Source: Magnolia sinica (lineage: Eukaryota; Streptophyta; Magnoliopsida; Magnoliales; Magnoliaceae). From it: a stretch of 64,000 nt of DNA. Numbering within the stretch: the first letter of the stretch is position 1; every line of letters begins with the position of its first letter. Below, in pieces: positions 1-64,000 of the stretch. Both the position numbers and the translations under genes were made by a program. The stretch covers positions 71,420,177-71,484,176 of the forward strand of contig NC_080582.1 of assembly GCF_029962835.1 (NCBI RefSeq). Reading direction: 5' to 3'. The notes under the pieces were generated by a model. The model had not been told where the DNA came from, did no database searches, and saw only the letters and a program-made list of their open reading frames with translations.

Positions 1-2642
1 CCTCATTTATAGGCTCATGCCTTAAAATGTGTTGCTAAAAAGGATAGATGGCTCGAGTAAGTTACATATATTATGATAGGGCCCACATATTTAAATCAGT
101 AATAACAGAGTTTTTATGGACTAATTTTCGAAATGTAATTGCCTGTGAATTTCAAACAAGTGGAGTAAGTCATAATTACTTATTTTCATGTTTTTGCCAG
201 GAAAATTAAAAATCAAACAGCCCCTAATAGTAAAGTCATGTTTTTAAGGTGTTTGAGTTGGAGTCTAAGTCTAAAACTATCCTAGGTTTGAACTCATTAT
301 TTAAAGGGTTGTAATTTATTTATTTTTTAATTATCATCAATCAAATTATTTCAAATTTATTAGGAATTATTCCTGCTTTTATCCCCCATGGATTCGAGGA
401 AGCTCTGTGAGGAGCCTAAAGAGCTCTGTGAATTTAAAGTACTTATTCCCTGAGGAAGACGGTAATCGACCTCATCACATCCCTCCCCGCACTAAATGGT
501 ATCAGAGCGAAGCTTTCTCTTTGGATCTATGACTTCTAATGGCGAGTCGGAAAATATTCCCATAGACGGTGCTCCAAGGATTTTTTTAATAGTAACGGCT
601 TTTGAAGCGGTGCAACGAGAAAATCGGCAAGTCATGTAAGGGATGCAGACTGTCATCGATCACATGACAGAGACTCTAGAGCAGTTTTCATGTTCATGAA
701 AGTGAACCCCCCCCCCCCCCCAAAAAAAAAAAATAAAATCCCCCCAATATGCGCTGAAATTCGTAATCGCACCGATTGTAGGGCAATGCCGACAGTGAAC
801 TGCATGATCACACTTGAGGAGGTGGGATCCATAGACGAGGAGATTAACGACATGATCCTCTAATATCCAAGATAAAGTAGCGATCAGGTAGATTAGGCAG
901 ATCAAGATTTCAAGATGAAAGTCAATCTTCCTAACTTTAATGGCTAACTTCACATTGGGAGTTTCTTTGATTAACTTTCTGTAATTGAGCGATTCTTCGA
1001 CTATATGGAAATCACTGAAGTGAAGAAGGTTAAGATTGTGGTGAAGGGCAAAGCTTCGGATTGGTGTGAGCAACTTTAGCTTGCATAAACGAGACAAATG
1101 AAAGAATCAATCCATATACGGCAACAAATGAAGCTGCTGCTGCATGTTCAATTCCTCCCTAGTGATTGCAATCAGGTATTGTTCCAACAATACCAAAATT
1201 ATCGGCAGGGTAGTCAGTCGGTAAGAGATTACGTAGAAGAATTCTATTGCTTGGCGGTATGGAACGATTTGGTTGAAATTGAATCATAGCAAGTTGTTCA
1301 ATTAAATCGTGGGTTTCGTGTTGCGATCTTGGATCGAGTTCAAATGCAACCCATGTAGACAATGAATGAAGCGATTAAGTTAGCCACCCAAGCGAAAGTG
1401 CATCTTGAGTGTCCTAACACATGGACCTATCATACCATTAAGGTCACTGCGACGGGTCCATCCCAAGGAGCTTTACAGGCTAAAGGGAAAGAATCTGTAG
1501 GGGGTTCCTTACACCCATAAACCAAAATTCGGGAAGCGGGCAAGTTAGACCCCAAAAGGGTATGGCCATTATTGCCAATCGGAGCATGATCCCAAACCCT
1601 TATGGTCAATCAAGACTCGACCATTGCTATCGCTATGGCCAACCAGGTCACATATCAAACACTTGCCCCCAAGGACAAGTAGTTAATCTCACCATCAATG
1701 ATGGTAGTGTTGAAAACGCCAATGAAGACCCGGATGTTGATGAATTGGAGCATGCCACAGAAGATGAAGCAGATGAGGTAGATTGGGTTTCAAAGGATCA
1801 TGGTGAGTCGCTCGTCGTGAGGCAACTATTGTATGCACCAAGGAATGAGGTACACCTACAGCGACAAAATATCTTCCTAACTAGGTGTACAGTGAATCAA
1901 AATGTCTGTAATGTGATTATCGACATCGAAAGTAGCGAGAACATTGTTCCTAAGGTTATAGTGGAGAATTTACAGCTGAAAATGGAGCGTCATCCCTCCC
2001 CGTTTACGATCGGCTTGATTAAGAAAGTCAGTGAGATGAAGGTAACTGAACAATGCACGATATCTCCTTCAATTGGCAAACATTATAAATACTAAGTCAT
2101 ATGCAACATTGTTAACATGGAGGACTGTCACATTCTACTCGATCAACCGTGGCAATCCGACTATGACGTCACTCATAGAGGACGAGATAATGTGTACATT
2201 TTTGCTAAGGACGACCGGAAAACCATACTAGCCCCTGTGGACCTAGAGGAACCACTTGAAACTTTTAAAGTAGATGGTGTTCTCTCTTAATCATACAAGA
2301 CTTGGTGGAGGAATCCAAAAAAATAGTACAAACCTATGCATTAATTGTAAAGGGAAAAGAACTCGAGACTATCATCATCCCAAAGAAATTAAAACCTTTG
2401 CTACATGAATTTAAAGAAATTTAGCCCAATAAATTTACTGATAGATTGCCCCCATATGAGACATTTAGCACCATATCAACCTTATCCCAGGGTCCAACTT
2501 ACCCAATCGTCCACACTATCGAAAAAGTCCAAATAAGTATGATATTCAAAGAAGATCTTTGAGGAGTCTAGAGAGCTCCATGGATTCAGAGTAATTATTC
2601 CCTGAGAAGATGTGATCAACCTCATCACATCCCTCCGTGTCA
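1..2642 (+). mobile_element. Ty3/gypsy LTR retrotransposon remnant
   Basis: A fossil Ty3/gypsy element. LTR-like sequence runs up to about 494 and is followed at 497-508 by TGGTATCAGAGC, a primer-binding site for initiator Met-tRNA. The gag region lies at about 0.9-1.7 kb and includes a CCHC zinc knuckle (CYRYGQPGHISNTC) near 1625-1665. A protease-like stretch follows at about 1.8-2.2 kb, then the beginning of a reverse-transcriptase-like region near 2.4-2.5 kb. A second LTR 3'-end fragment lies at about 2550-2642 and repeats the LTR-end block of 395-490 (ACCTCATCACATCCCTCC). Most of pol is absent. The element is old and badly broken, with about ten or more interruptions. Its LTR end resembles the two solo LTRs in this window, so all three belong to related families. 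The 5' boundary is not resolved and may lie outside the window. Confidence 0.8.
707..733. repeat. Poly-C / poly-A homopolymer tract
   Basis: About 15 C followed directly by about 12 A, inside the decayed gypsy remnant. It looks like simple-sequence growth and may also be a place where assembly length is unreliable. Confidence 0.9.
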
Positions 2643-3022
2643 AGCCCACCATTGTATTGTTGATGGCTAAAGGATTTCATGCCAATGTGTGCTCGAATGA
2701 AATTTTGGACCATAAAATGCTCGCTTGATTCACGCAAATGTCTTCAATGGTTGGAGATGCAAGAACATAAATTTCTTGATGCTGAGTGGGGCACTAATGC
2801 TACTGGATCTTTATGTGTGCATGATTTGTTTTTTGTGCATGCGTGGGCCTATAATATCATGGTTCACTGAATCATAGGCCCGATTTTTATAAAATGAAAA
2901 ACTATGTGACTTAATCATAGGCCCCAACAGTGTACTGGTTTTTGAGTGAGAGCATTTGTACAGTCAAACCTACCTTTTGGAAATATGTAATACTGCACTT
3001 GTCTGCCACACTGCCGTGTAAG
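2643..3022. other. Intergenic, nothing recognised
   Basis: AT-rich, no coding pattern. A short GAATCATAGGCCC motif occurs twice (about 2868-2880 and 2912-2924). No gene or element boundary seen. Confidence 0.5.
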
Positions 3023-3553
3023 GGAAACGGATTGGCTACTCCCCCTGCCACCTGCCAATGGCTGGTAGTCTGTGGGCCCCACCATGAGTTATGTGTTTCA
3101 TCCATGCCGTCCATCTATTTTTCCAGATCATTTTACAATATGAGACCAAAAAAGAGGTATATCCCGATCTCAATGGACCACATTACAGGAAACAGTGTTG
3201 AATGAACGTTGACCATTAAAGACCTTTTAGGGGCCATAAAAGTTTTGGATCAAGCTGATCTTTGTTTTTTCCCTTCATCTGGGCCTGTATGACCTAATCA
3301 ACAGATTGGATGTCAAATAACAGTACAGTGGGCCTTAGGAGGATTTTAATGGTGGATATCCAATCACTATTGTTTTCCTGTGGTGTGGTCCACGTGAGAT
3401 TTATTTCCCTTTCGTTTTTTGGATCAAGCCCTAAAATGATTTGTAAAAATGGATGACAGGAATGGATGAAAGACATACATCATGGTGGAGCCCACAGAGC
3501 ACCAACCACCAGCCACTGGGCTGGTGGCAGGGGGAGTAGGGAATCCGTTTCTG
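3023..3553. mobile_element. hAT-like MITE, GGAAACGGATT family (copy 1)
   Basis: A 531-bp element whose ends are inverted repeats: GGAAACGGATTGGCTAC at the left, and the complement of GTAGGGAATCCGTTTC at the right. Inside the ends lies the GTGGGCCCCACCATGA-type motif, also in inverted orientation. Flanks CGTGTAAG (3015-3022) and CATGTAAG (3554-3561) match at 7 of 8 positions, as expected for the 8-bp target duplication of hAT transposons. There is no transposase, so it is non-autonomous. Relatives lie at 48096-48617 and 50391-50880. Confidence 0.8.
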
Positions 3554-4143
3554 CATGTAAGAGGGGCTAGATGGGTGTGTAGTATACAATCAAGCAATCT
3601 TAGCTAACATACCAAAGTATTATGTTTTTTGTGTTAGTAGACAGGTAGATATGAATTGTAACCATGACTTTCTTGGAATTGTATAAAGCCTTTTATTAGT
3701 AGAGGTCAGGCCCCACAATTTCATTCACGAACAAGACCTTCCAAAACGCAACCCATGTGTATTAAAGCATCTGATGTAAATGTTACCACTTGCCAGAATG
3801 GCACATTGATACAAGATCTAATCCATCCATCATGGATGTAACTCTAGCTTCGTGTCTTGGCCCAAGAATAAGGTCGGTCCACTTGTCGGGTTAGCCACAA
3901 ATGTACAAAACAAATGTACAGTTGGAAAGAGTTGCTCATAACTTTCTAAGACCTGATTTTTAAGTGAGAGCATTCACACCTCAAACACATGGTTTCAGAC
4001 TTAAATTCAAGATACCGAAATTCTTTCTCTGGAAATACGACAGACGCATACTTTCAAACTTGGAATCAAAACAAATGGATTCCACATGTACCGGACAAAG
4101 TCAACTGATATTTTGGAGTTGCTTTCAATTGAAATATTATAAA
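3554..4143. other. Intergenic, no gene
   Basis: Between two transposons; no coding pattern. It ends in the left target duplication ATTATAAA (4136-4143) of the next element. Confidence 0.5.
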
Positions 4144-5095
4144 GGGAAATTGACCGTACATGCCTCGAAGTTTGGGCAAATTACCTAGAACGCTATGACA
4201 CTTCATATATTTCCAGAAGGGCCTTCTGACAGCTTGTGGAAAATTACTTGGACCAAAATGCCCTTGTCCTTGTTTCAGTAATTGTACTGTTTTCCAAGGA
4301 AGAAGAAGTTACGTCGTATTTAATGCCAAGAAAGTAATGTGTACGGAACCCTTTTTTGGGTGTGGGCAAGGACCAAGCTCGTGGGGCCCACATTGATGTA
4401 TGTGTATAATCCATGCCGCCCATCCTTTTTGCCATAATGGTGACAATGGAACCCACTTTTGAAACTTTTCAGGCTCACTGTGATGTTTGTTAGAAGTGGA
4501 CACTGTCCAAGTTAGGACTTTTTTGGGCCCACGTGGAGCAGGCCTACAAGGTGGACGGAATGGACCACCCCATTGTGAGCCTTAAGCTATGGTACCAATG
4601 GTTTGGTAGAAAAGGACGTGAGCATGTTCAAAACCACAATCCATACAACATGATAACCACGACCCATATAACATAGCAACTACTACCTATGCAAACCACG
4701 ACCCAAATAGGCTCACACTGATGTATGTGTATAATCCATTCCGCCCATCCTTTTTGTCATGTCATTTTAGGGCCAGGGCCCAAATATCAGCCCGATCCAG
4801 TGCTTTTATGGCCCACAAAATAGAAAATAATGGTGATTGTTAAAAGTTTCCAAGCTCATTGTGATGTTTGTTAGATGTGGACATTGCCCAAGTTAGGACT
4901 TTTTGGGCCCACGCCGAGCTGACCGATAAGGTGGATAGATCGGATCACCCCATTGTGGGCCTTAACCTATGATACCAATGATTTGGTAGAAAAGGAATTG
5001 AACACGTTGAAAACCACGATCCATACAACATGACAACCACGACCCATACAACATGGCAACTACGACCCATGCAAACCACGGCCAAAATGGCAGCA
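4144..5095 (+). repeat. FB1 left inverted arm
   Basis: Pairs with the right arm at 7366-8374. From about 4380 it holds two tandem imperfect copies (about 4383-4712 and 4713-5090) of a unit that starts with a CACTGATGTATGTGTATAAT-like motif and ends in ACAACATG...CGACCCAT steps that resemble the minisatellite. The arm itself may therefore have grown by duplication. Confidence 0.8.
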
Positions 5096-6075
5096 GTTGT
5101 ATGAATCGTAGTTGTCATGTTATATGGGTGTTAGTTGTCTTGTTATATGAGTCTCAGTTGTATGGATCGCAGTTGTCCTGTTATATGGGTTATAGTTATC
5201 CTGGTATATGAGTCGCAGTCGCAGTTGTCCTGTTATATGGGTCTTAGTTGTCCTGTTATATGGGTCTCAGTTGTATAGATCGCAGTTGTCCTGTTATATG
5301 GGTCGTAGTTATCCTGTTATATGAGTCACGGTTGCAGTTGTCCTGTTGTTTGGGTCTTAGTTGTCCTATTATATGGGTCTTAGTTGTATGGATCGTAGTT
5401 GTCCTATTATATGGGTCGCAGTTATCCTGTTATATAGGTCGCGTCATAGTTGCCCTGTTATTTGGGTCTTAGTTGCCCTGTTATATGGGTCTCAGTTGTA
5501 TGGATCGCAGTTGTCCTGTTATATAGGTCACAGTTTTCCTGTTATATGGGTCACGGTCCTAGTTGTCCTATTGTATGGGTCTTAGTTGTCCTGTTATATG
5601 GGTCTCAGTTGTATGGATTGCAATTGTCCTGTTATATGGGTCGTAGTTATCCAATTATATAGGTCGCGGTCGCAGTTGTCCTGTTATTTAGGTCTTAGTT
5701 ATCCTATTATATGGATCTCAATTGTATGGATCGCAGTCGTTTTGTTATATGGATCACAATTGTCTTATTATATGGATCGTTGTTGTCCTGTTATATGGGT
5801 CGCGGTCGCAATTGTCCTGTTATTTGGGTCTTAGTTGTCCTGTTATATGGGTCTCAGTTGTATGGATCGCAGTTGTCCTGTTATATGGGTCTCAGTTGTA
5901 TAGATCGCAGTTGTCCTATTATATGGGTCTCAGTTGTATGGATCGTAGTTGTGCTGTTATATGGGTCGCAGTTGTCCTGTTATATGGGTTGCGGTCGTAG
6001 TTGTCCTGTTATTTGGGTCGCAGTTGTCCTGTTATATGGGTCGTGGTTGTCATGGGTCGTGGTTATCATGTTATA
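5096..6075 (+). repeat. FB1 minisatellite array, forward
   Basis: Tandem units of about 22-24 bp (GTTGTCCTGTTATATGGGTC) are organised in a higher-order period of about 112 bp. The marker TCTTAGTTGTCCTG recurs near 5357, 5468, 5580 and 5694. The unit lacks stop codons in some frames, which explains the overlapping open frames rich in Cys, Trp and Tyr. Confidence 0.9.
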
Positions 6076-6480
6076 TATGGCCCACAATGGGGTGATCTAA
6101 TTGATCCACCTTGTCGGTCAGCTTACCGTGGGCCCAAAAAGTCCTGACTTGGCCCCACATTAATGTATGCGTATAATCCATGCCGCCCATCCTTCTTGTC
6201 ATGTCATTTTAGGGCTAGGGGCCAAATATCAGCTTGATCTAGTGCTCGTGTGGCGCACATAATAGAAAATAATGGTAACTGTTGAAACATCAATGGATCA
6301 GATGTGGGACCAAGTCAGGACATTTTGAAAATAATGGTGACTGTTGAAACATCAATAATGATGACTTGGGCATTGTCCACTTCTAACAAACATCAATGTG
6401 GGCCCAAGTCAGGATGTTTTGTGCTTACGGCAAGGTGGCCAATAAGGTGGATGGATCAGATCACCCCATTGTGGGCCATA
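6076..6480. repeat. FB1 core between the arrays
   Basis: Contains diverged fragments of the arm unit in both orientations: GTGATCTAATTGATCCACC near 6092 and GGTGGATGGATCAGATCAC near 6447, and TGGGCCCAAAAAGTCCTGAC-type stretches. It is the turning point of the palindrome. Confidence 0.75.
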
Positions 6481-7365
6481 TATAACACGATAACTATGAC
6501 CCATGACGACCACGACCCATATAACAAGACAACTACAACCTAAAAACAGGATAACTATGACCGCGACCCATATAACAGGATAACTGCAACTCATATAACA
6601 AGACAACTGCGATCCCTACAACTGAGACCCATATAACATGGCAACTAAGACCCCATATAATAGGACAACTACGACCGTGACCCATATAACAGAACGATTG
6701 CGATCCATACAACTGAGACCCATATAACAGGACAACTAAGACCAATAGGACAACTGCGACCACAACCCATATAATAGGATAATCGCGACCCAAATAACAG
6801 GACAACTGCGACCGCGACCCATGTAATAGGATAACTGCGACCCATATAACAGGACAACTGCGATCCATATAACTGAAATCCATATAACAGGACAACTAAG
6901 ACCCATATAACAGGACAACTGCGACTGCGACCCATATAACAGGATAACTGCGGCCCGTATAACAGGACAACTGCGATCCATACAACTGAGACCCATATAA
7001 TAGGACAACTAAGACCCATATAACAGGACAACTGTGACCACGACCCATATAACAGGATAACGGTGACCCATATAACAGGACAACTGCGATCCATACAACT
7101 GAAACCCATATAACAGGACAACTAAGACCCAAACAACAAGACAACTGCGACCACGATTCATATAACAGGATAACTACGACCCATATAATAGGACAACTGC
7201 GATTCATATAACTGAGACCCATATAATAGGACAACTAAGACCCATATAACAGGACAATTACGACCACGACCCATATAACAGGATAATTGTTATCCATACA
7301 ACAGAGACCCATATAACAGGACAACTAAGACCCATATAACATGACAATTACGATCCATACAACTG
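6481..7365 (-). repeat. FB1 minisatellite array, reverse
   Basis: The same minisatellite as 5096-6075 but inverted (GACCCATATAACAGGACAAC), with the same 112-bp higher-order pattern. Together the two arrays could fold into a hairpin of nearly 1 kb. Confidence 0.9.
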
Positions 7366-8374
7366 CGGCCCATTTGGGTTGTGATTTGCATGGGTCGTAG
7401 TTGCCATATTATATGGGTCGCGGTTGTCATGTCGTGGTTTTCAACGTGTTCAATTCCTTTTCTACCAAATCATTAATACCATAGTTTAAGGCCCACAATG
7501 GGGTGATCCGATCCATCCACCTTATCAGCCAGCTCGATGTGGGCCCAAAAAGTCCTAACTTGGGTAATGTCCACATCTAACAAACATCACAGTAAGCCTG
7601 AAAACTTTCAACAGTCACCATTATTTTCTATTTTGTGGGCCATAAAAGTACTGGATCGGAATGATATTTGGGCCCTAGCCCTAAAATGACATGACAAAAG
7701 GGATGAGCAGAATGGATTATACACATACATCAGTGTGAGCCCATTTGGGTTGTGGTTTGCATAGGTCGTAGTTGCTATGTTAAATAAGTCGTGGTTGTCA
7801 TGTTGTATGGATCGTGGTTTTGAATGTGTTCACGTCCTTTTCTACCAAACCATTGGTACCATAGCTTAAGGCCTACAATGGGATGATCCATTTTGTCCAC
7901 TTTGCCAGCCGCTCCGTGTGGGCCCAAAAAAGTCCTAACTTGGGCAGTGTCTACTTCTAACAAACATCACAATGAGCCTGAAAAGTTTCAACAGTGGGTT
8001 CCATTGTCACCATTATTTTCTATTATGTGACCCACACAAGCTCTGGATCAGGCTGACATCTGGGCCCTAACCCTAAAATGACATGGCGAAAAGGATGGGC
8101 GGCATGGATTATACTCATACATCAATGTGGGCCCCACGAGCTTGGTCCTTGCCCGTACGCAAAAAAGGGTTTGTACACATCACTTTCTTGGCATTAAATA
8201 TGACGTAACTTCTTCTTCCCTAGAAAACCGTACAACTATTAAAATAAGGACAAGGGCATTTTCGTCCAAGTAATTTTCGGAAGCATGTCAGAAGGCCCTT
8301 CTTGTAATATATGGAATGACCTAGCTTTCTAGCTGATTTGCCCAAACTTTGAGGCAAGTACGGTCAATTTCTCT
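7366..8374 (-). repeat. FB1 right inverted arm
   Basis: Mirror copy of 4144-5095, including both tandem arm units. The terminal sequence ends in GTACGGTCAATTTCTCT, followed by the target duplication ATTATAAA. Confidence 0.8.
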
Positions 8375-9737
8375 ATTATAAACTTTAAGAGGTTTGGCCT
8401 TTTGGGTATTAATATCACCTATCTAAACCGTCCAATGGAATTTGGGTCCAGTCCCTCCATGTCCCCATTCAAGGCAAAACACAACCATCGGATGATTCTA
8501 AGCATCCTTGACTGAGCTTAATTGCTATGATTAAATATCCACATTCATTCTTCATGCTTCTAACTGTAATGTTTAGATCATTTGATTAGTATAAACATTT
8601 AAAGGCAGTATGTGAAGAGCATACCAGACTTAATAGACCATCCACATAGGTGATGGGGATGCCAAGGAGTCCAAATGAAAGTATGTGCATGGAAAGATTT
8701 CCGTGAACTTACCTAATAAATCATTATTCTTCAGAGTTTAATACTGTTTATATATTTTATTTTTAAAAAAAAAAATTTTAAAAAACCAAATTAATGGTAT
8801 TAAAGTGGTTTTCATTCAGTTGGTAGACTAGTATGCAAGGAAAGACTTCCATGCCATTGATAAACTGAAAAATAAGCTCTGAAATGAAGTTCTAAAAAAT
8901 TAAATGATAATTTTGAAATAATTTTAGGAATATTTTAGTTAAAAGTGAAAACATATTTTAATGCACCACCACTTTCAGCTTCAACATTAATAAAGGAAAG
9001 AAAGCAAAAAAATAGACCCATATTTTCAGCGAAAATTAATTTAAGTACTTATTAATTTGAATTTGTCAAACCATCTAAATAGTATAAGTGTTAAAAATAA
9101 GTGATCGATGTTGAAAATAAGTTTTATCGAATGATACATTCATCCTCGTACAAATGCTGCTTTTGAGAAAGCACAGGAACCTTACTATTCTTTGTTGTGC
9201 TACTCTTAGGCTACTTACCGGCATTTTAAAGGTTGTCTCATTCATTGTGTCGGATTTTCCAGAGCCAATATTAGCTCAATTTAACTGAACATCTTGTGAT
9301 GCTAGGTATCAAACAAACCGAGAGACTGGGTTCGGGCAAATCAGGTCCTCTATCCAGCCATAAATTTTGAAAGATCATGTGAATGGCGAACGAGAGGGCT
9401 CCTTCCAATGGGGACTTTCATTTAAACGTGTGACAACCCACTTAGTTCAATAATAATTCAATATTAATAAAAAAAAATACTTTGACTATAGATGATAAAA
9501 TAATATATATGGATCTCTATACATGCGGCTTATAAAAAAAGAACAATGAAAGGAAAAAAATAACCAATGATCGTTTCGTCCTGCAGCAAAATAGTTACCG
9601 TCTCTACTAACTTCATAGGCAAGACAATCATTGGGAAATAATTGAATGTTTGTCTAGTTGTTGAGTCTCATTAAGTGAGATAATTGTTGGTAGTGGACGG
9701 ATCTTTGACAATCTTATGAGAAAGTCAGCATAATATG
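8375..9737. other. Intergenic, no gene
   Basis: AT-rich sequence with no credible reading frame. CATAGGCAAGACA near 9615 is echoed at about 14739, beyond the copia element that begins at 9738. The two therefore lay about 165 bp apart before that insertion. Confidence 0.5.
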
Positions 9738-10044
9738 TGTCAAAGAGAAAGTCGGTGATTGCTCATCACCTCCAATAGATCCCGTTAATTGCTCACCAGC
9801 CAACGGAATGCCAACTCATTCCAATTAAGGATGATTCTTTAACATCTTAGGATTACTCCAGCTCACTATGTACCCTATCCTTTTGTAATCAATCAAATCC
9901 TACAAAGTAGGAAACTCTACAACAGACATGTAACGCGCATAGTTGTAGCATAGCTGTAAACTGATACTCATTTCTTTATAAACAGAACATCCTCCTCCTT
10001 GACAATAATCAAGGTAGAGAGAATTCAAACATCTTCTACATTCA
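9738..10044 (+). repeat. 5' LTR of the copia element
   Basis: 307 bp, bounded TG...CA, about 94% identical by eye to 14393-14697. It contains TTCTTTATAAACAG, a likely TATA-type promoter core, in its last third. Confidence 0.9.
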
Positions 10045-13000
10045 TATGGTATCATAGCAAACATCTTGAACCTGTTCTCTCTTGCAAATTTTTTTTTTTC
10101 CCTTCCTCTATTTTCTTATCAAAATGAATGAGTCCTTAGTTAACACAGAGCAAAACCTCTTCTCCTGCCAAGCCTTCTTTCTCCCCTTCTTCATCAACTT
10201 CTACCATCCTCACCACAAAGCTCACTAGTGAGAACTATCCCATATGGGTCTCTCAGATCCCTCCCCACCTTTGTGGCCATGATGTGCTTGGGTTTGTTGA
10301 TGGCTCCATCAAGTGCCCTGCCAAGCTCATCACTACTGGATCAACCTTGACGACGAATCTAGAATTCATCGCTTGGCAGCAACAGGATCAACTTCTCTTG
10401 GGCTGGTTGATCTCTTCTCTCTTGGAAGACGTTCAAACACAAGTTATTGGACTTCCTACATCCTTTGCTCTATGGACTGCGCTTGAAGCCACATATGCTG
10501 CTCACTCTCGAGCACGCATCTTACAACTTCGCATGGAATTACAATCCCTCAGGAAGGGTCCTGATTCAATCCAAAAATACTTTTAGAGGGCATGATCTCT
10601 TGCCCATCAACTTGCCCTTGCTGCGAAGCCAGTCGACGACAACGACTTAATCCTTTACATCCCCGCTGGTCTACCATCCGAATATGGTCCCTTTTGGACA
10701 ACTATCACCACTCGGTTTACTCCCATCACAACTGCTGATCTCCTTAGGTTCCTCCTCACCGAAGAGCTACGCATCGGCCAAGATGTTGTTGCATCGGATG
10801 CCTACCCATCCGCCAATTTTGCTCATGGCACCTCTCCTGCGCCCTATAGCAGCAAGGGACAGCAGCAGTCCCAGGGTCGTGGTTACCGCAATCATGGTCG
10901 ACGACGTGTCGCAACAACTCTTATGGACAATCTATGCCTTCATCATCCAATACGTGCCCAGTCTGTCAGGTGTGCAACCGCATAGGTCATGTGGCTCTCC
11001 AATGCCACATCGATTCAATGAATCATTTCAGTATGTTCCTCCACATTCCTTAGCACAAGTATATCATGCTTCTATCACTCAACCAAACATTGAGAATTAG
11101 TATCCAGACTCCGGAGCAACACACCATATCACCTCTGATCTGGCAAACCTCAATTTCTCCACTGAATACAATGGCAGCGACACAGTGAAGATCGGTAACG
11201 GGACAGGTTTGCAAATCAAACATGTTGGATCTTCTTCATTTAACACTGATGGTTCTTCATTTATACAATGCCATGAATGATATATTGCATGTCCAAGTAT
11301 TCAACGCAACCTTCTTTCTATTCATAAGTTTACAAAAGATAACAATTGTTGGTTTGAATTTCATCCTTCACAATTTTGTGTAAAGGACATCCACACCGGG
11401 AAAGTTCTATTGGACAGGAAGAGCGCTAATGGTCTATACGAGCTTCGCTTCAATAAAGTAGTTAATAAAAAAACCCTCCTTCATGATGCAACAGAGTGGC
11501 ACCAAAGGCTCGGACACCCTGCCTTTCAGACTGTTCGTGCTATCCTGAAACGGATCGGCGCACAATTTAGATCTAATAAACCACTTGCTGTCTGTGACGC
11601 ATGCTAGAAAGGAAAAAGCCATGGGCTTCCATTTCCTAACCCATCAACTCCAGTCACAAAACCTTTGAAAATTGTTTATTCAGATGTTTGGGGCCCAGCT
11701 CCCGTTGAGTCCTTCAATGGTAATCGTTATTATGTTCATTTTATGGATTCTTTCAACAAATACACTTGGATTTTTCCAATATCCAAGAAAAAGGATGTGT
11801 TATCATGCTTCATTAATTTCCGTTCTTTGGTTGAAAATTTATTCTATGAAACGATAAACTACCTTCATAGTGATTGGGGTGGCGAATACCGAAGCGTTTC
11901 TTCTTATCTTGCCCAATGTGGAATTGGTTACCGTGTTTCTTGTCCTCATACCCACCAACAAAATGGTGCAGCAGAACCAAAACACAGACACATAGTAGAA
12001 ATCGGCTTAGCTCTCTTGGCCCAAGCTTCGGTTCCGTTTCAATTTTGGGACTCTGCATTTGAAACGGCAACATATTTGATTAATCGGCTTCCCTCCCCAG
12101 TGATTCATAACCTGACACCACTGGAAAAGTTGTTCAAAAAACCACTGGATTATGATTTCCTCAAAGTTTTCGGATGTGCATGTTATCCTTGTCTACGACC
12201 GTATCAGCATCACAAGTTTGAGTTTCGCTCAATTCGCTGCGTATTCCTTGGATATAACACCCAACATCATGGTTATCGTTGCTTCGATCCTCACCATTGG
12301 AAGATTTATATCTCACGAAATGCGGTGTTTGATGAGTCCTCATTCCCTCTTGTAGGAACACAATCAAATAGTTCAGTCAAGCCATCCAGCTCCTTACAGT
12401 CTTTTCAGCAAACACTTGATGAGCATCGACTTCCATCAGCTGTTCTGCTGCCTCCGCTGCCATTACTATACCACTACCTGTGGCATGCCATCATGTCCCT
12501 CCAAGGTGCACCCGTGGACCCCTAGGCTCTCACATTTCTTCATCAGTAGAAGTACCTGCAACTTCTCATGATGAAGCACCAGAAAGGTTGCCTTGTAACC
12601 AACATCAACCCACTGATCTAGAAATTAGTCCCTCACTAGCTGTTCAACGAAATAACTCACCTAGCCAGTGCATGATAGAACCCATCCCAACTAATAATGC
12701 TCATGCTTCCAATTCATCTACTCCAACTGTACAACCACATCATATGGTCACAAGAACACAAGATGGCACCCATCGACCAAAAATTCTAAACAACACCACA
12801 AGGTACCCTTTACCGAAATGCTTACTTGCCAACTCTATTTCTGATGTTGTTCCAACTTCTATGAATGCTGCATCAAAAATTCCTAAATGGAGGGCAACTA
12901 TGGCTGATGAGTTCCATGCCTTACTCAAAAATGGCACATGGACCTTGCAACCACATAAGCCCAACATCAACATTGTTGGCTACAAATGGATCTTTCGCAT

Positions 13001-14392
13001 CAAGAGGCAAGCTAATGGATCTGTCGAGTGTTACAAAGCTCGTCTTGCTGCAAAAGGCTTCAATCAACAAGAAGGAATTGACTACAATGAAACCTTTAGT
13101 CTCGTAGTCAAGCCTGTCACTATTTATACAGTTGTTTGTCTTGCAATGGGTCAAGGATGGCTGATTCATCAACTCGACATCAACAATGCCTTCTTTCATG
13201 GAACCTTAACTGAAGAAGTCTACATGCAGTAACCGGCTAGCTTCATTGATCCTCGATTTCTAAACGACATATGTCGTCTTCGAAAATCATTGTATGGCCT
13301 CAAGCAAGCACCTCATGCGTGGTTTGCATGGCTCGGCAACTTCCTATTGTCCCAAGGTTTTATTGCATCTCAAACCGACACCTCCTTATTTATTCGATCT
13401 AATTCTTCACCAGTTCTATATATCTTGGTTTATGTGGATGATCTAATCATTACTGGTAGCTCCACATTGGCAATCCAATCGCTTATCAAACGACTTAGTG
13501 TCAAATTCTCAACTAAGGATCTCGGATCCTTAAATTACTTTCTGGGCATTCAAGTTCTCCATATGTCTAGTAGATTGCTACTCAGTCAACAACAATATAT
13601 TGTGGATCTTTTACAAAGGTCAGCCATGGATGGTGCAAAGCCTACATCTAATCCCTTCTCTCCCAACACCAAGCTTCACAACAATGACAGTGAACCATTT
13701 GATAATGCAACCTTATATAGAAGCGTTGTTGGTGCATTACAATACGCTACTATTACACGGCTAGACTTGTCGTTTTTTATTAACAAAGTCTGCCAATATA
13801 TGCAACAGCCGACACTTGCTCATTGGACGGCCGTCAAACGTATCCTACGTTATCTTAAGGACACACTTGATCTCTGCCTACCAATTGCTCGATCCAAGTC
13901 CTTTCACATTTTGGCCTTTCCAGATGCAGATTGGGCGGGTTGCATAGATGATCGCAAGTCAATGGGAGGGCATGCCATCTTTCTTGGCCCAAACATTGTC
14001 TTTTGGTCCTTTAAGAAGCAGCGTGTCGTCGCTTGTTCAAGCACAGAAGCTGAATATAGGGCGCTCGCGGATGCCATAGCCGAAATAACTTGGCTTCAAT
14101 CTCTTCTTCATGAACTTCATGTTCTATAACCCAAGAGTCCTATTCTTTGGTGTGACAACATTGGCGCTACCTATCTAACAGCCAATCAAATATTTCATTA
14201 TTGCATGAAACATATCGAGATTGCCTTTCAATTCATTCGTGACAAGGTTGCGAACAAATCTCTGGAAGTCCGCTATATCTCCACTAAAGACCATATTGCT
14301 GATATATTCACGAAGCCTCTGTCCACAACAAGATTTCATCTTCTTCGGCACAAGCTCAGTCTCCTTCTTGGGACACTTCACTTGCGGGGGCA

Positions 14393-14697
14393 TGTCAAAG
14401 AGAAAGCTGATGATTGCTCATCACCTCCAATAGATCCCATTAATTGCTCACCAGCCAACAGAATGTCAACTCATTCCAATCAAGGATGATTCCTTAACAT
14501 CTTAGGATTACTCCAACTCACTATACTCTATCCTTTTGTAATCAATCAAATCTTACAAAGTAGGAAACTCTACAACAGACATGTAACGTGCATAGCTATA
14601 TCATAGCTATAAATTGATACTCATTTCTTTATAAACAGAACATCCTCCTCCTTGACAATAATCAAGGTAAAGAGAATTCAAACATCTTCTACATTCA
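14393..14697 (+). repeat. 3' LTR of the copia element
   Basis: 305 bp, preceded by the polypurine tract and followed by TAATATG, which matches the 7 bases before the 5' LTR. Confidence 0.9.
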
Positions 14698-15698
14698 TAA
14701 TATGGATGATAAAAGAATTTCGTTGTCTAATCAGGACCCCATAGGCAAGACAGTTGTCCTAGAATGACTAAATGTTTGTCCAGCCACTAATTGAACTTCA
14801 CACATTCAATGGTTAATGAAATCTCTAAGCTCGTAGCTAAGAAAGCCTAGTCGGCAATTTGTTTGTTTACCTAAAAAACTTTTCGAAAGGTGAAGCTATG
14901 CTATTAATCTCCTAGTGAGAAATAAAGTTATTGGATTGGAAAAATAAATGCTTAAATGTAAATATATAAAGATAGAAGACAGTAAAAGGTAAATAACCAT
15001 AAAAAGATAAAATAACGAATTGGCTTGTATTGGATTGATGAGAGCCCAGGGATCATTGTTCTCCGTTGGATTTGTAGGAATTGTAAGATAGTAGCTAAAA
15101 AGTTGTACTTGGATTTGACTTCCATGATTTTCGCTTAATTTGTCAGCCAATCAAGAGTCATATATAGTTGATCATGTTTTTATTTTTAGGAAGGGTTTTT
15201 CAAATTTCTACTAGATCAGCCAATCATCGAGGAAGCATGGTTGATGGGGTTTTTGTCTTTGGGTCGTTTGTGAATTCTTATGTAATCTTCAAACTATCAA
15301 TCTTCATATTATCAATTATGACTTACCATAAGTTTTAGAGCAAATCACCACTTAGCATCGTTTGCGCTTCTTTAGGCTACTACATGAGTTGTGACCAATA
15401 GCATCCTGCTGCATGACCATGGTGGTAGGTATGCTTGTCTTTCGAATGTATAGCACAAGTCATCAAGAGAGCTTTCTTTCTCTTTAACAATTGATGAAAT
15501 TCCTCTCATCAATCGTATTGGCTGAAGGGGTTTCATGGTGATCTTCATATGTCGGGGCTACCGCGTGGAGGCTTCCTAGCTGTTAGACATGGAGTTAGGT
15601 TGGTTGTAAACAGTTGTAAACAACCTGTACCATTCAAATTGTTGACACGGTAGTGGATGGAGCATAGCTCTAAAAGTGCATCGAGCAAATAATGGTAT
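14698..15698. other. Intergenic, no gene
   Basis: No credible coding sequence. It ends with GGTAT, the target duplication of the solo LTR that follows. Confidence 0.5.
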
Positions 15699-16407
15699 TG
15701 ATGTAGAGCGGGTCACGGACAGTTTCATGGCCAAGATAGATCAGAAAAGGCCTGGTCAACGACAGAAGTCATCCCTTAAATCGAGCGTATCTCATAATCC
15801 GGAATGAATTATCTGACATAAAATATATTATTTTAGGGTAGAACAAGCTATTTTAGCCATCCAACCTACTACACCAGGTTGCACAAGCTGGATTTGCAAA
15901 ATACCACCAGATCAACGGTCGTTTCCCTATTTTAATTCCATTTTTACTATAAATAGTAAATTTTAGTTTAATTATAACTCTTCATCCATTGGACTTTAGG
16001 AGTTGCGCCCAACGTGAAAAGTGCTTAGAATAATTAGGAGAACAGCTTGGTGAGGTCAAATAGAACACTTACTATTTTTGGCCGAAAACCTTGCGCACTA
16101 TTAGACATTACGACCATCTATAAATAGTAAGTTGCGAATTCTAAGAGTTTAGGTCGTACTATGATTCTGGAATTTCTCTCATTGCTTGGTATCCCTATTT
16201 AAAGGGTTGTAAACTCATTTATTTCATTCATCAATCAAATTACGAATTTTATAAATTTTGTTTCTATTTTGCTTCTTTCTTTTCTTGTGGATTCGAGAGG
16301 TCTTTGTGAGGAATCTAGAGAGGCTGCATGGATCTGGAGTAGTTATCCTTGAAGAAAACTCCTTGAGGAAGACAGTGATCGACCTCATCACGTTCATCCC
16401 TGCGTTA
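15699..16407 (+). mobile_element. Solo LTR of a Ty3/gypsy family
   Basis: A 709-bp LTR from TGATGTAGAGCGGGT to CATCCCTGCGTTA with the exact 5-bp target duplication GGTAT on both sides (15694-15698 and 16408-16412). No internal region or partner LTR follows, which is the usual outcome of LTR-LTR recombination. It matches the minus-strand solo LTR at 52698-53401 along its length, and its 3' end matches the gypsy remnant at the window start. A CTATTTAAAGGG motif near 16193-16206 is a plausible promoter core and is conserved in the relatives. Confidence 0.9.
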
Positions 16408-17074
16408 GGTATGCACTTGATTTCTCACTCTACTCATTATTTTCCTTTTAACCATCCATTTGGCCATCATTATTTGGATGATTAGGATTGCTTATCAATA
16501 TGATTTTTGAGATATATTCCACCCCAAGATGTGCCACACAGCATGGATGATCTGAGAGGAAGAAGGGTCACCACTATTTTAAAAATGGTGTGACTTATCG
16601 TGCGAAATGGGAGGAGATGGGTCAACACAACTGGGGCCCAGCCACAATAGCTCCAGCAAGATGGAAGTTTTCAATCATCCATCTTTCCCAGTCATCCATT
16701 TTCAAGGGACTAATCTATGGTAAGACTAAACGTTTTATGTAATTTTCAACATACGCACGCCGTATGAGAACTGTCAGTTGTACGGTCTCGATAGACTGCC
16801 CCTCCTACCGCATGCTAGTCTTGGGCAGGAAGTCCGTTTTAGTGTTACTAAAGTCAATTCTCATTTATTTATCAAATAATGCAGGGATATTAAGCCACGG
16901 TTTGGAATTTTCTTTTTACTCTTAAGTCCTCTTTAGGAGTGTTATTTGGTGCACCCATCATGGGTCCACTGCCAATACAAATTGTTGTATGTCAGTGATT
17001 CAGCACCATTCATTAGGTGGGCCCTTGCTTCCAATAGCCCGTACTCAATGAATCAAACTATGGAAAATCCCAAC
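16408..17074. other. Intergenic, no gene
   Basis: No gene seen. A GTGGGCCC motif near 17020 suggests worn MITE sequence, but no ends could be defined. Confidence 0.4.
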
Positions 17075-18060
17075 CATTTGTTTGAAGGTCAGAAATGAGG
17101 GAAAGATGGGATTATAATCAGCGCAGGCCAAGCACAACCTGAATACAAAATACACCAAGTCCTTTAAGCATGGCCCACTTCAACAAATTATGATCAGGTT
17201 TGGGTCAGGTCCTATAATGCATGTAACCTAGTTAACCAGGTCCTAGTCTTGCCACATCACTTGCAATAGCTGCAAATCAAGCATGTCGCTACTGCCAACA
17301 ACGTTTCTTTTATTTATTTATTTATTTAATGCAGGATCTTACAAATACCTTATTATTGAAGTGGGACCATGCAATAACCCCTTGGTTTTTTTTTTTTTTC
17401 CATGATGATGGTCCACTAAGAAACGTGTTTAAAGTGCCAAGATAGGAATGACCTGTGTCTGTGGCAGAAGGAAAATTATGGTGCATTGTCTAGTTATAAG
17501 AGGGTAAAAATATTTCTTAGTCATGGCTTCATGGTAACATGATCTGGACAATCCATCCAACATGGATATCTAGCTTCATGATCAGATGATATGGACAGTT
17601 CATCTGATTTGCCCTGACAGAGATAGCCATCGCTCCAAAAATACCCATGGGAACGAGCTTTTTTCTTTTGCCAAGCAATGGATGTCCTACTTGAAAGCAA
17701 TTTGATTACATTTCGTTTACATTTGCAATATGCAAAATGGAGATTTCTGTTCTGGTTTGCCCTAACAGAACATTGCCTGTTTAACCTCAGGAGATGATCA
17801 CTGTTTGTTTATTTATCACTAACAGATCCTTATCTCTTTCTACTGCGCTGCTCATAGCGCATATGAACAACAGGGTTAAAACAACAATTTTTATGAGCAC
17901 TTTCTAAAATTTCCAGGTGGGATAAAGAGTTCTTGAATAGAAAAACAAATCAAAATGCAGAGTGTTGACATCCAAATACTACTTTAGGCAGAAGAAAAAG
18001 CTACATATTGGACAATGCAAACACTAAAGTAAAGATATCAAACATACTAGTAATTATTAA
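17075..18060. repeat. Segmental duplication, copy A
   Basis: Matches 26365-27830 over most of its length. Shared landmarks: TTTGTTTGAAGGTCAGAAAT; the CCAAGTCCTTTA block; the poly-T followed by GATGATGGTCCACTAAGAAA; CATGGCTTCATGGTAACATG; and CCAAGCAATGGATGT. This copy lacks the MITE at 26778-27219 and so shows the empty site. No coding function recognised. Confidence 0.75.
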
Positions 18061-19719
18061 CTTTTGATGAGCCTGCACATACCACTAAAATGCATAAAAC
18101 GGACCGCATCACATCACCCAAAGCCCATTAGACAACAGAACCAAAAAAAAAAAAAAACTTCGTTACCTCGATACAGGGGAAAATATTCATGGGTGCTCAG
18201 AAAATTTACAACTGTTCTTTCCATATACATTTACTGATCCGCTTCCCTTAATCAATAGGCACTTTCCCAACCATACATTAGTTTAGCTACTACTAAAAGG
18301 ATTGGACATCCCGACAGTTCTGACCTATGGCCAATTTGGACTGTTGCCATATTTTTTCTACCCAACCATACATTAGCTAGCTACTGATAAAAGGATTGGA
18401 TTTTTGGAACGGGGAAATTCCTAAGTTGGCTAACGCAAAACAATGGAATGTACATTTGCTCAGGCTCCAAACCTACACTTCCTCAAGTCTAAATAGCCTG
18501 CTCATGGCTCAAAAATCATGATACTGAACAAAACCATCAATTGGTGCTTGTTGTTATCAACAGATCAGTAGAAGAAAAATCAGGTTAGTAAAAGGTCACT
18601 CAGATGCTAGGCACAAGTGCCTCTGGAATTTTCACAACACCTAGTTGCACCTAGACAGGTGCATGCCTAGAGAATCCTGGAGCAATTTTTTATTTTATAT
18701 TTATTTTCTATCATAAATTTTTACGTACACAGCCACATATTGATTTCTTTGATAGATAGACACCATTTCCAAATACTTACATCTACTTGACCATTACAAT
18801 AAATTCACAAAATCCCATGATTTCTAATTTTCTCAATTTCCCAAACCTAAAAACCCTAATTTAGGGCCTGTTTGAATTCGTGGAAAGAAAACAATTGAGG
18901 AAATGGCATTTTCTGGGAAACACCATTTCTAGAAAACGGCGATAGGAAAAGTTGTTTCTCTTGATTGTTTTTAAACAAGATTTCCTTGAAAATTTTCCTC
19001 TATTTCCAAATCTGTTCCATGAAACTTTACTTGAAAACAAAAGGTGCCATAGCTGTGTGGCAACGTTGGCTTGTGGCAAATGATTCACATGTGGGCTGCT
19101 TGATGAGTGATGGTGGCAGTGATGGAATGCTTAAGGACGTGCAGTGGTACATATGGACATAGATGTATAATGCAGTCTCTTCTAGACATCCATTCGAGGA
19201 AAACAACTTGATTGCAGGCCAGAAGATAGTTGATCCTGATTCAACATTAGAAGTATATTGATTATTCTCCAATAATGAAAGACAAACCACATGGCCCACC
19301 CGAATGAAAGCTTTGATCTTGTATCTTTATGCTGTATTGGCACAAATGGTTGTGTGTTGTTGGGCAAGGCTCCAAACAGGTGTGGGCTTAGCAAACCTCA
19401 GGTGACCTAAATGTCTGCATAATGGTATGGCAGTCAACATTCCATAGGCAAAATAAATAAATAAATAAATAATGAAAAACAAACAAACATTCTATGGGCA
19501 TTCATGGCCAAGCAGATGAGTGGACCAACCTGAATTTAGCTCCAGGGAAGCTCTATAGTGATCAACACCTGACAAGCAGCTTTAGTCATGGACCCATGTA
19601 GAAATTCTCCAATCAAGCATTGTGGACCCCAGACAAAGCCTATATAAGCAATTTCTTCTACTTTGAATAATCTCATTACATCCAAATATGATAACACCAC
19701 AAATACCACAAAAGCAATC
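18061..19719. other. Intergenic, no gene
   Basis: No credible gene. Near 18865 GGGCCTGTTTGAATTC resembles a common plant MITE terminus, but I could not find its partner end. An (AAAT)n run lies at about 19449-19472. Confidence 0.4.
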
Positions 19720-20924
19720 TGTTATGTTGAAGTATTGAACAATCATAGAACATGATACTCAGTTTGAAACCAGAATCCAAATATCTCACACCATTCATAG
19801 CTTAGGAAGTGAACAAAGAAACCATAAAATGGAAAGGAACCCACATGCACAACCATTCTCTCTGTCCTGACCAGTCACTTCACACATGCCAATTAGCTCC
19901 ACCTATTAAAAGTAAAAATTCATAAATCACAACTGTTAGTTAAAACCTATTAGCAAAGTAGAAGTACGATACACTGATACGAATAGTGCCTTGATGCATC
20001 CATTCCATACAAGTGAGGCCAGTGGTTTGTACATCCAGACTATATATCTGATGGGTTTCAGTGTGGAAGGAAAATGGCCCCAGATTGGAAGGTCCTAATC
20101 CTTCGATTCATGGCCTACAAATAAACAGTTTAAGAAATACAGCAATGGCCTCGAAAAAGCCAAAGGGAAGGAAATTCCACTTGGACAGGGTTCCACCAGA
20201 AACCATATAGAAGGGATCAAACAATCATAGAGGAACTAAAAGAAATGACTACCATTTGTTAGTTGTGCCAATTGAAGATACACGAGTGGCCTGCGTTTGT
20301 TAGTTGACTTGCCTGATTTTTGCATATGATCTCTTCACAAGGGAGTTTACTTTATACACCAGTCAAAAGTTCGATACGCTTGCTAGGTTGGCACCTGTAC
20401 TACAAACACCAACCCCCGGTGGTGAGTCTATGATAATAGAAACAAAAACAATAGAGAAATACAGAGGCAATTAATGTGAAGAGGCAATCCACAGAAAACA
20501 AGCCAACATGGCATGCTTGTAAAGGACTAGGGCCATTTTTTACAGAAAAGTGGGGAGCACACCACCTGTAACTTGTTGCTGTGGCAAAAATGACATACAT
20601 TCATTTGAGTGGGCGCCATAAAATGATAGGGCCTCAACTATCATGTGAACCCCAGATCTGGAGCTAATTACAATTGAAGGAAAGGGCCACAGCTCAGCTC
20701 ACACCATCACTACTTCAAAGGACACCCTGTAAATCACAGAAAAGCTGAGAATCTATACCAATGGCTTGGGCCGGCAGGGAAGAAGGCACAGTAGAAATAT
20801 CAGTTGATGAAACCAACTCCAGCCCCTCCAGTTACCTGAGACAAGCACTTGGACCATAAAGCAATACAGCAATACCAGCAGCAGAGATTCCATCCTAACA
20901 GCATGGAGAGGAACAGGCCTGGTT
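19720..20924. other. Non-coding; diverged copy of the NLR-flank block
   Basis: 19745-19925 is a worn relative of the block at 27856-28140 (CTCACACCATTCATAG, AAACCATAAAATGGAAAGGA). The rest has no recognisable gene. Confidence 0.4.
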
Positions 20925-21254
20925 TTGGTGGGCCCGCCATGATGTATTTTCCTTACATCCATGCCGACCATCCATTTTGAAAGCTCATTTTATGGCGTGA
21001 TCCCAAAAATGAAGCAGATCCAAATCTTAGGTGGACCACATCATAGGAAACAATGGTGATTGAATACTCACCATTAAAAATTTCTTGGGGGCCACCAGAA
21101 TGTTTATTTGCCATCCAACATGTTGATAAGGTAGCAAAGACCTGGATGAAGGGACCACACAAATATCAGCTTGATCCAAAACTTTTGTGGCCAACAAGAA
21201 GTTTCAAATGGTCAATCACCATTGTTTCCTGTGGTGGGGTTCACCTGAACTTTC
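20925..21254. mobile_element. MITE fragment of the GGGCCCNCCATGATGTAT type
   Basis: Starts at TGGGCCCGCCATGATGTATT and runs through CACCATTAAAAATTTCTTGG and the GTGGGGTTCACCTGA half. It stops at the copia insertion and does not resume beyond it, so its right end is missing. Confidence 0.6.
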
Positions 21255-21433
21255 TGTAAACCGAGAGGAGCTGAATGCAGCTTTTGTGTATTTGAGACAA
21301 CCCAAAGGGGTTGAATATATAGAGATTACAGTATCTATACAAGGAAAGAAATAAAATCAGAATCATCTACCTATGGAAAACCAACTATATAAGGTATGCT
21401 AAATATACAAGGTATATTTCAGTCTGTCTAACA
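21255..21433 (-). repeat. 3' LTR of the young copia element
   Basis: 179 bp; plus-strand bounds TGTAAACC...TGTCTAACA. Almost identical to 26180-26355. Confidence 0.9.
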
Positions 21434-24400
21434 TCCCCCCTCAAACTAATGCGGGTCATCGACAAGTAATAGTTTGCCAACGAGAAATGAGTGACGTGCA
21501 GAAGTTAGGGACTTGGTGAAAATGTCTGCAATCTGATCATGGGATGCAACATGTGGTAGAGAAATGAGCCCAGACTGAAATTTCTCACGGATAAAGTGAC
21601 AGTTAACTTCAATATGCTTCGTCCGTTCATGAAAAACCGGGTTAGAGGCAATCTGAATGGCACTGAGATTATCAACATGGAGTGAAGTAGGATTCTGCAC
21701 AGGAATGCCCAAGTCGGAAAGAAGTCCACGTAACCAAACAAGCTCACTACACGCAGCAGACATCGCTCGATACTCGGCTTCTGTGCTTGATTTGGAAACA
21801 GTGGCCTGCTTCTTACACTTCCAAGAGATAAGAGAAGTACCGAGAAAAACACAGTAGCCAGTGGTAGATCTTCGTGTGAGAGCGCAACCAGCCCAATCAG
21901 CATCCGAATAAACACGAAGGTCCAGAGTCGCCGTAGAGGAGAAGAACAGTGATCGATATAGAGTTCCACGTAGGTACCGTATGATGCGTAACACCGCAGT
22001 CATATGAAGAGTCCGAGGAGCAGATACAAACTGACTGACGACTTGGACAGCATAGGCAATATCAGGGCGAGTCATAGTTAAGTAAACCAGACTCCCAACC
22101 AAACGACGGTATAAGTCGGGCTGTGCAAGTAGATCACCATCGTCGCGGCCATAATGAATGTTAAGTTCTAAGGGAGTCTGAACTGTTTTCTGATCTGTCA
22201 ATGATGCCAAAGCGAGAAGATCCTTGGCATATTTACGCTGGCTGACCAGGATCCCACGTTTAGAACGTGAAATTTCAAGCCCAAGAAAGTATGTGAGATG
22301 GCCGAGGTCTTTCATCTTGAAGGAGGATTGCAGAACTTCCTTTAAAGCCGAGATGCCAGCAGTATCGCTACCAGTCAGTAGGAGGTCGTCAACATAGACC
22401 ATAACAATGACAATTCCGTGAGCAGTGATGTGCAAAAATAAGGATGGGTCATGACCACTTTGAGTAAAGCTAGCACCCGTAACAACATCGTGAAAGCGTT
22501 GGAACCATGGCCGAGGTGCCTGTTTGAGGCCGTACAGGGCTTTCTTTAGGCGACATACCTTATTGTCAGGGATTAAGGAGCCAAGAGGAGGTTTCAAATA
22601 CACGGTTTCTTGAAGATCTCCATGAAGAAAGGCATTTTTCACATCCATCTGAGCGAGTGGCCATGAGCGAACAAAAGATATAACCAGAAGGGTACGAACA
22701 GTTTTCATCTTGGCCACGGGAGCGAAAGTCTCATCATCATCAATTCTGTATTCCTGTTTGTATCCCTGAGCGACAAGTCGAGCCTTTTATCGATCCAATG
22801 ATCCATCAGACTTGAGTTCGACCGAATAAATCCATTTGCTACCAATTAGCTGTTGGTTAGCAGGTCGAGTGACAATGTCCCACGTATGATTATCTTCCAA
22901 TGCTGCAAGTTCTTCTGCCATAGCTTTCTTCCAACAATCATGAGTGGCTGCCTGAGAGTATGAAGTAGGAATAGAAACGGTATCCAGAGTAGCATTCATG
23001 GCAAACATAGAGCATATCAACCGATCAGGCGCTCGATGTTCACGAGCGGAACGTCGGATCGAGGTAAGTTCGGGATCAGCAACGGGTACAGTAGGTTCGG
23101 GTTGAGTAATAGGTGGTGGATCTGTACGTGGTCGACGTGAGTAAACCTGCAACGGACGAGGGAGAGTACTTGAGGCAAACGGAATTTCTGGAAAGGCAGT
23201 TAGACCAGGAGAGTTTGGAGTGTGCGAAGGAGGAAGAGATGAATGAAAAGCAATGTGCTCAAGAAAAACAACATGTCGTGAAACCCGAACACGACGAGAA
23301 ACCGGATCATAACATCGAAAACCCTTCTGAGTTTCCCCAAATCCCAAGTACATACATTTGACTGATTTTGGAGATAGTTTGTTACGTTCACGTGAAGCCA
23401 AGTGAACATAACAGATACAACCAAAAACACGAAATGTGGAATATGCAGGAGGTAAGCCAGTGAGAACAGAGTAAGGAGATTTACTGTTCAGAACTTTGGT
23501 TGGCATCCGGTTAATCAAGTAGACGGAATGTAACATTGCTTCAGCCCAGAAAGAACGAGGAACACTCATAGCTGTCATCAGGGTATTGACAGTTTCAACA
23601 ATATGACGATTTTTTCTTTCAGCCACCCCGTTCTGTTGTGGAGTATCAGAACAGGTGGTTTGATGAATAATTTCATGCCCTTGAAGAAATGTACGAAAAT
23701 CAGTTGAGAGATATTCCCCCTGAGTCAGAGTGGAGAGTTTGAACTGAAACCCGAAATTGAGTCTTCACCATAGAGTGAAATAACTTGAATTTTTCAAAAA
23801 CCTGTGACTTCGATTGCAGAAAGTAAATCCAAGTGTAACGTGTGAAATCATAAATGAATATAACATAGTATCGTAACCCAGAGAGAGACATAATTGGTGA
23901 AGGACCCTAGACATCCGTATGCACAAGTTCAAACATAGAAGATGATTTTGTAGTTCTTAGGGAAAATGGAACACATTTACTTTTTGAAAGACAACAGGAA
24001 GAACAAGAATAATCCAAATCATTTTTATTAATAGAAATATTCCCTAACATGCCAGACGAAATTAACTGAAGTAACCGATCGGAATGTGGATGACCCAGGC
24101 GAAAGTGCCATAGTTTCCACAATTTATTTGCCGAAGAAATATCTGATGAAGAAGGAGAAAAGAAACAAAGAGCCGGAGTGACGGATGGATCAAAATCCAG
24201 CACGTACAGACGACCATGCCGCCTACCCCTCCCAAGTACCTTCCCCGTCGCCAGATCCTACACAAAACAACAGTTGGAAAGAAATATGACTAAGCAGTTA
24301 TTTGATGTGAGTTAACCAACTGAAATTAAATTGGAGGAGAGGTTAGGGACGTGAAACACATCATGAAGGGTGAACTGGCGATGAGCAGAAGGAGAGAAAG

Positions 24401-25859
24401 TCAATGATCTAACAGACTGAATAGGTAGTCTAGTGCCATCCACAGTAGAAATAGCTTGATTGCCGGTGTAGGGACGAATGTCACAAAGATGGGATACAGC
24501 ACCGGTCATATGATTGGAAGCACCCGAATCGAAGAACCATGTAGAAGATGGGGATATACCTGACATACCGGCCGCAGAAAGGGCCTGAACGATTTGCTGG
24601 AGCATCGCAGGAGTCAACGGAGATGAAAGACCTTCAGCAGAAACAGTAGATGTAGAATCAGTAACAGTCGGCTCGGAAGAAATAGTGGCAGCAGTAGCAG
24701 AAAGAGCACAACCACGATCACGACCACGACCACCACGTCCACGGACGGAAGAAGATGTATATGCACGTGTACGGCAGTCTTGAATACCATGACCAGTTCG
24801 TCGACAATAAGCGCACCATTCTTTGCATTGAGCTACAACATGACCCACCTTGTTGCAGCCGCGACAGGTTAAAGGAGAGGAGCCACGTGTTGGTGTAGTG
24901 GTGGACACAGCAAGCACCATATCAGATGATCTCGGAGTCGAGGGAGGAAGTGATAGAACTTTCAGTTGTTGTTCCTTAGCCAATAGATCATTAATAACCA
25001 AATTCAATGAAGGAATAGGGCTACGGTTCAAGAGAGCAGCTCTACAATGCTCGAATTCCGGACGCAGTTTCATAAGAAATTGGCGAACTTGCACACTCTC
25101 GCGTATAGTTTGGAAAATCCTAAAGTCATTAGGAAATATTGGATCCATCAAGGCCATCTCAGTCCAAATTGTGACAATTTTAGAATAAAATGATTGAATA
25201 CTGTCGTCACCCTGAGTAAGATTAACGAAATCCTGTTCCAGACGATATGACCGGGCCGCATTACTTTGTTGATAAATTGTCTGAAGATGGTCCCACATTG
25301 CCTTAGCCGTGCGATGAGGTGTGAGGCCAACAGTAATGGACTGATCGACCGAATCGAGAATCCAGGTAATAATCCGTCCATTGTTCATTTCCCAATCAGC
25401 CAATTTATCGGCATCCGTGGAAGTGGGAATAGTAACAGATCCATCAATTAGTCCCCACAAACCACGACCCTTCAGGAAGTTCTGAAAATGGATGGCCCAT
25501 AGTGAATAGTTGGTACCATCAAAACTACACCTTGGGGCCTCTGTACGTGATGAGTTCTTGTCCATTGATCGGAATTAATATAAAGCACGCAAAGAGTTGC
25601 AGCAGAAGAATGTTTTAGGTGTACCGTACAGCAGGAGATATCCAACGGGTAGCAGTATCTAGATCTTGGCGGAATAGGAACAGCAACAGGACCTCTGGAT
25701 CTGGAAAATGTAGATCTGGCGATGCAGCAGCAACAGCAACAGATCTGGATGGGAGCAACAGCAATAGATTGTCAACAGATCTGGATGAGGTTGCTGGAAC
25801 TCGAAGAGAACGAGCAATAGAGGTGACCGGGCGACGCTGGACGAGCAGAGGGGCGAATG

Positions 25860-26135
25860 GACGAGAAGAGGTGGTCGGATCTTCAACAGGGGACGGTCGG
25901 ACGATGCAGGAGTGGTCGGATCTTCAACAGGGGACGGTCGGGCGCGCAGGGGTGGTCGGATCTTCAACAGGGGACGGTCGGACGACGCAGGGGTGGTCGA
26001 AGCTTCAACAGAGGGCGGTCGGACGACGCAGGGGTGGTCGAATCTTCAACAGGGGACGCGAGACGAGCAGCAGATGGCGCTGGACGAGCAGAGGGATGAC
26101 GCAGGGGTGGCCGGACGACGCAGGGGTGGTCGGAT
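25860..26135 (-). repeat. GC-rich tandem repeat in the copia leader
   Basis: About six imperfect units of roughly 42 bp (GGTGGTCGGATCTTCAACAG and GGGACGGTCGGACGACGCAG) lie between the primer-binding site and gag. The GC content is far above the surrounding sequence. The repeat makes open frames rich in Arg and Gly, which I do not regard as genes. Confidence 0.8.
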
Positions 26136-26179
26136 CTGACAGGTGGTGCCGGATTTGGATCAGTGAATCTCTGATACCA

Positions 26180-26355
26180 TGTAAACCGAGAGGAGCTGAA
26201 AGCTTTTGTGTATTTGAGACAACCCAAAGGGGTTGAATATATAGAGATTACAGTATCTATACAAGGAAAGAAATAAAATCAGAATCATCTACCTATGGAA
26301 AACCAACTATATAAGGTATGCTAAATATACAAGGTATATTTCAGTCTGTCTAACA
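26180..26355 (-). repeat. 5' LTR of the young copia element
   Basis: 176 bp, adjacent to the primer-binding site. A short LTR for a copia element of this length. Confidence 0.9.
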
Positions 26356-26364
26356 CTTTCAACA

Positions 26365-27830
26365 TTTGTTTGAAGGTCAGAAATGAGGAAGCTAGAGTTA
26401 GAATCAGCACGAGCCAAGCAAAACCTGTATACAAAATAGACCAAGTCCTTTAGGAGCAGCCCAATACAGTTAAAAGTTAAGCAATTTAAAGAGGCATGCA
26501 AATGAGATGCATGTGGCTTATAAAGCTGTCAGCAGATCAAGATCGGGTTCGGGTCAGGTCCTATAATACCTGCACTTAACTGCGTCCAAGTCTTGCCGGG
26601 TCACTTGCAATAGCTGCAAATCAAGAATGTAGTTACTGCAAACGCATTTTTGTTATGCAAGAATCTGCAAATAACCTATTATTGAAGTGGGACTATGCAG
26701 TAGACCCTTTTTTTTTTTTTGTGATGATGGTCCACTAAGAAACATGTTTAAAGTGCCAAGATTGAATGATTCGTGACTAGAGCTGTACACGAGCCGAACT
26801 GAGTCGAGCTCGGCCCAGCTCGGCTCGGCTAGCAGGCTACCCCAACTCAAACTTGGCCCGGCTCAGTCCTCAAGCCTGACTGGCCAGCTCGGCTTGGCTC
26901 AGTCAGCAACTCGTGCCAGCTCGAGCTGAGCTTGAGCTCGATCTTTCGAGCCGAGTTCAAGTTTGAGCCAACGTGCTGAGTTCGAGTTTAGATTTTAGGG
27001 TTTTTAATATATATATATATATAAAAAGTGAACCCTGAGTCAAATCAATTTGAACCGAGTCAAGTTCGAGTCAAGTTCCGAGCCAAGTCAAGTCAAGCTT
27101 GGTCTAGCTTGGACTCGGCTGAAATTTTTTCAAGCTCAAAAAATCAGCTCGACTCGTCTCGACCCCAGTTTCGAGCCGAGTCAAGTCGGGCGAGCTGACT
27201 CGGTCCGTGTACAGCTCTATTTGTGACTGCGATAGAAAGCTAATTCTAGTGCATTTTCTAGTAATAGGAGGGTAAATTTTCTTCGAGTTAATTATGCAGA
27301 GGATTTCGACTGTCAGGAACATGGCTTCATGGTAACATGATCTGGACAATCCATCTGATTTGCCCCAACATGGATATATCACTTCATGGTCAGATGATTT
27401 CGACAATCCATCTGATCTGCCCCGACAGAGATAGCCGTCACTCCAAAAATACTTGTGGGACCAAACCTTTTTCTTTTGCCAAGCAATGGATGTGCCACTT
27501 GAAAGCAATTTGATTGGTCTGTTTGCATTTGCAATGTGCAAAATGAAGATTTCTGCTCTGTTTTGCCATAACAGAGCATTTGCCTGTTTACCCTCAGGCA
27601 ATGATGTGTATTCATTTCTCACTACCAGCTCCATCTCTTTCTACTGCAGTGCTTAGCAAGGTTAAAACAGCATTTCTATAAGAGCACTTTCTAAAATTCC
27701 TATGTGAGATAGGGAAAAAGAAAATCAAAATAAAGAGTGCAGACATCCAAATGCTACTTTGGGCAGAAGAAATGGCTACATATTGGACCATGCAAAAGCG
27801 AAATTAAAGATATCAAATATACTGCCAACC
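26365..27830. repeat. Segmental duplication, copy B
   Basis: Second copy of 17075-18060, starting just after the copia element. It carries an additional MITE (26778-27219). CAACATGGATAT and CATGGTCAGATGATTT near 27370 match copy A near 17560-17590. Confidence 0.75.
26778..27219. mobile_element. hAT-like MITE, TAGAGCTGTACACG family
   Basis: A 442-bp element with terminal inverted repeats TAGAGCTGTACACG / CGTGTACAGCTCTA. It is filled with GAGCCGAGCTCGG and GAGTCAAGTC-type repeats. Flanks TTCGTGAC (26770-26777) and TTTGTGAC (27220-27227) match at 7 of 8 positions. The paralogous empty site near 17440-17470 confirms it as an insertion. Related to 52406-53626. Confidence 0.85.
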
Positions 27831-27855
27831 TGATGAACGCTACTGAAATCACAAT

Positions 27856-28140
27856 CTAAAACTACAGAGGATGTAAGTCATCATTGTTCGATTCAACCAC
27901 CATAAAACACACCAGTGTATGAAGATATTGGGAGATAAAACTACAGATCTCATGCTAAATTCTCAAAACATCATCCAAATAACTCACACCATTATCCATG
28001 ACAGATTATGAAAACCATAAAAAGGAAATCAACTTCCAAGCCAGCAGTCTCTACATCAGCATGTTGTCTGGTTGTGTCACCTCACATGCGCCATAAGACT
28101 CTCTCCTACCAAAGCAAGAGTCTACAAATCAAAACAAGGA
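27856..28140. repeat. NLR-flank block, copy 1
   Basis: A block of about 280 bp beginning AACTACAGAGGATGTAAGTC and containing AACTCACACCATTATCCATG and CTCTACATCAGCATGTTGTC. Further copies lie at 53826-54113, 55290-55566, 57533-57830 and 58430-58690. Function unknown; it tracks duplication of sequence around the NLR genes. Confidence 0.75.
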
Positions 28141-28280
28141 TTAAACTTAGATAAATGACATACTGTGATTTGCTTTTTCAAATCTAAACAAGTGGTTGAA
28201 GCATATTTACAAGAAACTCATTGCATATAAATAAGTACCAAATTCAGTTGATGAAGCAAAATAGAAGAGAAAAATGAAAA

Positions 28281-28303
28281 AAATAAAATAAAATAAAATA
28301 AAA
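28281..28303. repeat. (AAAAT)n microsatellite
   Basis: About five AAATA units. The paralogous copy near 57960 lacks the expansion. Confidence 0.85.
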
Positions 28304-28379
28304 TTGATTCCATGAGTTATTAATGCAAAATAAATAGCTTTGAGTTGCATTCCATTAATGTGTCTTGTATTCTGTTTTG

Positions 28380-28440
28380 CCTGATCCATGGGTGCACCCT
28401 ATATCTAGACGTAATTGGCAGAGCCTGGGGAATTTCAGGT
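28380..28440 (-). other. Conserved 60-bp block, possible exon remnant (copy 1)
   Basis: Nearly identical blocks occur at 55780-55838 and 58043-58103 inside otherwise diverged flank copies. Read on the minus strand it gives LKFPRLCQLRLDIGCTHGS, which has the look of a leucine-rich-repeat segment. At 58043 it is followed by a consensus donor AG|GTAAGA. No acceptor is evident and copy 2 has an indel, so coding status is uncertain. Confidence 0.35.
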
Positions 28441-28599
28441 ATAGATATTAGGTAACTCAATTTGAGGAGGCATATGTAAAACCCATTTAGAGGTTGCTCT
28501 TTATTGTACTACAGAACTCGCCCAAATACACTATATTATTTGTAGAAAAAAAAGAGAGATTTTACTTAAAACTAAGAAATCATTTCATAAGCTATAAAA

Positions 28600-30729
28600 T
28601 TTGTATTAATAAAATCTCATAACCAGCTCCAACGCATGTGTGTGGACCGCTTGCTTATTGGTCCATTCTGTTTCATGGGTCAGGTCACATTCACAGTGGC
28701 TCCTCATGATGGATGGCTTGAACTTGCACACAAGTACCACATTGGATGTGTAGCAAGCAATGTTAGAGGGACTGGGATCTATATGCATGTAGAATCAACC
28801 AACCTCCTCCATCGTGACACATACCACGATTGATAGTTAGAATTGATCGCTTAGGCAATATGACATCGGGTGCATCATCATGAAAATTTGCAATCACCTA
28901 ACTGTTATAACTATTTGACAGAGTCATAGAGGATTTTTTTTATTTTTTTTTCTCCTTCTTCTCCTTTTTTTTGTAGTAACCATTTTGAAGGGTGGTTAAG
29001 AGAATAGGCAGGTTTAGATTTAAACATTTCTTTCCCGCCCACTTATCTGATGATGGGTCCCAATAGATGAAATGTTAGGACATTTGGACTACTAGGTCAT
29101 TAATATGCATAGAAGTTGACAAATTACGCGGTTGTCATTAAAACTAACATGCCTGAGAGAAACAAACCAGAACTTATAAGGACTTAAACAAATTTATAGA
29201 GTACGGAGTGAACTAGACAAGACATTAACAACATAACCATTCACAAAATGAAGCAAAATTACAACAGTTTGATAAACACTCAATAACATTTGGAATTCAA
29301 TAAGCCAATCAAGATATATAAATCTGGAAAAAAAAATTGTTAAACTTAGATTTGCAAATTATCTATTCCCAATCTATCTATCGAGTAAGAAAGTTTTTCT
29401 TCTTTGAGAAATGACATTATGAAGAGACCCAAAGAGAAGTTCTATTAAGTGCAATCAGCTTTGCATTGAGTCCATTTGTAGCCATCGATCATTTGCCTAA
29501 AATAGTCAATTCTGCTGATTTTTGGTCTATTGCCCATCTGTGTGATTGTCCAATAAATCAATAGTCTAGATCATTGAACACAAGTGTACAAGTGGGATAT
29601 AGGTATTATGGCGTGCACTCCACAGATTCCATGAAGCATGCATCATAGTAGCATTTCTCTTCTTCTTATTATAAGGAAAAGTGGATTTCCTACGTAATAA
29701 GAAAGCTAAGTCACATGGGAAATGAAGAATTCATTTTAGCCAAAGAAAATTGGTTTCCTCATGCATCCTACTGTTTTCTGATCCCACCTGTACATATAAG
29801 CATATCATGTGCATCCACTAATTGAGTGGCCCACTTTGCATGGGACAAATTGATGGCTGGATAAGCATGTTTTAGCCATTCATTTGTTTTGTACAATGTG
29901 GCCCACTTGATAGATCAACTGTTAAACCTGACTGATTACTGAACCATGCTGTTGACAGAGCAGGATCTACATGATGAACAGCTTGGTTCTTGCACATCTT
30001 TTCTATCTACAGACATGTGATGGCAGGTAAAGCAGTTGGATTGTGATGCTTAAGATTTTCAAATCTCAATACATCCTTGAGCATTCCAAAAAAGGATATT
30101 GTGTTTTAAGAGCGTCGGGGTTCAATTGGTTGGCTCATGCTGATGCTATTATAGATGAATTGCAGTCCATGTGGCTGCATGCTAAGATGAGCAGAACCAT
30201 AGCTCTAGTGGACACAGTCCAAAAATAGATGGAAGCCAAAATGGTTAGACTGGTGCCACTTATCCAATTGGACATGAATGGAATGGTTGAGTAGATGGGT
30301 GATTTAGGTCATCCAATCATACATTCATGTGGGCATTCATTGATAGTCAAAGTAATGTCCTCACATCCACCAACAATTAACATACAAGGAGACAATATTG
30401 CCTAGAGCCAAAAGCCAACTGGCCAAGGGATTGTGCAGTAGAATTTTGGATTGGGAGTTAGGTGATACAAGGGGTGCAACTCGGGCGGGTCAACCCGACC
30501 CAACCTGTAACTTTCCCAACCCAAAGTCCTCTATACACAACCCGACCCAAATACATGTGATTATAACACACCTATGCAAACTGAAAAAATTATCAATTGA
30601 TATAACTAAAAGTTAGAATGTGTGTGATTGAAATAAACCAAAGAAGAAAGAAAGCTCACCCACCTTTGTAGAGATGCCGAATTTGTCTTTCCATGCATTT
30701 TTGTTGGTGGAAGAAACAAGCAACCAAAC
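28600..30729. repeat. NLR1 downstream flank, duplicated near NLR2
   Basis: Lies 3' of NLR1 and is collinear with about 58308-62030, the region 3' of NLR2. Shared landmarks: GGGTCAGGTCACATTCACAG, AACTATTTGACAGA, GAGAAATGACA, CTCTAGTGGACACAGTCC, AGAGCCAAAAGCCAACTGGC. Receptor and flank were therefore duplicated together. The two copies later received different insertions (see 59228-59702 and 61678-61842). No independent gene seen. Confidence 0.8.
30471..30560. repeat. GGGGTGCAAC / GGGTTGGGTTG-type repeat fragment
   Basis: GGGGTGCAACTCGGGCGGGT followed by CCCGACCCAACC steps, resembling the start of a common plant MITE type. The paralogous copy at about 61437-61650 is longer, so this one is truncated. 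Confidence 0.5.
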
Positions 30730-33465
30730 TCAGCTGGCTTTTATTTCGATGGAGGGTATATGCTGAATCTTATGCCAATCCTCTCCGCCGTTTTCCCTCA
30801 TTCCAACTTCGAATTCAGTGGGCATGTTCCACACCTCAATTTTCTTGAGGGTAGTCACGCGTTGCAATCCTTCCGGAAGCATCTTTAAATGAGAGCATTC
30901 ACGAATCACCAAATGTAAAAGCCTCGGCATCGCTCCTTCCTCCACTCTCCACTCCTCTAAATTGGATAAGGCTGAAACATGCAAGGATTCAAGTTGAGGA
31001 AACCCTTGCGTAGAGCAGACCATTTTCGTTCCCATGTATGAAAAATACAATCTGAGAATCCGAAGGTTCGGTAGTTTCCCCAACGTCGCCATTGGGTCTT
31101 CCATTAACTTGGAGTATTCCAAGGTAAGCTTGGTGAGGTGAGGTGAGAATTCGTTTGACTCAGGTAGCTTCTCTAACGTTCCCCTCAAAAACATCTTCTT
31201 CAGATGCAGGTGATGTGAAAAAGGCAAAAACACTGGAATAGTACCCAACCATCGCAACCTCAAATACTGGAGGCGGTCCAATTTGGGAAGAGAGATGGAC
31301 AATCCCTTTCCATGCCTACTCCAGAAGATCCCCCATATTTCTAATTCCTTGAGATTAGTTAGCTTCCCCAAGCAACCCTCTATCCAATCGCCAGCCTTCA
31401 CATGTTTAAGAGTCTGGAGATTAACTAAACAATCAAGCCCAAGTGATGGACGCCCCACTATTTTAGACCACACACCTTTACTTATTAAGCTTCCAAGGGG
31501 CACATCCACATGCCTTAATTGTTTCATCTTCCAAATACAACTGGGTATGCAGACTTGGTATGAACCTTCTTCTACATGTAGCGTTTCTAAATCGCGAAGA
31601 TTGCTTATGGATGATGGAAGGCTTATTTTGTATCTATCCACCTTGAGGCCAAGGTATCTCAAGTGGATTAGCCTACCTATTTCGTTTGGAAGCTTTGGCA
31701 TCGATATATTAGATATATCTAAATATAAAACCCTGAGCAAATTGAATCCTCTGTAAAGAAACTTCTCTTGCTTTTTCCCAGGCCATCCACTGTCTAAAGA
31801 GACGCACAACACAGAACGAAGGTGCGGGTTGGCACGATTTAAAGAAGTATACTTACTAGTGGCATGATGAATAACAAGCCTGCGGGCTTTTGATGGAAAG
31901 AGAGCATTTGTATCTCCATGATGAACATCAAGGAATTTATCTTCCTTGGCTTTTGAAATCAAGAGTTCTCGTAGGAGATCATGGATGCGGCAGCTTTTAA
32001 CTCTGCCACTGGAATGTCTTTTCGCCACTTGAATCAGACTTCTATGGATCAGCTCCACCAGACAATCTTCTGCAGCTTCCTCAACTGTTTCGTCCCCTGT
32101 TTGCTCTACAAATCCTTCTGCGACCCACATCTGAATCAATTTCTTGGCACATATCTCTTGGTCCTCTGGAAAAACACCAAAGTAGAGAAAGTATGGTTTC
32201 AGACCAAAGGGTAGATCTTCATAGCTTAAAGCTAATATTCTTGTGATTCGAGATTCATCATCAATGAATTGCAAGCTAATTCTCCTGAGTACTTTCTCCC
32301 ACTCATTTGGATCCGGTTCTTTCCTTGATAGTAGTCCCCCCATGACAACAATAGCAAGAGGCAGACCACAGCATTTTGCCACAATCTTTTTTCCTAGCTT
32401 CTCTAAATTTTGCTGGTAATGAATACCCTGTTCTAAGAATGCATTCTTACAAAATAATGTCCATCCCTCTTCATCTCCTAAATGCCGCAGCTCGTGAGGA
32501 GAGCACCGGGAATCTGCATATGAAGCTACATCTCTATTGCGGGTGGTGAGTAGGACTCGACTTCCGTTGTTCGTATTTGGAAAAGCAGCCACTAAAGAGT
32601 CTCATGCTTCAGTCTTCCATATATCATCTAACACTATAAGATATCTCCTCTCCTTCAAATGATTGAAAAGCTTCTCCCTCAATTGAACAGCATTCATTTT
32701 CTCCACCATCTCAAGCTCTTCTTTAGTAAGAGTCATGATGCATTTTATAAGGCTTTGCAAAAGATCTCTCACAACATATTCCTGAGATACAAAAACCCAA
32801 GCACAACAATCAAAATGTTTCTTAACAGCATTGCTGTTATAAACTTTGATGGCAAGAGTAGTCTTGCCAAGACCGCCCATTCCAACTACAGAAATCACAC
32901 AACGTCGTGAATTTCCCTCGACCAACCGTCCCACCAATGTCTTTATGTCTTCTTCAAAACCGACCACTTCCGTCTCTCCAAATACAGGAGAAGTTCGCCT
33001 TTGCTCATGCAGACTTTCACCTCCGGAACTGCTACGTTCTTCGACTTTGCTAACATCTATAATTCCATATGTCAGCCTACTCGCAGCGGTCTCCTGGATT
33101 TTATTCTTTATCCGTTCGATCTCATTGCCCACCTCATGTCGAGCCGATAATTCAACATTGATGAACCTGCACCTCTTGAAGAAACCAACGAATCCACTTT
33201 TCCTTTGCCGTTCTATTTTGAGGATGAAGGTGTCGATAACGTCTTCCGCATCATAAGCAACATCTCTCACTTCCGCCACCCAATTCTTCACTCTCTCATC
33301 ACCGCTTTGTTTTGTATCCGCATCTTTCAAGAAGCACTGCATCCGCTTCAATTCCCTCTCGACCCACTCAACCTGATCACGCACTTCATAGAGATAAACT
33401 GCCTCTTGAACTAGGAAATCGCTAAGTTTTCCTAACACCAAGGAAACAGCAGCCACAACAGCCAT
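30730..33465 (-). pseudogene. NLR1: CC-NBS-LRR immune receptor with one in-frame stop
   Basis: An intracellular pathogen-sensing receptor of the CC-NB-ARC-LRR class (RPP13/RPP8-like by motif style). The chosen start is the Met at 33465. An upstream Met at 33516 would only add an Arg-Glu run encoded by a CT microsatellite. The frame covers 911 codons, a normal length, apparently intronless. N-terminal Rx-type coiled coil with EDVID at residues 74-78. NB-ARC motifs: P-loop GMGGLGKTT 195-203, kinase-2 LIVLDDIW 276-283, RNBS-B SRVLLTTRN about 302-310, GLPL 367-370, YFLYFGVFPED about 425-435, and an MHD variant reading IHD about 494-496. LRRs follow to the C-terminus (LLRVLYLDIS, LIHLRYLGLK and others). 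Codon 288 is TGA (32602-32604) where NLR2 has TGG (KTEAWDSL), so only the CC and the front half of the NB domain would be made. Everything else is open, so the stop looks recent, or may be a sequencing error. Confidence 0.9.
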
Positions 33466-33475
33466 CTTCTTTATC

Positions 33476-33497
33476 CTCTCTCTCTCTCTCTCTCTTA
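33476..33497. repeat. (CT)n microsatellite in the NLR1 5' leader
   Basis: A CT run on the plus strand (GA on the coding strand) about 11 bp upstream of the NLR1 start codon. GA/CT runs are frequent in plant 5' leaders. It explains the Arg-Glu extension if the upstream ATG is used. Confidence 0.85.
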
Positions 33498-33682
33498 TTC
33501 TCACAAGAAATTTCAATCACTTATTCAAAACTCACGGATGCAGAATGATAAGTTTCCAAAGGAATATACAGTATTGCATTGGGCTATTGGGCTATTTCAT
33601 TTTTGAGTCCGGATCCTCTGTTATCAGGTCAACAGAGAATTCCTGATACCCTAATTCTCATTGGTCCACGTCACCACTCACT

Positions 33683-34705
33683 TGCTTTTTCCTTCAAGCG
33701 GATCGGTGGTGCTCGAAGACGAGCGCTGACACTCCTCTGAACTCCGAGTTGTATGAACGGTTCAAAAGATATCAAAGTTACATGGGCCCCACAGTTACAT
33801 ATTTATTATATCCACAACGTTCATCCATATTTCGAGATCATTTGGGAGCATTATCAAAAAAAAAGAAATCATATCCAAAGATCAACTAGACCACACCACA
33901 AAGACCAACGGGAAAATTGATTTTCACCGTTAAAAATTTTGTAGGGCCCACCGTAACATTTATTTTCCATCCAATCTATTCATAAGGTCACAAAGACCTG
34001 GATGAAGAGGAAAAACAAATTTCATAATAATCCAAAACTTTTATTACCCCTAAAAGGGTTTCAATGGTAGACGTTCAATCCTCCACAGCCTTTTACAGTG
34101 TGGTCCACTTGATAGCTAGATCTATCTTATTTTTCGCCTCAAGCCTTGATACAAGTTCATCGAATATATGGACGGTTTGGATATAACACATACCAGGATT
34201 ACAATAGTAAAAAACTAAAATAATAATAAATAAATAGGCCAGGAACTTATGGCTACAGTGTTTTATATAGCTACGGATTATAACCGTAGCCATAGTCGTA
34301 GCCCCTGCCATTTCAATGTCCTTTTATATGTATTGAAGGTCTTTCGATATGTATCGAAGGTCTTTCAATTAATCGAAAAAGGTCCAGAACTGTCCAGCGA
34401 GTTTGCCTAAAAAATCCTGCAATTTTCGATACATATCGAAGAGTATTCGAATGTATCGAAGGTGATATAACCAATAGCTACGGATTATAACCGTAGCCAT
34501 AACTGTAATCTGTGCCAGTTTATGAAATTTATTTTTATTTTTTATTTTTTATTTTTTTACATGGGTAAATTTATTCTACATACAATTTTCTCTAATACAT
34601 ATTTATATAAATATGTATATATAAGCATATAAAATTTTTTCTCTCTCTTTTTTTCATTTATTTCTTTATTCATTTAACAAGAATATCTTCTAAACCAAAA
34701 TTAGT
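33683..34705 (+). repeat. FB2 left inverted arm
   Basis: The outer half is MITE-like (GTAGGGCCCACCGTAACATT). The inner half has two copies of the near-palindrome AGCTACGGATTATAACCGTA (near 34267 and 34481) and TTCGATACATATCGAAG steps. It ends about 220 bp upstream of the NLR1 start codon. Confidence 0.8.
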
Positions 34706-34811
34706 TACTTGACAAACCCTATATGATTTCGGGGTAGGAGAAGCTACTTTAGCCAACCAACCTGGTTATGTTTCAAGATTCCATCAGATCTATGGTTGAA
34801 AATCCATTTTA
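34706..34811 (+). mobile_element. Gypsy LTR fragment inside FB2
   Basis: GGGGTAGGAGAAGCTACTTT, AGCCAACCAACCTGGTT and CCATCAGATCTATGGTTG match a 100-bp segment of the solo LTRs (about 15835-15925 in the plus copy). It is absent from the equivalent place on the right arm, so it breaks the symmetry. Old fragment. Confidence 0.6.
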
Positions 34812-36540
34812 TTCACTTCGCGGTCAATTTCAATCAGTTCGCAGTCAATTTCATTCATTTCATTTACTTCGTGATCAATTCCATACATTTCACGATCAAT
34901 CCCAGCGATTCCGTTTTGATTCACGGTCATTTCCATGCATTTCACGGTCAATTCCCTTCACTTCACGGTCATTTCCATGCATTTCACAGTTAATCGCTTC
35001 ACTTCACGGTCATTTCCATGCATACCATGGTCATTCCCGCCTATTCCGTGTTGATTCACGGTCATTTCGGCGCATTTCATGGTCATGCCCCTTCACTTCA
35101 CGGTCATTTCCGCGCATTTCATGGTCCAATCGCCTCACTTCACGGTCATTTCCATGCATATCACGGTCATTCCCGCCTATTCCATGTTGATTCACGGTCA
35201 TTTCGGCGCATTTCACGGTCATGCCCCTTCACTTCATGGTCATTTCCGCGCATTTCACGGTCCAATTGCTTCACTTCACGGTCATTTCCATGCATATCAT
35301 GATCATTCCCCCTATTCTGTGTTGATTCACGATCATTTGGCGCATTTCATGGTCATGTCCCTTTACTTCATGGTCATTTTCGGGCATTTCGCAGCACAAT
35401 CACCTCACTTCACGGTCATTTCCATGCATATCACGGTCATTCCCGCCTATTCCGTGTTGATTCACGGTCATTTCAGCGCATTTCACGGTCATGCCCCTTC
35501 ACTTCACGGTCATTTCCATGCATTTCACGGTCCAATCGCTTCACTTCACGGTCATTTCCATGCATATCACGGTCATTCCCGCCTATTCCGTGTTGATTCA
35601 CGGTCCTTTCGGCGCATTTCACGGTCATGCCCCTTCACTTCATGGTCATTTTCGCGCATTTCGCGGTACAATCGCCTCACTTCACGGTCATTTCCATGCA
35701 TATCACGGTCATTCTCACCTATTCTGCGTTGATTCACAGTCATTTTGGGGCATTTCACGGTCATGCCCCTTCACTTCACGGTCATTTCCGCGCATTTCAC
35801 GTCCAATCGCTTCACTTCATGGTCATTTCCATGCATTTCACGGTCATGCCCCTTTACTTCAGGGTCATTTCGGCGCATTTCACGGTCCAATCGCGTTCAC
35901 TTCACGGTCATTTCCACGCATTTTGCGGTCTAATCGCTTCACTTTAGGATCATTTCTATGCATATCACGGTCATTCTCGCATATTCCATGTTGATTCACG
36001 GTCCTTTCGGCGCATTTCACAGTCATGCCCCTTCACTTCATGGTCATTTCCACGCATTTCGCGATCCAATCGCTTCGCCTCACGTCATTTCCATGCATAT
36101 CACAGTCATTCCTGCATATTCCGTGTTGATTCACAGTCATTTCGGCGCATTTCACGGTCCAATCGCCTTCACTTCACGGTCATTTCCGCGCATTTCGCGG
36201 TCCAATCGCTTCACTTTACGGTCATTTCCATGCATATCACGGTCATTCCCGCATATTCCGTGTTGATTCACGGTCCTTTCGGCGCATTTCACGGTCATGC
36301 CCCTTCACTTCATGGTCATTTTCGCGCATTTCGCGGTCTAATCGCTTCACTTTATGGTCATTTTCATGCATATCACGGTCATTCCCACATATTCCGTGTT
36401 GATTCACGGTCCTTTCGGCGCATTTCACGATCATGCCCCTTCACTTCACGGTCATTTCGGCGCATTTCACGGTCCAATCGCCTTCACTTCACGGTCATTT
36501 CCATGCATTTCACGGTCATGCCCCTTCACTTCACGGAATT
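34812..36540 (+). repeat. FB2 minisatellite array, forward
   Basis: Basic unit about 21-22 bp (CACGGTCATTTCCATGCA). From about 35040 the units form a higher-order repeat of about 136 bp marked by TATTCCGTGTTGATTCACGG. The forward unit contains no stop codon in any of its three frames, which yields overlapping His/Phe/Ser-rich open frames that I reject as genes. Confidence 0.9.
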
Positions 36541-36589
36541 CTAGTCTCAGTTAAGCATTTCCTTTCCCAAAAACCATGTTTTGTTCAGT

Positions 36590-37332
36590 CATCTTGATAT
36601 GTCGACAGTTGCCGCGTTTCAATATATCGAATATCAGGCGATATATCAAAATTAGTCCAAAACTGTCCAGAGACAAAATGATGTTTTAAAACAATTTTTC
36701 GATTATATCGATATAGTTTCGATCAATCGACTGAGGAAATTTCGATATCAATCGAAAGACACTCGATTATAAAAACAGATTTCACTGAATTTTTGTAAGG
36801 AAAAAATAAAAGTACGCTTCGATGTTATTGAAGTCTAATTGATGACATCGAGCTTAAGTTGTCGATAACGTCGAACTCTAGTCGATGATATTTAACTAAG
36901 TTATTGTTACAATGGTTCGATACATCGCCCATCAATCGATATCATGTGTAAATATATCGAGTATATTTCGATTTATCGAAAATGGTCAAAATATGTCCAG
37001 AGAAAAAATGCGTTTCTAAAAGGAATTATCGATAATATCGATAAGAGTTCGATATATCGAACTGACGATATATCGACTAAATTACGATATATCGAAAATG
37101 TTCCTCAATTGTCCAGAGACACACTGCTCTTCTGAAACGAATTATCGATAATATCGACACTCCGTCGATTTATCGAATCTTCGATATATCGATTAAACTT
37201 CGATTTGCACGTCCATATATATCGAATGGTTTACGATATATCGAATAACACCAAAAACTGTCCAGAGATGAATGCTCATTGAAAGTGATTTTTCGATATT
37301 ATCGATTAATATTCGATATATCGAAGAACTTG

Positions 37333-37335
<3 letters not shown>
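36590..37335. repeat. TCGATATATCGA-rich tandem repeat, copy 1
   Basis: Degenerate units of about 115-150 bp, each with a TGTCCAGAGA motif (near 36667, 36994, 37109 and 37258) followed by ATTATCGATAATATCGAT and several palindromic TCGATATATCGA motifs. Direct-orientation partner at 40000-40625. Shorter pieces of the same type occur in both FB2 arms. Confidence 0.8.

Positions 37336-37405
<70 letters not shown>
37336..37405. repeat. (TA)n microsatellite
   Basis: About 70 bp of uninterrupted TA, seeded from a GATATATCGA motif of the neighbouring repeat. Confidence 0.95.
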
Positions 37406-37407
<2 letters not shown>

Positions 37408-37873
37408 AAGTAGACTCGATTATAAAAGATTTGAAAAGCCATAAAACCTTTGCCTGACCGTTGCCCTGTTTCGATATATCGAGATACCACCCACATGTCT
37501 GCACAATTTCGCATTCTTCACGTAATTTTTACACAAACGTCTATCCCAAGAGCACCAACAGGTCTGATCTTACCCCATTCATGTTGGGGACTCTCTATGC
37601 CGTCAGCCAAAAAGTGGAACTGTGTCTGCCTAGTGGTTTCACTCTAGTTTCGGCACCACCCGAGGTGGTTTGTCAATGAATATGGGAATGACTTTTCTCT
37701 GTAACAGTTTTATAGTCTTTATTTGTCGTTCATTTATGCAGCGATCTATAATTTTCACCATACTCTTGAATTCTAGATGACAATTCCATCGGTTCTTTCT
37801 GTAGACGTCTTGACTACGATGAATCCTGACCCCTGGTCCAGTTATAGACTTTTTACTACCAACCAAAATCTCA
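37406..37873. other. FB2 centre, single-copy-looking DNA before the captured fragment
   Basis: Lower AT content than the repeats around it, no tandem structure. It may be flank (intron or leader) carried along with the captured gene fragment. No frame continues from the fragment into it: a TGA lies about 19 codons upstream. Confidence 0.4.
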
Positions 37874-38930
37874 TTGCCTGGGAAAGGGTTTCAAGTGGAG
37901 GAGGTGGGCCACCATTCGCTGATCGAGAAGCTTGATTTAAATGAAGAAGGGGGAGGAGATGGTGATGGAATCGAGGGTGTGTTGTTGTATGGGTCAATTG
38001 AGAATGACTATTCATCATCATCTGGTAAAGAATCTCTATTGATTGAAGGGCTCAAAGAAGGATATGATAATGGACTGGAGGATATGATATTGCATCGGTC
38101 AATAGAGAAAGGGTCTCTGTCATCATCAGGTGAAGGATTTGAAGTGGAGGTGGACCACCATCCACCGATAAAAAGGATTAATCTGCATGAACAAGGGGTA
38201 GGAGATGATGACAAACGCGAGGATATGTCATTTGATGAGTCAATAGAGAGAGGGCCAGTTTCATCATCTGGTGGAGGATTTGAAGTGAAGGAGGTGGGCC
38301 ACCATCTTAAAATTGAGAATATCTATTTGCATGAAGGGGGAGAAGGAGATGGTAGTGATTTAGAGGGTGTGTTATTCCATGGGTCGATAGAGAACGAACC
38401 GCTATCATCATCTCGAAAAGTATTTGAAGCGGAGGGAAGCCACCATCCACCAATCAAGGGTCTTGATTTACATGAAGGGGCAGAAGGAAATGGTAATGCA
38501 CTGGAGGGTATGTTACTCCATGGATTCATAGATAAAGGGCCGCCATCATCTTCTGGTGAAGGATTCCAAGTGGCGGAGGTTCCCTACCATCTGCCTAGCA
38601 AGGAGCCCGGTTTACATACAGATGGGGGTGCAGGAGATGTCAATGGGCGAGAGAGTGCATCATTCAATACATCAAATGGGAAAGGATCCCAACCGTTGCC
38701 TAGTACAGGAAGTGAAGTTGACAAGGTGGGCCATCATCAGCAGATCGAAGAACTTGGGTCACATTTGGCAACCACAAACGGTGTGGTAGCACAGCCAAGG
38801 AAATGTTCCCAATCTGGCCAACAAAGGCATTGGATGACAGGAGGTAGTCGATCATGGACAATTTCGATTTCTTTCAAGTGTGGGAAGGTTGGACACTCGA
38901 AGTGCACGGAATTGTCGGAATTGACCGTGA
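37874..38930 (+). CDS. Captured fragment encoding an acidic repeat protein, unrecognised
   Basis: An open frame of about 350 codons with six or seven imperfect repeats of 47-48 residues (DNA period about 141-144 bp). Consensus elements: SSSGEGFEVEEVGHH, PIKGLDLHEGGEGDGN, LEGMLLHGSIEKGP. The protein would be acidic and low in hydrophobic residues. No signal peptide, membrane segment or known domain is seen, and I do not recognise the family. It has no upstream in-frame ATG (the frame opens at TTG), so it is probably an internal exon or a fragment. At its 3' end the frame runs into minisatellite DNA after GKVGHSKC. A 65-bp piece (38592-38657) is repeated at 39745-39808. Position in the middle of FB2 suggests capture by the element. 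The steady reading frame across the repeats suggests a real protein origin. Confidence 0.45.
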
Positions 38931-39690
38931 AATGCATGGAATTGTCCATGAAGTGAAGGGAATTGACCGTGAAATGCATGGAATTGTCCGTGAAGTGGAG
39001 GGAATTGACGGTGAAATGCATGGAAATGACCGTGAAGTGAAGGGAATTGACGGTGAAATGCATGGAAATGACCGTGAAGTGAAGGGAATTGACTGTGAAA
39101 TGCATGGAATTGTCCATGAAGTGAAGGGAATTGACCGTGAAATGCATGGAAATGACTGTGAAGTGAAGCGGAAGGTCCTTCATTGACCGTGAAAAGCATG
39201 GAATTGTCCGTGAAGTGAAGGTTATTGACCGTGAAGTGAATGGAATTGACCGTGAAATGCATGGAAATGACCGTGAAATGCATGGAAATGACCGTGAAGT
39301 GAAGGGAATTGACCGTGAAATGCATGGAAATGACCGTGAAGTGAAGCGGAATCGCCGGGAATGACCGTGAATGCATGAAAATGACCGTGAAGTGAAGGGA
39401 ATTGCCCGTGAAATGCATGGAAATGACCGTGAAGTGAAGCGGAATCGCCGGGAATGACCGTGAATGCATGAAAATGACCGTGAAGTGAAGGGAATTGACC
39501 GTGAATCAACACGGAATAGTTTGGGATGACCGTGAAATGCATGGGAATGATCATGAATTGAAGCGAATTGACCGTGAAATGCATGCAAATGACCGTGAAG
39601 TGAAGGGAATTGACCGTGAAATGCCTCGAAATGACCGTGAATCAACACGGAATAGTTTGGGATGACCGTGAAATGCATGGGAATGATCAT
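38931..39690 (-). repeat. FB2 central minisatellite array
   Basis: Same basic unit as the outer arrays, in the orientation of the right one (GACCGTGAAATGCATGGAA), mostly as 42-bp dimers without the 136-bp order. It follows the captured fragment directly. The minus-strand frame across it is an artefact of stop-free units. Confidence 0.9.
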
Positions 39691-39880
39691 GAAGGTCCAC
39701 AAGTCTCTGAAGAACTTATGTTCATTTACACTGCCATTAAATCCTAGCAAGGAGCCCGGTTTACATACAGATGGGGGTGTAGGAGATGTTAATGGACGAG
39801 AGAGTGCGACAAGGTAGGATTAGATATATCGAAAAAGGTCCACAAGTCTCTAAAGAACTTATGTTTATTTACACGATTTG
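39691..39880 (+). repeat. Duplicated piece of the captured fragment
   Basis: 39745-39808 repeats 38592-38657 almost exactly (CTAGCAAGGAGCCCGGTTTA). It lies between two copies of GGTCCACAAGTCTCT (about 39692 and 39837), which look like a local duplication around the insertion point. Confidence 0.7.
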
Positions 39881-39999
39881 AGGTCTTCGTATCGATCCAT
39901 AGTGGGGGTGGATAACATAGAGTGTGTACCGACATGGGTGTGTACTAACAAGTTAACTTTAAAAAAAAAAAAGAAAAAAAAAAGAGTAAAAATTACCCT

Positions 40000-40625
40000 T
40001 CGATATATCGAACAGTACAAGATATATCAACATTTGCTGCATTTCGATATATCGAATGTCAAACAATATATCGAAATTAGTCCAAAACTGTCTAGAGACG
40101 AAATGATGTTTTAAAACAATTTTTCGATTATATCGAGATAGTTTTGATAAATCGAATGAAGAAATTTCAATATCAATCGAAAGACACTCGATTATAGAAC
40201 CGAATCCATTGAATTTTTATAAGGAAAAAATAAAAGTACGCTTCGATGTTATCGAACTCTAATCGGTTACATCGGCTCAAGTTGTCGATAACATCGAACT
40301 CTAGTCGATGCTATCGAACTAAGCCATCGTTACAACGGAACGATACATCACCTTGAAATCGATGTCATATGTCGATTTATCGACTATATTTCGATTTATC
40401 GAAAATGATCAGAAAATGTCCACAGACAAAATGTTTTTTAAAAGGAATTATCGATAATATCGAGAACATTTCGATATATCGAAGAGACGATATCTCGACT
40501 AAATTTCGATATATCGAAAATGTCCCTCAATTGTACATAAACACATTGCTCTTCTGAAACGAATTATCGATAATATCGATATTCCGTCGATATATCGATT
40601 AAACTTCGATTTGTATGTGCATATA
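40000..40625. repeat. TCGATATATCGA-rich tandem repeat, copy 2
   Basis: Direct repeat of 36593-37190 with the same order of landmarks (AAAATGATGTTTTAAAACAA, GAAAGACACTCGATTATA, AAAAGTACGCTTCGATGTTA). The captured fragment and central array therefore sit between two same-direction copies. Confidence 0.8.
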
Positions 40626-41280
40626 TATCTTTCATAATCTCCTGGTGAAAGGAGTGAATGGGAACAATGTACAATCTCAGATTATAAATGAAATTGTTTC
40701 CACTTTAGTTTACCTTGTGTAGTATTGCATTATGTGTGTTGGATTAATTATGTCCTCATCATAACCGCACCAAAAGTGCAGCTTCTTACAGGTTATGAAC
40801 TTTTCTATCTGTTTTTTATTTGCATTTGTATGAATATTTTCGAAACTTGATATGATTGATATGCTTGAGATGCGATATGAGTTATCAAAATTATGACTTA
40901 ATGGTGTTGCATGTTTTTGAGATGTGATTTGTTCCTGCTTAGAAAAAGCCATGTATTTGATTTGTTCCCTGCTCACTCAATTGGAGTTGTTTGCTTGAAA
41001 TAGAGTTCAGTGCTAATTTTGATTGTTGATGGTGGCCGAATGTATCCTTTGATTTCCTTACTGCAATATTTTTTTGCTTATTTCACAAGAATAGCAGTGG
41101 GAACAAACTGTTTTATTTTTTCCTGATTTAATTGTACTAACAAGATTCTAGAACCACCTTTGAGTTCTCTGGTTTTCATCCAATCCACACACAAACAGTA
41201 TAGAAGCAACTAAAGAGAAGGGACTTCTCTATGAGTACCTCTATACACAGCCACACGCCCAATCTTGCACGTATGTGGGA
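40626..41280. other. FB2 centre, single-copy-looking DNA
   Basis: T-rich sequence without tandem repeats or a credible reading frame. It resembles plant intron or 3' UTR DNA and may have been captured with the fragment at 37874-38930. Confidence 0.35.
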
Positions 41281-41430
41281 CATACAAGCTGTTCACTAAG
41301 ACTGCATGGATGATGATGATCATCATCATCTAAACTTTATCCCAATTAATTGAGGTCGGCTACTCTAATCATGTTCTACCATTCTACTCTATCAAGGACC
41401 ATGTCCTCGGACACCAGAGATAATCATGTT
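41281..41430 (+). mobile_element. SINE-like fragment (possibly Au-like)
   Basis: GATGATCATCATCATC, then TTATCCCAATTAATTGAGGT, CGGCTA and ATTCTACTCTATCAAGGACC. From memory this core recurs across many plant genomes in Au-type SINEs. No clear head or tail was found, so the family name is tentative. Confidence 0.45.
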
Positions 41431-41589
41431 CTATCCGATGTTAATCTTGAAATATCATATTCTTTTCTATTCAGTAGCAATTTGTCGATTTCACTTGTAG
41501 AAGCAGCATTACAGCCCAAAAAGGGGGAGTGTATAGTCTTTCCTTAACATGCATCACCAACATACAAATCCTCCTTGCATTTGGATTGA

Positions 41590-44284
41590 ACATGATATGC
41601 GCCGAAATGACCGTGAATCAACACGGAATAGGTGGGAATGACCGTGATATGCATGGAAATGACCGTGAAGTGAGGCGAATGGACCGTGAAATGCGCAGAA
41701 ATGACCGTGAAGTGAAGGGGCATGACCGTGTATCAACACGGAATAGGCGGGAATGACCGTGATATGCATGGAACTGACCGTGAAGTGAAGCGAATGGACC
41801 GTGAAATGCGCGGAAATGACCGTGAAGTGAAGGGGCATGACCGTGTATCAACACGGAATAGGCGGGAATGACCGTGATATGCATGGAACTGACCGTGAAG
41901 TGAAGCGAATGGACCGTGAAATGCGCGAAAATGACCGTGAAGTGAAGGGGCATGACTGTGTATCAACACGGAATAGGCGGGAATGACCGTGATATGCATG
42001 GAACTGACCGTGAAGTGAAGTGATTAGACCGTGAAATGCGTGAAAATGACCGTGAAGTGAAGGGGCATGACTGTGAAATGCACCGAAATGACCGTGAATC
42101 AACACGGAATAGGCGGGAATGACTGTGATATGCATGGAAATGACCGTGAAGTGAGGCGATTGGACCGCGAAATGCGCGGAAATGACCGTGAAGTGAAGGG
42201 GCATGACCGTGAAATGCGCCGAAATGACCGTGAATCAACACGGAATCGCTAGGAATGACCGTGATATGCATGGAAATGATCGTGAAGTGAGGCAATTGTA
42301 CCATGAAATGCGCAAAACTGACCGCAAAGTGAAGGTGCATGACCGTGAAATGCGCCGAAATGACCGTGAATCAACACGGAATAGGCGGGATGATCGTGGT
42401 ATGCATGGAAATAACCGTGAAGTTAGGCGATTGGACCGTGAAATGCGCGGAAATAACATGAAGTGAAGGGGCATGACCGTGAAATGCGCCGAAATGACCG
42501 TGAATCAACACGGAATAGGCGGGAATGACCGTGGTATGCATGGAAATGACCGTGAAGTGAGGTGATTGGACCGTGAAATGCACTGAAATGACCATGAAGT
42601 GAAGGGGCATGACCGTGAAATGCGCCGAAATGATGGTGAATCAACACAGAATAGGCAGGAATGACCGTGGTATGCATGGAAATGACCATGAAGTGAGGCG
42701 AATGGACCGTGAAATGTGTCGAAATGACCGTGAAGTGAAGGGGCATGACCATGAAATGCGCCGAAATGACCGTGAATAAACACGGAATAGGCGAGAATGA
42801 CCATGGTATGTATAAAAATGACCGTGAAGTGAGGCGATTGCCGTGAAATGCATGGAAATGACCATGAAGTGAAGTGTATTGACTGAAATGTTGCGAAAGG
42901 ACCGTGAATCAACACGGAATAGTCGGGAATACCGTGATATGCATGGAAATGGCCGTGAAGTGAAGCGATTGGGCCACGAAATACACAGAAATGAACAGTG
43001 AAGTGAAGGGGCATGACCGTGAAATGCGCCAAAATGACCATGAATCAACACGGAATAGGCGGGAATGATCGTGGTATGCATGGAAATGACCGTGAAGTGA
43101 GGCGATTGGACCGTGAAATGCGCGGAAATGTCCGTGAAGTGAAGGGGCATGACCGTGAAATGCGCCGAAATGACCGTGAATCAACACGGAATAGGCGGGA
43201 ATGACCGTGGTATGCATGGAAATGACCATGAAGTGAGGCGATTGGACCGTGAAATGCGTGGAAATGACCGTGAAGTGAAGCGATTGGACCTTTAAATGCA
43301 CCCAAAATGACCGTGAATCAACACGGAATAGGCGGGAATGACTGTGATATGCATGGAAATGACCGTGAAGTGAAGCGATTGGACCGTGAAATGCACGGAA
43401 ATGACCGTGAATCAACACGGAATAGGCGGGAATGACCGTGATATGCATGGAAATGACCGTGAAGTGAGGCGATTGTACCGCGAAATGCGCGAAAATGACC
43501 GTGAAGTGAAGGGGCATGACCGTGAAATGCGCCGAAATGACCGTGAATCAACACGGAATAGGCGGGAATGACCGTGATATGCATGGAAATGACCATGAAG
43601 TGAGGCGATTGTACCGTGAAATGCGCGGAAATGACCGTGAAGTGAAGGGGCATGACCGTGAAATGCGCCGAAAGGACCATGAATCAACACGGAATAGGCG
43701 GGAATGACCGTGATATGCATGGAAATGACCGTGAAGTGAAGCGATTGGACCGTGAAATGCGCAGAAATGACCGTGAAGTGAAGGGGCATGACCGTGAAAT
43801 GCGCCGAAATGACCGTGAATCAACACGGAATAGGCGGGAATGACCGTGATATGAATGGAAATGACCGTGAAGTGAGGCGATTGGACCGTGAAATGCGCCG
43901 AAATGACCGTGAAGTGAAGGGGCATGACCGTGAAATGCGCCGAAATGACCGTGAATCAACATGGAATAGGCGGGAATGACCGTGGTATGCATGGAAATGA
44001 CCGTGAAGTGAAGCGGAATCGGCGGAATTGATCGTGAAATGCATGGAAATGACTGTGAAGTGAAGGGAATTGACCATGAAATGCTTGGAAATGACCATGA
44101 AGTGAAGTGGAATCACCGGAATTGACCGTGAAATGCATGAAAATGATCGTGAAGTGAAGGGAATTGACCATGAAATGCATGAAAATGATCGTGAAGTGAT
44201 GGGAATTGACCATGAAATGCATGGAAATGACCGTGAAGTACGGGGAATTGACCGTGAAATGCATGGAAATGACTGTGAAGTGAA
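41590..44284 (-). repeat. FB2 minisatellite array, reverse
   Basis: 2.7 kb of the inverted unit (ATGACCGTGAAGTGAAGGGG) in 136-bp higher-order repeats; AATCAACACGGAATAGGCGG recurs near 43317, 43545, 43681 and 43817. The last 280 bp uses simple 21-bp units, mirroring the outer part of the left array. High similarity between adjacent 136-bp units near 43.3-44.0 kb suggests recent unequal exchange. Confidence 0.9.
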
Positions 44285-45289
44285 ATTTTGGTTTAGGAGA
44301 TATTCTTTTAAATGAATAAAGAAATAAATGAAAAAAGGAGATAATTTTTTTATATGCCTATATATACATATTTTTATAAATATGTATTAGAAAAAATTGT
44401 AGGTAGAATAAATTTATCCACGTAAAAAAATAAAAAAATAAAAATTTCATAAACTTGCATAGCTATGCTATGGTTATAATCCGTAGCAATTGGTCATATC
44501 ATCTTCGATACATATCGAATACTCTTCGATGTGTATCGAAAATTGCAGGAGTTTTGAGGCAAACTTAGACAGTTTCGGACCTTTTTCGATTAATTGAAAG
44601 ACCTTCGATACATATCGAAAGACCTTATACATATCAAAGGACATATTAAAATGGCAGGGGCTATCCATGGCTATGGTTATAATCCGTAGCTATAGAAAAG
44701 ACGGTAGAAGTTACTGACCTATTTATTTATTATTATTTTATTTTTTATGTTGTAATCCCCACTGCTTTTTGTGGGTCCTAACATGAGATATGTGTTATAT
44801 TCAAACCGTCCATATATTCGATGAACTCGTATTAAGGTTTGAGACGAAAAATAAGACGGATCTAGATATCAAGTGGACCACACCGTAAAAGGCTGCGAAG
44901 GATTGAATGTCTACCATTGAAACCCTTTCGGGAGTTCACCGAAGTTTTGGATCATTACAAATTTTGTTTTTCCTCTTCATCCAGGTCTTTGTGACATTAT
45001 GAATATATTGGATGGAAAATAAATGTTATGGTGGGCCCTACAAAAGTTTCGACGGTGAAAGTCAATTTTCCCGTTGCTCTCTGTGGTGTGGTCCATTTGA
45101 TCTTTGGATAGGATTATTTTTTTTTGATAATGCTCCGAAATGATCTCGAACTATGGATGAACGTTGTGGATATAATAAATACGTAACTGTAGGGCCCATG
45201 TAACTCTGATATCTTTTGAACCGTTCGTACAACTCGGAGTTCGAGGAGTGTCAGCGCTTGTCTTCGAGCACCACATGAAGGAAAAAGCA
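44285..45289 (-). repeat. FB2 right inverted arm
   Basis: Mirror of 33683-34705. It begins at AATTTTGGTTTAGGAGATAT and ends with CGAGCACCACATGAAGGAAA and AAGCA. Confidence 0.8.
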
Positions 45290-45922
45290 GGGGCATTTTC
45301 GACCTTTGGCAAGTCATCCGTACAACTGGGGCTTATTTTTGCAAAGTAAAATAAGGTAGGCTTGGTCTCGTAAATGGGCCATAAATGGGTCGTACGGTGG
45401 GAAGAAAATAGAGAAAATACTCCCAACCCTCTGTTTCGTACACTGAGGATAACTTGAAAAGTGTACTGGCTCAGTTCGTTCTGTACGAGTAGGGCCTATG
45501 ATTAAGCAATCGAAACCGTTCGTCTGATGGCTGACATTATAAATGGGGATTTCAGATTGGAAAATTCTAGCCCCTTCAACCTTATCAAAGTTTTGGATCA
45601 ACAAACCTTGGCCCCACTTGCATCTAACTGGAAGCTTAAACGGTTAAAATATGCAATATCTGGACCACCCACAGCTTACCATGTCTTCGTTCTCGCTTGC
45701 TTTAGGACGTCGATTGCGTGGTGAAGCGTGCGGACCGCGTGCGTGTTATCTACCTCGGATTTATGGGCATTTACATTGGATTTGAAAAAATCAGACAGGT
45801 CCTTAAGCGAAATATGACTTGCTTTCAGTTATTCCATAATATACTTGACTTGCTTTCGGTCATTCGATAATGTAGAGGCGGATTCGTCGTGCTCCGACTA
45901 AGGACTATCTTGGAAGGGCGTG
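45290..45922. other. Intergenic, no gene
   Basis: No recognisable gene or element. A 65-codon open frame at 45527-45724 has no recognisable features. Confidence 0.4.
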
Positions 45923-46275
45923 GACTGTTGGGCCCACTGTGACGTATTTTCATTACATCAACACCGTCCATACATTTTGAAAGCTCATTTTAGGACATGC
46001 TATTGAAATTCAAGTAGTCCAAAACTTACGTGTACTGCACCACAAGAAATATTAGTTATTGAATACCCACCATTAAAAACTTCATGGATCCAACCTATTG
46101 ATAAGGCCATGAAGACCTAGATGAAGGGCCCAGATAAATATCAATTTGGCATGTGTTATGGTCCACCTGAGATTTGAAATCTGTTTTATTTTTTGGATCG
46201 GCTCTAAAATGAGTTTTTAAAACAGGTGGACGTTGTGAATATAAAACACATACATTACAACGGCCCTGCAGTCAG
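45923..46275. mobile_element. MITE, GGGCCCACTGTGACGTAT type
   Basis: Left end GGACTGTTGGGCCCACTG, right end complement GACTGCAGGGCCGTTGTAAT. The internal CACCATTAAAAACTTCATGG and ATGTGTTATGGTCCACCTGA halves are typical of this group. No clear target duplication. Confidence 0.6.
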
Positions 46276-46455
46276 GATCCCACCCCACCTCGGTGCATCC
46301 GGCCGTTCAACGAATCCACGCCTATCCTCGAAAGTTCTGAATTCGTGACCAAGACCTACTACTTTTCAAATCAGGGACTCAAGACCTACAACTTTTCGAG
46401 TCCTGAATTCGTGATCAAGACTCGAACTCGGATCATGGCAGCTTGCCCTACTATT

Positions 46456-46585
46456 TTTAAAGTCTCGAACCAAGTTTCAACACCTGGTGAAGGGTTCGAG
46501 TATGCATAGGTGGTGAAAACCCACCACGGCGTGAGTGTGTTGGGGGTGTGTGTGGGTGGGTTAAAATAAAAATAAATAAATAAGC
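46456..46585 (+). mobile_element. tRNA-derived SINE, partial copy
   Basis: Contains the polymerase III B box GGTTCGAGT (46493-46501), then ATGCATAGGTGGTGAAAACC, GGCGTGAGTGTGTTGGGGGT and an (AAAT)n tail. The same body occurs inverted at 61678-61842. The head with the A box is not recognisable here. Confidence 0.65.
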
Positions 46586-46639
46586 AAAAGTCTCGAACCA
46601 AGTTCCGGGTCATTGACATCTTCCTCTCCGCGGGCGCTG

Positions 46640-47090
46640 ATTAGGTACTAACCCGCCTGTGTGGGTCTCCGAGGGCCACTGAGGGGCCAACGTGATGTAT
46701 TAATTTTATTCACACCATTCATCCATTTTACATATCATTTTAGATTATTAAAATAAAAATAGAAAATATCAAAGGCTACAATGGACTACAAAATACGGAT
46801 TAAAAATCCTACTGTTGAAAAATTCTTGGGGGCTATATAAGTTTTGGATTAATATCATCCATGTGTATATATGACCATATCACCAGGTGATGGTAAATAA
46901 ACAACACAGTAGACCCTAAAAAGCATTCAATGGTGGGCATCCTTAGCACCGCTTCTTTCTATGGTGTGGTCCGCTTAAGAATTGGATCTGATTTAATTTT
47001 GGTCCAGTACTCTAAAATGACATGAAAAAAATGGACGGTGTGGATAAAATTGATACATCACTTTGACCGAGTCTTTCCTCGCGAGGCAGA
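46640..47090. mobile_element. MITE-like element with the GTGATGTATTAATTTTATTC motif
   Basis: GAGGGGCCAACGTGATGTAT at the left pairs with the inverted GTGTGGATAAAATTGATACA / TCACTTTGACC at the right. It has the usual centre: CTACTGTTGAAAAATTCTTG and TATGGTGTGGTCCGCTTAAG. Outer ends are worn and no target duplication was found. Confidence 0.55.
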
Positions 47091-47482
47091 CTAATGCAAT
47101 AGCAATAATTTGGTCCTTTTCGTGTAGCCCAGTGTAGCCCAGCTTGTTGCCTTACCGACATCATATCTGGGCCAGGCGCAAGCTTTCAGTCTTGAGGGAA
47201 GCATACTCGAACTTACAACTGGGTTGACCTTAATTTTTATAAGTCAGCTACAAGATCAGGCCCACCTGATCACACGGCTCGGCTTATCTCCCACCTGGCA
47301 TGTGGTTCGCTGTACTGGATCTACTGGTACATCGGGTTTATCCCTACCGACAATGAGATCAAACTGATGAACGGTCATAGTCTCATATACGTGTGTTGTG
47401 TACGGCTCCATTAAACCATGGTTACTGTATTACGTGTCTTTGAGGAACACTCCGATCGCCGGGACGCGGATTTCCTGCGAAA

Positions 47483-47969
47483 GCCTTTCGCAGGAAGTTC
47501 CTGCGCAAGAATACTGCGTGGGGCCCACCATCATGTTTTTAGGAAATGTACTCCGTTCATCCGTTTGATGACCTCATTTTAGGAAAATTGACCAAAAACG
47601 AAGTGGATCCAAAACCAAAGTGGGCCACACGAGAGGGAAAGAAATACCTACCGTTGAAAGCTTCCTGGGCTCCATCTTGATGTTTATATGCCATCCAAAC
47701 TGTTTATAAGGTTATTAACACAAGGATGAAGTGAAAATATAAAAAAGTTAGCCTGAAACAAAGCTTTTATGGTCATAAGAATGTTTCAACGGTTCTAACT
47801 GAATCCCTACTGTTTCCTCTCGTGTGGCCCACTTGAGTCTTGGATCCACCTCGTTTTTTGTAGCTTGTCCTAAAATGAGGTCACCAAACGGATGAACGGA
47901 GTACATTTCCCAAAAACATGATGGTGGGCCCCACACAGCATTCTTGCGCAGGAACTTCCTGCGAAAGGC
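47483..47969. mobile_element. MITE with long inverted ends inside a 25-bp direct repeat
   Basis: Inverted ends of about 100 bp: GCCTTTCGCAGGAAGTTCCT, then GCGCAAGAAT and TGGGGCCCACCATCATG at the left, with near-exact complement at the right. An identical 25-bp sequence starting CTTTGAGGAACACTCC lies at 47438-47462 and 47969-47993, with similarity continuing about 10 bp further. The left copy is separated from the element by 20 bp. Confidence 0.75.
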
Positions 47970-48095
47970 TTTGAGGAACACTCCGATCGCCGGAACGGGG
48001 ACCTTCTGGCTTCGTAATAATTGCTTCTCGCCTACTTTCAGCTTCCCAGTTCCAATTCAACGTAGGCCCACCATAAAAAGCCAAAAAGATATAAG

Positions 48096-48617
48096 CCTGG
48101 CTACTCCCCCGACGCCAGCCCCGGGGCTGGTGGTTGGTGCTCGGTGGGCTCACCATGATGTATGTGTTTCATCCATTTTTACGTATCATTTTATGGCTTG
48201 ATCCAAAAAATGAGAGGTATATAAATCTCAGGTGGACCACACCACATGAAAACAATAGTGGTTGTATATCTATCATTAAGACCCTCCTGAGGCCCAGTGT
48301 ACTGTTTATTTGACATCTAATATCTTGATTAGGTCATACAGGCCCAGATGAAGCCCATATGAAGGGAAAAAACAAAAATCATCTTGATCCGAAACTTTTA
48401 TGGCCGCAATGTTTTTTAATGGTCGACACTCATTCAACACTGTTTCATATAATGTGGTCCACTTAAGATTGGGATATACCTCATTTTTGGTCTCATACCG
48501 TAAAATGATCCGTAAAAATAGATGGACGGCATGGATGAAACACATACATCATGGTGGGTCCCACGGAGCACCGACCACCAGCCATTGGCTGGTGTCAGGG
48601 GGAGTAGCCAATCCGCG
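48096..48617. mobile_element. hAT-like MITE, GGAAACGGATT family (copy 2)
   Basis: Subterminal inverted repeats GGCTACTCCCC / GGGGAGTAGCCAATCC and the paired GGTGCTCGGTGGGCTCAC / GTGGGTCCCACGGAGCACC. The left terminus is worn and no target duplication is visible. Same family as 3023-3553 and 50391-50880. Confidence 0.7.
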
Positions 48618-48775
48618 TCCTTCCCCACTGCTTCCAGTGGTGTGGTGTGGTCGACATGAGCTTGGGATCTGCCTCTTTTTTTGGGCTCATGCCCTAAAAT
48701 GATCTGGAAAAATGAATGGACGGTGTGGATAAAATACATACATCATTGTGGGGTCCACAGTGTATACACTACAAC
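48618..48775. mobile_element. Half MITE of the same group
   Basis: GTGGTGTGGTCGACATGAGC, CCTAAAATGATCTGGAAAAA and ATCATTGTGGGGTCCAC correspond to the right half of the neighbouring MITE type. The left half is missing. Confidence 0.5.
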
Positions 48776-49430
48776 AACGTTAATGCTGTGTTTTACACTA
48801 CGCAAACCGAGTCACGATTTCTGAGGGCATGCGCAGAGCATGGAACCTTTTCTATTCTTAAAAGAGTTAAAAAGAATTCGTCATAAAAAATAAAAAAACT
48901 GAAGCTTTGATTTTCTTTTGTTTTCCTTTTTTGTGTTTTTTTCAAGCTATCATTCATAATCTATCATGGGTCTAAAATTAATTGAGTTGAAAGGGTAAAA
49001 AGGGAATTAAAATTTAAATTTTAAAATTTTAAAAAGATAAAAAGAAAGAGGAGGCTCAGATTCGGATCCTTTCAGACATGCGTTTGGGTGCATACTCTGC
49101 CATGGCTGCATGTACTGGTTGCCTGAAATCACAAAGAAACAGACCCTCCAAACATGCCCAGCCATGAAATGCAGAGAAAATGCATTTTCCCAAAATCCTG
49201 ACTATCAAAAGAAAAATGGAGTATCATCACTGCCTCGTGTTGTTATGCATACAGGAGAAGAGATAGAGATAGAGAAAGAGAGAGAAGGGCTGTTTTGTAA
49301 TTTTACATTTCCATGGAAATCATCGGCTTCTGGTAGAGAGAAGGTACAACCCTCAGAAGCCTCCCCCCAATCACAGATCGCCTCATTTTTAAACTAACGA
49401 GAGTGACCTGAAAACATCCTATTTCCTTTG
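48776..49430. other. Intergenic, no supported gene
   Basis: Contains a 95-codon open frame at 49110-49397 with a GA-rich stretch (GAGATAGAGATAGAGAAAGA). It has no recognisable domain or homologue known to me, so I do not call it a gene. Confidence 0.4.
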
Positions 49431-49439
49431 GGTAAAGAC

Positions 49440-49983
49440 GAAATCGGATTGTGTACTGAGTTACTCAGTACGCTCTTATCGTACTGAGTAAACTCAGTTG
49501 GGCCTACTGCGAATGCATGTGATTTATCCACGCCGTCCATTCGTTTTTCTAGATTATTTTATGGGTTCAACCCAAAATTGATGCATATACAAAGCTCAAG
49601 TGAACCATACCAATGGAAAAAGTGGAGGTATTGATTTCAACTGTTGAAAAATTTCTAAGGCCCCAGTGATGTTTATTTGTCATCCAACCTGTTCATAAGA
49701 TCAGAAAGACATGGATGAAGGGAAAGGACAAATATCAGCTTGATCTAAAACTTCTGTTGTCCCCAAGAATTTTTCAACGGTAGATGTTCAATTCACACTG
49801 TTTCCGGTGGTGTGGTCCATTTGAGGTTTGGATACATTCCATTTTTAGAGTGTAACTTAAAATTATGTTTTAAAAGAGATGAACGGAGTGGATACAATGA
49901 ATGAATGACACTGGGGCCCAATGAATTTACTCAGCACGCTTACCGTACTGAGTTACTCAGTACTCAGTACGCAATCCGCTTCC
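49440..49983. mobile_element. MITE with GTACTGAGT terminal sub-repeats
   Basis: Inverted ends: GAAATCGGATTGTGTACTGA at the left, and GGAAGCGGATTGCGTACTGA as complement of the right. Each end carries two to four GTACTGAGT/ACTCAGTAC motifs. GGTAAAGACG occurs at 49431-49440 and 49984-49993 and gives a target duplication of 9-10 bp (one base overlaps the drawn left end). Internal sequence is of the common GTGATGTTTATTTGTCATCC group. Confidence 0.8.
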
Positions 49984-49993
49984 GGTAAAGACG

Positions 49994-50390
49994 CACAGAA
50001 AGGACGCTTGGTAAAAAGCGAGGCGTACAGTGGGAAAAATCGCGAGATAAAAACCCTGGAAACACCAATAAGTAAAAGGAGAATTTTTTTTTTCTTTTGT
50101 ACTCCGCAGAGTATGATGGATGATACACGAACGCTTAGAAATTGATTAGAAACGCGTGGACAAGAAACTCAAGTTAAGCTTATGTAAAACGTGAGCCCCA
50201 CTTCAGATGTATCAGCAAGCTTATTTGATTGTCCGATCATGGGATTATTTATTTATTTATTGGACGGTTAAAATTGAAAAATATCCAATAATCATATTTT
50301 AACAAGCAAGTGTCCATGAACAAGAGCTTAGGATTGTTCAGCAAATCTCATTTTGGGGCTGTGACCTAGTGACAGAGGGTTCCCAATTTA
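49994..50390. other. Intergenic, no gene
   Basis: No coding pattern seen. It ends in the 8-bp target duplication CCAATTTA (50383-50390). Confidence 0.45.
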
Positions 50391-50880
50391 AGGAAACGGA
50401 TTGGCTACTTCCCTGCCAATGGGTGGTCGGTGCTCTGTGGGACCCACCATGATGTATGCGTTTCATCCATGCCTTCTGTATATTTTTCTATATCATTTTA
50501 TGGTATAAGATAAAAAATTAGATATATCACAATCTCAAGTGGACCACATTACATGGAACAGTATTGAATGAAGGTCGACCATTGGGAGGCATAAAAGTTT
50601 TGGATCAAGCTGATCTTTGGTTTTTCCCTGTATGACCTAATAAACATATTGGATGTCAAATAAACAGTACAGTGGGCCTCAGGAGGATTTTAATGGTGGA
50701 TATCCAATCACTATTGTTTTCCCGTGGTGTGGTCCACTTGAGATTTATATCCCTCTCATTTTTGGGATCAAGCCCTAAAATTATCTTTAAAAATGGATGA
50801 AACACATACATCATGGCGGGCCCACAGAGCACCGAGCACCAGCCACCGGGCTGGTGGCGGGGAGTAGCCAATCCGTTTCC
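50391..50880. mobile_element. hAT-like MITE, GGAAACGGATT family (copy 3)
   Basis: 490 bp, with perfect inverted ends GGAAACGGATTGGCTAC / GTAGCCAATCCGTTTCC and an exact 8-bp target duplication CCAATTTA (50383-50390 and 50881-50888). This is the best-preserved copy and fixes the ends of the family. Confidence 0.88.
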
Positions 50881-50984
50881 CCAATTTAGTTGGTTTAATT
50901 CAAGCCAGAATGCCACATGTACAATATCTAGTGCCCGCGTATCAAGATCAATTGGCAAGCGAAGGTCATCGATCCAGGCCATTG

Positions 50985-51500
50985 TTCATGTCCTGGCCCC
51001 ACTTTTAGAGAAACTCATTTCGATGGACCACTCTTGTTATGCTTTTTTTCTTTTCTTTTCTTTTTTTTTTTTTAAAATTTTATATTAGGAATTTGATATT
51101 TTTAGTCATGCCTTAATTGCAGCCCTTCGTCCGTGAGGCTTCAAACAACTTCGCCGAGTGATCAAATTACCCTTGTAGGGTTAGAATAACAGTTCTTTAA
51201 TCGGTGGAAATATCAAATTCCTAATATTAAAAAAAAAATGAGGCCGATCCAAAATTTTAAATCAGTTTCTCTAAAACAGTTTCCTAAAAACATCAAAATG
51301 AGGACATCGAAATGAGTTTCTCTAAAACAGTTTCCACCTTGTAAGGCACTGTTTCCTTTGGTGTGGGTCATTCGAGTGTTAAATCGGCCTCATTTTTTGG
51401 GTCATGCCTCAAAATGTTACGTTAGAATAGATGGACGGCACAGATACATCATACATCAAGGTGGGGCCCATAAATTTAAACCAGTCCTTTTGGACCGGTT
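50985..51500. mobile_element. Worn composite MITE
   Basis: GAGAAACTCATTTCGATG (51008-51025) is inverted at 51305-51322. The 20-bp sequence GTTTCTCTAAAACAGTTTCC is repeated directly at 51265-51284 and 51316-51335. The right part is the GTGTGGGTCATTCGAGTGTT / AAGGTGGGGCCCA half of the local MITE group. A smaller inverted-repeat element sits inside it. Confidence 0.5.
51062..51239. mobile_element. Small stem-loop MITE
   Basis: AATATTAGGAATTTGATATT-type arms at about 51074-51101 and 51208-51232, with a T-run at the outer left and an A-run at the outer right. About 178 bp, nested in the worn composite above. Confidence 0.65.
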
Positions 51501-52405
51501 TTCCAACAGAAATACAAGTGAATTTTCAAAAGGGATGTAAGAGTAATCATTTCTTATGTACAGTGCATTTGGAAAATCAAACATGCGGCTCAATGCCTGG
51601 TCTAACCTGAGCCTGAAATCTACCTAACCTACCACAAGGCCCAAGCTGGAGCCTGAAAACATTAGTTGGGCCAAAATCACGCAATTTCATCAAATCCCTA
51701 TTTTACACATGATTTTACTCAACTCATCTATCAATCTTAAGTTGGGTTGGGTTGGGTTGACCGAAAGACTCAACTCGACTCAATGTTTAATAACTTAATT
51801 AGAAATTTAATTACACTGATGATGAGTACATGAAATAGAATGAATATAAATATTTGTAGATTTTAACATAAACCATTACTCGGTCAGCTAGTAAATGCAT
51901 GTGAACAAGTATATTGAAGTCGACCCAGGTTGGTTTGGGCTAAAATAACTAACCCCAAGCCTAGTTTCAAAATTGATTGAGCCACCCATGACAACGGAAG
52001 CACGGCCCTTGGACCAAGCTAATAGTTCCAAGCCTGTCCAAAGCTGGCCAGGTTGGGCAGCCCACCCGCCTCATTGCCACCCTACTCATAGGCGGGGGCA
52101 GCCGAGCCTAGCCCATGTCCCTACCATTTTGAGCCGAGGTTAACCATGGAGTGGATGGCTTGGATCCAGGCCTTAGTTTTTAATTTTGAATGGTTAGACA
52201 TTAGTTTTAATGCCGAATAGTTAGATGGACTCGATTGGTTTCACATCGGCGAGCTGATTACTTAGCTTGTGGGTCCATCCTAACTTATGGTCAAGCTTTC
52301 CCCCCTACCATTTTGGCCAATTTGCCTTGCTATTGGACCTCATTCCACCCCCAAGCTACCTCTCTGGAGTGCTACCACCCATCCACTATACATGTGGCAT
52401 ACATA
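51501..52405. other. Intergenic, repeat-like, no gene
   Basis: Contains GGGTTGGGTTGGGTTG near 51745 and CCCAAGCC-type stretches that resemble worn MITE interiors. No gene seen. Ends with CATACATA (52398-52405), the left target duplication of the next element. Confidence 0.4.
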
Positions 52406-53626
52406 TAGAGCTGGGCATCAAGTCGAGTTGGACCGAGTTAGGGCTGGCCCGACTCAATCTAGTTTTGAAATAGACCTGACCCAAACTCGACCTGACTTGG
52501 TACCGAGTCCAGTATGCCTGACCCTATCCAAGTATGGGTCTGGCTTGGACTAATCCGGACCGAGTCTAACCCGATCACGGGTACCAAATTAGGTTGAGTT
52601 GATTCGGGTCCAGCGGGTATCCACGGGTTGAAATCACAACTCAAAACCGAAGTGCACCTGCTGGAATTGTAGCCTCGCCATCAGCTACATGGCATCTTGA
52701 CGCAGGGATGAGCGTGATGAGGATAACTACTCTGAATCCACGGAGCTTCTCTGGACTCCTCACAGAGACTTCTCGAATCCACGAGGAAAGAAAGCAGAAA
52801 AATAGAAATAAATTCTAAGAAATTCGAAATTGATTAATTGATGACTAAAAACGAGTTCACAACCCTTTAAATAGGGGTAGCAAGCAATGAAAAAGAAATC
52901 AGAATCAAACTACAACTAAAACTCCTAAAATCCGCGACTTACTATAAATAATAAACTTACTATTTATAAACGATCGTGATGTCTACTAGTGCGCAAGGTT
53001 TTCGGCCAAAAATAGTAAATGTCCTATTTGGCTTCACCAAACCGTTCCCCTAATTATTCTAAGCTCTTTTCACGTTGGATGCAACTCCTAAAGCCCGACG
53101 GATGAAGAGTTTTAATCAAACTAAAACTTACTATTTATAGTTAAAACGAAATTAAAGCAGGGAAACGACCGTCGATCCAGGGGTTTTTCGCAATTCCGGG
53201 CTGCGCAACTCGGCATAGCTGGGTTGGTTGGCTAAAGTAGCTCGTTCTATCCCAAAATCATATATTTTACGTTAGGTAACTCATTCCGGATTGCGAGATA
53301 CGCCCGATCTAAGGTCCGACGGTCTGGATCACTTCTGTTGTCGACCGAGCCTTTTCTAATCCATCTTGGCCATGAAACTGTCCGCAACCCGCTCTACATC
53401 ACATCTCAATATGAAACATCAACTCTAGGTTTTTTTTAATATGTACATATGAGTTGGGTTTCGAATCGAGTCGAGTCAGTACCGAGTTGGATTTCGGGTC
53501 GAGTCGAATTACTGGATGACCCAAACTCGACTTAGTTTGAGTTTGGATTGGACGAAGTCTACTCGGTTCGGATCAACTCGAGTCTAACTGAGTCGGACGA
53601 GTCGAGTCATCCCGTGACCAACTCTA
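52406..53626. mobile_element. hAT-like MITE (TAGAG[CT]TGG ends) split by a solo LTR
   Basis: Ends TAGAGCTGGGCA / complement TAGAGTTGGTCA, and an interior of GACTCGAC / GGTCGAGTC-type repeats as in 26778-27219. Flanks CATACATA (52398-52405) and CATACATG (53627-53634) match at 7 of 8. A 704-bp solo LTR with its own target duplication interrupts it. Without that, the element is about 0.5 kb. Confidence 0.78.
52698..53401 (-). mobile_element. Solo LTR of a Ty3/gypsy family (minus strand)
   Basis: 704 bp with exact 5-bp target duplication CATCT at 52693-52697 and 53402-53406. On the minus strand it runs from TGATGTAGAGCGGGTTGCGG to CATCCCTGCGTCA. Same family as the solo LTR at 15699-16407. It is younger than the MITE it sits in. 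Confidence 0.9.
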
Positions 53627-53825
53627 CATACATGCATGTCAATTTGTACCTCCTAGAATTGTTGGCTGACGTGGATGAAGCTTTACCCAAGAATTTGGTG
53701 GGCCACCACCACATGGATGGGCCACAATGAAGAAGCAAAACAATTAGATTGTGCTCCTGTGGTAGCCATCCATTCAGCGGTTGATCAACTTAGAAAATAA
53801 ACAATAGCCAGCATTCAAAGAGAAA

Positions 53826-53939
53826 AACTCACGATCAGATGTATGAAGAGATTAGTTGATAAAACTAGATAACTCATGCTAAATTCTGAAAACATCATCC
53901 AAAATAACTCACACCATTATCCATGAGAGAGTATGAAAA

Positions 53940-54000
<61 letters not shown>

Positions 54001-54113
54001 TAAATAAATAAAAATCTTTCAAGCCAGCAGTCTCTACATCAACATGTTGTCAGGTTGTGTTGCCTGGCTTGCGCCGTGAGTCTATCCTACCAAATCAAGA
54101 GTCCAGAAACCAA
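53826..54113. repeat. NLR-flank block, copy 2
   Basis: GTATGAAGAGATTAGTTGAT, AACTCACACCATTATCCATG and CTCTACATCAACATGTTGTC match the block at 27856-28140. It is interrupted by a long (TA)n/(AATA)n run. Confidence 0.7.
53942..54014. repeat. (TA)n then (AATA)n microsatellite
   Basis: About 49 bp of TA followed by about 24 bp of AATA units, inside an NLR-flank block. The other copies of the block have only short A-rich sequence here. Confidence 0.95.
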
Positions 54114-55289
54114 AGTGATGTACTGCAATTTGCTTTTTCAAATCTATAGAAATCATGTAACTTGTTTTGAGTAGGTTTATGGTAGAGAATATGTAAAACT
54201 CATTTACAGTAGCTTCACTATATATAATTTGTAGAAATAAAAGAGAGATTTTATTTATAACTAAGAGATGAATCCTTCCATGAGGTAATAGAATTTGTAT
54301 TAATAAAAGCATGTGGACCATCTGCTAATTGGACCATTCTGGTTCTTGGGTCAGGGCACATTCGCGATGGCTGCACCTGATGGATGGCTTGATCTTGCAT
54401 ATGATTGCCATTAATTTATATGCATGTAGAACCTACCAAGCTTCTCCAAAGTGACATGCATTATGCTTGATGGTTAGAGGACTCAAAAAATATAAAATAA
54501 AATAATAATAATAATAATTTTTTATTTTTTATTTTTTAAAAAAGTGTAGAGGACGGTTAGGACAAAAGAATTGGATGATTGGTCCAAATAGATGAACTGT
54601 TTGGATAATGGGTTGCTGGCTCCCAATAGAAGGAGACTAGCAAACTTGTAAAGATATCGCTAGTGCAATCCAATTTGGAGGTCTTGAAAAGAAAAATATA
54701 TAGTATGGATTAACAGAGAAAAAAACAAGCCGAACATATTTTCTCTTCAATGTATTCTGCATAGGCAGTGAAAATTGCATGATAGTGTCATTAAAAACAA
54801 GATGCATGTGAAAAAGCAAACGATGACATAAAAGACTTGAAAGAAACCTAAATGGTATGAAGTAAACCCAAGAGAACATTAACAACAAGACCATCCACAA
54901 AAATCAAGCTATAGCAGCTTGACGACTCAAAGTGGATTGGATTGGAATACTACTAACAAGATAACACCTCCCCTTTTATAATAAAGCAGGGGATTGGAGA
55001 GGATATGAGAGGAGTTTGGATGTCAATCTCTCTCCCATATCTCAATCCCTTTTGAAATTAAAATTAAAATTTACATTTTGAAAGAACTTTGAAAGAGGGA
55101 TATCAGAGGGAAAAATATGGGACACAAGTGCGCCCCATGGGCCCATATTCAACACTAGTCATCCATTTATTGGGATAAAGAAAGCTTCGTCAACTCAGAA
55201 GAAGCAATGGCCAGCATTCAAGGGGCAAAACTCACAACAATCAGATGGACGCCTGTCTATGAACTCACAACAATATAATGAACTTTCAA
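54114..55289. repeat. Partial, rearranged NLR-flank sequence
   Basis: 54300-54460 matches 28620-28760 (GACCATTCTGGTTCTTGGGT, GATGGATGGCTTGATCTTGC). 54610-54900 is a worn match to 29050-29250. No gene seen; the T-run and ATA-rich stretch at 54490-54545 are simple sequence. Confidence 0.55.
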
Positions 55290-55566
55290 CTACAGAGGTT
55301 GTAAGTCATCATCGCTCGATTCAACCACCATATAACACACCATAGTATGAAGAGATTGGTAGATAAAACTACAGATCTCATGCAAAATTCTGAAAACATC
55401 ATCCAAATAACTCACATCATTATCCATGACAGAGTATGAAAACCATAAAAAGGATATTAACTTTCAAGCCATCAGTCTCTACATCAGCATGTTGTCTGAT
55501 CATGCCACCTCGCATGCACTGTAATACCGTCTCCTACCAAAGTAAGAGCCTACAAATTAAAACAGA
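55290..55566. repeat. NLR-flank block, copy 3
   Basis: ACTACAGAGGTTGTAAGTCA through GTAAGAGCCTACAAATTAAA, collinear with 27856-28140. Confidence 0.75.
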
Positions 55567-55779
55567 GGTTAAATTTTGATAATGAGGTACTGCAATCTAC
55601 TTTTTCAAATCTAAGCAAGTGGTGAAAGCGTATTTAGACTAAAATCATTGAATAAAAATAAATACCAAAATCAATTGAAGCGAAATAGAAAGAAAAATGA
55701 AAAAGATTGATACCATGAGTTATTAATGCAAAATAAATAGTTTTTGCATTGCATTAATCTAGCTTGTATTCTGTAATAC

Positions 55780-55838
55780 CTGATCCATGGGTGCACCCTA
55801 CATCTAGACGTAATTGGCAGAGCCGGGGAATTTCGGGT
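55780..55838 (-). other. Conserved 60-bp block (copy 2)
   Basis: Matches 28380-28440 and 58043-58103 but has a one-base deletion relative to them, so it could not share their reading frame. Confidence 0.35.
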
Positions 55839-56117
55839 ATACATATCTCACTTGTTTGATTCGGTGAGCATTTTCAATTTTTGATCCATTTTTTGTTGTA
55901 AATCATGTTAAATAAGTGTTAAATGATATCACAATCCATGATTCTTCATGTTTTGCATGAAAAATCATGGATTTGGAGCTTTGATTTCAAGATTTGAGAG
56001 ATTGGCCGAGTTGTGGAAAATTGGAAAAGAAAAAAAATACAAAAAACTATTTCTTGCAAATCGATCGCAATCTTTGTGCCCAAACACAAAATCAAACATG
56101 TATATAACCTAATTAGG

Positions 56118-56799
56118 AGCATCCTCAGTTTGTACGTTCTATGTTGATCTTGTGAAGGCCGGAAAGTCTAATCTCAATGTTCCCACTTTGGAGATATGGA
56201 AGTATGGGACCCCTCCTAAAGCAACGGCTTTTCAGGTGGTTAGCAGTTTGAGAATTCTCACTATTGATAATCTCCAAAAACATGGTATGATCCTCCCAAA
56301 TGTTTGCCTCTTGTGCTACAAGCAGGCAGAATCTATTGACAACCTTTTCCTCCACTGTGCATTCTCATCAGGCATTTGGAATGGGGTGCTCTCCCTTGCG
56401 TTGATTCATTGGGTCATGCCACGGTCCATTAAAGAGCTTTTTTCTGGTGTGGCACGCTGGGAATGGGGGAAATGTTGGGAGAAGGAAGTGGCAGGTAGCT
56501 TTGCTTGTGGTGCTCTTGTCAATCTAGGCTGAAAGGGTCGATGCTTCCGCAACAAGAGAAGTTCCAAAGTGAGCGTTTATTTGAGGATTACTCAATTTCT
56601 GCGGGATTGGGCTCCTTGGATTTTTTTATTTTTATTTTTTAAATCCCCAGTGGTGGCACTGGTTTGTTGTTGTATCCTTAATTCTCTTGGGCTTCTTTAG
56701 TTTTTTTATGTTTCTTTCTTTTTCGTTTTCTGTTATGCTGGGTGTGTCCCTCTTTTGTTATGTTTTTTCTTCAATAAAATATCATCTTTCAAAAAAAAA
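56118..56799 (+). mobile_element. 5'-truncated L1-type LINE with zf-RVT domain
   Basis: 56152-56532 encodes the C-terminal zinc-binding region (zf-RVT) of a plant L1 non-LTR retrotransposon polyprotein. The family pattern PPKATAFQ, RILTIDNLQKHGMILPN, CLLCYKQAESIDNLFLHC and IWNGVLSL is clear, with Cys-x2-Cys followed by the His/Cys pair. The frame stops at 56532, and a T-rich 3' UTR leads to TTCAATAAAATATC and a short A-run at about 56789-56799, which marks the 3' end. The reverse-transcriptase and endonuclease parts are missing, as is usual for LINE copies that stop early during target-primed reverse transcription. The left boundary is approximate. The conserved Trp usual after AFQ/AFF is replaced by Val. 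It interrupts a copy of the NLR-flank sequence. Confidence 0.82.
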
Positions 56800-57532
56800 T
56801 GTTAAAAAAAATTCAACATTTCAATCAGTGGTCAATTCACCCCCATTTTAGAATATTCAAGTGTTTGATGAAATCATCATCACATACACTCTAATTTTTG
56901 GGATTTGGAAGAGGATGTGTAGATTTATAGAAAATTGAAGGAAAAAAAAAATTGAAATTTCCTCAAATTTTCTCAAATCGAAGAGGATGAATAGAGTATC
57001 TTCACTAGTATCATTCTACTAAGACCTAGGCATATTATTGTTAGTTTGTGGAACAACAATACTATGCCCAGCCCTATTAAGATGAATATGATAATTTTGA
57101 GCCACCACGCAGCTTAATGTGGGTCAAAACCACAACCACACACATTATTCATAGGTATATTTCTAGTTTTCTACTTTTTCTCTTGCTTTTGAATGCATTG
57201 CTTGTGTTTTTTCATTTATGTTTTTCCATACATGTCATCTTACAAAGGAAACCTAGTATATGAATTTTTATTTTATTTTTTTATTTTTATTTTTATTTTT
57301 TTATTTTTTTAATGGTGTTTTGATTTCTAAGTATGCATTTATGTCTTTTTTAACAATACCTGAAGTTTCATTGAAAATTTTGGTCAATTTCCCCATGTTT
57401 TCCAACAACAACGATATATTATACGATACAACCAATATATCTCATGCGATAATTGATATGTATTTGTATCCCAAGGGTGCGCAATAATGATATGAAAAAC
57501 ATTGCTCACAACAATTTGATGAATAAGACTGA
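56800..57532. other. Intergenic, no gene
   Basis: AT-rich, with a T-rich low-complexity stretch at 57268-57312. No gene seen. Confidence 0.4.
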
Positions 57533-57830
57533 AATCACAATCTAGAACTACAGAGGATGTAAGTCAACATCGTTCAATTCAAACACAATAAACACACTAG
57601 TGTATGAAGAGATTGGTAGATAAAACTACACACCTCGTGCTAAATTCCAAAACACCATCCAAATAACTCACACCATTATCCATGATAGCATATGAAAACC
57701 ATAAAAAGGAAATGAACTTTCAAGCCAACAGTCTCTACATCAACATGTTGTTTGGTGGTGTTGCCTCGCATGCGCCTTAAGACTCTATCCTACCAAAGCA
57801 TGAGTCCTATAAATCAAAACAAGGATTAAA
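57533..57830. repeat. NLR-flank block, copy 4
   Basis: AACTACAGAGGATGTAAGTC through ATGAGTCCTATAAATCAAAA. Followed in the same order as at 28140-28690 by the 60-bp conserved block (58043) and the GGGTCAGGGC stretch (58350). Confidence 0.75.
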
Positions 57831-58042
57831 ATTTGATAATGGCGTACTGCAATTTGCTTTTTCAAATCTACACAAGTGGTTGAAGCATATTTACATTAAA
57901 CTTATTCCATAAAAATAAATACCAAATTCAGTTGATGAATCAAAATAGAAAAGGAAAATGAAAAAGATTGATTCCATGAGTTATTAATGCAAAATAAATA
58001 GTTTGAGCTGCATTACATTAATGTCTCTTGCATTTTGTCTTA

Positions 58043-58103
58043 CCTGATCCATGGGTACTCCCTACATCTAGACGTAATTGGCGGAGCCTGGGGAATTTCA
58101 GGT
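58043..58103 (-). other. Conserved 60-bp block (copy 3)
   Basis: On the minus strand reads LKFPRLRQLRLDVGSTHGS followed by the consensus splice donor AG|GTAAGA. See 28380-28440. Confidence 0.35.
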
Positions 58104-58429
58104 ATAGATATTATGTAACTCAATTTGAGTAGGATTAGGATAAGGCATACATAAAACTTCATTTAGCAGTGGCTATTTATTGTACAACAGAACTTGCACA
58201 AATACACTACATTAATTGTAGAAATAAAAGAGAGATTTATTTAAAACTAAGAAATCCTTTCATAAGCTATAAAATTTGTATTGATAAAATCTCATAAGCA
58301 GCTCCAATGCATGCATTTGGGCTGCCTGCCTATTGGTCCATTCTAATTCATGGGTCAGGGCAAATTCACAATGGCTCCACCTGATGGATGGATTTTCTCT
58401 TTTTCTTTTTCTTTTTTTGCTACTGAAAT

Positions 58430-58690
58430 CACAATCTACAACTACAGAGGATGTAAGTCATCATTAGTGGATTCAACCACCATAAAACAAATCAGTGTAT
58501 GAAGAGATTGGTAGATAAAACTACAGATCTCATGCTAATGTTTGAAAACATCATCCAAATAACTCGCACCATTGTCCATGACAGAGTATGAAAACCATAA
58601 AAAGAAATGAACTTTCAAGCCAACAGTCCCTACATCAACCAGTTGCTTGGTCATGTCGCCTCGCATACGCCATAAGACTCTCCTGCTTTT
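58430..58690. repeat. NLR-flank block, copy 5, joined to an NLR tail
   Basis: Fifth copy of the block. At about 58690 it passes directly into sequence matching the 3' end of the NLR genes, leaving out the roughly 2.5 kb that separates them at NLR1. Confidence 0.7.
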
Positions 58691-58737
58691 GTCAAGATGC
58701 TGAATTTGACCTTCCATGTGTTTTCACACAAAACAAG

Positions 58738-59046
58738 CAACTAAACTCACCCCTTTTATTTCGATGGAGGGTATATGTTGAATCTTATGCCAATCCTCTC
58801 CACCGTTTTCCTGCATTCTGGCTTTTAATTAACTGGGCAGGTATAGCACCTCTAATTTCTTGAGGGTAGTCACATGTTGCAGTCCTTCTGGAAGCATCTT
58901 TAATTGAGAGCATTCCCAAATCAGCAAATGTAAAAGATTCAGCATTGCTCCTTCCTCCACTTTCCACTCTTCTAATTTAGGTAACCCTAAAACCTGTAAG
59001 GATTCAAGTTGAGGACACCCTTGTGCAGATCAGACCATTTCCGCTT
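58738..59046 (-). pseudogene. NLR3: tail fragment of an NLR gene
   Basis: Minus-strand match to the last roughly 100 codons of NLR1 (30740-31030). It includes an ENGGEDWHKIQHIPSIEIK-like end and the LRR segment over GLQHVTTLKKLE / LLHLLIWECSQLKMLPEG. The frame is broken by stops (for example TTAATTAACTGG at about 58827 on the plus strand) and indels. Everything upstream (CC, NB-ARC, most LRRs) is absent. With block copy 5 it forms a 657-bp segment bounded by the 16-bp direct repeat TCCACCTGATGGATGG (58376-58391 and 59047-59062), so it was inserted or duplicated into the flank as one piece. Confidence 0.8.
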
Positions 59047-59227
59047 TCCACCTGATGGATGGCTTGATCTTGCACATGAGTACCATATTGCACATGAGTA
59101 CCATATAGGCATGTAGAATCAACCAACCTCCACCGTGACGTCTATCATGATCAAAAGTTAGAATGGATCGCTTGGGCAATACAGTATTTGGTGTGCCAAA
59201 CTGTTAAAACTATTTGACAGATTTGTA

Positions 59228-59702
59228 TGTTGGGGGGACTGTGGAAGCACACAAAGATGAATCTAGGATAGTAATCCAATTGCACCAATCAAACACAAAA
59301 AGAACACAAAGATTTTAACATGGAAAAACCCTTGTGGGAAAAAATCACAGCAAAAAGCGACAAATATCACAAATCTGCGCGAAACAGTTCAATATCATCG
59401 AACACCCTTCAATAACTCATAAATATGGGTGTACACGGGATTAGGAGGTATTCCAAGGGTTTTAAATTCATCCAAGGGTTTCAAAGGGTGTAGCAAGGGT
59501 GAGATTCGAGGTTGTTCGAATCGGGTAATCACTTTCTCTTTGTAATTTCTGCTTTCATAGTGATATTTGTTGCTTTGTGCCGTGGTTTTTTCCCGCAAGG
59601 GTTTTTCCACGTTAAAATCGTTGTGTTCTTTTCGTGTTTGCTTGGTGCAATTAGATTATTATCCTAGATTCATCTCTGTGTGCTTCCGCAGTCCCCCCAA
59701 TA
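59228..59702. mobile_element. Palindromic LTR-derived insertion
   Basis: 475 bp with inverted ends of about 115 bp: TGTTGGGGGGACTGTGGAAG, and the complement of CTTCCGCAGTCCCCCCAATA. The exact 5-bp direct repeat TTGTA flanks it (59223-59227 and 59703-59707). The paralogous empty site near 28925-28940 confirms an insertion. Motifs such as GGAAAAACCCTTGTGGGAAA resemble the LTRs of plant copia elements as I know them. It looks like two LTR pieces in opposite orientation with no coding part. A fossil whose exact origin is uncertain. Confidence 0.65.
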
Positions 59703-61436
59703 TTGTAGAGGAGTTTTTTTTTTTCCTAGGTACCATTTTCGAGGAGGGTTAAGAGAAAAGGCAGGTTTAGTTCTAAACATTTCTTTCCAGCCCACTTATC
59801 TAATGATCGGTCCCAATAGATGAAATATTAGGACATTCGGACTACTGTGTCATTAATACGCATAAACAGTGATAAATGACACAATCGTGTCATTAAAAAT
59901 AACATGCCTGAAAAAAGCTAACTGTAACATAAAAGGACTTGCAACAAATTTATATGGTATCAAGTAAGCCTGAGAAAACATTAACAACATAACCATCCAC
60001 AAAATCAAGAAAACTTACAGCAGTTCGTACAACGGCTAAATAACATTCAGAATTCAATAAGCCATTCAAGATATATGAATCTGGAAAAAAAAAATGTTAA
60101 ACTTCGCTTACTCATGCAACTAGAGTGGCACTTAGATTTTCAAATTAACAGTTTCAATCCATCTATCAAGTAAGATAGTTTTTTTCTTCTTTGAGAAATG
60201 ACAGTGAAGCCGCCTGACAGAAGTTCTATAAGTGAACTCGGGGTTGCATTTAGTCCATTTGTAGCCATTGATCAGATGGCTAACATAGTCAATTCCCCTG
60301 ATTTTTGGGCTATAGTGCATCTGTTTGATTATTCAATGAATCAATGGTCTAGATCACCAAACACATGTCCGTCTGAAGTATAGGTTTTATGGCATGCACT
60401 CTACGGATTTCATGAAACATGCATCATAGTAGCATTTCTCTTTTTCTTATTAAAAGGTAAAGAGAATTTCCTACACAACAAGGAAAGTAACACGAGTGGG
60501 AAATGAAGGATGTGTTTTAGCCAATGAAAATTGGTTTCCTAATGCATCCTACTGTTTCCTGATCCCACCTGTGCATCCACTCATTGGGTGGGCCACTGCA
60601 CATGGGACAAATTGATGACTGTATACGCTTGTTTTAGCCATTCATTTGTTTTGTACACTGTGCCCCACCTGATAGATCTACTGCTAGACCTGACTGATCA
60701 CTGAGCTACTCCATTGATAGAGCAGGGTCCGCCTGATGGACAGCTTGCATCTTGCACATGTTTTCTATCTAGGCACATGTGACGGCATGCAAAGTGGTTG
60801 GATTGTAAATGATTGAGATTTTCAAATCTCAATACTGTTGGACATAGGCCAGGGACCACTGGTGGGCAATCACTAGTGGGTGGGTCCCATGATGTTTGGC
60901 TTCTTTTTTATTAATCATTTTTTCTTCTTCTGTTTGAAGTTGAATTTCAACTTTAAATGAAGATTTAGATGAGGAGATAAGGATAAGATCGGATGTTAAG
61001 AGCATTGGAGTCCAATTAGGTGGCTCCTGCTGATGCTATAGATGAATTGAAGTCCATGTGGCTCTATGCTTAGATGATCAAAACCATCGCTCTAGTGGAC
61101 ACAGTCCAAAAATAGCACAGGCAAGCGCATCCTTGCTATTTAAATGATGGCCCCCAAGCGGGGAGCAAAAATGGTAAGACAGTGCTGCCTAGCTAATTGG
61201 ACATGAGTGGATTGGTTAAGTAGATGGATGGCGATAGAGGTCATCGAATCACACATTCACATGGGCTGATTCATTGATAGTTTAAGTAATGACCTCACAA
61301 GATATTCTTGGTTGAGGCATTTCCACCAACAATTAACATGCATGACATACAGGAAATGGTATTACATAGAGCCAAAAGCCAACTGGCCAAGAGATTGTAC
61401 GGTACAAATTTGGATGGGGAGTTATATGAAACCAGG

Positions 61437-61650
61437 GGTGCAACTTGGGCAGATCCAAATTCCAGCTCAAGGTGCCCAACCCTAAGTCCTTTATACTCAA
61501 CCCAACCCAACCTAAATACAAGTGATTATTCCCAACCTGACCTGACCTAACTTGAATTTGCTCAAGCAAAACCAAACTCGAATTCAAATAAGTTTGGCAA
61601 TTTCCAACCCTAAGCCAACCCAAGGACCTTGACAACCCAACCCAAACTTG
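61437..61650. repeat. GGGGTGCAAC / GGGTTGGG-type repeat
   Basis: GGGGTGCAACTTGGGCAGAT through CCCAACCCAAACTTGGGTTG. Longer paralogue of the fragment at 30471-30560. Confidence 0.5.
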
Positions 61651-61677
61651 GGTTGGGCTCCATTAGTGAAACTGAAA

Positions 61678-61842
61678 AAATTATCATTTTTTATTATTAT
61701 TATTTTTTTAAATTTTTTATTACACACGCACTCACACCCCCACACACTCACGCCATAGTGGGATTTCACCACCTATGGATACTCAAACCCTTGACTAGGT
61801 GTTAAAACTGCTGAGAGTCTACCACCCAAGCAAGAGTAAGGA
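61678..61842 (-). mobile_element. tRNA-derived SINE
   Basis: On the minus strand: A box CTTGGGTGGTAGACTCTC (61813-61830), B box GGTTTGAGT (61781-61789), then ATCCATAGGTGGTGAAATCC, GGCGTGAGTGTGTGGGGGTG and an A/T-rich tail with (AAT)n down to about 61678. A-to-B spacing suits a tRNA-type polymerase III promoter. The body is shared with 46456-46585. It is absent from the paralogous NLR1 flank. Confidence 0.75.
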
Positions 61843-62032
61843 TCTTTTCAATTGATACTAGTAAAAGCTAGAATGTGTGTGATTCATGTTGTCAATCAAA
61901 GCAAGGGAAATCAACCAAAGAAGAAGAAAAGCTCGCCTGCCTTTGTAGAATGTCCTTCCATGCGTTTTCCGTTGGTGGAAGAAACTATCAAGAAAAATCA
62001 CTTGCCTTTGATAGCCCACCATAGCAGCAACA

Positions 62033-64000
62033 TTATTGTATTTTGAGGGAGGGTATATGTTGAATCTTATGCCAATCGTCTCCTCTGTTTTCCAGCATTC
62101 TGGCATTGAATTCACCAGGCATGCGCTGCACCTCCAACTTCTCGAGAGTAGTCACATGTTGCAGTCCTTCTGGAAGCCTCTTCAAAGTCGAGCATTCACA
62201 AATCAGCAAATGTAAGAGCCTCAGCATTGCTCCTTCCTCCACTCTCCACTCTACTAATTCAGGTAACCGCTCAACTTGTAAGGATTTGAGTTGAGGAAAC
62301 CCTTGTGCAGAGCAGATCATTTCCTTTCCCATATATGAATTATAACACAATCTGAGAATCCGAAGGTTCGGTAGTTTCTCCAATGTTGCCATTGGATCTT
62401 TCATTAACTGGGAGGATGCCAAGGTAAGCTTGGTGAGGTTAGGTGAGAATTCATACGACTCGGGTAGCTTCTTTAATGTTCCACTCAAAAACATCTTCTT
62501 CAGATGCAGGTGATGTGAAAAAGGCATAAACACCGGAATAGTGCGCCACCAATGCAACCTCAAAGACTGGAGGAGGTCCAACTTGGGAAGAGAGTTGGAC
62601 AATCCCTTTGTCTGCCAACTATTATGCATCTCATATACTCCTAGTTTCTTAAGAGTAGTTAGCTTCCCCAAGCAATCTTCTATCCAATCACCAGCCTCGA
62701 CACGTTTTAGGGTCTGAAGATTAACTAAACAATCAAGTCCGAGTGATGGACGCCCCACCATTTTAGACCAAACACCTTTATTTATTATCCTTCCATAGGA
62801 CACATCCACATGCCTTAATTGTTTCATCTTCCAAATAGAATTGGGTATGTAGATTATGGATATACCTTCTTCTACATGGAGTGTTTCTAAATTGTGAAGA
62901 TTGCTTATGGATGATGGGAGGCTTGTTAAACCACCCACCTTGAAGCCAAGGTATCTCAAGTGGATTAGTGTACCTATTTCATTCGGAAGCTTTCGATTAG
63001 ATACATCCAAATATAACACCCTAAGCAAATTGAATCCTCTGTAAAGAAAATCCTCTTGCTTTTTTCCAAGCCATCCACTATCTAAAGTGATGCACAACAC
63101 GGAACGAAGGTGTGGGTTGGCGCGATTTAAAGAAGTGTACTTGCTAGTGGCATGATGAATAGCAAGTCGGCGTGCTTTTGATGGAGAGAGAGGATTTGTA
63201 TTTCCATGATGAACGTCGAGGAATTTATCTTCCCTGGCTTTTGAAATTGAGAGTTCATGTAAGAGATCATGGATACGGCAGCTTTTGACTCTGCCAATGG
63301 AATTTCTTTTCACTACTTGAATCAAACTTCTATGTATTAGCTCCTCCAGGCAATCTTCTGCAGCTTCCTCCATCGTTTCGTCCCCTGTTGGCTCTACAAA
63401 TCCTTCCGCAACCCACAGCTGAATCAATTTCTTAGCACGGATCTCATGGTCTTCTGGAAAAACACCGAAGTAGAGAAAGTATGGCTTGAGACGGTAGGGT
63501 AGATCTTCATAGCTTAAAGCTAATATTCTTGCAATTCGGGATTCATCATCAACGGATTGTGAGCTAATTTTCTGGAGTACTTTCTCCCACTCGTTCGGAT
63601 CTGTTGATTTTCTTGATAGTAGGCCACCTATGGCTACAATAGCAAGAGGGAGACCACAGCATTTTGCCACAATCTCTTTTCCCAGCTTCTCTAAATTTTG
63701 CTGGTAATGAATACCTTGTTCTAAGAATGCTTTCTTACAAAACAACTTCCATACCTCTTCATCTCCTAAAAGCTGCAGCTCGTGGGGAGAACTTCGTGCA
63801 TCTGCATATGAAGCTACTTCTCTGTTGCGGGTGGTGAGTAGGACTCAACTTCCATTATTCATATCTGGAAAAGCAGCCACCAAAGAATCCCATGCTTCAG
63901 TCTTCCATATATCGTCCAACACCACAAGATATCTCATGTCTTTCAAATAATTGAAAAGCTTCTCCCTCAATTAAACTGAGTTCATTTTCTCCGCCATCTC
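62033..64000 (-). pseudogene. NLR2: CC-NBS-LRR receptor, 3' part, with stops
   Basis: A close paralogue of NLR1, cut by the window edge so that the CC domain and P-loop lie outside. Visible motifs: kinase-2 LVVLDDIW (about 63920), TEAWDSLVAAFP, RNBS-B VLLTTRN, GLPL within CCGLPLAIVAIGGLL, YFLYFGVFPEDHEI, the MHD variant IHD (CRIHDLLHEL), then LRRs to the TAA at 62033-62035. Two in-frame stops lie in the NB domain. TAA at 63971-63973 stands where NLR1 has CAA (AVQLREKL). TGA at 63845-63847 stands where NLR1 has CGA (GSRVLLTT). From 63745 down to the stop codon 570 codons are open. The LRR region has small indels against NLR1 (for example a shorter segment at LYLDVSNRKLPNEIG). The C-terminus lacks the final KAS of NLR1. 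Confidence 0.9.

What the first reader, a model, noticed from the sequence alone, without database searches (positions are those of the whole stretch)
33683..45289. An 11.6-kb nested palindrome with arms, mirrored 136-bp higher-order arrays and a gene-fragment core
Symmetry holds at several levels: outer arms, simple 21-bp minisatellite zones next to them, then 136-bp higher-order arrays. The centre contains duplicated palindromic repeats and a captured coding fragment. Symmetric order suggests growth by inverted duplication of a smaller ancestor.
Basis: partly seen in the sequence, partly recalled or inferred. Interest (0 to 1): 0.78.

Follow-up and report, generated by a model that had tools for sequence, protein, structure and literature searches.

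The report
Foldback Mutator transposon in Magnolia sinica
The giant palindrome is an old, partly damaged copy of a jumping gene of the Mutator type whose long mirrored ends are filled with short tandem repeats and which carries a stolen piece of a plant gene; it belongs to a large family in this Magnolia genome, and is a striking but recognisable kind of element.

Summary
In detail: 33683-45289 is an inverted repeat with mirrored 21/136-bp arrays and a core holding a coding fragment. It is a truncated, non-autonomous, foldback-type Mutator-like element (MULE) in Magnolia sinica (scaffold lengths match the published assembly). Other copies show the real terminus (GAGAAATTTRCGACTGTACG...) about 120 bp outside the left edge; the right arm runs to about 45400. 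The genome has 1037 such ends (controls 0). Of 20 paired copies, 15 carry 9-10-bp target duplications; mispaired controls 0 of 380. A 28.5-kb copy on C2, with the same ends, a perfect 9-bp duplication and the same 21-bp units, holds an open 829-aa MuDR transposase: the likely source of mobility. The 'gene fragment' comes from the last exon of a host GRF/CCHC zinc-finger gene (123 matching stretches); its recent changes look neutral. The symmetry is that of terminal inverted repeats; local inverted duplication is not supported (left arm 95.1% like an arm elsewhere, 90.5% like its partner), though inverted duplications do occur inside arrays of relatives. New family of a known kind; array function untested.

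The parts
33683..34800 (+). left arm: outer, non-array part of the MULE terminal inverted repeat, truncated (outermost ~120 bp with the terminus missing)
   Evidence: 39 of 39 other scored genome matches start at query base 34 or 36 (window 33683/33685); outer TIR present in other copies; absent here
34806..36538 (+). left subterminal array: 21-bp units (TTCACGGTCATTTCCATGCAT-like), then 136-bp higher-order units
   Evidence: TRF; 42 units in one orientation
36596..37223 (.). ATCGAT-rich core block, copy 1 (direct repeat of 40021-40629, 84.9%)
   Evidence: related blocks in L039
37874..38902 (+). passenger coding fragment from the last exon of a host GRF/CCHC zinc-finger gene (open frame; 343 aa used as query)
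38905..39694 (-). internal array of the same 21-bp unit, same orientation as the right arm
39743..39807 (+). second copy of a 65-bp piece of the coding fragment (38594-38658)
   Evidence: 95.4%
40021..40629 (.). ATCGAT-rich core block, copy 2
41585..44284 (-). right subterminal array: 115/136-bp higher-order units, then 21-bp units
   Evidence: TRF; 65 units in one orientation
44290..45400 (-). right arm: outer part of the terminal inverted repeat, including most of the outer TIR missing on the left; last ~16 bp not recognisable

Best explanation
This is a degenerate, non-autonomous copy of a foldback-type Mutator-like (MULE) DNA transposon family. The mirrored arms are its terminal inverted repeats (outer TIR plus subterminal minisatellite arrays with higher-order units); the core carries a fragment of a host zinc-finger gene. 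SHOWN: shared termini, convergent pairing, 9-10-bp target duplications, and one copy bounded by family termini and a target duplication that holds an open MuDR-type transposase and the same 21-bp units. INFERRED: the transposase of such copies binds the ends and moves the non-autonomous copies by cut and paste; arrays grow and shrink by unequal exchange or slippage, with occasional inverted duplication inside them; the gene fragment was picked up in an ancestor and rode along. The window copy later lost its left terminus and can probably no longer move.
For: Family terminus in 27 of 29 flanks read; 498 + 539 TIR ends with <=2 mismatches, controls 0; convergent pairing, 17 of 21 neighbouring exact ends within 35 kb against a random mean of 0.13, maximum 2 in 1000 draws; 9-10-bp duplications with <=1 mismatch in 15 of 20 paired copies against 0 of 380 mispairings; C2:9757075-9785550 with family termini and perfect duplication CCGGGAAAA, 21-bp units after the gene and an 829-aa stop-to-stop frame matching MULE 6e-19, Transposase_mut 2.6e-12, DBD_Tnp_Mut 1.9e-11 and SWIM 2e-7; a second transposase match, C4:71198917 (75%, one stop), inside the 32-kb pair with perfect duplication ACCGTTGAC; a degenerate transposase on C17, 71-81% like the C2 one over most of its length, between two arrays of the unit.
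Against: The window copy shows no terminus on the left and no target duplication, so its own transposition is inferred from relatives. 5 of 20 paired copies lack a recognisable duplication, and one of the 15 is an A-run (L049/L050). About 6.5 of 28.5 kb of the C2 element was read; its outer TIR was compared with the window's over 118 bp (87%), one base of its right terminus deviates, and units were seen only on the 3' side of the gene (the 2 kb around its left end had one 18-mer match). The two arrays beside the C17 transposase lie in the same, not mirrored, orientation, and termini for it were not established. No transposition, binding or expression was tested.
Confidence: 0.95

Rival explanations
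1. A local inverted duplication (or satellite growth from a smaller palindrome) unrelated to transposition made the symmetric structure.
For: Near-mirror order of arm, simple array and higher-order array; relatives L039 and L076 contain alternating, inverted array blocks; in L073 own arms are 98.7% alike and in L074 97.1%; none of the 8 arms of L073-L076 is closer to the window's left arm than its own partner.
Against: Defined shared termini with 9-10-bp target duplications; the left arm's nearest relative is at another locus, 95.1% against 90.5% for its own partner, and arms of L042 and L076 also have closer relatives elsewhere; dispersed convergent copies. Caveat: the comparison arms L010-L038 were picked by similarity to the left arm, and the right arm has a longer branch (0.082 against 0.037).
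Confidence: 0.04
2. The subterminal arrays are docking platforms, kept in helical phase, for a transposase or an anti-silencing protein, as tandem motifs are for VANC proteins of Arabidopsis VANDAL elements. (This adds a function to the best explanation rather than replacing it.)
For: Spacing between successive CACGGTCA motifs clusters at 21, 31, 42, 52, 63 and 73 bp, i.e. multiples of ~10.5 bp: 94.5% of 1558 spacings, and 86.9% leaving out 20-22 bp against 28.6% for a flat spread; units are found beside the transposase genes; a second MULE in the window has its own, unrelated arrays.
Against: 42 and 63 are trivial multiples of 21, and the 31-bp unit may be one event copied by higher-order spread, so the spacings are not independent; element 2 uses 23-bp units; no binding data; no VANC-like gene was sought.
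Confidence: 0.25
3. The mirrored structure is an assembly artefact.
For: Long inverted repeats and arrays are hard to assemble; reads were not examined here.
Against: Similar architecture recurs at other loci with target duplications (L073, L074, L076); arms and arrays of the window copy differ by about 10-11%, unlike a mirrored read; no N in the window; ONT-based assembly.
Confidence: 0.02

Closest known systems
Tm1, Mutator/Foldback elements of root-knot nematodes (PMC3169594; passages read)
   Same: Composite terminal inverted repeats with internally redundant short tandem units; 8-10-bp, mostly 9-bp, target duplications (45 of 53 complete elements there); non-autonomous groups plus transposase-bearing copies; named Mutator/Foldback by its authors
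   Different: Tm1 units are ~14 bp and the elements in the passages read are about 1 kb (amplicons 0.9 and 2.3 kb); here arms reach ~3 kb, with 136-bp higher-order units and a captured host exon
Tetris, foldback element of Drosophila virilis (PMC4079207; abstract and part of the discussion read)
   Same: Foldback structure with tandem repeats inside the TIRs, 8-10-bp target duplications, suggested Mutator superfamily
   Different: Repeats of ~220 bp; no transposase-bearing copy found there, whereas a candidate was found here
MULEs with multiple long TIRs and Pack-MULEs of plants (PMC3310237; passages read)
   Same: Plant MULEs with repeated terminal sequence, one family carrying and amplifying a gene fragment; replication slippage proposed
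   Different: There whole TIRs are duplicated; here a 21-bp unit inside the TIR forms long arrays with higher-order units
VANDAL elements and VANC proteins of Arabidopsis (PMC10398659; passages read)
   Same: Mutator-like elements with short-motif tandem repeats in noncoding regions that expand and contract
   Different: VANDALs have degenerate TIRs and a VANC gene; here TIRs are very long and no such gene was sought

Membership tests
Mutator-like elements (MULE) | 9-bp (8-11) target site duplication | tested here: met
   15 of 20 paired copies have 9-10 bp with <=1 mismatch, 0 of 380 mispaired controls; C2 copy perfect 9 bp. Not testable for the window copy itself (truncated)
Mutator-like elements (MULE) | shared terminal inverted repeats | tested here: met
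   27 of 29 flanks show the terminus; 1037 ends genome-wide; convergent pairs
Mutator-like elements (MULE) | MuDR-type transposase in an autonomous member | tested here: met
   C2:9757075-9785550, 829-aa frame with DBD_Tnp_Mut, MULE, Transposase_mut and SWIM; activity not tested. tblastn of this protein finds nothing in the window, nor in any other fetched locus over 900 bp except the C17 ones
Foldback elements | long composite TIRs with internal tandem repeats | tested here: met
   L073 and L074: arms of ~3 kb at 91% and 90%, with 136-bp arrays (L074)
Pack-MULE | carries a fragment of a host gene and lacks a transposase | tested here: met
   Fragment inside convergent TIR pairs, e.g. C1:124856141 and C1:133555079; 16 of 31 fragment loci on C1-C5 (the host exon counted among the 31) have an inward exact end within 20 kb; likely parent exon C5:105620131-105621276 without arrays in 14 kb with a GRF match upstream; no transposase in the window
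VANDAL/VANC system | degenerate TIRs | tested here: not met
   TIRs here are long and recognisable
VANDAL/VANC system | element-encoded VANC anti-silencing protein binding the repeats | not tested
   No search for a VANC-like gene was made; binding is not testable with these tools

The most novel reading that the evidence does not exclude
The 21-bp/136-bp arrays are not by-products but a helically phased, multi-site platform for an element-encoded protein (transposase or anti-silencing factor), so that two unrelated MULE families in one window have independently built TIR arrays as protein-docking 'landing strips' whose length tunes mobility or escape from silencing.
Probability: 0.2. Interest if true: 0.65.

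Novelty: new member of a known kind. Interest (0 to 1): 0.42.

Why it matters
It names a large repeat family in Magnolia that could otherwise be filed as satellite, segmental duplication and 'gene' separately: one transposon family may account for many of the 11,609 exact unit copies, for giant palindromes, and for over 100 stretches matching one zinc-finger exon. It supplies a candidate transposase, termini and target duplications, so that the old question of why foldback elements fill their ends with tandem repeats can be tested by binding assays, and it warns gene annotators about amplified zinc-finger fragments. The element sits just upstream of an NLR immune-receptor gene, so effects on that gene can be examined.

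Tried and rejected
Rejected: the arms ending at 33683/45289 (copies continue outward). Rejected: the coding stretch as a conserved element gene. Among 20 of the 24 copies aligned (L099-L102 dropped as diverged or partial; I had picked the copies and had included all the stop-free full-length ones, so they are no random sample), changes unique to one copy look neutral (omega-like 1.07), the consensus has a stop at codon 110 (10 of 20 copies have it) and 5 of 20 are open. Against this: changes shared by several copies give 0.61 (2.45% of simulations as low), and the median pairwise dN/dS over all 276 pairs of the 24, host exon included, is 0.62, so constraint in the ancestor or host is not excluded. 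Rejected: the parent being topoisomerase 3-alpha, which I recalled as a GRF/CCHC protein: none of 10 topoisomerase-domain matches lies on C5. No Pfam or PDB match to the 360-aa window frame. In six partial mid-regions of long copies I saw no transposase among frames of 110 aa or more (by eye; confirmed by tblastn), but one of these elements, on C4, has a transposase match outside the part read; the 28-kb C1 copy holds retroelement frames (gag_pre-integrs 4.7e-15; rve 1e-6, below its cut-off). Papers: the listings showed none that I recognised as this family; the M. sinica paper's main text holds 'mutator', 'mule' and 'tandem repeat' 0 times.
Full report
Where it is. The window is C10:71420177-71484176 of a 1.84-Gb genome. 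Its scaffold lengths 141,926,363, 92,164,922 and 73,752,208 (C1, C8, C17) equal the maximum, N50 and N90 scaffold lengths printed for Magnolia sinica (PMC10999834, passages read).

What is in the window. Left arm 33683-34800, left array 34806-36538, core, right array 41585-44284, right arm 44290-45400. The arrays are 21-bp units organised into 136-bp units (six 21-bp steps plus 10 bp; also 94, 115 and 178 bp). The core contains two direct ATCGAT-rich blocks, a coding stretch and a third array.

Family and termini. A 341-base query from the left edge gave 40 scored matches out of 6013 candidates; all 39 others begin at query base 34 or 36, i.e. window 33683/33685. Reading outward in the 29 of these 39 that were fetched shows, in most, a further ~120 bp of shared sequence; 27 of 29 end in GAGAAATTTRCGACTGTACGACC (up to 4 differences). 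The window's right arm carries this outer TIR except its last ~16 bp; the left arm lacks it, and it occurs nowhere else in the window.

Mobility. A 30-base TIR-end pattern (<=2 mismatches) occurs 498 times forward and 539 reverse, reversed controls 0. Among 96 of the 100 exact sites listed (C1-C5), neighbours within 35 kb are 17 (+,-), 2 (-,+), 2 (-,-) and 0 (+,+); random placement gives 0.13 (+,-) on average; the four C6 sites form two more (+,-) pairs. I read the flanks of these 19 pairs and of L042/L077: 15 of 20 have a 9-10-bp duplication with at most one mismatch, 0 of 380 mispairings do. One of the 15 is an A-run. Complete copies L073 and L074 (6776 and 6991 bp) are largely palindromes, with arms of ~3 kb and 91% and 90% identity including the arrays.

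Transposase. A diverged locus on C17 carries unit arrays and a broken MuDR-type transposase (2 of 5 frames tested match: DBD_Tnp_Mut 1.1e-9, SWIM 5.9e-4). Its SWIM piece has 150 scored matches out of 1097 candidates. One, C4:71198917, lies inside the 32-kb pair with duplication ACCGTTGAC. Another, on C2, lies in a 28,476-bp element, C2:9757075-9785550, with family termini and duplication CCGGGAAAA on both sides, 21-bp units downstream of the gene (14 matches to the 18-mer with <=4 substitutions in 2 kb, shuffles 0.01) and an 829-aa stop-to-stop frame with MuDR domains. On the other side of the gene, 2 kb around the left terminus had one such match. This is the best candidate for the autonomous partner; activity is inferred, and about 6.5 kb of the 28.5 kb was read. 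No part of this transposase is found in the window, nor in any other fetched locus over 900 bp except the C17 ones (tblastn). The genome has at least 150 MULE-domain matches (150 of 1104 candidates scored).

The coding fragment. The 343-aa query has 123 matching stretches (118 of 446 candidates scored), some of them two pieces of one locus; five nearly full-length ones, the window's included, have no stop. One match, C5:105620131-105621276, has no arrays around it, starts after what reads as a splice acceptor with what I read by eye as the end of a GRF zinc ribbon, and ends in an intact CCHC knuckle (zf-CCHC 1.3e-4); a partial GRF match lies 15.8 kb upstream on the same strand. It is the likely host parent, 78.5% identical to the window fragment over the aligned part. 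Of 20 element copies compared, 10 share a stop at codon 110 and 5 are open; changes unique to one copy fit neutrality (1.07), shared changes do not quite (0.61, 2.45% of simulations as low). I read it as a passenger, with older constraint possible.

Origin of the symmetry. In a comparison of 41 arms (L014 and L042_L are the same copy) the window's left arm is 90.5% like its partner (rank 28 of 40) but 95.1% like L018; L042 (88.4% own, 97.8% L015) and L076 (86.1% own, 92.5% L042_R) behave alike, whereas L073 and L074 have near-identical arms (98.7%, 97.1%). Most comparison arms were chosen for likeness to the left arm; the 8 arms of L073-L076, chosen by the TIR-end pattern, are all further from the left arm (77.2-88.9%) than its partner is, and the right arm's branch is twice as long. 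Rank alone therefore proves little; but the existence of closer relatives elsewhere speaks against a recent local duplication. Arrays of L039 and L076 alternate orientation in blocks and contain inverted duplications, so that process occurs in the family.

Possible function of the arrays. CACGGTCA motifs are spaced in multiples of ~10.5 bp (94.5% of 1558; 86.9% without 20-22 bp). This is suggestive only, since spacings are inherited through the higher-order units. Published parallels are additional transposase sites in Galileo TIR repeats, as told in the Tetris paper, and VANC binding to tandem motifs.

Noticed in passing
window 4144-8373: A second, unrelated MULE-like element with mirrored arrays (23-bp units, 113-bp higher-order units), termini GRGAAATTGACCGTAC and a perfect 9-bp duplication TATTATAAA at 4135-4143 and 8374-8382; a 20-mer of its unit occurs 502 + 466 times in the genome, controls 0.
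   Followed up: partly
window 32602-33516: A CNL-type NLR gene start (Rx_N 3.4e-31, NB-ARC 3.7e-29) on the minus strand, its 5' end ~170-220 bp from the element's truncated left edge; the region 30590-32712 has a second copy at 61845-64000 (82.8%).
   Followed up: no
window 3022-3551, 20926-21243, 48098-48622, 49513-49893, 50392-50879: Several further stretches share sequence with the arms or each other and look like related MULE termini or MITEs.
   Followed up: no
L099 973-1404; L082 4091-4885: L099 matches the 'putative plant transposon protein' Transposase_32 (3.2e-7, below its cut-off) in a stretch that also holds unit arrays; L082 had no Pfam match there.
   Followed up: no
L062 (C4:36755711-36755780): The right flank of this copy reads like the outer TIR of another copy (GGAAGAAAAGCAGGGGCATT), suggesting nested insertion of one member into another.
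   Followed up: no
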